Assembly: GCF_016859285.1 (NCBI RefSeq)
Contig: NC_053401.1
Coordinates: 10,829,661-10,893,660 of the forward strand
Origin: Xiphias gladius
Lineage: Eukaryota > Chordata > Actinopteri > Istiophoriformes > Xiphiidae
Direction: 5' to 3'
Length of the DNA stretch: 64,000 nt
Each line of letters begins with the position of its first letter. The first letter of the stretch is position 1. The notes under the pieces are model-generated. The model did no database searches and had not been told where the DNA came from. It saw only the letters and a program-made list of their open reading frames with translations. Position numbers and translations under genes: made by a program. Of this stretch, positions 1-64,000 are shown piece after piece.

Positions 1-540
1 AGAAAGGTTGTAGAGCCTCAGGGCCATCCCATCACCATCTTTGCCACTGGACTACATGCTTACTAAAAAGCTAAAGTAGACCAGCTTATGGTCAGATCTG
101 CGGAGGGGAGGGAGGGCTGTGTAGCTACATGCATCCTTGTTATTTCCAGGCTCAATGTCTTGTTTTCTCTCGTTTTGCAGTCCACACACTGTTTAAATTT
201 GGGCATACAAGAAACTTGGTTGACGTAGATAAATTCCCCTGATATTGCTATGAAGGCTCTTGGGTGTGATGTCCCTAGTCTTGACCACACCTTTAGGGAG
301 CAACGTGTAGTTTCTAGATGGTGCACATTGTGCATAAGATTATAGAGATGGCACAAGCAGCATTTCTTGTTTATTTTTTCCACTGGTTCAGGGAGTGTGA
401 GTCAGTATTTAATTCAATGTAGGTGCTGCAAAACTATGAAAAGTTATGTACATATATACAGTATCAGGGTTGAACATCAGTTTCTGTGACAGACCCAGAG
501 AGGACAGAGCTCTTCTTACATACTGTACATTTCAAGTTCA
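1..540. other. Left-edge sequence, no gene recognised
   Basis: Nothing could be identified in this stretch. The only longer open frame (minus strand, about 63-383) has no recognisable domain and no convincing splice signals, so I treat it as chance. It lies just downstream, in the minus-strand sense, of the decayed ano6 duplicate and may be part of the duplicated 3' flank, but I could not align it by eye. Confidence 0.4.
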
Positions 541-566
541 CAGGAGCCCTATTGCACTCAGCCACT

Positions 567-1740
567 GAAGAGATGAACCTCTGTCTCCTCCTTTGCCACT
601 TTCTCTGCCGTGTCTTTAACGTCAGTCATGAACTAGTTTCAAACGCTTGGTTACTAGCTTGAGGTTGGCCCTCTGGAGGATAACCTGGGTTAAGTATTTC
701 TCACATTTGATTTGTTCTTTGGCTCTGTGTGGAACACCCGGGAACATGTAGGACAGGGTGAACTTGGTAAGGTAAACAATCTTTTAATAAAGTACAGGCT
801 GGTAGGAATGATTACAGATTAATGCAAGAACTAATTCGACCCCGCTGCATTTTTTTGTGATATAAAATACCAATTTTGGAGGAGCTCAGTTGACTCTAAA
901 CTTTAAGTTATTATTGTAATATAGATCTATCATTCAGAATAGAATTATTTATAAATCATGGGAGATTTCCTGTTTATATCCAACTCTACAACAATTACAA
1001 AAGCTATTCTGGCAGCAAGCACATTCCAGTAGTAGATAACATCAGACTGGCCTCAAAGTACTGTTGCCATTGCTGCAGCAAAGAGCATAAACAAATGTAT
1101 TCCATGCAGATCTTTTTTAATTTGATAGTTTCGCTGATATCAAAACGGCTCAAAAAATGCTTTCGGATTTATTGTCTTCCATCACATACCTACTGAATCT
1201 ATGAAAGTATAACCTGAAAGTCTCAGATTTCTGGATAGAAAAATATGTCAAGATAATAACATTTGTCAAAATTTGAGTTTAGATATGGACACTTGCAATC
1301 AAAGTGTTTTGGGTTTCATTTGTTTGGCTAAATTTGGTCATGTAATTTCTCTCAGGGAACCCAGCCAGCAGCTGTATTGAGTGACTCAAGGGATTCACTG
1401 GAAAAACAATGTATGGTTGAAGTCAATCTGCCTCACAACTCAATGAAGAATAAGTTGTCTGGTTTGTCGCTGCCTGAGGGCAAAAACAAGGTTCTTCAGG
1501 TAAGTCTGCGGCCTGAAGCTTGTAAACCTCCTCCTCCATAATGTTGTACATAATGTACCGGGAGAAATGCGAGAGGCCAGTGTGCTGCTAGTCTATGCAA
1601 AGATACTTTCAAATATTGCCCTAAAGCAGTGCATTTATTCTGCGATCTAGGTCATCCTGGGGAAGTGGTAAAAGCTGGCAAACATTAAAGGCCCTGCCCT
1701 TTTCCTCTCTCAATATATCATCAGACCTGTGAAAGTGGTA
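567..1740 (-). pseudogene. Decayed partial duplicate of ano6 (exon 3, exon 4, penultimate and last exon relics)
   Basis: Four blocks match the intact ano6 on the same strand and in the same order. Bases 567-780 match the last exon and still translate to pieces such as LTKF-LSYM and EKYLTQVIL before an in-frame stop. Bases about 982-1040 match the penultimate exon. Bases about 1042-1070 match exon 4. Bases about 1435-1570 match exon 3, and the similarity continues to about 1740 into the intron beyond it. The exon 4 relic directly abuts the penultimate-exon relic, so exons 5-18 are missing. Intron sequence is retained, which argues for a genomic tandem duplication followed by deletion, not a retrocopy. 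It cannot encode a channel or scramblase. Confidence 0.85.
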
Positions 1741-2477
1741 AGTATCAAAAAAGGAGTTGAAACCACGTGACATGATTTTCTTCCTGTCTTTTTGTGTAGT
1801 GATGCGAGAATTATGGTAAATTGTTACAGCTATTTATGTACTGAGAGGCCATTGTTGCAATGACTTTCTTTAAACTCTTTACTTTGAGATCAGGAGTTAA
1901 TTACCTTATTTTCTTGAAATAACAAGATAATTCTGCTGTTACCTTAAAAAAACAAATATTGCTGTGTCGAGATAATGATATATTTTTTTAACATTTCAGT
2001 ACACACGTGTTGTGGCCTTGAATAATAGAGCCAATAAAGTCAGGTCTATGAGATCTCATTATTGATCAGTGCTTTTAGTCTCCAGTGGTTTTAGCTCTCA
2101 CTTTGCCGCAGTGATGCCGGGGTGTACTCCAGGCATTGTCAGTGCACTGTGACGTCACTGTTGAGCTTTATTACGGCTGACTACATCAGAGGTGAAAGGT
2201 AGAGAGCTAAAATTAAAAAAATAAATAGAATAAATGAATGAGCCATGCATGTCGGTGGTGCTGGCGGGAAACCGGTTGACGCAGCTTTGCACTTGCGAGA
2301 CCATTGGAAACCGTGAATGAGTGAGAACGTATGGAGTGCGTGACTGTGGACGACGTACATTTTGTATTAATTCCTCTGTTGGGAAAGTGGCACTAGAGAA
2401 CATGCATAAAACTGCATTATGTTCTTATATGTCAAGTTTAGACAGGATCAGGAAACTTTTAAAAATTTGTAAATAAA
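1741..2477. other. Intergenic, no gene recognised
   Basis: AT-rich spacer between the ano6 relic and an interspersed repeat. I see no coding exon, RNA gene or clear regulatory cluster. The minus-strand open frame at 2155-2403 has no family resemblance and overlaps low-complexity A/T runs. Confidence 0.4.
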
Positions 2478-2995
2478 ATGATTATTGTTAAACAAGGCTT
2501 ACTTCCTGTTGCTATGACTCTAACTGAATATTGGTATTTAAATGTCTTCAGGCTGGGACTCAACGTACAAATGTGGAAATTGGGGCAGATTGGGCGATGT
2601 GATCTAATTTTTTCAACATCGTCTTTCACAGTGAAACTTCAAAATTTGCCATGCTGCCACGGATACGCCATTCAATTCTCTAGGAGGAGTGCGTTAAAGT
2701 ACAACGTCTGTAAATGGCAGAAACAGCTCCCAAATTGTACAGCAAATTCAAAATGGCTGACTTCCTGTTGGGTTATAGCTCCAAGAGGATTTTTTGTATG
2801 TCTGGGGATGTTACATGTGCCTACTGAATTTCATACATGAAGTTTTGTAGGGGGGCGCTACTGAGTCATTTTTCAACACCCATGAACAAAACCCATAAAA
2901 TATGTAAACTTTCACCATGTCTCATGCATGTGCAAAGTATTTTTGAGTTTTGGAGCATCTTTAGCCTCTCAAAAATGCGATTCATTTCAAGGGAT

Positions 2996-3046
<51 letters not shown>

Positions 3047-3115
3047 AATAATAATAATACCAATAATAATAAACATTGCGATTTCAATAGGATCCTAACA
3101 CTGTTTGGTGCTAAT
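2478..3115. repeat. Interspersed fish repeat with internal CAA/TAA microsatellite
   Basis: The text around 2750-3110 (for example the stretch following TTCCTGTTGGGTTATAGCTC) resembles a repeat I remember as widespread in percomorph genomes. It ends near 'CCTAACACTGTTTGGTGCT'. It contains a (CAA)n/(TAA)n tract at about 2996-3072. The Asn-rich and Leu-rich open frames here are translations of the microsatellite and are not genes. Assignment is from memory of the consensus; the repeat class is uncertain. Confidence 0.6.
2996..3072. repeat. (CAA)n/(TAA)n microsatellite
   Basis: About 20 trinucleotide units, first CAA/CGA and then TAA, embedded in the interspersed repeat. It gives a poly-Asn frame on the plus strand and a poly-Leu frame on the minus strand. 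Confidence 0.95.
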
Positions 3116-4110
3116 TAATCTTTAGAGTTTTTAAAGACTTTAAAGTAAAAATTTAGAAAAATTAGGGACATTTTTTTATAAAACAATTTAATGGCACTAT
3201 ATAAAACAAAATACAACATAGATATGCATAGTCAGATATTTCTGGGATATGAAACTTTTTACATACATGTTGGTTATAGTACCATTGTTTGAATTACAAG
3301 GCGAGGCAATAATATAGCAGATGTATTGGTCTAAGATATCAGCAATGACACAGGAGAAGATTAAATTACTGTATTGCCTATAACACAGGATACCACATGA
3401 AGTCAAAATATTGTATAGTGGTCAAGGCACGAGACTGTAACTCTAAAAAGTGCAAAACAGAACATGAGATGAGATGAGATGAGAGTACATGCATAAAGAA
3501 AGAGACAGACTGTACTCACATCATCAACTAAACCGCTTCACATGGCTGTGATCATTTAATTTACTTTTTTAATTTACCTTAATCGACTGAACCGAAAGTG
3601 AATTGTCTCTAAAGTAACGCAATGAAAAATGCTTATAGAGTGTAAATTGAGGCAAATTTAATCAACAGATGCAGTGAAAGGTTCGTCCGTGTCTATTCTA
3701 AGGCCACGTGTCTCACAACTTTAGTAAGATAGGGAGCTGTCTGACAGATCACTACACCTCTTTAGTTCTAATAACAGATTGAAGTGTAAAAAACACTTAA
3801 TTATCAACACTGCATTCAAAGGCTTAACTGCCGTAAAGGTTTTGTATATAATAATACTGATATTTTAGGACAACATTTAACTAAAACAATCACCCGGCAG
3901 TGGCACTTACCAAGCAGTGAATTGCCTGTGTGTAAAAGCTTTTATCCCCCGTCATGTAGTTTAAAGCACGGAGTGAGATAATGCGAGACAGGTTCAGTCC
4001 TACGGGCTGATATAGCTAAGCTATAATTTTAAGTAGTCGTAAATCCAGAAGACACCTAGTGTAAGATTATACACTAAATGTTTTGGCAAAAAAACAACAA
4101 CAACAAAAAA
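3116..4110. other. Intergenic downstream of ano6, no gene recognised
   Basis: AT-rich sequence with a short (GAGAT)n run at about 3465-3484. No coding exon is supported. It could contain part of the ano6 3' UTR if that is long; I did not find a convincing minus-strand poly(A) signal that would settle its end. Confidence 0.4.
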
Positions 4111-4114
4111 AAAA

Positions 4115-4335
4115 AATTCCAACTCAAGGTATACTTAGTAGCTTTTTCCGAAGCTTCCATATTGTATCTTATCAAACATAGTTCAGAAGTCATACAAGTT
4201 CCCTGGATGAAATCTTAACACTAACTGAGCTTGAGTGTAAAAAAATTCATTTTTATGACAACTGAGCAAATTTCTATCTGCTGATTAAGACCAGGAGATA
4301 TGATTGATGGCCCTGGAAAAAACCAGTAAGAGGAG
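4115..4335. mobile_element. Palindromic MITE, copy 1 (degenerate)
   Basis: The left end carries ACTCAAGGTATACTTAGTAG. The right half carries TGACAACTGAGCAAA followed by CTGCTGATTAAGACCAG. The same blocks occur in the same order at 10,575-10,840. This resembles a teleost non-autonomous palindromic element whose arms read CTCAAGGT..ACTTAGTAGC. The copy is worn and its right terminal arm is hard to see. Confidence 0.6.
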
Positions 4336-4928
4336 GTTTTTTTCATGCTTAATCCACCAAATTGTTTTTTGTTATTTAGTATGAAACTTCACAGTGTAAG
4401 GCACCGATTTCCCTGCTTCCCTTTGCTCATACATCCAAATCAGGTTGCATAAAAATCAACAGCTAGCCATTAAGCTAAAATTGTAACCTATCTGCTAAAG
4501 GTTTCATTTCTCTTAATGTGTCACTTTTTGTGCGTAAAACAAAGCTAAATAGACTAAGAATTCAAATTTGATCAATTATTGCCAGACTCCAACTCTAACA
4601 CCAAAACTGGGACACTTTGTGCCAATGTATGGAGAAGGTAGTGCAATAGGCTGCTGTATCAATTGTTTGTCCCACCCCTAGTTTCTGCACTGGCGCTGTC
4701 AGCTGTCATTGGCTTCAGGACGTGTTGAACGGATGAAGAGCAGACAACAGTGGTTTTTCCTTTCTTTGTCCAATAACACCTTAAGAAACTTCGTCAACTC
4801 TGTCTTACTGGTTGCTACGCATTTTCCTTAACGAAAGTCCATACCTTATTTTTTGTCTTAATTTGTAACTGGTTCGCACGGGGGTTGTCAGTATTTAAAT
4901 ACGTGCGGGCAAGTGCTGGGTAGTCGTG
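4336..4928. other. Probable ano6 3' untranslated/downstream region
   Basis: This stretch lies directly downstream of the ano6 stop codon in the minus-strand sense, so it should hold at least part of the 3' UTR. No unambiguous AATAAA was found on the minus strand close to the stop. No other feature is recognised. Confidence 0.4.
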
Positions 4929-7900
4929 TTAGAAATCAAGCTCCATCTCCTCCTTTCCCACTTGCACTTCTGTGTGCTCGAGAGTCTCGTCATCGACTGG
5001 TTTCAAACGTTTGGTCACCAGCTTGAGGTTGGTCTCGTGGAGGATAACCTGGGTCAAGTATTTCTCTCGTTTGATCCGTTCTTTGACAGCGTATGGGACG
5101 TCTGGGATCATGTAGGACAGGATGAACTTGGTAAGGTAAACAATGTGCTGTGAGGGAAAAAAAAGGAGAAGACATCATTAATAATATATTTTTTTTGTGT
5201 CAGGGAGATTTCCTGTTATGTTTATACCTACCTCTAAAACAATTATAAAAGCCATTTTTGCTGCGACCACATGCCAATAGTAGACATTGTGCTCATACTG
5301 TCTGGGATGCCCCGGAGGATACCGAAAATCCCGATACCTAAAAATGAAAAGTTTTAATAGTTTCTTTCAGAACACAAAAATGACTTGCCACACAACTTTT
5401 CCTGACACCAGTCATCTATTGCAAGTGCCAAATTTTTTTATGTCTTTTTAAGTGTCTGCAAGAGTTTTGTCATATTACTGTGTAACTCAAGAGTTTTGTC
5501 TCTCCCAATATGTTATATATGTATTTAGGGAATAATTTATGACATCAACATTATAAATAATATCTTTGAAAATGAAATAGAATCATGTTTGTGTCCTTTC
5601 ATGTATATAAATTACGAAAGGGAACACTTTTATAACTAAACCTCAATATATACATATTTACATTTATATTAAATATGTAAGAACTTGTGACATTTTTCAA
5701 ACGGATTATAGTTTAGGTTCTCTTTACAATCCAACAAGGGAAAACTGAATAGCGCACACACTGATGGGCCAGTCTTCGTACCTGCAGGTGGTGATGAGTG
5801 TGCTGTTATCTGTAATGGGCTTGCTTTGGCTGGAGAAATCGCTGGTGTTGAATATAGACAGCGAGCTGTTGATATAGCCCTCCATGGTGTTAGAGTGATC
5901 TCCATATGGGTACACAGAGAAAGACCAGTAGTAGACCAAGCGTGGAATCATGTCTGATGTAAAAGCAATGATCATGGCCTGTTGACACACCAAGACACTG
6001 AGTAAATGTAGTGAAAGCAGAAAATGGCACTCTCACAATCATGGTCAATGTAATTTTTATGGTTTCTGGCACGTGCCTCTGCATCAATCACATGAGACTA
6101 TAGTGAGTCATTGCTTAAATAGGTAGACCGGACAGAAAGGTGTAGATTCTAATAGATGGTCATTTTTGAGGCTATAGGGGATTGTTGCTGTATTTCACTG
6201 GACTGCATTATACAAACAAACTGACAAAGACACAGGTTCAACAAAAAATGAACATTATGCAAAGGACAGAACCTTTAGTGTTTTTTTTTTTACAACTGTA
6301 CCTAATAAACTAATTACTGAAGTGTCAACAGTTACTTACATTTGTTGCAACAGCCAAGATGGCGATGCCCTGAAGAATGGGCTGCCAGGCCCCTATATCC
6401 TGGGCCTTCTCTGGCACGATGCGGCGAAACTGAGTGGTGATTTTCCAAGCATCAACGCGTATCTCAAACAGATTGTTGACCAGAGCCAGGACCGGAGCCA
6501 GAGGGAAGGAGGCCACAAATAATGTCACAAAGCCAAACTGGATGACTGTGAGAGACAAGATACATGTAGAAAACAGACTGTTGAGACGACCCAGGACTCA
6601 GTTGCACCAGGTGTTTGTATATTCATTACTTTTTGTGTATAAATTTCCTCATACGTTCTTAGTAAATTACTAGCTAGTTTCGAACCACTTTACGAAATCG
6701 GGTTGCAAGATATACAATACTGTTTTCTATTTGTAATAGCTGACACATTGTTGACAGCCATAGTTTGAGAGCAGGCCCTGCATACTATAAATCTTTTATA
6801 GTTTTCTTTTTTCAGTTAATGGAACAGTTAGTGTGCGTAGCTGAAGGCAAGCACGTGACCTGTTCTTGGTTTGATGTTGTGTTTTGCCTGCTTCCCGAGA
6901 GTTAGATGGAAAGATTGATACAACTATCATGTCTTTGCATTAAGTGCAGACTAGAGCCAGCGGCTCGCTTATTTTACCATTGAGACTGCAAACGCGGGAA
7001 ACAGCTAGCGTGGCTCTGCCTCAAGTTAAAAAAAAATCCATCTTCCAGCGCCTATAAGCTAATAAGTGTATTTCCCAAAATGTCAAAACTATTTCGTAAA
7101 AATAGAATTAAGCAGTATTTTAATATTTAAATAAATGACTAAATAAATATCTCAACTATTATCCATATTACCACTGGGTCATATAGTAGCAAGCTAGTTC
7201 TGTCAATTAGTCCAGTTAGCAATGCAACAGTGACCCCAGTCAGTTCAGTGTAAACATTTTGTAACATCTAACCACTACTGTATGTAGGAATTAGTTTGTG
7301 TGGTAGTACCCGTTCTGTAATTTATATATACATACAGTACGTCCCCACGTAGTAAACAATGGCATTATAATTACATGAAGCTTAAACTTGAGAGCAGCAT
7401 GTGCAAACATAAATGTTGCAGATGAAGGGACTGAAGAAGAGTTTTATTCCCCCTCTTACCCATTTCAAGATATTCATAGAACAGTCCTAGTTTTGAAATG
7501 GCCTGGAGCTGGTAGTCCTGCTCCCAGCGAGGAATCACCTTCTCATAGGCCGCACGGTTGCAGTGGCGGAAAATCAAATTCTTGATCCACCTGTGGAGTG
7601 ACGGACGAGATCATATAACAGTGACTCTGTGTGGCGGTGGGGTGTTGATGTATAATTAGCCCTATTAGCCCGCTGGACTTGACACCTGTTGTAAGCAGCA
7701 AATTAACTTATGTTTAACGTCATGGAAACATGCTCCATCATAACTGTATTACTTTTGTTTTGTCACCTGTTTCATATTTGACGAAAAAGAGGTCTTAGAT
7801 TCTGACTACTTACGGTAGCAAGACCTCTTGGATGTTGTTCCAGATGGCTTTGCCGCCCATGATGATAGAGAGCTGCGTCGTCAACTCAAACAGACAACCA

Positions 7901-10900
7901 CCAGGATCACACTGCAGAAGCAAGACACGTATTAAGAGTCAAAAATAACAAGTTAGTAAGTTAGACATGTAACAGCTAGACGGACAAATAGTACCTCCTC
8001 GTTGCGATATTTTCCCAAAAGATAAACGGGCTCTCCAGGATAGCTAACTGCTTTCCCTTTGGCGAAGGCGATGTAGAAACAGGAAGAGTAGTAGTTGACA
8101 AACTGAAAGAGGAACATCTTCAGGGTTAAGCTGTTCTCGTAGTCCGTCTTGGTCCGTGGAAGTTCTGTTATTGCGTGCCAGACAAGAAAGGGTTTGGGAT
8201 TAAACCACGTTCAAGTAAGGAAAGGGCAGACGTACAATTCAAACTTACCAAAGTCAGTGATCCAGATGGCGACGCGCTCATAGAGAATATTGAGGATCAT
8301 AATTACAACAAAGCTGATGAGGGAAGCTGTAACAGAAGTGGCCATCTGAGGTGTCACGTACTCCTTTAATGGCTCCAACTCCTTCAGCTCCTGACTTCTG
8401 AGTCTAGTTGAGAATGTAAAGAAAACAGCCAGGCGGTAGACAGTGATGGCCACAATGGACGCAAGGATCAACAGAATCTAAAAGGACAAAGAACAATTAT
8501 ACAGAATAATGCGCCTTGTGTTTTTGAAATTGAAAAAAAATGCTTAAGTTATGGATCAGTCTTTGAATAATTTCATTATTATTTCCAAGAACTTTCCTGG
8601 AAAGAACTACGTCTTTGGTGCTAATTATAGGCAAAACAGAGACGATGTTCAATTCGTACACTTCCATATTAATAAATTAAATAATTAGAAGAACCTAAGA
8701 GTCTTTAAGTCACTGCACAATCATGTCAGCCGAACATGCAGAAACATGTTATTGTCTACATGCAAACATACTATTCACTATATATGGAGAGTTAAGTTTT
8801 AAATATTAAAAATGATTGATGAGTGAATATTTACATCGATTTAAATTGACCTTTTCTCTCAAACTAATTACAATTTTCCCTACAATTAGTACTAAATTGA
8901 ATATTTATTGACAGAAACTTCATGAAAAAATTGTTACGGAATACAGACTAGTAAAAAAAAAGCATTAGCAAAAAATAAAGTGGAAAGAAAAGGGCATTTA
9001 TTTGCATTACCCAGAATAGGACTGTCCCGATTCCTACTGACACCCGAACACACCGTCCACAGGTTGTATAGGGCACTTTTTCTTTTACCTAAATCACAAA
9101 CAGACACTATGAAATGTTGGGTTTTAACAACAACATGGGATGACTTTAAATTATTTGGTGAATATAGTTCCTCCAAGAAGTTTATATTTCTTTTTACTTT
9201 TTAACCAAAACTGAGAAAACCTGTTTGAATCCATATTTTCATACCATCCTCAAATCTTTCTCGGTTGGTTTAGTTCTATGATCACAAAACAATATTCTGG
9301 CTATGGGATATATTATTAGCTTCAAATGAATAAAAACCAAATTAAAAAAAGAGGCTGTGTGTGTGATTTACCCCTGTGACAGGATTTTTTCTCTCGTAGA
9401 TACACTTGGCCTCATACTCTGGGCGACGCGGCTCTTCCTGCTCCAGAAACTCCACAGTGTCCCACTCGTACTCCAGCTCTGCCTGGTAACGTTTCCAGAA
9501 CTCCAGGAACAAAGTTACTACAGCAGGGACATGAACAAAGAAGCAGGGTGATCACGAGAAAGAAGGAAACAAAACCATATTCACAGTAAAATATTGTTTT
9601 GCCTTTAATACTGCCCAAAATAAATAATTTCACATTATCAATCATAAATACATCTTCAGGATATCGGGAAATGTTTTGAATAGATGAAAATGGATATCTT
9701 ATTAAACTTATATAAAACTTACCCCAAATTGACATGAAAACTGCAAACACCAGGGTTCCATAGTTATCAAATATGCAAAGTTTCTAAAAATAAAAAGGGG
9801 AAAAAAACAAACACGGTCACAGTTCTGCTCGGCTGAGATGCAAATAAGTTAAAATCCCAAATGACACTGGAGAACAAAAGCAGCCCCGTACATTTAAATA
9901 TGTAAATTCTCTAACTGTATCATATACTCGTGCAATAAGAACTGTCTTCGCCACAAGGTGAGGCGTTCCAATTTAAAGACGATCCTCAGAAACAAAAAGT
10001 TCAAAAAAAGCTAATTATTTTGATTTTCTTCCATACCTACTTTTGTTGTACTTCAGTGCTCACTTGTGAATGTAGTACAGTGGATATTACTGTTTTTTGA
10101 CAAGAAGGTAAACTACCTTTACCGTAATATAATAAATACTGTATTTTGAAGCCCATTGCTCACAAAATCTTACATTTTTACACAATATAATCAATTTTTT
10201 TTTTTGTTTAGGGCATACTGAGTGACATCAGTGAGTTTTACCTCATGTTGAAATAAAATAGCACTCACTTTTGATGCTTCACAAGTGGTGTTTAACCTCC
10301 AGTAATTGCAGAACCTGTCACACTGCGGACACATCACTATATTTCCTCCAATCTCAGGGTCGCACACCTCTTTGCTGCAGAACAGAGAAAGTGAAGTCTA
10401 TAAAATGAAGCATTTTATAAAGAAATAGTTGTGCAGCACAGAGATAAATAGGTTTAGTACGGTTGTGTTGTACTTTAATAGCAAAATAAAGTGTCCTTCT
10501 TAAATAAAAAATACTGCAAAATAATGTTGCATGTTGAACTACACTGATTAATTTGATAAAAAACAAAAGAAAAAAATCCTCACTCAAGGTAAACTTACTA
10601 TCATTTCTGAAATTTCCAATGCCTTTTCAAGGTCTTCATCAGTGGTTGCAATTTGCCCAGTTGTCATGGAGACAGCTCCCATGACCTAAGTATAGAACTT
10701 CAGTCACACGACATGGATAGCTTGGGTAACATGATGACAATTGAGCCATCTCAATGACAACTGAGCAAACTCCATTCACTGATGAAGACAGTGAGATGCG
10801 ATTGAAAGTACTGGAAAAATGTGGCAAGTGGACTCGATTTTTTCTGGTCAAACTACTATTTCCAATTTTAAGAGTGAACTTTGACACTATCACTAAAATA

Positions 10901-13900
10901 ATGATATGTAATAAGGTTGAATATATAATGAGTTAATCAACAAGATCTTAAAAATGTTTGGGACATTGTGAGGAGTATCTACGAGGAAACATACCTCCAG
11001 GTGCTGGTTTCTTGAGTCTTGTATCCATAAATGAAGCAACCCAGTCCCACAACAGCAGCCAGAGCGAGCATTATTGTGTAGAAACCCAACCAGGCAAAGT
11101 AAATGCCAATCTTCTCCCCATAATACTTCCTGTGGAAAAAAAAAAATTGAATTATAACTGCCGTAGCTCTACTGAATTCAAACACTGTCATGAAAGAGTA
11201 ATTCTAGCATTCTTCAGTCAATTTTTGTGAAGAGAACATATAGCTTGTGTTTACCTTATTAGGTCAAGTGGCTGCATCTTGTAGAAGCTTTTGGGATGAG
11301 CCCATTCTTGATAGAGTAGAAATCTCTCATTGGGGCAGTCCTTCTCTGTGGACTTGACATTGAACCGGCACTGTAACAGCCAAGAGACGAAATAACTCAA
11401 ACAAAGGAACTGTGCATATACATACTGTATACATATTATAGTATATCTTACTTTACTGTGAAACTAATGTCACCAAAACGCTACGGCATGCATTTAGCTA
11501 CATAAAAGTAGAAAAACAGGGCCACTTACATCATGGAGGGGATAAGCAGCTTTGTACACTCCACCATCCAGCAGTTTGGTGATGCCAAACTTCTTCATAT
11601 TTCCTCTTATTTCATAGGGGGCACGACTAAGGATGTAATATGCCTGGTAAAAGAAAAATAACATCATATTTTTGGTCAAGTTCTCTTTATGCATGCATTC
11701 TGTTCACATACTCTATGTTATTATACAATCAATATGTAAGTACAGCGGAGATAACATGATTTCTGTGATGTCAACAAGAAGGCCTCTTCTTGAGCTGCTC
11801 TCATTATATTTATAAAATAATTTGATCTATTGCCTAAAGAATGTTTACAACCCTACAGAGATCCTTAGGCCAACGTGATTGCCAAAAATAAACCCATAAA
11901 AAAAACTTGCTGGAAGCCTGAACTAACTGCAAAAACATGTGACAACTTGCCATCCTGCTTCTCATGGATGGAGTGAAGAAGACATCCTTGTCCTTTATGT
12001 AGAAGTATTCCAGACGGTCTTTCTCAAAGGGGGCGGTGAAGAACTCGGTCTCCCTGCTGATCAGCTCCTCGTTGGGGTAGAAGTGCTTGGTGATGCAGGA
12101 GAAAAAGCGCCACGGGGAGGGGCGGGAGGCCAGGTCGTTGGGCTGGATAGGGAGCTTGATGTGCAGGACCTCGGCGTAGGTGCACAGCACATCCCATGGC
12201 ATGTGGACCTTGACGAACATCAGTTTATCATCTACTACCTGCAGAACACGAGAGGGGGGTTGAGTTGAAATAAGAGAGGCGGGGAGGGAAACCAAACCTT
12301 GCAAAGACTCCTTGAGTGCAATCTACGTACAGATTGTGTGGCCTCCAGCTCAATCCCCATCTTCATCAAGCTGGCCTCAAAGTACTCTCGCCGTCTCTAC
12401 AGAGAAGAACACAGAAAAGAGTTTCAGTGAGCTTCTAGTTTTATTGCTTGCCCCTTTTCTCTGGCCATTATGATTCAATTTCTCTACGGGATGTACTGTA
12501 GTTATACTGTATGCATTACTCACTGTTTGTGCAGAAGTGTTTCAGGAAGACACAACAAAGTCTAAGACATATTTCTATTGTGGTATTTATCGTGGAGAAT
12601 GTGCCTATTTACACATTATCACCTTGATAACCTTCATGTGATCAAATTTAATCAATATTGTTGTTTTGAGATGACTAAGCTAATTTTAGAGTTAACAGCT
12701 CACAGTTTCTATTTCCATTTCTATAGCACTGTCATTATTCACACTGTACATAAGCCCCATGACTGGAAATACTGCCAGCAAGTCTGAGCAGGTTCTTGTT
12801 GGTGAATTGAATCCAGGATCCACTTTGAACCGCTACACGGCTTTCCCAGAGACAAAAAGCACATTACAGAGCACTGAATTTGTTAAAAAAAATATATAAA
12901 TATATCAATATGAAAATATCCAAGTAATAGAAGAAGTAGCTCATCAAAATGCTCAGGTACAATGAAGTAAATTATTAAATCTTCTTGTTCAGACTGCGTT
13001 TTTTTGATAAGTTGAGATCATTATCATCCAAGAGAATTCAGTCTGATCCACAGTTTGAATTCAGTGAGTGAATGCAAACTGTATTCGTTTTCACATAATC
13101 TTATTATGTCGCGGAATGATGGCAAAGTCAAACACAAATACCTTTGCTGCCTGTTTTAGCCACACCTGTTTTCATGAGGCACAGGGAATCCATAAGCGTA
13201 CGTAAATTTATACAAACATAATAAAATATTTCAAAGTAGATTCGGCATCGTTTTAAGATAACAATTTAGCCAACATAATCTGAACTGAACCACACCCTTC
13301 CAGCAGTCAAGATTCACAGCAGGCTCAAAAGGTTTTGCAACTCCTGTTTGACACCGGTTTGGCTTTAGAAAGGCAAAGTAAAGGGTGTGCCTGATAGAGA
13401 CCGCCGCACTCCTTATCCCTCTCTGGAGTCTCATGAGCTCTGACGTGCAATGGCTCTACTGGCCAGTCTTTAACACTTTACACATCATCTTCTAGAGATG
13501 TCTTCCGCCTACGTCCATTACCTCCATTCACTACTTTTACCATTTGCCAATTAACAGTTCAGGATTTTAGCCTTCACAGAGCACAGTCTCCATTTCCGAA
13601 ACCACTTGAGGGCAACAGTTGCAACACTGCAGGTAACTAAGGTCTGCGGATCAACAGTGTTTCCAAAGCCTTATATTACACATCCCTCACTGTAAACCTA
13701 TTGTGAAAGACGTGGGTAGCATCAAGACATGAGCTGGGTATGTCAGCTCATGTCTCAGTGTTTGTGCTTTTCAGTCACTGCACAGATCCCTGAAATTTAC
13801 ATCTGTGATGTTTAAAAAAAAAAAAAAAATAGGTGGCATGTTATCATATTTATGATGTTATGACAGAGCAGTAGCACCAAATTATCCTGTATTTTGTGAA

Positions 13901-16900
13901 AGTTTCAGATTTCTGGGCTGAGAAAATTCGGCAAAAACAATAAGGTTAGGCGGAGTTCAAGATTAGATAAGGAGACTTATGACCAGGCTGATCTGATTTG
14001 AGTGACGGAGGAAGCCTCCTCATTTCCGCATCTTCCATCTAAACAGCAGCTGTACTGAACACACCAGAGCTAAAATACGAGTGCTGAAAGAACGTGAAGT
14101 AAAGCACAAAGGCACCATATAAAACAATGTATGCTAAGCTGTTCCATGCCATCCTGGTGCAAATAAAAACTCCCTTTACAAACAGGCAAGAGTCAATACA
14201 GTTTGTATGTGTCATAAAACATACAATGTGTTCCAGTGCCCCAGTAATCTCACCGTCCCTAGTTGGAGTCCAGCTGTGGACCTTTATTCCCCCGCCACTC
14301 TCCCCCCACATTTCCTATCATCCCTCTACTGTAAATTATCTAATAAAAGCAAAAAATATCCCAAAATCCTAAAACGCAGATGCTTACTTTTTGTGAGTAG
14401 ACTTCGGATTCCATTTTATGCGAGCACCATTTGCAATGCTTAAAATACCTGCAGATTTAATTTGATATACCGTATCAAACCAACCAGCTTAAAGACATTT
14501 AAAAATGAAAGACCTACCTTGCGTCGCTGGAACATGTGCCTCTTGTCATACTCCTTCTTCTCCTCATCTTCATAGACCAGCATGAAATCGATCCGCCTCA
14601 CACCATCATTGAAGAATAAGGAGTCGGGTTTGTCGTTGAACTCGGCCTGAGGGCAAAAACAAGGCTCATCAGGTAAGTCTGTCCCCTGAAACTCGTACTC
14701 CTCTTCCTCCATAATGTCATACATGTTGAACGGAGAGCGGGACAGAAAGGCCAGTGTGCGGTAAGTCGGTGCAGAGATACTGTTTTAATTAGCGACCTTG
14801 ACCAGCCTATTGAACCTGGGATGTGGGCCATGCAGGAGAAATGGGAAGAGTCAACAAACATTATAACACCCGCCCTTTGTCACTCTCCCCCTCTCTCTCT
14901 CCACACAGACAAACTTGTGACTCCACTAGGTTTTCATAAAGTCCTTTGCAAGCGTATGTAACTACTTGCAGGTTTTCATGTGAGCAACTGTGTCTCATGG
15001 TGCTGCAGGAGCTAAACAATTCTCCCTTGAGAATTTCCATAATAATAGCTGCAAATACAGGTATATATGTACCTGATATTTGTAAGACACAACTGACTTT
15101 TCTTCCCACATGTAGGCTAGGCCCCTGGGTTGTATGGAAACTTAATTACAACAATTTGTCAATCTACTCCGCATATCCCTAGGTTACATGTGATTGATAA
15201 ACTGCTGTCTGACACCGGCATTATTGTGCTGACTCACCAGTTGTGTTTTGGCTACTCTTGTTCCTTCTTTAATAGACTGGTAGGTTGGTAAGAACTCCTC
15301 AGGATAAACTGTAAAAAACAGAAAACAAAACAGATGAGACACATAGATTTGAAAACACACATGATAATAATCAAAGAAATCCCATTTTTTGACATTTAAG
15401 CATTTTATGCATTTGTATATGTATAATAATATGTATATTTACTGAATGTGAGTTTTGTTTTATGGTTTTATTCATAGTTATTTAGTATAATAATAATTTC
15501 AAAGTCATATATAGTTCAAAAGTTTGCCTTAATTTTACTGTTACTATCCTCTGTGATACTGAAATGTACTGTTCAATTGTAAAGTATTTTTACTCAGACT
15601 TATAAGGGCTGCTGCGTTGCCACATGCTGATTTCTACAACTCCAATCACTAATTAATTCTAAAACTCTACATTTTTCACCACGAATGACCTTAGGAAGGC
15701 GACACTACACAATACAGTTGTGTGAAAACATTTGAGTCACATCAGCCAGAGAGGGGGTTACTGATTATCTGATCTGAGTTCAAAAAAAGTCAGAAAGCCA
15801 GAAAAAAAAAACAAAAACACAGATGTATCGTAAGAACTATTGCCTCTCTAATTTTTTTGTAAAAATATTTGACAGATCATTGATACTGCACTAGAGTGTA
15901 AGAAGTTACTATTTTAGGGGCAAAATATTCTACATTATGTTGTACATTTGTAATCACAGACTGATACGAAAACAAAAATGTATTTTTATGATCAGCAACG
16001 GCAACTAGAATATAACTGATAAAAACGCACATTGCATATTGCTCCAGTTGTATTTCTAAATTAATTTCTAAGAAGTTCATGATGCGGCCAGCTGAACTGG
16101 AAAATCAGAGAGCTGACTGCTGAAACAAATTACTTGAATTACCATTTTTTCGAGAAATACACGATGTGGGCGCTTCCCGGAATCACTTGTGAGGGACGAA
16201 CCTCATCAGGTCACGTCAGCATACATGATGCTTAGCTACCATTGATCTGCAGTTTAGCTGAAGCTGTGCTTGTTCTGCCAGAGAACCCGTGTTCAGACTA
16301 GCACGAGCCATGTTTTAAACCCCTGAGAGTTCCGGTTTATCTGAGGATTAAATCCTACTGACCCTGGGGATCCCCTGACTTTCCTCCATGACATTAATAT
16401 ATGTGTTTTTTAGTAAAATGCCTCATCCACCATTCAGTGAATTGTAATGAAATTTGGTGCAGACACTCACGTTCCCCTCAGGATGAATTATAACAATAAT
16501 TTAACTTTCTATACAGTGACATCATCGAGGCCAAAATTTTAATTTGTCGGATATTTTAGTTTATGACAAAATGTCTGCAAAATTAACGTCATTCCTATCA
16601 GCCTCAGCTACTTCATGTTTGGTGCTGATTAGCAACAGTTAGAATGGCTGTAGACTCGGTCTTGTTTGACCTTTATTTGCCAGGGAAGGGACTGGGGACC
16701 TTACAGGTTCTTTACATCCCCCCTGTTCTTCATACGGCTACGTTCTCACCTGGAAACTGACCAGGACAATATCAATGTCCTCACTGCTCAGTGAAGCAAG
16801 TCTGACTGTTGCTCATTTCCAAAACAGTTTGAAGGTTTGAACCAGTGACTCTCCTGTTACAAACTTGATTATCCAAACATCAAGCTGTTCTGGACACTTT

Positions 16901-19484
16901 TTTACTGCTTGCAGACAACTACCCCCACACTGGGTCATGATACTCAGTAGGGAAAAAAAAAAAAGAGAAGAAAAGAAACAGGTCACTGCCTACTGCGGCG
17001 CGAGCAACACTCTGAGCACTGCATTGTTTCCCCAAAAATTCACTAAGAAATCAGCACTGAGTATTCACACCACTGACAACAATAATATCAAACCAACAAA
17101 CTGCAGTACGCTCTGTTATCAACCTCATAACTGTATTATAAGTGCCTTTCTTTTTTTCACAAAACAGATGACACATCATCCAATATGGAACGTTTTGTAA
17201 GACCTTCCTTTGAAGTGGAAAACTATGAGGAAACTGACTGATGACAGATGTTTTCAAAACACTGGCCATAGTAACACCTAACTGTGGAGTCACTGCTCAT
17301 TAAATACGACTTTGCTTTTTCCAAACTCTTTTGACATTAACATATAATGGGCCTAAATCCTCACAGTAAACTGTATCCTCGCTGTAATAGCACATGTAGG
17401 GTAAGGATCTAATGTATATTAGGATTCGCTGTTTAAAAGGAAAAAAAGTCATCAAACTCATCAGAAAACACCATTACCAAACCTATGTGAACTACATTGA
17501 GTAAGCAAGCCACCCACCCGCCCCTCACTTCCTCTCAGGAGTACACCCTCTGTAACAACCATGCCAAACTGGATTCTATTTATTTCCTTTTTTTTTCTTG
17601 CAGCATTAAGGTGCATGATACACCTTTCATTCTAACTCAGAGCTAACATTTAAACACTTAACTCATCAGGAGTTGGTGCAAGCCACCGGCAAGTGTCCCC
17701 GATTATTAAGGGCAATTTTTTCCTGAGTCAAACCAAGGGGGGATTTTATGACATTTGGTAGAGGTCCAGTGCGATTTTTTTCCCCAGAACAGAACCACCT
17801 CTAAGATCTTGCGTCAGTAATAGCAGACAGTTCCTGTTATTGTATTATGTTTTGCGTGTGAAATAGGATCACCGATAATTCATTCGCGCAGTTGTGCATG
17901 TTATTGAGTTGAAACAAACCATACGAGTATTATTTGAGCCGGTCCACTGTGTTTTTCGGCTGTTTTCACTGGCTGCAAAGTGTGAACATTAATAATTTAC
18001 TACAATGGGAAACAGGCCCCATTAAACACAGAGCATTTCAGCATACCCACTGTGTGCCAGTGTGAAAAGCAATGGTAATTTCCATATAGTCAGGGCCTTT
18101 TCCAAATTATTGACAACGACGAATAGTAACCCAAAGGACCATCTGTCTGTAAGTGAGCTGTGAGTGGAAAAAAAAAAAAAAGCATGCAGCATCCGCCAGT
18201 GTGTCACTGTGGAAAAGACAAACACAAAGGTGCTAAGAGATTGAGAAATCTTTCCCCTAAAATAAGAGAGTTTGGGGCTGACAGCTGTGCAGACGCTGCA
18301 ACATACTTTGGTGTGGGTGTATATTCCCAACACTGGCTCTTTTCACATGTGCTCCCAAAGACAAGCCAGGCTTTGATCTATGTGGCAGTTAAGTTGTGGC
18401 CCCAGTTTGAAGTGTGAGGAATTTGAGACACGCAACAAAACAAAAGAGAGCAGAGGGATGACATCGCTTCTAGCTATCAATGTCAACATCTGCGAAGTAA
18501 ACAGGAATTTTAGATGCCATGTCATTTTAGATGCGGTATGTGTTCAGCTGGTGATGAAGTAAATTCTGGACTGTGTGTGCACCACACTCCCGCTGGAGTT
18601 CTGTCACACACGCAGCGCGCATTGTTTTGAACGCTACACCGACTCCCATACTCACAGCTTAAGTTCTTGATATTTTACTTCTTCTGTATATACCCTTAAA
18701 AAAAGGGAGGGGGTGGCAACACAAAGGGACTCGTCTTTCGTGATGGCAGGAATTGGCAAATAATAGTGTGTTTGTGTTTTACGGGGAAATCATGAACTAC
18801 TCATTTCAAGCAGACCTCTTACATAAGTGAAAGTAGCGACGGCGAGGAATGCGCCAGGAGCAAAAGCACTCAGGCAGTGACACGGTGCATGTCAGTGTTA
18901 TGTTGGATTGTCATGACCAGTGTACCAACATTTAAGCTGCATTTTTATGTTGTAGTTGGTCAAACGGAAGCGAGTTGTAATTACTTCATGTACTCTTGGG
19001 TAGTTTAATCTGACTGCAATACACGTTATAAGACCACCATGAGTACTCTTTTTAAAATCTATATCTTTAAAAAAGTAACAGAAACTGCACACAAACTGTA
19101 TTTAAATATCATAGGAATACATTTACATACATCTGGTTATGGTTCAGCAGCTTTTAACCCACTTTAAAAGTTCCACCCACTGACGCATCACTGTTAAAAC
19201 TGAGAACAAACTTCTAGAGTGGTGATAGATTGTTGAGTAGGTGGGAACATTCCCAGAGGCTGGTGTGACCGCGTGTCACCAGTATTACACGGACGTGACC
19301 CCGGGATCAAGTCCCCGTTGCCCACGATCGCACGCAGCAGACGCGCCCACAAACAACAGATCCCGTGCGAAAGACCACATAGTTACATCTCACCGACTTC
19401 GTCTATCATGCCAAGTTCAGTGTCCCCCTCCAACTCCTCCGTGTAGGAGACGGAGTCCATCTCGAGAATGTCGTTCTCGCGCAT
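4929..19484 (-). CDS. ano6: Anoctamin-6 (TMEM16F), Ca2+-activated phospholipid scramblase/ion channel, 20 coding exons
   Basis: Ten-pass plasma-membrane protein that exposes phosphatidylserine when Ca2+ rises and also conducts ions. Exons, 5' to 3': 19484-19394, 15308-15238, 14706-14518, 12396-12331, 12238-11951, 11643-11530, 11370-11255, 11129-10995, 10374-10269, 9783-9723, 9517-9372, 9088-9011, 8477-8249, 8164-7995, 7914-7814, 7590-7460, 6545-6340, 5978-5782, 5337-5232, 5147-4929. They sum to 2,820 nt, one frame of 939 aa (human about 910 as I recall). Family segments include [24 protein letters not shown], the FQFVNYYSS helix (its Gln, about residue 584, matches the selectivity Gln known as Q559 in mouse), and the Ca2+-site region EIRVDAW...[10 protein letters not shown] (about 725-750). 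The paired extracellular cysteines (CDPE..CPQC) are kept. The intron after exon 5 uses a GC donor. Exon 3 may also serve as an alternative first exon. Confidence 0.97.
6880..7090. repeat. Possible interspersed repeat in an ano6 intron
   Basis: The phrase around 6960-7070, including GGGAAACAGCTAGCGTGGCT and CCAGCGCCTATAAGCTAAT, resembles a repeat fragment I remember from percomorph introns and UTRs. The boundaries are not visible and no terminal repeats were seen. Confidence 0.35.
10575..10840. mobile_element. Palindromic MITE, copy 2, in an ano6 intron
   Basis: The left arm contains GTCTTCATCAGTGG...CAGTTGTCATGGAGA. The right arm contains TGACAACTGAGCAAACTCC...CACTGATGAAGACAG, which is its imperfect reverse complement, about 60-80 nt per arm. 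The left edge, CACTCAAGGTAAACTTACTA, matches the edge of copy 1 at 4,118. The element sits between the ano6 exons at 10269-10374 and 10995-11129 and does not touch splice sites. Confidence 0.7.
12397..14517. other. ano6 intron 3, no other feature recognised
   Basis: About 2.1 kb between coding exons 4 and 3. I see no nested gene. Open frames on either strand here (for example plus strand 14127-14372) lack domains and splice context. Confidence 0.5.
15309..19393. other. ano6 intron 1 (about 4.1 kb), no other feature recognised
   Basis: The largest ano6 intron, separating the short acidic first coding exon from the rest. It probably contains transcriptional control elements, but none can be named from sequence alone. 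No nested gene, tRNA or clear transposon was recognised. Confidence 0.5.
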
Positions 19485-19760
19485 AGTCCTCGTCCCAGTC
19501 GCATCCCCGAGAGCGAAGTGGTCTTCAACGCGCGGCCCCGCACTCCGCGCTGTCCTGCGTTCCTTCCCGACGGGGCTTCACCCGCTTGAAGTTTTCTTTT
19601 TCACGTCGCGACTTGAGGGACTCGAACGGGTGGGGCCGGAGGCGGGGCACGTGGTGTGTTCACGTACTTTTAAGAGATGGCGGAGGAAGACAGTGGTGTC
19701 TGCACTCCCCGAGCCCTGTAATAGGACCAGCTGTACTTATTCAGTTATACAGTCAGCCAA
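19485..19760 (-). promoter_or_regulatory. Putative ano6 promoter / 5' UTR, CpG-rich
   Basis: CpG density and GC content rise sharply across about 19,290-19,700 relative to the AT-rich surroundings, covering ano6 coding exon 1 (ATG at 19484-19482) and the DNA just upstream. This is typical of a vertebrate CpG-island promoter. No TATA box is obvious. The exact start site cannot be read. Confidence 0.45.
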
Positions 19761-19929
19761 TCAAATGTGACCGCGGCAGAATGCATAGACATCATGCAGA
19801 TACAAGTCAGGAGCTTAAGTTAATGTTATCTCATGTGACTTTGGTCGTGGCATGATTGTAGGGGCCAGTGTCTTCTTCCAGCACCGCGACACGAAGGAAA
19901 AATCTTCCCAATCTGGGTCCGTGAACGTG

Positions 19930-20185
19930 ACAGCGGCCTCGGCGTACTTCGGTGGCCTCCCCAGTCACCCGATCTGAATCCAACCCGGCACCTTTCGGGA
20001 GGCTGCTGAACGGGCGACTGGCAGCGGGGCCGCTGCGGCTGACATATTTTGCAGAAATGGTGCGACGCCATCCCGTCAACCTGGAGCAGAATCCCAGAGG
20101 AGGGTTTGCAACATCTTGTGGAATCCAGCCCACGAACTGCCTGTTTGGAGGGCAAAAGGGAGGCCCTAGTATTAGTAAGTTGTTC
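19930..20185 (+). pseudogene. Decayed Tc1/mariner-type transposase C-terminal fragment
   Basis: The plus strand from 19953 reads WPPQSPDLNP, the hallmark of Tc1/mariner transposases next to their last catalytic acidic residue. Here the usual P-I-E continuation is P-T-R, and a stop follows shortly. A second block in another frame, about 20,057-20,180, reads like the family C terminus (AIP..., then IPEEGLQHLVESSPR). Frame changes and the lost acidic residue show it is inactive. Terminal repeats were not identified. Confidence 0.6.
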
Positions 20186-21998
20186 CTAATAAAAGTGCTA
20201 ATGTGGGGAAAAAATACGGTATTACTTACAGTATAGAGTGTTTTGAATCTTTTAAAATGTTGAAGGTTTTTTTTTTCTAAAGTAAGCCACTGACTTCTAA
20301 GCTAGGGCCTGCAGTTAAGTTTCACCTTGCAACGCTTACCGTTAGTTTTTGACGTGGGCGACCCATACGTTCCTCCGTTAGCTCATTGACACACAGTTCG
20401 GTACGCAAACGGTAGGGCAAATTGAAAAAGTTATTATTATTATTTTATTTATTAATTATCTACTTGTTATCCAGCAGCGAGTTGGAACTTCCAAGATATT
20501 TTACATTTTCGTAACCCCATACATTTCCACCGTCTGCCCGGAGTGATAAAGAGAGGGCGAGACCAATGGTTGAGTGCGAGGTGAACTTAGATTTAAGTTG
20601 GATGTTCGACAGTCACTCTTCTTACCTTATAAGATGAAAGCTATAGAAAAAAAAATATTTATTAAAAATATTTATTTATAAATATTGTGATTTGTAATAG
20701 CCTTCGTGTCATGTGACCCAGTGGTTTACAATTTATTATAAAATATGTAGCTACATGACTCAAAGTGGGCATTAGAGGGTACTAATCCGTAAAGTCATCC
20801 CCCAGTGTTTAAGCTTTGGGGTTGGGAAGTGAGCCAGCCATCCTCATAATTCAAACACAAGGTGAAACTTAATGAGAAGAGTGAATGTCTGTCGAACAAC
20901 TAACTTAAAACTAAGCTCGCCTCGGTATACCGTACCCAGTGATGCAGGCTAGGAACCTTCTAACAGTGCGGCCCAGCAGCTAGGGGAAGGAAAACGGTGA
21001 CGGAACACCACTTGACATATTTCCGCCAATAACAAACCTGGAACGACTTACAAGTGTATTATTTGTGCTAGTTATTCCAAGTGTGTAAGCATCGTTAGGT
21101 AATGATTATTTGACAGTGGGTTAAATAGAAAACACCAAGCTTAGTATTACACAAACGCCATAATGGAAAAATGTTCGTGTCGAATGGTAGTAAACGTGAA
21201 TCAGCAAACAAATGATTCCGCCTAGTGTTAGCTAACAGGCTAAAGCGGTGGACTGACATGCTACTCTAGCATTTGGAGTCAGTGATGAAAAACATGTCCT
21301 GAGACCGATCAGGTCCCTCGTTTGGTATACAGGTATTTAGTTTATTAGTTTAAAATTGATTTAAAGAGAGAAGACACGGTTTTCAGCCGGCTCAGATAAT
21401 TTCCTGACCGCGAAGCATTTAAGGTTTTTTTCCAGGTGAGTTAACATTAACTGACCAACAGGTCAGTTACAAATATTTACAAATGTTTATGTATATCAAT
21501 GCAGACTGACCAAGGCAATTCGTTTACTGTGTTGTTTACATGGTACTGTATGATTAGCTATATTAGCTGTGGATTTTTTTAATTTTTAAATCCCGTCTTC
21601 TGGGTTATTATAGGTAGGGTATCTATATCTTTAACCAGTGGTATTGCCGTCTAAAATGTTGGTGAGAATACTTCTCATATCATGTTGCCTATTATGTTAG
21701 ACAGTATGATTTGTTTAAATGATCAGACATAAAAAATCAAAATAATCGCTCATTTATTCATTTACAACCAGATTGTTTTAAGCAGTCGATCTGACTCACT
21801 TTATTCTACGATGCCAAAAAGATTCATGCCAGCGGAAATTCTATGATGAAGGGGACAAGACAATTGTCAGTTTACCTTAAGCAAAGCAAATTTACCAGTA
21901 AATGAAGTTAAACAATGACAACTTTAAAATTCAACATAAATTTCAACATAAATTTACCCAAAGCTTAACATTGGTGTATTTTTATCTTTTCCTTACAG
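20186..21998 (+). promoter_or_regulatory. ints13 upstream region with a candidate non-coding first exon donor
   Basis: The first coding exon of ints13 is preceded by a good acceptor (CCTTACAG ending at 21998), so at least one non-coding 5' exon must lie upstream. A strong donor, TTCCAG|GTGAGT, sits with its exon end at 21435 and is the best candidate. The start of that exon and the promoter could not be fixed. The rest of the stretch is AT-rich with no gene. Confidence 0.4.
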
Positions 21999-22024
21999 AT
22001 TAGTACATACTGCAGATATACAAA

Positions 22025-25000
22025 ATGAAGATGTTCTCAGTGTCCCATAAGACGGTATTCGTGGTAGACCACTGTCCCTATATGGCTGAGTCGAGTCGTC
22101 AGCAGGTGGAGTGTGATGTGCTGACAAAGAGTCGAGCTCAAGGGGTTATTCCTTTGGCCCCTGTGTCCAAGTCCCTGTGGACCTGTGCTGTGGAGTGCTC
22201 CATGGAGTACTGCCGGATTCTCTATGACATTTATCCACAGGACAAACTGGTTAGATTCTTTTTTTGATTTATTTTTTGTTCTTAAACTGGGTTTAAATGA
22301 AAAAAAATCAAATCATCAAAATCAATGCCAATAAATCTCTCTGCCACTTTTTTATTTAACAGGTTAATTACATTGTGAGTGATTCAGAGTTTCACATATT
22401 GAATAGCTGGAGGCAGGAAGATCAGAGCACTCATGAGGTAATCCCCTGCATTTTAAAACTCATTAAGCCAGCGTACGATAAATGTATTCACAAACTTCAG
22501 CAGCTCCAGGTTGTCACAAGGGCAAACAAACATCAGTGACCAAATTTTTGCACAAGTCCCCTTCAGAATTTGACTTGCAATATGATTATGTGGTTTCTCT
22601 CCCTGTTTGCTGGCAGCTCATGTCAGCTCTGGCTGCTGTTGGTCCACCTAACCCACGCGAGGACCCAGAGTGTTGCAGCATCCTGCATGGGCTGGTGGCT
22701 GCAGTGGAGTCATTATGCAAGATCACAGAGTTGCAGCACGAGAGGCGTACCGCGCTGATGGACACAGCTGAGAGAGTGGCCAACAGGGGTCGTATTATCT
22801 GCCTGACCAATGCTAAAAGGTAACCACTGTCATTAACGTGCCAGAAAATCAACAGCAGTCATTGGCCAGATGTTGATGATTCTGCTAAAATCAGTATGTC
22901 TAATGCTTCTAACATTTTGTTCAGCGCATTTATTTATATAACGGATCGAACCCTTTACAATATGATGCAGTCCAATACAAAACCAGCCTTAAAAATGACC
23001 GTGGAGTTGAATCAGCACCTCTCTAACAGAGTAAACCACAACTAAAATGTTCACAAACATAGTTTCATTCTAAGGACTGTTGTATTGTCACTGTTTTATA
23101 CTTGTGTACATATATGGGCTTATCTAAAGGACATTATTTATCCCATTACTTGATATTTATGAAAGAAGCCCTTATAATGCATTATATCCTTGAAGACTGT
23201 TGCCACTACAGTGCTGTTTTTTGCCTTTTATCATACAGCGATACTCACGTGCGCATGTTGGAAGACTGCATCCAGGAGACCATTTTAGAACAAAACAAGC
23301 TGGCAGCAGGCTCAGACAGGTCAGTGTCAGATAACGTGCAAAGAAACGTCTCACTGACTTCTTTCAATGATTTTTCTTTGATAGTAGTTGGAACAGGGAG
23401 TAATGGGCTGAAATATAGTGGTAATAATGCCGTCCTACTAAAATCAGATACATATGTGATGTGATAAATGACTCATAGATTTGTTTTCCTTTGTCTAACT
23501 CATTGTTGTGTCTTTCAGGCTGATGGCCATTCAGCAGTGTGAGCTGGTTTTAGTTCACATTTACCCACAGGGTGAAGACACGCTGGTGTCTGACCGACCT
23601 AAGAAAGAGGTGGGTGCCAACGAGAGGCTCGGGGCTCAGTTTTCTAAGATTCACCGTCAGAGTGGAAATCGCACAGAAAATAGCATTGTGAAAACAAGAC
23701 GCTTAGTGTTGGTTTCTAGACACCAAACCACGTCTAGTAGCACCATGTCACAGGTGTTATTTCTCACTGTATCCCTCTCTTGCGGTCTCAGATCTCTCCC
23801 CTGCTCACCAGTGAGGTTCACAGTGTTCGTGCTGGGAGACACCTCGCCACCAAACTGAACATTCTGGTCCAGCAGCACTTTGACTTGGCCTCCACCACCA
23901 TAACAAACATCCCCATGAAGGTAAGGGGCTTCCTGTGCTTTAGTCTGGCCTTGCACATGCCTCGTCAAAATTAAAACTCACATAAACCTTTAAAATATTT
24001 TTTTTTCTTGTGCTAGTATAAAAATGTTGTCATGACCAGAATGCAGTGCACCACTTCCACTTTTTACTTAAAGATTGCTTTGTTTTGGTTATTTTCACTT
24101 TTCTCTCACAGCCTTCACATTTTTCTTTGTGCTTGCTTAATCTTTATGTGTAAGCCATTCCTCACCACCTCTAATGCCTCATGAAACTTTACAGTCTTAT
24201 CTTTTTGTTTTCTCTCATCTGCATGTTGATATGACTGTGAACCTGCTGCTGGTTTCATGCTGTATTTTCTGTTTTGCTAGCCCACATTAAATGTTTGCGA
24301 ACAGGTTAGTACTCTTATCACACACACATGCAAGTGAGGAAGGGGCAGAGTTTACACCATGTAGTGTGCAGTATATATTTTCAGCTCTATTGTTGCAAAC
24401 AGGCTCACAGTGTCATTAGTTTATTTTGATGTGACAGTTGGTCTACAGATTTGCTGGCGAGGCTCCAGTGAAGGACGGGCAACTCTGGTCTCATGTGGAC
24501 AATTGGGGAATGCAGAGTTTGGGGTTTGATGGAAAAAGCGTAAAGCCTGCACACCTGAAATCAACTTTTTCTTTAATTAACTGATGTAATAACTTACGAT
24601 GACTCACTATTTGTTTTTAAGGAATTCAAATTGTTCTGGGAAAATCAAGCTTTTTTGGCTGTTTCGAGATAGTGTTTCTGCCAAATAATGATTAAAAAGC
24701 GCAGAGTATGAATATCGCATTCAACTGCCTTTAAGTCGGGACATCTGTGACCAGCGTTGCCTCTTCTGAGTCATTTAATACTGTAATTGTCTGTCAGGTG
24801 TTTTCACCTTAAAAGTTGTCCAAACTTTCCCCACGTCTTTGTTTCCCTCATCAGACCCCACCCACTCCCCCTTTAGTGTCTTTGTGTGGTCCATTGTGCT
24901 GTCTTGATAACTAGTTTTTTTTTAAACCTGACCATCCTCTAAATATTTAAACATGATTCCACCTTTAGCTGTCCTAAAACTGCAGTTTCTCCAAGTGTAA

Positions 25001-28000
25001 AATTCAAATTCAAATTCAAAACTTGTGATTAAAGTTTGTTTTTAGGTAAGTGGTTGCCAGGCCCCATTTTTAAGGCCATGGCCAAAATATATAAAACTGT
25101 TTTTTAAAATTGTCAAACAAGTATAGGCCCAATAGACTCTGTGTATTGTGTGAATGAAAGTACATTTACATTAAACACTAGTCAATGATGTAGAAAGAAG
25201 AAAACATACTTGGGTCATCCAGCAAGTGAACATTTTCCTTTTACTTTGTCCATTATCATTTACCCTCCGGAACATGAAATCAGCAGTGTTAATGAGCGTT
25301 TGTGTGTGTGCGCGCGTGCGTGTGTTTGTGTGTGAATGCATGTATGCGTGCGCATGCGTGTGTGTATGAGTTTTTGCGCATTCAAGCTGACGTGTATTTG
25401 TTATTGTCTCTGCGGATGGGCAGGAAGAGCAGCACGCAAACACATCAGCCAATTATGATGTCGAGCTCCTGCATCACAGAGACGCTCACCTGGAGTTCTT
25501 TAAAAGTGGTGGGTAAAAGTGAAGTAATAAACATTTGAGCAGGACAGTTTATTAACATTTTTTACTGAGATCCAGCGGCAAAGGCCCCAAATATAAGAGG
25601 TAGTGTTAAAGGCTCCAGGCACAAATGCAGAAAATAAAGTAATTCAGAAACATTTGAGGCAAAATCTTCAAACATTGCTCAATGAATAAAGTTTTGTTGT
25701 GCTATTGTAATTTCAGTGTTTACATTATTTAACAACCATGTTGGGAAACAAGTCTGCGGTTTCTTTATGACATCCTGGGTGATTTAATCTATGTCCAGTA
25801 TATTTTAAAGTCAATAATTCATCATCAGAATCTAACAATTCACATGTCGTCTTTCCATTGTGCAGGAGACTTGCATATGGCTGGCACCAGCACTCGAGAA
25901 AATGGACTCAAAGAGACGGTTACACTGAAATGGTGCACTCCACGGACCAACAGCATAGGTGGGCACAGTCAGCTGATGTTCTTATTTGTCAGTTATTATT
26001 TCGTTTTTTAAATGTTTAATATGTATAGTACTCTTGAAAGTTTTACTTAGCCTAATGCCAGGTTAGGTGACATATGCATGTATGCTTTAAATTATTGTGA
26101 AAAATACTAAGTTTTTATTTTGAAATCGGTTCAAATTTCTGCGAATATACTCCCACAATAGTCTTGTTAGATGTAGTTGTTGAAGTAGTTGTAATTTAAG
26201 TAGAGACATACAATATTCGTTATTTAAAAAAATAAAAAAATAAAAAATTCCCACGAAGCTATGAAGTAGACAAGAGAAATGTATTGTGCAGGAAAGGGAG
26301 TTATCGATTGCAGGATTGCAGCATCTGTGATGAAAAATGCCGGATTTAGTTGAATGTACTTGTTGCTTTTTTTCCCCCCTCAGAGCTGCATTACTGTACC
26401 GGAGCTTATCGCATCTCCCCCACAGATGTAAACAGTCGTCCGTCGTCATGCTTGACAAATTTTCTCCTGAACGGTAAACTGGATAAACTCATTAATCTGT
26501 ATTTGTTTATTCTAATTTATCTACACTATTCATTGGTTGTTTATTGGAGCAGTGTTTCTTGTAATGTGACTGAGATACTGGATGACTTTTCCAAAAGTCC
26601 CGTTCAAGTCAGTAAGTGAGATTTACCTGTGAAAACCACAGGTCGATCAGTGCTGCTGGAGCAGCCCAGGAAGTCAGGGTCAAAGGTCATCAGCCACATG
26701 CTCAGCAGCCATGGCGGCGAGATCTTCCTGCATGTGCTCAACAGCAACCGCTCCACCCTGGAGGACCCGCCCTCCATCAGCGAGGGCTGCGGAGGTCGAG
26801 TGACAGACTACCGAATCACGGTGAGTTCAGCTCACCGTAACTGTGCTGAAATATGCAACAAAATTTTTCTGATAGTAACGGATTTTATTTTGTGTGTGTG
26901 TTTTCCTCAGGACTTTGGTGAATTCATGCGGGAGAACCGGCTGACTCCGGTGTCAGAGTCTTCCCATGATCCCTCGGGCAAGCTGCCAGCTGAGAGGGCT
27001 AAGGCGCAGCTGGAGCGTCACACTCGATACTGGCCAATGATCATCTCCCAGACCACCATCTTTAACATGCAGGCAGTAAGCAGCATTCTGCATTTCAGTC
27101 TTACAAGAGCAGTTTCCACCACGCTCTAAAATATTCGGCTTGTTGTTCCATGATGATATCATCTGAAAGTAAAAGATAATCTGCCTGCTGGTTTTTGGTT
27201 TGTTTTGGGTTTTTTTTGTTGAGAATTTGCTGCTTTCCATGTTTGTCCATGTCATTGTCCTTGTGTCTTGCTTTTTTCCTCCACTAGGTGGTTCCTCTAG
27301 CTAACCTGATAGTGAAGGAGACTCTGACTGAAGAGGACGTTCTGACCTGTCAGAAGACTGTTTACAACCTGGTAGACATGGAGAGGAAGAATGACCCACT
27401 TCCTATCTCTACCGTCGGATCCAGAGGCAAAGGCCCCAAGAGGTATTTATTTAAAAAAAAATGAAAAAAGAAAGGAAAACTTGACCTCCTCCATCCTTTG
27501 GCTTCCAGTAATAGAGTATCACCATCACAGTTTATGAAAATAAACAGTCAGCAGGGTCACTGGTGCACTGTTGTTAATTCCAGAGATGAACAGTATCGTA
27601 TAATGTGGAACGAGCTGGAAACATTGGTGAAAACTCACGCCGGAGCCACCGACCGACACCAGCGGGTTCTGGACTGCATCATCGCCTGCCGCAGCAAACC
27701 TCCCGAGGAGGAGGACAGAAAGAAGAGAGGGAGGAAGAGGGAAGACAGGGAGGACAGGGCAGAGAAAAACTGCAGCAAGGAAACGGACGACAAAAGCTGG
27801 CAGGACTCAGAGAGGTAAGTAGGGCTCGGACGTCTATAGTGTACTCATACCGGAAAATAATAATCACAGTTGAAGGAAAAAGAACAGTTGCTGAAATTTA
27901 GTGGCAAAAAACAGTCTTTTCTGTGGCTTTTGGATGGGATGGTTCACTCAGCTTTCTATTCTTCTACGTTACACCGTCTTGTTGTTTTTTTAACCTAAAA

Positions 28001-29239
28001 GGCTAAAGGGTTTGATGGATAAAGAAGAACAGGAGTCGGAAGTGATCAAGGATTCCCCTGACTCTCCAGAGCCGCTCAACAAGAAACCGCGCCTGTCCAC
28101 AGAGGAGGTTCAGCCCCCGGAGAGAGCGAAAGGTACCGATGCTCATCATACTCTCTCTTTAGACCAACCCCTAAAGTATCTTCTAGATTAAATCAGTCTA
28201 GCCCTAGTTAAAAGCAATAAATCATTCACAAACATTTCAAATTTATTGAAGAAACAGCAATCACAATGAATATCACTGATTATAGCAGGTTCCGTCTTTG
28301 GTCTTAGTATCGATGATACAGGATCGTCGGATGAAAAGCTGACAAGACAAAAATGGGACGTATTTCTAATAAAACTTTGGACAACACAAATTGCTACTTC
28401 ACTGATATTCCTTGATACTCAGATATTTTATGCAACAGTTTTATCTTGATCTGAAAGCACTGATGTAAGTCCATGCCAATATGTATTTAGCCTGGAGTGT
28501 GTCATTGGGATAATTAGTGTTTTTACAGTGTATTAATGGGCCAATATGATCTTATTACATTTTGAGTTTTATAATGCATGATTTAAATGCAAATGTATTT
28601 AATCAAGTTGTAATAGCTTTTTTTAAATAGATGGATTTACTTTAATCATTGAATAAAATCCAGCACACCAAGGCAGTATAATTATTTAGATGGAATGCTC
28701 CAGGCTCTGTAGATATGAACTAGTGTATCACCTGATGACATCAGTGAGGCCCCTTCTTGACATGTCTCCCTGTCGCTGCAGGTCCGGTCTCGCTCCTCAC
28801 CATGTGGTCCAATCGCATCACCACAGCCAATTCCAGAAAGCACCAAGAGTTTGTTGGAAGAGCGAGCTCCGTCAACAACAAGTTTGAGTTGTACCAGCAC
28901 CTCAAAGATGAGAATGGGTGTGTTCCTGGGAAATAGCAATCATCTGCCACTTTATGGGTGTAACATTCCTCTCACATTGAATGGATCCAAGTTGCTTCTT
29001 ATGTCTAAACCCCCTACATGTACACAGATACCCCCTCATATACACATAACAAATACAGTCACAAATACATAAGAGCTGGTAAAATAATTTATTTCGTGCC
29101 TTTTAATATATATTTGCCAGTCTTTGTTTTTACATGTCAAACAGGACTACATCTGAAACTTCATTATTTATGTATCAAACCTGACATTTTCCTTGTTTAC
29201 AGGATGGATGTTCACGAAAACGGCAAGGCCTCCAGATGA
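22025..29239 (+). CDS. ints13: Integrator complex subunit 13 (Asunder), 16 coding exons
   Basis: Nuclear subunit of Integrator, which cleaves nascent snRNA, enhancer and other Pol II transcripts; the family also acts in dynein positioning during mitosis. Coding exons: 22025-22249, 22363-22437, 22617-22819, 23239-23319, 23519-23609, 23792-23920, 25424-25508, 25866-25958, 26384-26473, 26642-26820, 26911-27075, 27288-27442, 27584-27814, 28002-28132, 28782-28917, 29203-29239. They total 2,106 nt, 701 aa, close to the human length (about 706). Landmarks: start [20 protein letters not shown], the VWA-like N-terminal half with [17 protein letters not shown] and [19 protein letters not shown], a basic nuclear-localisation stretch KKRGRKRED (about 569-577), and the C-terminal Integrator cleavage-module-binding region [10 protein letters not shown] (about 647-656). 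A non-coding exon precedes the ATG. A possible 24-nt extra exon lies between exons 6 and 7. Confidence 0.97.
24281..24304 (+). other. Candidate 24-nt cassette microexon in ints13
   Basis: A strong acceptor (TTCTGTTTTGCTAG) is followed after exactly 24 nt by a donor-like CAG|GTTAGT. The insert is open in frame 0 (PTLNVCEQ) and would sit between phase-0 exons 6 and 7, so inclusion keeps the ints13 frame. The human protein as I recall it has no residues here. Splicing cannot be proved from sequence alone. Confidence 0.35.
25297..25380. repeat. Imperfect (TG)n/(CG) alternating purine-pyrimidine tract
   Basis: About 80 bp of mostly alternating TG and CG steps in the ints13 intron, ending about 45 bp before the exon at 25424. 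It is prone to length variation and to the Z-DNA conformation. Confidence 0.85.
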
Positions 29240-29437
29240 TGTCTCTGTGTATACATCACCCGTCATCCCTTTCCGAGGATGAGATTGTGGACTGCAGTGT
29301 TTTTCAGACTTTGGTGCCACCTGATACGCCCAAAACAAGGACATCAAAATAAAATAGACAGTGAACTCTAACAAGGGATTTATACATTTTTTACCCATGA
29401 TTTTGTAGATAATGCCATTCACATATTGTGTTAACAC

Positions 29438-29443
29438 AATAAA
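29438..29443 (+). terminator. ints13 poly(A) signal
   Basis: Canonical AATAAA about 200 nt downstream of the ints13 stop codon (TGA at 29237-29239), a typical 3' UTR length for this gene. A weaker AATAAA-like run occurs near 29,347. Confidence 0.65.
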
Positions 29444-29459
29444 AGCTGTCAAAAGAGAA

Positions 29460-30455
29460 CTTTACTGTTGGCTTTTGCACAAATTATATTGAATTATAAA
29501 GTGATGAATTTTGATCTGCCTGTCATTCAATTGAACCAGGACAAAAACCCTCAGAGTTAATAGAGTGCTTCATTTTTCGTCAAGAAGTAAAATAGTATTG
29601 TTGCTGCTCTGTTTAAAAATTCAAAATGAAAGCTGCACTAAAAGTTGTGAATCTGAATCATGTTTGCTTCTGATGGACTGGAATTGTGAGATTCAATTGT
29701 TACAAAAATCATGCAGGGAATTTTTATGCCTTTTCTTAAAAATTTAATTTAATTTTGTTTTTTTACTATATACCTCAGAAATAATGTGGAGGACGAGGCT
29801 GAAGTGCTGTGTCAACAGTTTTTCATCTTTGCTCATATCATAATGGAAGTGGCCTCTCGTCACCTTATGTGAGGTTAATCCACAGTCTCAGCGGAGGTCT
29901 GGGGCAGCTCAGGTTGGAACAGCTGCGGCCGCCTTGGTGTTATCGCTCTCAGATCTCTGCTTTGCACTTTGAGCAGGTGGTTTTGGGGCCAAAAGGCGAC
30001 TGTTCTTTACCTTCCGTGACCACTGCCGGGACTGGGTGTAGTAGAAAAACAGTCTCGTCTGTAGCTCACAGGTCCAACTTTGGTGATAGGGAACTGGAAG
30101 CATTGATTCTCTGAGTTCAGGGTTGAGTGATTCAAATGCAGACCTCATTGCCAACCACATGCTCTGTATTTGATCGTGGCAATGTGTTATTGTAATTGGG
30201 CCCATCTCCCCTGAGATGCAGACAACAACGTGAACCATGGAAACAACAGAGGTGGTGGCTGCTAAAACTGTTAAAGAGGCAAGACAGTGTTCTCAGCAAA
30301 AGCTCCACTCTGGCAGTGACAGAGGATGGAAGTGGAGGCTGCGTTGAGCTGTCAGGGTGAAAACGTGACAGGGTTCAAGGGAGCTGCAAAGCAGATTCGG
30401 AGTCGGATTCAGTGCTATGGAGCAATGATTTGATGTCCGGTTTCCTGTTTTGATA
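29460..30455. other. Intergenic downstream of ints13, no gene recognised
   Basis: No coding exon could be supported. A 101-codon plus-strand frame (29809-30114) and a 109-codon minus-strand frame (29909-30238) overlap each other and have no family resemblance. Confidence 0.4.
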
Positions 30456-30770
30456 GTACCTTGTGTAGAGCTGCAAAATTATCTGCAACTGTTGTGATAA
30501 TCAATTTATCGTTTTAGTCATTTTTCGAGAAAAAAATGCTAAACATTTGCTTCTTCCAGCTTCTCAAATGTGAGAACTTGCAGGTTTTCTTTGTCATATG
30601 GTAGTGAACTGAACATGCTTTTGGACTGCTGGTTGGATAAAACAAGCCATCGAAACAGATCACCTTGGGCTGTGGGAAATTTTGACAGGCTTTTTTCCCT
30701 GTCGCCTGACATTTTATAGACAAAAAGATTAATTTATAATGAAAATAATCATTAGTTGCAGCATACCTAT
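30456..30770. repeat. Teleost interspersed repeat, copy 1
   Basis: It begins near GCAAAATTATCTGCAACTG and ends near TTAGTTGCAGC. It includes TTATCGTTTTAGTCATTTTTC, TTCTCAAATGTGAGAACTTG and TTTTATAGACAAAAAGATTA. The ends form an inverted TGCAACTA/TTAGTTGCA motif. A second copy in the same orientation is at 41,705-42,025. I recall this as a very abundant short fish repeat of the 'cgattaatcgattagttg' type. Confidence 0.7.
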
Positions 30771-33700
30771 TCTTCTGTGCTTTGTTCTGGTACATAACGT
30801 TCACATTTTTGCGTTTCATTGGTGTAATTAGATTCCACAGCCTTGCTCAATGGCAACGACGACTGGTGCATATTTGAGACAGAAGCTGAGGAACTTGATG
30901 GCTGGACTGCGCTTTGTCGTCTATCTGGGGAAAGGCCTAAAGCCAGTAATGATGTGTATGTTATTAACAGAACAGACAGAGCATGCTCCATTGTTTTGTT
31001 GGGGTAGGTACCTTTAATTGGCGCGGTGCAGCAACTGACATACACATGATCCTTTGCCACGGACTGACCACATCATTGGAGTGAAGGCTCTAGACTCTGT
31101 ATTAGATGAATGGAAGATGTAGTGTATGGCTCTTGAGCAGTAGAGGGAGCAGTTGGATCAAAATGGCCCTCAGAAGCTGGCCCAGTGCTCTTAGATATTG
31201 AAAGCAGAACTGGATAAGTCACACTTGGGCCTAGTTTAATTTCAGAAACTGTGCACTAAATACTGGATTTGTGATAATAGATGACTCAAGTTGTCCAATA
31301 AAAAGGCCAAGCTCGTATAGTAAAGCTGACGTAAGCATCGTCATTGAGGGCCCCAACAAGACCGTCGAGAGCAAAGACTCAGTTTGTCCAGTGTCAGCTG
31401 ACCCGTTAATGCGTTGGTCGATGATACGTCCTGAGCTGTTACATTTAGCTCGTACATCCCATCCTGATTCATCCCAGTGGGAGCTGGGGACAGATGTTGA
31501 ATTGTCTCAGTTTGCAGTTATTGATAATTGCTCTGTCATTAACATGAGGTTGGCAACTGTTTGTCATGATTTGCCCCTCTTTGTGACTTCCTGCCCGGAT
31601 GCCGCTATTATTTCACTGTTATATTTTTAAACGACTTACCTTGTGTGTCTGTTGGTTGTTTTACTTCTTGCCAAAATATATCTATCAATATATCTATAGA
31701 TATCTATTTATTTATAAACAGTTTTCTATCACTTATTCATTGTATTCAACCAGTAAATCTAAAGCTGCTGCACTCAAATTTGTTTTAGTATCAATGGATC
31801 AAATGACTACATATGTTAAATTTGACGATCATAGTGAGGAACACACAGATAATTATCACCCAACTACACAGTTCCCCTCAGTGTTTTGGTGTCTTTTAGC
31901 TCTATGTTTTGGATTCACTCTAACCGCTCATGATTGCATGATTTTTCGGCCACAGCCGGCGGCTGTTTTCAGCAAAAAAGCTCCAAAAACCGAGCATCTT
32001 AAGGTAGGTATGCTTCATTCAACCAATAATGGCAAAGTAGGAAAAAGTAGAAAAAAACTACCTGTTATTCTGATTTAGGAGGGTTAATACATTTTTTCCA
32101 AGATGGTTTCCCCACTGCTAGCTTTGTAGTTGCACAATTAAATTAGCTATTTTTGCATTTTATGTATTTGGGACCATTCATTAAAAGTATAACCAGATAC
32201 AAACTAAACTGTGTCAAGCTTCTCTTAAATGAAATTAAATCGGTTGTATTGGTTTTAATATTGAATTTTATAGAGATGTAACTAATTTGCGGAGCATTCG
32301 GCAGCCAAAGATCCAGATATTTCCCTCTGGAGTTGTAGAAACCAAATGATTAAAAAAAAGAAAAGAGTGTGAATATTGGATTTAGATTCATCAGGTGCCC
32401 AGAAATAAGACTCCAACTAAATGCTAATGTTGCTCTGTATCTGCTGGAAGTGTAAATAAGCAAATGTTAACTAACTTGTTGCTATGGCAACTTAAAAAGT
32501 GATAATGCGACTGTACTGTTGCCCTCAAGAGGCCAAAAAAAAAAAGAAAGAAAACAAACTCAGTTAATGCAGTTTTAAATAATTTTCTCTCTTTTGTGTG
32601 TTTAATTGGACTCATTATTCTATGTTATGTATTTCTTTGTAGTCTTCACCATAACATACAACATAGTCATTTGTTTTCCATGTCATCCACACGTCTCATA
32701 TTTCCATCGCTACATTAGGCCATATGTTCCTCCATTCATGCCTCCATTGAGCTCCATTCAGCTGTGGGCTCCCCTTTCACACAAGGTCAAGTCATTCCAA
32801 CATATGACCTGAATGACTAAGCACCCAGAACAATCCCATATAGTCATATAGAAGTCAACAGCAGCAGACTTGCCCTGTGAGCTCACTGTTGGCTGACTTT
32901 CTGAGTCAGTGTGGTTGGCTCTGTGATATTCAGTCCGGAGGGAGGTTTCCTTCAGATGAGGTCGGGGGGGTCAGACGAGTGGCGTGCGATTTCCCTGTCG
33001 ACGGCCTCATGTGTCGGCGTGGAAGTGACACTGTCAGAGGCTGGGGTCAGCGGCAGTGAAGGGCGAGTGCTGTGCGGTGTGGGTGAGGGTAGCAATGTTG
33101 GGAGAGTGGTGTCGGCTGATGGTTCCCCGACAAAATGTCTGACTCCTGATGCTTGTCCAGGCAGAGACGGTGAAGAACATGATTCTGTGGTCCAGAAATA
33201 CTTAATTATGTATCTGCTGCGAGTTGTGATGCTTGCTCACTGCAGCCGGTCGCTTCGACAAGAGCTCTCATTTTTTGAGGCAAAAAGCCCAGCTTGCTTT
33301 ATATGTTCCTGATGATTGCAAACTGAAAACCAGGTTTGATGCCTGCAGATAAATTCCACATCGACTTGACATGTGCAAAGTTGTCAAGACTAATTTTTCC
33401 AGTGCAATAAATGCTTTTCGCTACAGGACAGTATTAAAAGTATTTAAAAAAAGAAGAGAATTCGAGGGAACCTGTATTTTTTGCATGTGATTTGTTTTTA
33501 AAGTAATGACAGGCATCTCTGGATTTATGTCAGAGTGCTACATTAGCATCTTAAAAGCATTCCCCTCGGAAGTAAACTTGAAAACCTTCTCGGGTGAAGC
33601 TTGGAAAGTATCAGCCTGTGTGCCAGAGGGCTACGGTAAAAATTCTTTGCTTAAAGAGTTTACGGCACTTTCTCTCGAATGCAATGAAATGCCCAACAAA

Positions 33701-36480
33701 ACCTCAGTGTAACTCTGTAACAGTGTCATTTTTTTTTTGTGACACCGTGGGGCAGTGTTTCAAATTCCATTGTAAACGTAAATCCTGTAAAGAGTGATGC
33801 CAGACACGAAGCATTCTAGCCGTCACAACGATGATTTTACTGCAGCTGTCACAAAAAAACGCCTCCGCAGTCCCAAGCTGCCCTCAGGCCGACACAGAGT
33901 CTCAGGAGGCCACTCTCACAGGATCTCAGGTCTCGTGGATCATTATTTTTGACGCCATCATGGACCTGTATGCTGCTAAGTACTTTATCTACACATGCGC
34001 GGATTTATCCCCCGGTTACACAGACAAACACGTTTTGTAACCTGTAAGTCATAGTGTATGTGTTGTGGGATTGTGAATGTATTTTAGGAAGCAACAGTGG
34101 CGATTAAAAAAAAACAAAACAAACTCAACACCAGGACTCCATTCGACAAAAGGTTAACGCAAGTATTGAACAACGCTCCATGTACGTTGTTTACAGTCAG
34201 TTGCTCACGTTTTCAAAGCATATCTCATTTTCCGAAAATTCCAAACAACGATCTTAAAACTCACACACCAAACCCCATACATCTCTTACATTCAAAGCAG
34301 TCCCCTCAGAATTAAGTTCATCATTAGCTGGAACACAGCCAAATCTCTAAAAGCCAACTGAACACCGATGTGGTCGGTGGAAACCACAAACAAAAATGCA
34401 TGAAATGGTTTTTAATACATGAATTAAATAGATTTTTAGTTAAGACATAATACTCATTTGGATTTGTAAAGTCTTCTGTATGTGCTATTTAAAAAAAAAA
34501 AAAAATCAAGACAATTAACCTGTATGGTGCCTTTTATTTCTGGCTCGCCACAGGACACAACAAATGCATCCTTGTTATACTTTAGCAGCAGCAGTGGTGG
34601 TGGCACATGCAGCACTTCCCCCTTAAGTGTCTTCCACGTGAGCACTCGAGATTCTTTCAGTGAAGATTGTGCCAGATGTGGAGAATCAAGTGTCTTAAGT
34701 TCCAGTGTTAACCGTAAGACCCCGGTGCGTTCAGATAATTAATGAGCAGCCCTATTCTGTCTCCAGATTTCTGTTTTCACAAGACAATAAATACCTGACC
34801 TCATATGTCAGAGAACAATTGCTGCAAAGTCTTTTGTTCAACATTTATCCCTGTTTGATCATTTTTTTCTATGTTCTCTCTAATTTCCCCGTCTACTTAA
34901 CGCCACAATTTCAACCAAACAATTTCTTCTGTTCTCCTAGTTTAGTTTGTTAAGTCTAGTTGTCTTTTTTTTTTTTTTTTTTTTTTGCGAAAAATGTGAA
35001 AAAAAAAAAGAATGGATTTGTTTTGTTTTTGTTTGATCACATTTTGGTGACTTAACATTAGACTTAGACATAATTCTCAACTAATACAGAGTAATATTGA
35101 CAAAAAAGACTATTTATCCATCTAAAAAAAATGTATGGATATTTTGTTTGCTGGCAGCTTAAGTATTTTTCTGTAACTGTTTCTTTATCTCATCCTGTCA
35201 GAGAAGGGCTCACTGCCTCACCCTTTCATCTGTACTGACTCCCCGCCTTCTTGTCTCCCTGGGTCCTTGTCAATCTCTGTTTAGGATGGGCAGATAGAAG
35301 GGAGGCAACACACTTCTCGCCAATACCAGACACTTTAAGGTTGTACAACCCCCAGCCCTCAGTCTGAGTCTGTCACCTAAACACCACCCAGTGGGGCGAA
35401 GTGGTGTCTCCATCGGCCAGGGACAGCTGGGGGGAAAAAGTAAAGCCGATGGTAGTAGTTTGAATTTAATTGTGTGTGTGTGTCCATGCTTGTATTGAGT
35501 AAAAGAGCTTGAGACTGCTTCCGGATTCCAGACATAGCACTCTTCGACGGCATTCCGGCAGAGTTACTAAAGCAGGAAGGGGAACCGCCGCGCAAAAACA
35601 GCCCATCAACACACAGCCGGGGCTCCGGAAGATGAAAATAAGGCTGGACAAAGCTTTAAAAGGTAGTTTTGACCTGGGTTTTTGCCTTCCTGGGCACGTT
35701 TCTTCAGGTGCTGACCCCAACCGCACTACACGCTATGAATGTGGTAATTTCACAAAATACATAACATGGCTCGTTTAATGTAATAGTAACATATCACAGA
35801 TATGCCAGATAGAACAAAAATAATTGTCGCTGTTGCTTTTAAACCCGTGTTACATCCTTTTTATCCAAATATTTGTAACTGCAGCATGGTTCCAGCGTTT
35901 AGACATACAGCATCTGCACCCAAATTTGTCCTACGATTGTCAAGTGGTTGCAGTGTTGCAACAAAGCGTTGCAGCAAAGGGGGGCTTAACAAAGAGAGGT
36001 GATCCCGCCTTGGACGTGAAGTTGGGAGGCCCACCGGCCGCCGTCCGTAAAACGGACGAGGGCGCTTGACAGGGACGTCGCCCGTTGGCCACTCAGCTGC
36101 AGCTGAATCAGCTGCAACTGAATCGACTTGTGTGTCAGGTTTTGGTCAGAGCGTGAATGCCGGCATGTGAGTGACGCGTTTGACTGTCGTGCACTGCACG
36201 TGAGAGCCTTTGAAAAAACCTGGCGTCGCCTCCGGAACTATTCCTCTGTATCACGAGGCATTCACGACGAAATGAGCAACAGTCGCAGGTAAAGCAAGAC
36301 TAAGAGTCTGCAGACCTGCTACCGGCTTTTTGTGCGACAGTTGGGATTTACAGTTACAATGCAAAAATAAAATACAAATAAAACATGTTAAATCAATCAA
36401 AAATGAGGCGCTACTTCCCAAACACTGTTTGTCCTTCTCCTTGTCGTGCTTCGTACTTATCATCAATTCTCTTTGTCCTT
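30771..36480. other. Long intergenic stretch with no recognised gene
   Basis: About 5.7 kb between repeats. The longest frames are plus strand 31271-31630 (119 codons), 31599-32078 (159 codons) and 32911-33312 (133 codons). None shows a domain, a convincing exon boundary or similarity that I know. Sequence at 32,930-33,190 and 35,990-36,130 is GC-richer than its surroundings. A poly-T run lies at about 34,966-34,986. Confidence 0.4.
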
Positions 36481-36483
36481 TGT

Positions 36484-36485
<2 letters not shown>

Positions 36486-36542
<57 letters not shown>

Positions 36543-36550
36543 ATATATAC
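36486..36550. repeat. (TA)n microsatellite
   Basis: About 60 bp of nearly pure TA dinucleotides, with a few CA/AA interruptions near its right end. Likely polymorphic. Confidence 0.95.
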
Positions 36551-37608
36551 ACTCTTTGGTGGTGAGATTTTTCATTAGTAATGTGTGACCCTAAACTTCT
36601 ACAATGTAAAAGCTAAATTTAAAAAAAAATAGTTTTCTCTTCTTTTCTTTATCAAGCAGAAATTCATTTGTAATTAATTCTCTTGCATCAACTTATTTAA
36701 AGAAAAGTAGTGCATTAAGAGTTGGCGTGTCCCATCATACTTAACAACCTAGTCGCAGGAACAGCCAGCTGCTAAGTACAAGTTGGAGACTGCAAAGGAG
36801 ACTGACAAACCTGTACCCACAATGTGCATAGGCAAGGTTTGGTTATTTACATGGCATAATTCACACACACTGGCAATTTAAAGTGCTTTGCAAATGAGCA
36901 AATAGAAGAACTATGACGACTGGGGGCCATTTTGAACTGGATCAACCGGAGAATGGTAGAAAAAGCAGCTGAATAAAGGAGATCAGGGTTTGTGAATTTG
37001 TATTCATTGTTGTACTAATAAATATTTACTGCACATATAAACAGAAGAGCCAAATCCCCCAGAATCTGACAAATTCAAGGCTGTTAAAGTCTCTCTTTTC
37101 CACAATTTATTATCTGTATTTTCGATGAAAAACAAAAAAACAAAGCAACAAACAAAACCCCACCACTCACCACAAAAACAGATGGCTGGCATTAGTTGGT
37201 GAGAAAAAGCAAACTGTGGGAAATGATCAGGAGGCGGGGAGGGGGGTCGCACGGAGAGATTATGCAGCAGCGGTGCATGTGAATTGACACAACAACAGCT
37301 GCCAGATTATCAGTACACACTGTCGTGAATTTATCGTTCTAGTTTTAATATTAAATTGCAGATTGTAAGCCCGGTGTGCATACATGTGTATAGGTGTGTA
37401 GGTATGTGCCCATACAAATATGTATACATAGTTCATGTTTGTGTATGGAGGTAGTTATGCAGAGGAATAAAAAGTTGGACAACATGTGTATGTTTTCTGG
37501 AGATATGTCCAGTGTAGTAGCTAAAAAACAGCTTCACCACATTTCGAATCAACTCTCGGAACAGTCGGCTCAGTAGTGCTGATCGACCACAGAAGTCAAG
37601 GAGGTTCA
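36551..37608. other. Intergenic, no gene recognised
   Basis: AT-rich spacer between the TA microsatellite and the first Tc1-like fragment. No coding exon is supported. Confidence 0.4.
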
Positions 37609-37795
37609 TACGGTCCTGGTTGAAATTAGTGGCACCCGAGACTTTTAAGTACAGAATTTAGACGATCTTCGGAAATAAATGCATATTAACCAGTTTTGTA
37701 AAATCTAAATATTTTTAACAAAACGTCCGAACGAAATAAAATAAGAAAAAAAACTAAACTTTCATAATAGTGAAAAAATAGAAACACGGCCTCTT
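37609..37795. mobile_element. Fragment of a Tc1-like transposon (one terminal region only)
   Basis: It begins TACGGTCCTGGTTGAAATTA and continues GTGGCACCC and ACAGAATTTAGA, then stays alignable by eye to the left terminal about 190 bp of the full-length element at 38,131. No transposase or second end is attached, so this is a solo terminal fragment of the same family. Confidence 0.75.
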
Positions 37796-38130
37796 TAGAG
37801 GACACAGATGTCATCGGGTCAACACAGGTGTCCCGCCTGCTGTTTGTCTTTCATTCCTTCAGCCTTACAAAGAAACTTTTTTTTGGCTTTCTCTGTTCCT
37901 CTCTCTGCTTCTGTTTGGCAATGGCGACAAACCCGGTGTCAAAGTGCAGTGGAATGACACCACTTTCCCACTGAGTGTGGCTGTGTTGTGGGAGCGTGAA
38001 CGCGTGAGTCTTTGTGTGCAGAAATATGCAGCGTGTTCCAGGGTAGCCTAGTATAGACCCTGGAAATGAGCAATTATGTTTGCCATGTAATCAAATCAAG
38101 AAAGTACTTCGACACCACATAATAGTGTAA

Positions 38131-39691
<1,561 letters not shown>

Positions 39692-41704
39692 CCATAGCAG
39701 AATATCAGATTTACCGTATTTGGTGGTCTAGGAATTAGTTGCAGTCCATTAGGAAATGATTGAGTCATAGCAGCAGGATCATAGAAAACGACTTTATTTT
39801 TATACTTTATATATTAATCGTGTCTGTTCTAATAGAAATTATGACGATCTGATAAGGCAACATCAGTTATCAGCCCTGACAGATATTGAGACCCTTACAT
39901 ATAAAATTTCAGGTGTTCCACTTTTTTTGGGGGCAGCTCTTTGACATGCTGGCATAGAATGATGCTCTTTTTCTTCAATGTGCAGAGGCAACTAATTCGA
40001 AAAAAATTAAAAACTGCACAGCAAATCAACTCCTCATTTTCTTGACATCAGAGAATATTTGAAATCAACTGACAGCAGCCAATCATGTGCGAGCAGGAGG
40101 GAATGGCGCATTTGTCAATGAAAACCAGCGGCCATTAAAGACACTTAAGTTTATCAAAACTAAACAAATAAATAAATGGTGTTAACAACCTTACTGGGTA
40201 AGTAAAGAGTAAAAAGGGGAAAACAGCAACACATTATATTATAGCACACATACTTATATTCTCAAAAATACTTGAGTATAATTCATTTCTCTTTTCCGCT
40301 AAAATGCTCAGTTGTTAATCTCTTGCTCAGCATAGTCTTGTTTTCCTCCACTGTACATACACTTAAGTATCAGTGGGAAACTGGTAACTATTTTATTAGA
40401 ACCCGATTCATACAACAAAATCATACGGTAAATCACGGGCTGTATTTCAAAGTGTTTACCAACTCTGCTGCTGTGGTCAAGAAACAAACAAGCAAAGCAA
40501 AAGCAAAACAAACAATATGACAAAAATGATGTAACTATGTCACAGGAATAAGATACCAAAGCCTACCTGATCAATTTGTTTTCAAATGATAGAAAGTTTA
40601 TGTAACTCAATAAATACAAATTTCGTAAATTTAGTCTACGAACTGTTACTCTGTTCTAAAATTCAGGGTGGCATTGAATTTGGTGACTTGTTAAGAATCG
40701 AACCTAAAAATGAAGGACTTGGAATTCGGACTTGACTCAGGACTTGCAAAACGATGACTTTGTCCCATCTGTGACAGAGCTTGGCTGACAAGATGAAGCA
40801 GGGTAGGCCTTAAACATGTTAAGTTTGAGGTAGAAAACTTGTTTGACTCTACTTCTGGCCAAAAAAATTAAATTAAAGAGCCTGGTATTTTACAGCTGCA
40901 GGCAAATGATCAACACCTGATGCTTGTCTGATAGCCGAACAGTTAGGAATGTCTGTTGTCATTGAGATTCCACGGGGACCTTAACTACATCGGTCGTCTC
41001 CATTATCAGCAAGGCTTCTGGGAAAACTGGAAGGCATTGAGACGGCGAAGATTAGGGTGCTATAGTGGGAGACAGGGTTTAAGAAGGGGGGGGGGTGGCC
41101 ATGAGGACGCAGCCCATGTCTGTCTGAAACTGTTCAGTTGCATACATTGCTCCTGAGCAATACTAAATACAAAGAGTCTATAACTCCAGGTCCTGGCTGC
41201 ACTGCACTGGCATTCGCTGCGTTACAGACCCCAACGTAAAGCTGCGATAATCAACATTTGTCCACGAGGGGGCAGAGAAACACCAAAAGAAAGTGACAGA
41301 CACATAGCCACCACATCCATGCAAATTTAGTACAGAGCAGCTGCCATTGGTTGGAACTTTTGTGGCATTCCTACTTGGCTGCAAGAAATTTTCAGTAATG
41401 TCATCACGTCCCATTAGATATGTTGCCTATGATCAAATAAATGACTGTGGTTTACTGTATCTTTGTATGTATATACAGTATACATACAGTATATCAGTAA
41501 ACAAGTAGTAACTATAAGACATTTGGTCATACCAGACCAAATCAGGCCACAGCAGTAAAACCCCTGAGTTTATTTAATTGAGCAAGAGTGTGTTTTATTG
41601 CTCGTGAGTTCAACATTTCATTTGTAAGAGGAAGACGGTGTTTTTTTCTTCCGTCACTAGTTTCACAGTCTCACTTTAAGTTGGAGGCTAGCATGCGTTT
41701 ATGG
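39692..41704. other. Intergenic, no gene recognised
   Basis: AT-rich spacer between the Tc1-like element and the second copy of the teleost repeat. A G-run lies at about 41,085-41,095. The text at 41,200-41,300 (GTTACAGACCCCAACGTAAA) may be an old repeat fragment. No exon is supported. Confidence 0.4.
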
Positions 41705-42025
41705 TAGAGCTGAAACAGTTAAGTTGATTGATCAAGTCGATACTCAAATGATAGAAAATGACTACTCTGATAATTATTTAATCATTTAAGTCATAATCTA
41801 ACCAAAAACAATGATAATTATTTGGTTCCAGATTCTCAAATGTGAGTATTGGTTGATTTTCATAGTTTTCTTATATATTAACTGAATATCTGAATGGGTG
41901 TTGAACTCTTGGTCGACCAAAACAAGCAATTTGAATACGTCACTTCGATTAATCAATCTGTCTATCCATTAATTACATTAAAACTATGTACATTTCATCA
42001 CCACCATTTTCCGTAGCTGCAACAC
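41705..42025. repeat. Teleost interspersed repeat, copy 2
   Basis: Same family as 30,456-30,770. It starts GAGCTGAAACAGTTAAGTTG and ends CCGTAGCTGCAAC, with shared internal text such as TTCTCAAATGTGAGTATT and CCAAAACAAGCAATTTGA. It lies about 200 bp upstream of the SLC5A7-like pseudogene. Confidence 0.7.
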
Positions 42026-42220
42026 ATACAATGATCTTTTACTGTACATATTTCATCTGTCTTTCTCTTGCCACAGGGTCCATGTTTGAAGTGGTTCAAA
42101 CCCTGTAAAAGTCACCTGCAAAGTGCAATCTGAAAGCTGCAAGCAATGTATGCTTTGCCGTACATAATTTGTCGAACAGGGGTATGTGAATTTTTTTTTG
42201 TTTGTGTCTCATCCCGACAG

Positions 42221-44400
42221 ACGTTGAAGATGGCAGTAAACTGGCTAGGGCTGCCGTCCATAGGAGTGTTTTACATGATTGTACTGGGCACGGGCGTCTG
42301 GGCATCCAGGAAGTCCACACATGAGGAGAGGAAATGCACTGGGACCCGCGGTGAAGTTGCAATGGTTGGAGGACGGAACCTAAACACCTCAGTCGGCATC
42401 TTTACTATAACAGGTAAAATAATAATAATGATGATAATAACATCATAGCTGAATTCCCATTCAGCTATGATGTTATGTTTAATGGTATAATGGTGTTGTA
42501 ATAGCAGTTCACTCAGGAGATAAATGTTTTCAAAATTTCAGTTCGATGCATTTTGATGCACTAGTTTTTATCCATCATACTACGCAGGACTAATATACTC
42601 TATTTGTAACCCTGTATCCTGTTTTCCTCCTAATTTCAGTGGCTCTGTGCGCCTTTTATCCTGACAAGACCCTCTTCTGCTAACTTCACTGTTGCCGCAG
42701 TAACCAAGCTGCACCAGGAGCCATGGATCGGCAAGCTGGAGCTGGAAGATACAGGTCGCTGCTAATGGTAAAGGACACCAAATACCATCATTACTATCAT
42801 TGGGTTCTACTTCGTTTCACCAACTCTGTTGCAGTCTCCTAAGTAATCGTGTCTTTATTCTTCACCAAAGCCATTGGAGGGATCCGCTACCAGGCTTTCT
42901 ACCAGAGAGTCCTGTCCACAGCCACCGATGCTGAAGCTAAGATCACCTTTGCTGCTTTGTTGGAACAGTACTAAGCCCAATTCTTGGCATCCCATCACTC
43001 ATCATCGGAGCAGTGGCCGCATCTACCAGTACCTAACTATCTTCTCATTGCCTTTGTTATCTCTATCAATGTTGGAATAAGTATTGCTTTAGTAAAAGTA
43101 GATGTCAGAATGTAATTATATGAAAATAACGCACCCTCCCGCCGAACAGAACCGAGTTTTCTCTGTGGCCATGGTATTGTATCATTGGTTGTAATTCTAC
43201 TCTACACAAATCAAACATCTCTGACAAAATCCCACACATACGTTATCCTGTGACTCAGGTTTTAATTTCATGTGCTTAATGTCTGTCAGATTGGAACCAG
43301 AACACCTACAGTTCGTCCAGCCCGTATGAAGAGGGCAAAGCTGGTAGGATCTTGCCAATTGCCCTTCAGCATCTGTACCCTTTCTACATCTCACTGGTTG
43401 GTATGGGAGCCCTCGCTGCATCTGTGATGTCGTCAGTCGACTCTGCACTTCTGTCTGCTGCCTCCCAACTAGGCCGAAATATCTTCAAGAACATCATCTA
43501 CAAATGGGTGAGTAACACTTTCCTGTAATCCATTCATCGTTTAAGTCATTTATTAAGCAATAAGACTCAGAGTCTACAGCCATTGCTGGCAGGTCTATGA
43601 AGGTGTAATTTGCACAGCAGTGCTTTCACCTAATTGCTGTTAGCATGTGGCTAACATGGCTAAATGGCTAAAAATGCATGTTATTAGTAAAAATGCCAGA
43701 CATTTGCTAATTCTTGTTTCTTCAATGTCAGGATTTTCTGATTTTCTGTTTCATATTATTGTAAACTGAAGATACTTGGATTCTGCAGTGCAGGTCACAT
43801 TTTTATTTTAGAGCCTCAAAAATGAACACTGTGATCCACATGGTTTATTAAAAATAACTTGATGGCTTATGAAATTATTTTGTATTTCAGGCTTCAGAAA
43901 AAAATATTCTTGTGGTGGTTGAGGTGTAAGTCCTCCTGTGCGGAATGATGGGAGCAGGCCTTGCCTTGACATCAAGGTCCATTCACCTGTTCTGGATCGT
44001 CAGTGCAGATGTCGTGTATTCAATGATGACTCCCCAGGTGATTTGCACCTTATTCTTATCCCACTGGGTGAATGAGGACGGGGCCTGTTCTGGCTTTGTG
44101 TTAGCAATAGTACTGAGAGCTCTGGTTGGGGAACCCCTGGTGGGCCTTCCTGACATGCTGCCCCTGCCATGGGACAAGATCCAGGAGGACGGTCATCGAT
44201 ACCGCTTGTTCCCTTTACGCACTGCCAAAATGCTCATCAATACGGGGACTGTTTTACTGGTATCACACCTGGCTGTCTGGCTGTCTGAGAAGAGGCTGCT
44301 GAAAAGAATGACTGATGCTGAAATGGACACAAACATACATTACATGGCACGGTCATTGGACGCTTACAATAATTTCATAGGGATTCATTGCTCTGTCTGA
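42221..44400 (+). pseudogene. SLC5A7-like (high-affinity choline transporter family) pseudogene
   Basis: Pieces in SLC5A7 order, each with recognisable splice sites. Bases 42221-42413: start and first membrane segment, with VFYMIVLGTGVWA and VGGRNLNTSVGIFT. Bases 42701-42767: EPWIGKLELEDTGR, followed by an in-frame TAA. Bases 42871-43080: GGIRYQAFYQRVLS, a stop, then a frameshift to ILGIPSLIIGAVAAST. Bases 43290-43507: intact DWNQNTYS...ASVMSSVDSALLSAASQ. Bases about 43891-44400: a TAA near the start, then the distal membrane segments and C terminus. The exons for membrane segments 2 to about 7, including the family's ATWVGGGYINGTAE region, are absent; only about 290 bp separates the first two pieces. 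An AATAAA remains at 44461-44466. Family members couple Na+ to choline uptake; this copy cannot. Confidence 0.82.
42437..42476. repeat. Perfect 17-bp inverted repeat (hairpin) in a pseudogene intron
   Basis: The left arm at 42437-42453 (ATAACATCATAGCTGAA) is the exact reverse complement of the right arm at 42460-42476, with a 6-nt loop TTCCCA. It lies 24 bp downstream of the donor of the first SLC5A7-like exon. Confidence 0.9.
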
Positions 44401-44579
44401 GAATTATTTTTAACAGTTCTTATGGAAAAAAATGTATTATTACGTGAATTATATAAACTGAATAAACACTTGATTATAATTATTTTTGACTGTGTGTGGT
44501 TCATTTGCTTTGGTAGAAAGTAGTTCAGATGAAAATAATAGCAATATATGTAGCTAATACAGAGATGTTGCTGCATTAT

Positions 44580-44585
44580 TTTATT
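44580..44585 (-). terminator. Candidate gene A poly(A) signal
   Basis: AATAAA on the minus strand, about 365 nt downstream of the gene A stop codon at 44949. It is plausible by position, but the region is AT-rich, so chance occurrence is possible. Confidence 0.35.
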
Positions 44586-44948
44586 GTATTTTAACTTTTA
44601 AATGCTGTGAGCAATGTACAATTAAAAAAAAAAAGTTGCATAATCCCTGTTAATTTTTAAAAAAACTTTCTTTTAAATTTGACACAATTACTTTCAGTGA
44701 GTAATAAACAACAAGTTCTTTTAAAATATTTGTAGGGTATACAGACCCCTAAGATTATCTGTGCGAATTTGGCATGTATTTGAAATGGTAGCTTCGTATA
44801 GTTTTAAGAGAATAATGCATTAATGGAATTACTGTATTTTTATGCAGTAACTGCATTTTCTCTTTAACCTGGTTAAAAAAAAAAAAAAAACCTTGCAAAA
44901 GGGATAACTAGAAGCTAGTGGATATATTAGCAGGGCTGATATCACTTT

Positions 44949-47900
44949 CTACTGCTGTAAATTGTGTGTTTGAACATGTATTTTAAAAGTGTCTTCTTGC
45001 CTGAATATTTTACCGCACATCAAACATTGGAAAGACTTTTTGTTTGAGTGGATCGCCATGTGCCTTTTCTGCGCTCTCAAAGTGTTAAAGGATTTCGGAC
45101 ACATTGAACACCTGTAAGGACTCTCTCCTGTATGTTGTCGCATATGAACTGTCAATAGGCACTTTGCAATGAAACCTCTCCCACAGTGTTTGCAGGTGTA
45201 AGGCCGCTCGCCCGTGTGAAACCTCATGTGTAGCCTTAACTCCCCGGAGGAGAGAAAAGCCTTCCCACACTCTGTGCACAGGTAGTTCTTTTCACCTCTG
45301 TGCATCCGCATGTGTCTCGCCAGATGTTGGATTGAAGTCTTTCCGCAAACTTTACATTTATAACGGCGGTCTCCTGTGTGTATACGGACGTGCAACCCGA
45401 GGTTATACGAGGACCTGAAGCCTCGGCCACAGTGTGGACACAAATACGGCGTTTCGCCCGTGTGAATCCGACGGTGCACCTTCAGGGACGCCCTGGATGA
45501 GTACTTCTTCTCACACTTGTCGCAGTGGAACGGCAGAGTGTGTGTTTTTATGTCGCTGTTCCGTGTTGACACATCCCGGAAGACCTTCCCGCAGTACTCA
45601 AAAGCATTAGTTGTGCCCCTCATCTGAAGAGTCGATGTTTCAGTGTTGACTTGCGGAAGAACGCTGCCTTTCCCAGGTTCTTTGGAAGGAAGAGGACTGG
45701 GTTCCTGGATCAAATGCTCCTTTCTGATGTGCTGCACAAGGCCTGACACCTGGCTGTCCGAGTAGGGACGCAGAGAGCAGGTCTGCATTCTTAAAGGTAT
45801 ATTATTGTTTAAATCTGAAAGAGATTAGATGATGAGATTCAGTTTACGTAAATCCTGTCAAAATTATAGATTTTTTCCAAGTACTAATCCCCTCAATTCC
45901 TTTCAATCCTTGTAATATTATAAAAGACATCCAAACAAATTGAGAAATTCATATAAACATGGAAATTCCGTGGGGAAGCAATTCTTTTCAATGGTGCCTA
46001 AAACTGGATGCTGCCATACTTGAGCCATTTTCAGTTGGCAGGTCATTGGTTTGTTCATTTCCTCTGGTACAGTCCTCCAGAGTTGCTTTATTATCAGTTG
46101 GGTTTTCCTCAACTGGCTCTTCATCCTCACTATAATCAAACTGTCCTTCATCTTCATTGCCTGTGGACATTTCCTGTTGCCCTTGAGTGAGTTGCTTTGA
46201 GTTTGCTTTGGGAGGAAGAAATAGTCTTGGCAAAAACATATTCTGAGTTTGAGAGTAGCCTGTTAATTAAAAAAAAAAAAAAATTAAATCAGAGTTACTT
46301 GCAAACACGAAAAATTTTGATATTTTTTACACGTAATGCTAAGACTAAAATTTGGGTCTTTCCATTTTGTAAGGTATCTGCATACATGAGAATAAATGTA
46401 CTGACACATTTGTTAATTTAAAAAAACCCATATTCCGAAAAATTCTCTGCATATTAGCTAGCGTAACTATAGCGGACTATAGAGGACTCAATGGGCTTAT
46501 CTCTGTTTTGGGTACAGGTATTGCACCTGTGTTGTTCAAATTTCATCATAGAATCCGGTGCTTTTCAGCACATTCTCAGCCCATTTCTTAATATTTTTTA
46601 ACACTCGGTGCCTTAAAATTTGGCCACGTTTACTGAGATCACATCAGGTTTTTATGTCAAAATCCCATCACTGTGCTATCACAAACCAGTAGGTGGATGT
46701 GTGAGGTTAGATTTGTCACAAATACTGTTTTTTTGAAATAGAAAAAAGCCCATTGACGATAGCCATCTTTCTTCTTCACTTTTTTTTTGTTTTTTTTTGT
46801 TCAGCATATCATTAAAATGCACAAAAAACAAACAAAAAAAAATTCCCAATTTTGTTAACAAAGAAAATATCTTACACTGCTATCTTACACAGTTTTGTTG
46901 TATTCCCGTAGGTTTAACCACATAAACACCAGGTATGTCTTGCACTCAAATTTCCATTAAAAAAAACAAAAAGAGAAAAGTCCCTTTTGAAGTCAGTAAA
47001 TGTTCAAAGAAATAGTCATCTTGTTTGTCTTAAGTATTACTGGATGGTTTTATGCAGCCTAGGGCAGATGGATTTATTATATTGTTCTTAAATACTGCAG
47101 AGCATGACTTACACGTCTTTGTGTTTCCTGACTGTTGCTCATGGAAGTGCATTAGTGCCTTCAGCTGATCTCGTTCCAAAACCAGGTGTTCACATTGTTC
47201 CATGACAGAGGGGGTGGTGCTGAGCCACTCTGCAGTCTGAAAAGCAAATGCAAAACACAGAATGAACATGTACAGTACAGCAAAGGCAACAAAAGACCAT
47301 ATTTTTACAACATGATTGATCTTTTTCTTATTCAGAATCTTGCATAGTATCAGTTACTTTGACCAGAGCCCACTTAAATTTATTTATCTTATATTTATAT
47401 GAAACCTAGATCTAAACCAAGGTGCTCTGTTTAATATTTAATAACATACCTTACCTGTTTAATATCAGGGATGGGCAAAAGACTATCCAGTCTGGTGATG
47501 AATTTCCAAACTAATGCCTGCAATGTGGCTTCATACTGTTTGCCATAGTGGGTAGCAAAGATATCCTGAGGAAAATAGGATGGTGAAACATCAGACATGC
47601 GTGCACACAGCTGGTTTCAGTCTCCTTGCAAATTATGTAAGAAATATCCACTCTGTCTTCTCTCACAAAAGGTGGCATTTCTGCCACTTGAGTTAGTATC
47701 TACATCTTACAATTAACTTACAAAAGTTTTAACACACTGATAAATTACTAACAATAAAACAGTCCATTATCAGATACGAAGTTTAATTACGGTACTTTTG
47801 TTAAGAATATCTGACCTTGAAAAACATTGTCCTCTCCTCTGGGTCCTCGAGCAAAGTTTGAACAACCTCCACAAAGTTTGACTTTGAATTTTCCAACTCC

Positions 47901-50900
47901 TCCAATTCCTAAAAATTGGTGTCAGAAACAAAACAGATAAGCAATAAACATGTTGGTTGCCAAAGAATGATTAAGGGACCCTTCTAACCAATCAACAAAA
48001 ATGCATCACTAATTCTAAGTTTCATTAAAATCAACAAATTGCTTCACCGTAAAGTACAGAGATGTCATTATAATTAGTCTGATGTTTTTTTTAATATATG
48101 TTTTCATTTAATAGTTGACAACAGAGGCAGTTATAACTATAAAGGCATGAAGCAGTTGTGGAGCATGTAAACTAAGCTAATAAACAAGAGTCATGAATTT
48201 GAACATTCAATAACAGTTAATGATATTAAGATCTGCAAAAATGGTGCAACTCCCTGAAATGGCTTGACAATATTGTCTCTTCCTGCGTTTTCACTAAGGA
48301 GCAGATGCAAGGAAACATCAAATAAACATCAAGAGGAAATCTGCCTGGACTTGAATCCTCAGGGAATAAAGGAGGGAGGAAAAAAAAAAAAAATCAAAGA
48401 ACTACTGTTAAGTGCAGTAATAAAGACTAAACAACATGGGGCCCACCCTGAGTGTTAGAGGGGAGATGATCACTGCCTCGGGCAAAGTGAGGTGGAGATC
48501 CATGGAGGCTGTCCTCATTGATCTCTAAAGGTCTAACAGGGTTAAAAGAGGAATGCTGCTTAATTTGGACTTTGAAGAGTCTGCCTTTGACCTCAGTCCG
48601 TCTGCCTCTACGAAGAACAACAGAGGAGCTTGTCCTACCGTGTGACAACGACAGAGCACCAGTTCATTGTCTGCCCCACGCAGCTAAGGCCTTGCTAAGG
48701 TGCCGAGGATAACAATTAGGTAAACAAGGAAATACAAAGGTGCAGGATCCATTCAAATTCCAGCTTTGCTTGCAGACAGGCGTCAGAAAAAAGGTCTAAG
48801 CAGTGATCAGTGTGTGGAACCATGCTGATTTTGTTATTTGTTTCCTTTTGAAGCTCAATAAAATCAGTGACCTTTGGGCAACACCAGTGATGATTTTTTT
48901 TTTTTTTTTTAAATTCTGCATTCCTCTTTGTAAAATATGTTTGTTAAAATTATTCAAGAGTTGGGTTTTTCAGGGGAAAACAGCAGGGCCACCTAATTTA
49001 ATTTATGTTCTTTTTAAAGGCCCATTTAGAAATATTTACAATGAATCAAATGTCATAATCTGTAAAGGATTTTATGAGCGTGGACCAGTCTGATACTGAT
49101 CACGCCAATCAGCAGCTCAATGCAGCTTTGAGTTGCTTTCAGCTCAGTATTCGACCACACCGGCAGACTCACCTCCTGATCACAGGTGGAGCCTATTAAG
49201 AGGTCTTGTATAATCTTCAGGTGAGGCTGGATATCCTGCAAGGTGGCTGTGCTCCCATTTCGACACAACTCCAACACAAGCTGAAACAGACGGCGTAGCA
49301 GACGGTTACGAGCGCTTAATAACAATATGATATCTTTTGCTTGCATTCATTTGACTATGTTCTGGTCTAAATAATAAGACATGACTGTATAAAAGGATTA
49401 CTTGTCTTCTTATTTTGTTGTTGGACATGAATAAAATGCACTCTAAATATGGCTTAGTTATAATTTGGAACCCACTCCAACGATACTTAAAAACAATTTT
49501 AATTTCATAAAAATAAATCAAAGAAAAAATATTTTAAAAAAAAATAAAAATAAAATACAATTAATAATTTAAGAAACTGAAAAAACTATGCCTCTTACAC
49601 TTGCCCTTAGTCTGAGCGGGAGCTGTACTTTCTCCCTGGCTGTCAGCAGCTCTGGAGCCAGTTCTGTCACCAACCTCACCAGCTCCTCCACCTTTTCATA
49701 ATGTGCCACATTACGAGACTGGACCACCTGCCAGGCAAAGGCACACATCAGACGCAGGGTTGGAACCAGGAAACACAATGACGAGAGGGACAAGTGGCAA
49801 CCTGAAATTTGAGATAAGGAAGTGTGAAATAACAGCATTTAAAAAGCAAAGCAAACTTAACTTGCATGTAAATGTATTTTGGCAAATTTGACATTTCAAT
49901 GTTGTCTAATTCCAAAAATATTTATGCAAAAAAGAAGAATAATTGCTAGTTATCCCTTTTTCTGCATTTAATAACCCTAATTCAGAGCAATAAACCATTT
50001 CTAACCTTATAACTTAACTTTACCACGAATGACATATCCTACATGAATCTAACCATTTTATTAATGGAGCATGTTGGAAGCTGTTCTCCGGCTAGGAGGA
50101 ACACCCTACCTGACAGGCCGAATTTAGGGAAAAAAAGTCCCTAAAGTACCCTTAAGTACTTCAACCTCCAGGCTGGTTGTCTGCACAGACTATCATCTAC
50201 TGACTGTTATATGTGTGCTCATATCAGTTGGCAAAGTGCAAATGGGTGTTCTTCCATGAGCATGTTAGAAGCTTTAATTTAAATAATTAAAATCAGTATT
50301 TTTTATAATTGTTTTCATCCATTTTCCCCCATATAAATATAGTTACCTAAAGAACACCAGCTGCACTGAAACATTTGAAGATCACTGTTACCTATATGGG
50401 TACATATTTTTTCCTTGCAACATTTAGATTTGTAAACACTTTATTGCAAATTAAAACCAAGAAGATCACATACTGCACCACAATTTCACAGAAAAGCTGT
50501 TGCAAATTTAGCAATCTTGGCTGCAAACATGGCAAAAAAAGATTGTGAAATCCTGTTGGGCTTGTCTGGAATAAAATGTGTTGTTTACTACTGCAGGATA
50601 ATTCAGTTAGTTCGAGATTCAGTAGGTTGCAAGCCACAGTGCAAAAACAAATTCTTATTTTACCCAAGTCTTCAACTGTTTCAGAGAGCTCATGCTGTGA
50701 TTTTTGAAGTGATGCAGGGGCTGAATCCATGGCTTTTGCTGCTTGTTTAGTCTCAGCTTCTGGCTTGTGAACACCAAGGACTTTATCCATAATGGCAAAC
50801 CATCTGCTCTTTTGCTTTTTAGAGACCTTCTGTCCCTTAATCCTTTTGTACTTTTGTTTCAGCAGTCTTATCTTCGACCTGCATTGGCTGGTGGTCTTAT

Positions 50901-53900
50901 CGAAACCCTGAGTTGCAAGCTCCGAGCTTAGCTGAGCAAAAACTCTCTCATTCCTCTGAGTTGATCTAAGCTGCTCCTGGACGCTCTCCTCTGCCCATCG
51001 GGTGAGCAACACTTTAACTTCATCAGATGTCCAAACAGCCCGCAACATGTCTGTTGAAAGCAACATAACCAAATTAATACAGTAACAGCTTTTAAAGTTG
51101 CCGATAGACCTTTTGTCACGCAGTTTTAAACAACATACCATTCACATGCTCATCTTCTGGTGATTTGGGTTGTGAGAGCACTGCAGATGAATCCACCACT
51201 GTAGAAGCCTCTCCATCAAGGCCAAGGACCCGATCTAAAATAGCAAACCAGCCACTTTTAACGTCCCTGTGTGGTTCCAATTCCTTGAGTTTTCTGTATT
51301 CATCTTTAAGGTTATTCACTTTAAGATTGCACTGCTGCGGCTTCTTTTTAAACCCAACCAAGGCGAGCTCATTGCTGAGGTACGTGAAGACTTGATTGTT
51401 TGCTGCTGTGGTGAGAAGCAGTTTCTGAATGTTTGGTTGTGCCCAGAGGGTCATCAGCACTTGGACTTCATCAGGCAACCACTGGCTTTCACCTGTGAAA
51501 GTACATATAAAATAAATCACACTGAATTTTAAAATATAGTGTCCAAATATTGATATTTAATGCAGACTATGACTCATTACAGGGCTCTTCATTCATCAAA
51601 CATGACTGAACCTTTGTTTTACCAGGTCAATTCTCCTCTCTTCACCGCCATTCAAAACGATTTTGCAAAAGTGACCTGGCCCTTCAACACTCACATTCAC
51701 CAGAGGAGCTGCATTCTAGCTCATTGTAATCAATGTGAATTTACCATACGAGGTTAACTCAGTCTGTAATGACTTCCAGGTTCAAACACAGGAATTATCA
51801 GTGAGATAACTCACAGGTTAAAATCACCAATACCGTGGCCTGTAAGGCTTCTCTGGTCTAGCAGAAGTATATAAAACAATCAATATACAACAATCTATCT
51901 CGTATTTTATCTCAATCAGATATTGTCATTCACGCTGATGTTTTTCTCTACTGTATATTATGGCCCAATAAATAACATGAGCTTGGGGATGAGGTTGGTT
52001 TCCCCCTCTTGTACATGGAAAGAAGCTGTTCCTGCACTGCACTGCTTATCCAAGGAAACACCAAGTCTTTAACTTCCTCGAGATTGCAGCTGACATATCC
52101 TCTAGCAGCACCTGCTGTAGAATTTTTGAAATTGCATAAATGAAAAAATGTATACAATAGAAACAATCAGACAGTAACAGATGCTAAACCTACATAGTTG
52201 GTTTGGTTGGTTAGTTGGTTTCTAGTTTTAATTTCCACTTACCATCGGTGTCCACATCTAGGACAGACTGTGACTGAGTGGGCAGGGAGGACCCTGTGGA
52301 GGACGGCTCTGTTGTTCTCGAACGTTTTGCTGCTGCAGCCTGGGAATTGAGGACGTCATCCATAATGGTAAACCATAAACTTGTACGGGTGATGTTGCTT
52401 CCACCCCTGTGTTGAGCATTTTTGATTCTCTTGTACTCCTGCTTCAGTTTTTTTATTTTCTCCCTGCACTTCTTTGGGGCTTTGTTGAATCCAAGTGATG
52501 CCAGTTTGGCGCTGAGGCGAGCGTAAACTTTATTATTCCTTACGTTGAGGAGAAGCTCTTCTTGAACAGCTGGATTTGCCCAAAGTGTCAACAATGCTTG
52601 GACCTCTTTAGTTGACCAACAGCACAAGGGAGTATCTGTGAAAGCAAAAGATCGTAATTTATCAAGTCATGAAAGTGGATAAACTATGTACATTTGAAGA
52701 ACGGAATGCATTTAACCTTTAATGCAGCAAATTCACAATTAAATATTGTGTTGTACTACCAGTTTAGTACACTTATTCTGCATAGCATTTAGTGTCTGGC
52801 CAATTAATCTAATTTGACTCATACTATATTTATTTAAAGACTTTATTAAGGTCCTTTTGAGAGAACTATAACATTCAAGTCATTGTCGAGTAACATGCTT
52901 CTGACTCTTCTTGTTTAGTCCTAATTATTACTTCAAAACAAACCAGCACTCAACATGAAAGGCCAGTGTTTTAGAATGAGGTACTACCAATTAATAAAAC
53001 TATTTTTTCTGTCACATAGGAATTATTAAAGAACTAGTGGTATAAAATTTGTTGTATAATAAGGCAACTTATAAAAGACAGTATGAGCTAAATATATTTA
53101 TTTCTTATCCTAAAATTAAATTCCGTAAGCTTGTCGACTACTTGCCTTTGACTGGCGCTTGCATTGCGGTGGAGGTCACTGTGGTGCTTGTGGAGGGACC
53201 GTCAACATCTGCCGGCGGAATGGAGCAGGCCCCTGGGCCTTGTGGGTTTTCTGCGGGTGCTGGAGCTCGTGTAGGGCAGGGTAAGTTAGTGTTGCTGAAG
53301 CCTCCAGGAATGTCCATCGTAGTGGGTAACGTTCCATATGCACTGATTTTCCTTACTAACACTAATATACCAGGCTGTGTGCCTCAACACATGCAATAAC
53401 ATTATCTATAATATTATTGCATACATACTTTTTAAGAAGCCAGTCCTATCAGCATTATTTTGAATTCAATTATCTTGTGTTTTTATAAGTTAACACATCA
53501 ACATTAGACACCCTGATGAGTGGGAATGGTGTTTTTACTGGGTATGTGATTAAAACATGACGAGACTCATTGTACAGTTTTTAAACCTACTGTTTGTGTT
53601 TACATGCCAGTAAACTGCAGGTAAATGCAAACAACTGCAACTGGTTGACAGTAATGTTTGTACGTGGCTCCTGACATACTTGCAAAAAACCCTGTTGAAA
53701 CATTAAACTAAGATGACCTTATTCTTACTGGAAAACCATGAAAATAAACTAAATATGATTTTTTTCCTATCAGAACAACAAAGACCACTTACCTGTTTCC
53801 GCATCTGAAATCATGACTTCAAGTATCACGGCGGGTGACTGTTCTGTGTCATTTGTCGCAGCTGGCCTTTCACTCATGATAGTGTTCATAGCCTCATACC

Positions 53901-54159
53901 ACCTGAAAGTCTTTCCAAAGGCCCCACTTCTCTCACTGTGTGTTTTAATTTTCCTGTATTCTTGTTTAAGCTTCTTTATCTTCTCTCTGCACTGCTTCGC
54001 CGAGCGACCCATTCCCATGGCGGCCAGTCTACGTGACACTTCCCGGTATACTTTCTCATTTCTAAATGATTCCTCCAGCTCACGCTGAATTTTCTCCTCT
54101 GACCACACGGCGATAAGCGCCTGAGTTTCTTCGTGAGACCAGTTCACCAGTGGCTCCAT
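44949..54159 (-). CDS. Gene A: predicted 4x Myb/SANT-like + TIN2-like N-terminal domain + C2H2 zinc-finger protein
   Basis: Exons, 5' to 3': 54159-53793, about 53259-53146, 52635-52243, 51492-51139, 51050-50664, 49801-49599, 49280-49173, 47908-47816, 47565-47455, 47236-47113, 46259-46020, 45814-44949. All junctions keep frame: 3,360 nt, 1,119 aa. Myb/SANT-like (trihelix) domains are at about 7-95, 168-255, 296-380 and 412-500, each with a W..EE/DEV..L...W start, N..V/YA.LS and a QC..KI..LK.EY core. Residues about 539-751 resemble the TIN2 N-terminal domain (AFAWQVVQSRNVAHYEKVEE; YGKQYEATLQALVWKF; LDSLLPIP). Then come an acidic linker (about 752-831) and one degenerate plus seven C2H2 fingers (about 880-1115), one shortened by two residues. 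Likely a nuclear DNA-binding protein. The second exon ends in a GC donor and its acceptor is the least certain boundary. An alternative view is two adjacent genes, but no poly(A) site or new start was evident between exons at 50664 and 49801. Confidence 0.82.
50664..54159 (-). other. Myb/SANT-like exon array of gene A
   Basis: Four intact exons (54159-53793, 52635-52243, 51492-51139, 51050-50664) each encode one trihelix-type DNA-binding domain. The three internal ones are phase 1 at both ends and multiples of 3 (393, 354 and 387 nt), so each can be skipped or duplicated without breaking the frame. A proline/serine-rich exon (about 53259-53146) and a truncated fifth copy (about 52111-51948) lie among them. 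This looks like serial exon duplication. The domains are of the MADF/Myb_DNA-bind_4 style and lack the telobox signature of TRF1/TRF2. Confidence 0.85.
51948..52111 (-). pseudogene. Truncated fifth Myb/SANT-like exon
   Basis: After an acceptor (CTACAGCAG| at 52112) in the same phase 1 as the other Myb exons, the frame reads EEVKDLVFPWISSAVQEQLL, clearly related to EVQALLTLWANPAVQEELLL of the exon upstream. It then diverges and stops at 51948 without the QC..KI..LK core and without a usable donor. If spliced in, it would truncate the protein. Confidence 0.65.
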
Positions 54160-54199
54160 TGTCTTTTCTGTCCTACTTGTTCTTCAAATGAGAGCAACT

Positions 54200-54300
54200 T
54201 TCAAGACATGGAGGATGTGGAATGTTTTGACATTTTTTCAAAATGGCGCCTCTTCCGCATCTCGCTTTCATGACGTCACGCCATCTGAGCCAATCAGATG
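54200..54300 (-). promoter_or_regulatory. Putative gene A promoter with CRE, CCAAT and YY1-like sites
   Basis: Within 140 bp upstream of the gene A ATG (54159) lie a perfect palindromic CRE TGACGTCA (54271-54278), CCAAT (54290-54294, plus orientation) and AAAATGGCGCC (54240-54250), which resembles a YY1 element. Local GC content is raised and no TATA box is seen. These sites suggest a TATA-less housekeeping promoter. Binding is inferred from motifs only. Confidence 0.5.
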
Positions 54301-54309
54301 GCCGTTGCT

Positions 54310-56224
54310 TAGATAAGGCTCGGATGAGGGCGGAGACGGCTGGTTCCTACCCGGAACCGTGAGGACGAGCCAGAATGATGATAGAAACAGTTTGGTTCGC
54401 GTAGTGGGGCCAAAGCGTACTATATCTGGCCTGTGGAAATGTGCCATTATACGCCGAACTGGTCCTGCATGTCCCCTACTAATGGACGAAAGCTATCGGC
54501 ACGACATTTGTCAACACTTCGTTACTGTTAAGTCACAAACAAGGAAAAGGTCGAGCCCACGTTCACGCTTTATATTTTCGCGGTTTCTTAGCGTGTGGCA
54601 CCTTTGACCACATCTGTTATCTTGACTGGCTACCGGTGACGCTGTGTAATCTAATGCGTAACATTAAGTACAATTATTCAAGTACTGTACTTAAGCACAA
54701 ATTTTAGCTTCTTGAGTATTTCCATTTCATGCTGCTTACTTGTAGTTCTCTAAAATTCAGGAGGAACTAGCGTTGTGCTCTTTTCTCCACTACATTTGAC
54801 AGCTGTACTTGAAAATTTAAGATTTATACAAACATAAGTTGAGCTTATAAAGTACGATAAATTATAATAAATTTAACTACCCAATAGTATAAAATAGTTA
54901 CATAAAAATGAGCTCCAGCTCGTCCAACTACAAGATGCTGCTTACATATTAATGACACCAATAATCCACTTTCCTCATTACAAGCACTTTTACGTGATTT
55001 CTAATATTACTTACAAACTTCAATATAGGACTTGGCAGTACTGCTATCTCCACTTGAGTTAAAGGGTCAGAATGTTTTCTACACCACTGTTGACTAAAAA
55101 TAAACCCATTTTTAAGTCCCATAAAAAACAAACCGTTAGAAAACATTTCTTTGCTTAGAGTATTTATTTTTTCTGTAGAACATCAAAAACAAAAAATACT
55201 GAGAACAGGTACATTACTTTGTAGTTTATATACAAGGCTGCTTACAATAGGATAAGTAAAGGAAAGATAAGATTCACAGCACAATCTCATCACACAATTG
55301 CATATGGTTAAATGATTCTTTTGCTCAACCTAAATTGAAATTCTCAATGTTTTCTTGTGTTAATTCAACACAGATAGAGCAATAAAACTGCATCTACTGC
55401 TGGAAAAAAAGTGAAATCCTAACAAACATAAACCAGCCTATTTTCAATCTAAAACAAAAGCAGAGTTGTAATGTGTACACTTCAGGGTTACATATAAAAG
55501 CGTGTGGTGAAAGTAGTTTTGAATCACTACAATATCCACAAGGATACCGTAACAAAGTTAAATGTTTCCTAGTGACAATACAACATTTTATTACACAGCA
55601 GACAAATCATCTACAGTCACATGCATTGAAATACTTTTGTTTACATGATGTCAATGTCTTAAATGTTTGCTATACTAAGGTAGCCTCTTTAAAAGCATGA
55701 CGTTTGGAAAATTTTTTTGCTTCAACTTTCAAAACCCATCACTCATTGTAAAGAAAATGATTATCAACAATTAACAACTCCACAATATACCAAAAAAATT
55801 ATCAAAATGCTCTGTTGCCTTCTTACTGTTCTCAAAATGTGATAGCTTAACACTACCTTAACTAATTTTGTCAGATCACCTAATTATATGACGAACAGCA
55901 TAGTAAAACGATGGACTTTATTAGTAGAGATGCTCCAGCTGGATGATTTGGAGCCGGCTAATACCCATTATAACTGGGATTGGTAGTCTTTAAATTCAAT
56001 GATCAGAAAAAAAATTATCATTACATCATTCAACATGTGTTTTCACTACCCAAACCATCATGTTGATGGTGATCACCACCACAAGGAAACAAGTCAAACT
56101 TTGAAAATTACATGGTTCAAGGGTTCACTTATGTGGTGGCCTTCTGGACAAGCCTATTTTCATTGCTTCAGTGATCAGCATCAGCCCTGATCAGAGCTAT
56201 TTAATACAAAATATGTTTCTTTGA
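54310..56224. other. Spacer between genes A and B, including the probable gene B 3' UTR
   Basis: The right part should contain the gene B 3' UTR. Minus-strand poly(A)-like hexamers occur near 56,200 (ATTAAA) and 55,917 (AATAAA), but none can be chosen with confidence. The plus-strand frame at 54359-54607, just beyond the gene A promoter, has no family resemblance. No other exon was seen. Confidence 0.4.
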
Positions 56225-59200
56225 TTAATAATCATCACTGCCCTCGTCTTCCTCATCATATTTCCTCTTGATGGAGTGCTTCTTATGCTTACCCCTGTGC
56301 CTCCGTTTACCTGAGAAGTCAGGATTAGCGTCCCTCGTATGTATCTGCTCGTGCTTCTTCAGAAGGCCGGGGACAGAGAATCCCTTCCCGCACGTGTCAC
56401 ACGTCCAGGGCTTCTTGCACGTATGAGTCCTTTTGTGGACGTTCAGATGGGATGCAAGCTTGTAGGTTTTCCCGCACACGTCGCAGCTGAAGGGTCGCTC
56501 GTTGGTGTGTAACCTGATGTGAACCTTCAGATTCCCGACCTGAGTGAAGCTCTTGTCACATATGGAGCATCGGTAGGGTCTCTCTCTGGTGTGGATCCTC
56601 AGGTGAACCCTCAGGCAGTACTTACTGGAGAACTTCTTTTGGCAGACCGGGCACGGGATCTTAGCTTTGGGCACGTGGTCTTGCTGGTGCCTCTTCAGGT
56701 CAGACAAATAGACGAAGGTCTTTCCGCACTGAGAGCAGAGATACTGGCGATCACCAATGTGGTAGCCCATGTGTCTCTTCAGCAAGCTGGGGACGAGGAA
56801 TCTCTTCCCACAACGCTCACACATGTGAGGACGATCTCTGGTGTGCCAGCGCTCGTGGTTTGACAGCTTGAAAGCCGTTGGGAAGCTTTTGTTGCAGTGC
56901 TTGCAGGGGAAAGTCATCTGGCTCGTGTGGCACTCCATGTGTCTTTTGAAGTAGGTGGACTGCGTGAAGCCCTTGTTGCAGATGTTGCAGTAGAAGGGCT
57001 TTTGGCCGCTGTGGGCGAGCATGTGTTTTGTCAAGCTCTGCAGTTTGGTGAAACACTTGCCGCATTGTCCACAGGCATAAGGACGCGTCGTGCTGTGGGT
57101 CTTCAGGTGGTTGTTGAGGAACGCCTGTGTTCGGAAACTTTTGTTGCATGCTGTGCACATGAAAGGCTTTTCTCCTGTATGAATGCGCTCATGGTCCATT
57201 AGCTTGGACTGATAAGGGAAGCTCTTATCGCACACACTGCAAGTAAATCTGTCGGCTGGAGGCCTAATTTGCTTTTTTCTTCTCATGCTTGGCTTCGTGT
57301 CGTCTCCTGCACTGAGACTGGCCGGAGGAAGAGGTGGCAAGGCTGGGAGTGAGAGCGAGTTAGTGGCAATCTGTGACACCCACTGATGCAATGTGACTCG
57401 TTGAGTGTGGGGCTTTTGGCCATCTTTAGTTGCTGCACTGCCTGCATTCGGTAAGGTGGAGGTAGGTTTGATCGGCACTTGAACTACCCTGAAAGGGATT
57501 GATTTCAAGGGCAGTTGCTGTGCTTCTGGTTTCTCAAGTATTTCTGGTGCTTCATCTTCTCCTCTGCTTTGTAGAGTCGTAGCAGACTGTTCCTGTGTGG
57601 AACTCTTCTCCTGCACCACATTTTCCCTCTGAGCTGTTGTTGTGACACTCGTTTCTTTTGCAGCACCGCCATCACCCATTTTATCACTGCATCGCCCTCT
57701 TCGCTGTTGTCTAGCAGCAGGGTTCGCTGGGCTGTCGGAGTCATCTGACATCACTCCTAAGTCTTCAGTGTCACTGAGGGAGGCTGGGCTTCTTTCGATG
57801 ACGGTGTCCTCTAATCGTTTTGGTGGTTCTGGTGGTGGTGGTGGTGGTGGTGGTGGTTCTACTAGTTTGGGCCGGAAGGCGAGTGAAGAGAGTACGCAGT
57901 CGCCCACTGATGACGAGATGGTAGCTGCACAAAAAGAAAGGGCTTTGTAAAATGTCTTCTTGACTGTATTTAATGATTTACAGTTTTCAACAAGTTTAAC
58001 CACCTGTGCATCTGTCTACTGTCTTGTCTACCTTGTTAGCACAAAAGACTTTTGGTATAGGCTGATATATATATATATAATTTTATTACTAGGGAAGCAT
58101 CTCTTTTTTTCTTTATTTCATCATATCTTTATACAAAACCACTTAAAATATACCTTTAACACCAAGCAGTCCTTTGGCCTGCTGGTGTAGGAGAAGCGTC
58201 TTCAGGTCCCCGGGGTCGGGGATAAAGCCTCCACACGCCTCCAGGACAGTGGGCTCGGTTGAGATCATGGCACCGAGCTGAAGTTGTGAGGCGAGAAATG
58301 GAAGTAAATTAATACATTTGCAGTGCAGTTTTGATTGTTTGTTGTATTGTATGTTTCTCTTTCCATCGTCCAACATCAAATATCTTTGTATAAAATGAAT
58401 GTACATGGTATCACTTCAGAAAGCTTTCACCTGCTGTTTTATAAGGCTTTGTGTAACAGCTAACCTATGTGTAATATATCCAAAATGAAATCCTGAATCC
58501 AGTTCCTGAAAGGTCTAAAAATAGCTTTAACTATAGTCTGTAAACTATATTAAATACAGTTTTCAAGGCCTTAAAATGTCTGGAAGAGGTCCAGTCTCAA
58601 AGAGACTTTACTTTGAATTCTTACTTTGGTTTAATTTATTTAGCATACTTAATCTATTTAGCCTACATATAAATTGTAGAAATTGGTTTGATGCTACATT
58701 CCAAAAAAGATCAGAAATGTCAAGAGAAGTCTGGAATTTAATGAGTCTTTGCAGACACTTTAAAAATGTGCCCAGATATTATAAAGTGTGTTAAATAATT
58801 ACAGTAATTATAGTAATATCCTGTTTTTGTTTTGGCATGTCAATTAAGATCAACTACAAAGCACCCGTGGGGCCTGGAGGAAAGATGCTGTAGTTCCTGT
58901 TTCCAGCCAGCAGTCCACCCTGATGTGACTGCCCCCAGAGTCAAACACCCAGTGACAGTACACGCGCATACCTGGGACAGATTGGGAACAGGAAGAAGCT
59001 GCTCAAGCTTGCACACCAGACCTGCAGTCAGAGCCTGCAGCGCTGTGTCAAACTTTGTACCGTACTGAACAGGGAACACCTCCTGCAGAGAGAGAAATGT
59101 GTAGGGGTTTAACAGCACTGTGACTTTAAAATTATGAGGGCCAAACACTTTACACAAAATGAGAGTAACATGAATTAAGGTGTCTTAGCGCCACATGCAC

Positions 59201-61524
59201 TGTGTTTTAATGCAGCTGAATTCTCTGTATAGTTCTCCTCATTTACATATTTTTCTATTTCTACTGGCAGACAGTGGAGCGATTGTGAAATCTGACCAGA
59301 TGTGTGTTGTGCTGTGAAATAGACTATGCTGACGACGTTAGAAGCAGCACAAGGTTGTCATATTCAAGTACAGCCACAAAGCATCTATTACCACATTTAA
59401 ATGAGCTGCAAGTGTGGAATGAATGGCTTTGTGTGATGAACACCCATGACCGTCTAATAACACATTAAGATGGATGGGGATACCTGGAAGAAGCGCTTCC
59501 TTTCAGTAGGGTTTTTAAGCAGATTCTGGACCAGCACCATGAAGTTTGTTTGAGATTTCTCCACTTCTGAGTCCTTCTGTAACACAGGAAATACTAAAAG
59601 TCAGATTTAATTCTAGATTTGAATCTGTCATAAACACTCAAAACTGGTACAACTGTTTTATGTTTCTCAGGAATAAAAAGTTTGAATTCTTACCCCTGAA
59701 GATGCAGAGACCTTCAACTTGTTTATGAGAGTCTGAATTGCTCGAGAATCTGGTGGCCCCTCCTTGTGAAGCAATTCCAAAATGATCTACAGTACAAGAC
59801 ACAGATTATCCTCATCAGAAATGTCAAAAACTAGCAAAAAAAGAGTGTAACTGCTGGGATATATAGTACAAGATCACACACTGCAATGTTTTTGTAAATA
59901 ATCTCTTTCTTTTTTTCTCAAACACAATATCAACTCATTCCGCAAAACAAATGAGGTCTTCAATTTCATTCTAGGAGAGAGGGAGTAAAGCCGTAAGGTC
60001 AAATGCTCTTTTTGTTCTTGATGTGTGTGATTTGTAATACGAAGCATATGGAGTTTCATCAGCATGGTGTGGTGTGAGCATCCACTTTGATGTTCAGTAA
60101 CCTTAAGAAAGAAATCTGGAGGAACGAATGCCAGTTTAGAAGCCTGGAGAGCACACAACCTCACCGGCTGAGAGTGACACCGAGCCTCGACATTTGCAAG
60201 TGTGGATCACTGATGGGTTTAATCTCCATCCAGTCGGATGCACTGTTTTGCTATCTGTTGCTTACATAAAGTACATTATATTATTGGCTGTGTGCACACG
60301 ACAGATGAAACTCACCCTTGCTCTCAACCCCAGGATGAGCTGGGCAGTCTGCTTGAAACTCATGAGCTCAGGAACCGTTTGCGTCACCATGGTCACAAAC
60401 TCCTCCACTTTCCCATACTGCTTCACGTTTCGCTGCCGTATGATTTGCCATATGTACGAATATGTCAGCTGCAGAGGGGAGGCCAGTAAGCGAAGGGAGG
60501 CAAGGGGAAGGGCGCCTCCAACACCTGTTAAGAACAAGAAGTCAAAGGGAGTTTGGAAACGGTTACATTTATAAGTTGGCACTAGTTAACACATTTTTAA
60601 ACCAAGTATGTGTGGTGATTTTAGGCATCAGAACACCACACTCGGCAACCCCGCCAATAATGTTAGAAATGGTTGAGTCTTTCAAGTACTTGAGCACTAT
60701 GACTTACAGTAAGTTAGCCTGTAACAGTAATACCAGCATGATCTGTATGAAAAACCCAGCAGGGTCTTTTTGTGTGGAGAAACTGGCCAACTCTTACATC
60801 AACAGATCTTTGATAGATTTATGGATCGGTTATTGAATCGGTACATTTGTTCAATAGTCTTTTATATATTTATACGATGTGTGCTTTGTGTTGTCTCCTG
60901 TGTTTGTGTTTCAGTACAAGCTTGTCCACACAATAAAAGGTAACCGGTACAATGTAAATCTTCCCCTCTTATCAGCGTTGTGATAATTGGTTTGTGTGTT
61001 TACGCCAACAGCAAAATCTGGTTTCAGGGGGTAGGGGGCGGTGCAGTGCTAAAGACACGGTTCGATCGCTGCCGAGGGTTTGAAAGCGTGTTGTGCACGT
61101 TTGCGTGTGCGTGTGCAGTCGTGAAGAGAATGAGCGCCAAAATGCAGCCGAGTTAAAGTCAAACTTTAAGCAGCTGGAGCAGGCAGTAGAGCTTTGCTTA
61201 GGGGAGTTATCACACTTAATATTACAAAATGCCACGGCCGATCAGTGCATCCGGAAGACGGATGATTTCATTCGAAATTAAACAGCCTTGGTCAGTCCTC
61301 GCTAAACCTAATTAGCTCACTAACTACCATATTTAGCCCCAAAATAGCCGAACAGACTTAGCTACATGCATGCCGACCAGCGATTAAAGAGCAAGCAGTC
61401 AGGTTACTGCCACAGATGGCACATGTTGCATCTTATTTTCTGACCAACGTTCTCGGCGGCAGCTGCTGTTAGCTTGCTAACGTTAGCTTAGCAACTTACC
61501 TGTAGTATCAGACCGTTTCCCCAT
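56225..61524 (-). CDS. Gene B: TIN2-like N-terminal domain + 11 C2H2 zinc fingers
   Basis: Exons, 5' to 3': 61524-61500 (ATG), 60524-60316, 59786-59694, 59576-59484, 59082-58972, 58277-58154, 57924-56225. They total 2,355 nt, 784 aa, all junctions in frame; an in-frame stop lies upstream of the ATG. Residues about 9-218 resemble the TIN2 N-terminal TRFH-like domain (YIWQIIRQRNVKQYGKVEEF; QYGTKFDTALQALTAGLVCK; LEQLLPVP). A poly-Pro run and an acidic, Ser-rich linker (about 220-440) follow. Eleven tandem C2H2 fingers span about 445-753, starting at FTCSVCDKSFPYQSKLMDH, with TGEKPF-type linkers partly replaced. A basic then acidic tail (RRHRGKHKKHSIKRKYDEED) closes the protein. Probable nuclear DNA-binding regulator, target unknown. 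Gene A has the matching exon series, so the two are tandem paralogues; gene B lacks the Myb exons. Confidence 0.92.
57822..57859. repeat. (GGT)n microsatellite encoding a proline run in gene B
   Basis: About nine to ten GGT units on the plus strand read as CCA/CCG-type proline codons on the coding strand, giving a run of about ten prolines in the linker of gene B, early in the last exon. Repeat length may vary between alleles without shifting the frame. Confidence 0.9.
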
Positions 61525-61730
61525 TCTTTGCTCAGGATGTGTCGCTAATTTATGAGTTAATCAACCGACTACGCCGCAATAGGATGACAGTGTTGCAGTT
61601 TACCAGGAAATATAATGTTAAAAAGTATTTAACCGTCTTTCTCCCTAACGTCAAGCCAGGAAGAATAATGGCGACCGCTGTGTAGCGGCTTTCCAAAACA
61701 AAAGTCTGAGTGCTTCCGGCGGATGTTTCT
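61525..61730 (-). promoter_or_regulatory. Putative gene B 5' UTR and promoter
   Basis: Directly upstream of the gene B ATG, the interval contains an ETS-like CTTCCGGC at about 61,711 (plus orientation) and AATAATGGCGAC near 61,664 resembling a YY1 element. No TATA box is clear. It is weakly comparable to the gene A promoter, which also has an ATGGCG site on the plus strand. Confidence 0.4.
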
Positions 61731-64000
61731 ATATAGAGTAAAAGCACAATCTTTTGAAAAGTTATGGTGAAGGAACAACAAAAAAACAAAAGCAATAGGC
61801 CATATTAATTATAATGGTTATCATTTAGTTAGGTGTTTAATAATGACGATTTCCCCATGTTGAGTGCTTTTGAATAGTTATACAGATCCATGTCTTAAGT
61901 TTTGTTTTAGTAAGAGTACAGCATATTCACGTCAAATAAAAACAGTGGAGTTAAGTATACCAAATTCAGCTGAAAAGCATTGCTCCTTGTGATGCATGAC
62001 AACCACAAATACAGTTTTATTATTTGAAATGTAATCACCATAACGTTTCATTAATGCCATTATTATTTGTGCAATCAATAACCATTGTGATGAAAAAAAT
62101 CCTCTGTCAGCGAATCTGTGCCTCTATGAAATTAGATCAGAAGTCAGGGAGGCCTGAGTAGATGACCTGACAATGTTCTGCATGAACATATGATTTTTGT
62201 TCAGTTCTAAGATCCCTATGAGTCAAAAACCCGAGAGTGGAGGCATTTTATCAAGTCTGCATGTCTTTCAGAAGTTGAACTGTTTGCTGCTCTTGTATTC
62301 CTTCCAAATGGGAAGTCAAGGAAACATTCAGGCATTTATTTTTCCTCCGTTTTTCTAACAATAACATGAACCTTTATATATTTTATTTATTGTTCACAAA
62401 TACTAACAGAATATACACTTAAAACTGACAAAATAATTTTCCTCATAGGCCACTTGCAGGCAATAGACAAAATAATGTCAACATTTCATAATCAAAGGAA
62501 ATTGACCAAATCACTGTTATACACTGTTACAAATTTAGCTCATATGAAATTAATTTGGATACCTATTAGCCAGCCATAAAGCATCTGACAATCAACACCT
62601 TTATGTAAGTTTTCCAAATAATATAAGATAGCAACAGACATGGGGCCAAAATCTTTGCCCATATTGTTCAGGCAAAACAAATGGAAAAATATGTAAAAGA
62701 AAGTCTCAGAAATCACGAGAAACTGAGGAGAGAAACAGCGATCAGAAGTTGAAATTACGCAAAAGATAAATAACAAGCCTGTATATGGGGGTGGGGCATC
62801 TGTTTGCGTCCAAGTTTATGTAACCCACCGTTGTCGAAGTATGTGCCCTGAAGATTTAAATACTTTAGAGTTACTTCAGGGTAATATTGCATTGCCCTTG
62901 AGTGTTGACAGTTTTTTGTCTACCTCCTTTACATTCTTGACTGGAATGAATAGCATTTAAAAAATACAATCTTGTGGGAAATGTTAATTAAATTTGGTAA
63001 GTGGTTTATCTTGTAACAAAATAACTTAAATATTTCACATACAGTACAAATACCCATTCTCACAAAATACAAAAATGAAAGTTGTACAAATTGGTCACTA
63101 AAAAGACAATAAACACCAGTATAGTTTGTAGACTTTGTCTACGACAGGAAAACATTTTAATAAAGGTAGATCTTTCCACATTTCATTGACATGTTCTGGA
63201 AGTAAATCATTCGAATACAGAAAATTGTTATTGAAATATTAACCATCCTCTGTAGATGAGGCTACATAGCCTGTGGTTTGGAAAGATTCTTAGCTTGTTG
63301 ATTCATTGGGATCTGCCGACATCAGTCGTGTTTGTAACTGGCATTTCCTCCAGCCTACGGCCAGTTCCTTTGTGACGAGAACAAGCCCTCCTTATGCTTC
63401 TCACTGAGCTCATCCGTCCATCCAGCTATCTATCCCTATCTCCCTCACTTCCTCTCGTCCTGCCTGTCCTGTCACTCGCTCCCTCTCTCTAACACATACA
63501 GTAAGAGAGCACTCACACTCGGGGAGTCATGTTCTCATGACTGAACATGATTGACTCAGTGAATAAGCCATTAAAAACACACTCACTGTGGCCGAGCAGC
63601 AGCTATAGATCACTGGGCAACGGCTTTGAGATACAATGACGGGATTGAAAGCGCCTCTGGCAATGGCTATCTGCCATCTGGTCAGATCTTTCATACACAA
63701 AGTAGAACGCTTGTTGAACTGCTCAGTGTGTTGTTTGTGACTAGCAGGTCCGCAATTTGTGACAGATCACAGATCATAATAATGTCAACAACAAGTACAA
63801 GACGAGCTGCTGTTGCATTTCAGTTATTTTACTAAAGTGAGTATTGGTAGGAATGTACTTCTTTGTATGTGCCCCTAATGCATTTCAGCAGAAGTCAGAA
63901 TACAGGAGCAGGATGGGAGTCAGTATGTTGACTGTCCTATTGATCCTACAGCAGTGAAAGGACAGTCTCCGTAACCACCAGGACAAAGCCAACAAGATGA
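61731..64000. other. Right-edge intergenic sequence, no gene recognised
   Basis: About 2.3 kb of AT-rich DNA. The texture of 62,350-63,250 (long A/T-rich stretches, several AATAAA hexamers on both strands) could be a 3' UTR of a neighbouring gene beyond the window, but no exon supports this. The plus-strand frame at 63626-63835 has no known domain. Confidence 0.35.

Follow-up and report, generated by a model that had tools for sequence, protein, structure and literature searches.

A predicted Xiphias gladius protein with trihelix Myb domains, a TIN2-type domain and C2H2 fingers, and its place in a TINF2_N-C2H2 family

We know of no TIN2 (TINF2) protein that carries Myb domains or zinc fingers, and the telobox Myb domains of TRF1 and TRF2 are typified by a helix 3 of the VDLKDKWR type. 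Proteins of the ZSCAN29/ZSCAN20 type combine SCAN, Myb/SANT-like and C2H2 domains, and fish proteins joining TINF2_N to C2H2 fingers are present in domain databases. Zinc-finger (ZNF) families with an N-terminal module include the KRAB-ZNFs, the FiNZ proteins of fish and the KRAB-like ZNFs, as set out in the available part of PMC11603059. A TINF2_N-zinc-finger family is described in no title or abstract among the literature matches listed, which are mostly open-access papers, and the available main text of two papers on ZNF families (PMC10547256 and PMC11603059) makes no mention of TINF2.

The locus analyzed here lies in a window of 64,000 nucleotides (the whole stretch of DNA under study, C2:10829661-10893660) of the Xiphias gladius genome. 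At best reading, the sequence comparisons would place its product in a family of nuclear DNA-binding proteins that resembles the KRAB-ZNFs and carries a TIN2-type module; at two loci this module appears to be joined to a Myb array.

Gene model and domain content

An earlier reading of the window from its letters alone (the sequence-only reading) had proposed a gene of twelve exons, and rejoining these from the DNA of the minus strand, from 54159 to 44949, reproduced it exactly as a single frame of 1,119 codons and a stop over a span of ~9.2 kb. Ten of the 11 introns are GT-AG and one is GC-AG. The start codon and Myb/SANT domain 1 are encoded by exon 1 (53793-54159), which has a phase-1 donor in full agreement with the consensus (CAG/GTAAGT, 9/9), and domains 2, 3 and 4 by exons 3 (52243-52635), 4 (51139-51492) and 5 (50664-51050), each of phase 1-1 and delineated, like exon 1, from the exon Pfam scan and the frame. 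All four Myb exons have phase-1 3' ends. Exon 2 (53146-53259), placed by frame, is optional; it encodes a proline-rich linker of 38 codons and ends in the GC donor (AAG/GCAAGT), and the 11 exons that remain when it is left out form a frame of 1,081 codons that is also open. Since exons 2 to 5 are of phase 1-1, skipping any one of them leaves the frame intact, and alternative splicing of these exons could vary the number of Myb domains in the product.

The TIN2-like exons account for residues 539-752 of the 1,119-codon product. TINF2_N exons A (exon 6, 49599-49801, phase 1-0) and D (exon 9, 47455-47565, phase 0-0) were located by the exon Pfam scan, with the frame and an alignment as the respective second lines of evidence, and exons B (exon 7, 49173-49280) and C (exon 8, 47816-47908), both of phase 0-0, as parts of the full-length TINF2_N match. 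Exon 10 (47113-47236, phase 0-1) lies past the end of the profile; it was placed by frame and has a counterpart in the second locus discussed below. The frame then continues through exon 11 (46020-46259), a linker with an acidic tail, into exon 12 (44949-45814), assigned by frame and Pfam, which encodes six canonical C2H2 fingers, two further fingers that appear degenerate by eye, and the stop codon.

Profile searches bore out the domain assignments of the sequence-only reading. In the joined protein TINF2_N (PF14973) was matched with high significance over 149/149 profile positions (E 7.4e-47, 159.9 bits against a cut-off of 29.4), Myb_DNA-bind_4 (PF13837) in four stretches (E 3.3e-67, 223.4 bits) and zf-C2H2 in six stretches, and all domain types clear the Pfam cut-offs by a wide margin. 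When exons were scanned singly, with TINF2_N exons A, B and D taken in and exon C left out, the four Mybs gave e-values of 1.6e-21 to 9.3e-14 and exons A and D values of 1.4e-12 and 5.4e-12, while exon B, at 0.024, fell below the cut-off. Against the PDB, the TIN2-like part recovered human TIN2 (5xyf) with an e-value of 2.6e-14 over 165 residues, the next match being at 0.15, and the best match of Myb domain 1 was plant GT-1 (2ebi; E 2e-4). When viral contigs were scanned with Myb exon 1 or the TIN2-like part, no relative was confirmed. By eye, the helix region of the Mybs reads KQCREKIKKLK and variants thereof, and the VDLKDKWR-type helix 3 of the telobox is absent. By sequence, the Mybs are thus of the trihelix (GT-1) type and not of the telobox kind, which agrees with what had been proposed for them.

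Between Mybs 2 and 3 (51950-52130, minus strand) we noted a stretch resembling a decayed fifth Myb exon, whose translation, aligned with the other Mybs by MAFFT and judged without a profile score, comprises helix 1 and part of helix 2, with no good donor seen by eye. Together with the two degenerate fingers and the dependence of one exon on a GC donor, this remnant might be taken to mark a decaying gene from which the full protein is no longer made. Such a state is highly improbable for a gene that retains 12 exons with 1,119 codons free of stops, and 19 columns that are invariant across the alignment of its four Mybs.

Elsewhere in the window, Mat89Bb (PF10221) was matched in three reading frames (23499-27815, plus strand) and the anoctamin dimerisation domain in two (11837-14784, minus strand). 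A 156-aa open reading frame (43930-44397, plus strand) has no Pfam match at an e-value of 0.01, and we take it to resemble the end of a choline transporter.

The TINF2_N family and the limits of the window gene

Profile searches over the 690.8-Mb assembly recovered at least 33 TINF2_N exon matches, of which at least 17 start with profile position 1 and are termed exon-A loci here, both counts being lower bounds. The combination of domains in the window gene, for which the sequence-only reading had named no described precedent, is not a one-off: it is a variant within a TINF2_N-C2H2 family, and the second locus described below also joins TINF2_N to Mybs. A C2H2 cluster, defined as two or more fingers detected by a regular expression, lies downstream in 12 of the 14 loci for which downstream DNA was read, the link at the C13 locus being positional only (three fingers ~8 kb downstream, where the fetched stretch ends). 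The other two are a locus on C12, with no cluster in the fetched stretch, and the one at C2:10.64, where Myb exons are found instead. A neighboring TINF2_N gene within the window (56228-60516, minus strand) has a 596-aa C2H2 reading frame with 11 fingers by regular expression and 10 stretches by Pfam. Myb_DNA-bind_4 matches number 38 genome-wide, comprising 4 in the window gene, 7 at C2:10.626-10.634 and 27 elsewhere; they occur close to two of the 17 exon-A matches and near none of the remaining 15.

The members of this family share further features around exon A. Its acceptor is of phase 1 in 12 of the 13 starts that were read by eye, the window gene among them, and the exception is a fragment at C2:10.654 that falls outside the 17 exon-A matches. 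We scanned 10 other loci for first exons, taking as a candidate (rather than a proven exon) an ATG followed by a phase-1 donor of 7/9 or better; the best candidates are short and lie in CpG-rich sequence (o/e > 0.75) in 6 of the 10, and the C13 locus has none. Furthermore, a CpG island is found 0-3,038 bp upstream of exon A in 11 of 12 other loci compared, namely 11 of the 16 other exon-A matches and the C2:10.654 fragment. The window gene has the family layout of TINF2_N exons beginning with a phase-1 exon A, followed by a linker and a C2H2 exon. A linker motif like CILSSLSLPP recurs in the family, and exon 11 of the window gene carries what looks by eye to be a diverged form of it, FLPRLFLPP (within FLPRLFLPPK).

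The Myb exons, the TIN2-like exons and the C2H2 exon probably constitute one gene with a single transcript. In favor of joining them the sequence-only reading had cited the phase 1 shared by the Myb4 donor at 50664 and the exon A acceptor at 49801; the agreement is genuine but of low weight and does not decide the matter, since phase 1 is found at the end of every Myb exon and at the start of exon A throughout the family. The case for one gene comes from the family layout, in which exon A takes a phase-1 upstream exon. The window gene lacks the combination of a short first-exon candidate and a close CpG island at exon A; its nearest CpG island (53851-54800 in the CpG-island scan, a CpG-rich, promoter-like region) is 4,050 bp upstream of exon A and lies over the start of Myb exon 1, which is also the best-scoring first-exon candidate in the gene and would take the place of the short first exon. 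The proposal that Myb domains, a TIN2-type domain and fingers are united in one polypeptide thus agrees with how promoters and first exons are arranged in its own family. This promoter argument is not absolute, as no CpG island occurs over 12.3 kb at the C2:22.477 locus.

It is rather unlikely that two genes lie side by side here, one for the Myb array that ends past 50664 and one of the TINF2_N-C2H2 kind that has a first exon to itself. The uninformative phase match is no obstacle to such an arrangement. The Myb4 donor (TGG/GTAAAA, 5/9) is the weakest of the eleven, and the frame of exon 5 runs open for ~90 codons beyond it, to a stop at 50392 that is followed by ATTAAA at 50278 and AATAAA at 50062. 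Open runs of this length begin at 1.8% of 5,094 intronic positions, some of them reaching into exons, and the run makes exon 5 a possible terminal exon. The 862-nt intron between 50664 and 49801 also holds one alternative first-exon candidate (ATG at 50374), whose donor, at 7/9, equals those of most family candidates; this candidate agrees with the Kozak consensus at 0 of 2 positions and lies outside CpG-rich sequence, and the stretch from the Myb exons to exon A is free of CpG islands, whereas 11 of 12 other loci have one no more than 3.1 kb upstream. The single-gene reading is further supported by the second locus, which likewise unites TINF2_N with Myb domains, six in number, in an open frame.

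A second TIN2-Myb locus

The second locus lies ~234 kb from the window gene (C2:10625903-10640913, minus strand; L010-L012), a short last exon lying beyond these coordinates. Its TINF2_N exons come first, followed by a linker with CILSSLSLPP and then by the Myb exons, which is the reverse of the order in the window gene. The model for this locus was fitted: it starts at exon A without a first exon, its phase being set by one base placed ahead of it; a seventh Myb exon (T3), which breaks the frame, was excluded, the acceptor of T4a and the donor of T5b were re-chosen, and the last exon was added. As fitted, it has 1,160 open codons from exon A and matches TINF2_N at 2.7e-57 and Myb_DNA-bind_4, in six domains, at 5.3e-114 in Pfam. 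A regular-expression search of the downstream DNA found no C2H2 cluster. At both loci a single open frame runs through TINF2_N and an array of Myb_DNA-bind_4 domains; the loci differ in that the Mybs of the second locus follow TINF2_N and take up two exons each, whereas those of the window gene precede it with one exon per Myb.

To compare the arrays we used a tree of 17 of 24 gathered Myb domains, the 24 being part of the 38 genome matches; Wdecayed, T3, L033, L034, L035, L036 and L038 were dropped beforehand as short or divergent. In this tree, in which 0 of 14 inner branches are starred as strongly supported, the two arrays stand apart and that of the second locus adjoins a lone Myb on C16. 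A single clade of both arrays was rejected (p-AU 0.03, in a test picked after the first FastTree result), and the four Mybs of the window gene as a clade of their own were neither recovered in the tree nor rejected (p-AU 0.196). These comparisons lean towards two separate captures as the way in which Myb arrays came to be joined to TINF2_N. A TINF2_N tree of 11 fish loci and the human protein, with several rows lacking exon B, has 0 of 9 inner branches starred, and this lack of resolution means that the tree does not decide whether the two TIN2-Myb genes are sisters.

Possible function and comparison with known systems

One could envisage a shelterin-type protein, whose TIN2-like domain would bind TPP1/TRF2 and thereby put the Mybs and fingers at chromosome ends. 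The homology to the TRFH domain of human TIN2 is clear and the TINF2_N profile is spanned in full, and both would fit such a role. In human TIN2 the substitutions A15R, F152A and E153A abolish binding of TPP1 and TRF2, according to the available part of PMC8262337; in the window protein A15, F152 and E153 align with Met, Trp and Lys (the Trp-Lys pair in exon 9), residues that differ from the substitutions assayed there. Position 153 is acidic in 9 of the 11 fish genes compared, the exceptions being the window gene (Lys) and its neighbor at 56228-60516 (Gly), and none of 13 fish loci compared has Ala at the A15 position. The consensus of the TRFH-binding motif is F-x-L-x-P, as given in the available part of PMC12635197, and no match to it occurs in the 1,119 residues of the window protein. 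The Mybs score as Myb_DNA-bind_4, and zebrafish is reported, in the available part of PMC5425123, to have TIN2 inside a six-subunit shelterin. Given the different interface residues, the missing TRFH-binding motif and the zebrafish TIN2 in shelterin, a shelterin role is very unlikely. A telomere role, marked as speculation when it was raised, is likewise disfavored by the interface residues and the missing motif, and partners other than shelterin are possible.

The C12 locus (C12:12962236-12965115, minus strand; L024) is a TINF2_N gene with no fingers in the fetched stretch and an acidic open reading frame downstream. A search of its strand for F-x-L-x-P-x-[KR] gave no match. It may be the true tinf2 or a separate branch.

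The domain content suggests that the product of the window gene acts as a nuclear regulator which binds DNA and recruits a partner. Its four tandem trihelix Mybs would precede a TRFH-like domain of the TIN2 type, an acidic linker and the C2H2 fingers. The protein would contact DNA separately through the Myb array and through the fingers, and its TIN2-type domain would recruit a partner or dimerise, as KRAB, SCAN and BTB do in other ZNF families. Seen in this way, it would be a TINF2_N-C2H2 family member whose promoter-side end is taken up by a Myb exon array in place of the candidate tiny first exons of other members. A fold known from a telomere protein seems to be a shared module of a fish DNA-binding family, and at two loci a Myb array accompanies it, placed before it in one case and after it in the other. 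More tentatively, and at somewhat under an even chance, we propose that in this fish lineage a large family of transcription factors took over the TIN2 TRFH domain as its general recruiting module, as happened with KRAB in tetrapods, and that the DNA-binding part is interchangeable: C2H2 fingers in most members and Myb/SANT domains captured twice, in one case ahead of the TIN2-type domain and in the other behind it. Should its members all recruit the same partner, the family would add one more fish ZNF system to FiNZ and the KRAB-like ZNFs.

Human TIN2 shares with the window protein a homologous TRFH domain that corresponds to the full Pfam TINF2_N; the window protein differs in lacking the TRFH-binding motif and at all three binding residues compared, one of them charge-reversed. 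The TINF2_N-C2H2 family of the same genome, exemplified by the neighbor at 56228-60516, has the same TINF2_N exons, phase-1 exon A, linker motif and C2H2 exon, and the four Mybs set the window gene apart from the 15 exon-A loci that have none nearby. KRAB-ZNFs, FiNZ and KRAB-like ZNFs resemble it in having an N-terminal module, but the module is a different one, and recruitment is ascribed to the TIN2-type domain by analogy. The ZSCAN29/ZSCAN20 type likewise unites Myb/SANT-like domains, C2H2 fingers and a protein-interaction domain, which is SCAN in those proteins and of the TIN2 type here.
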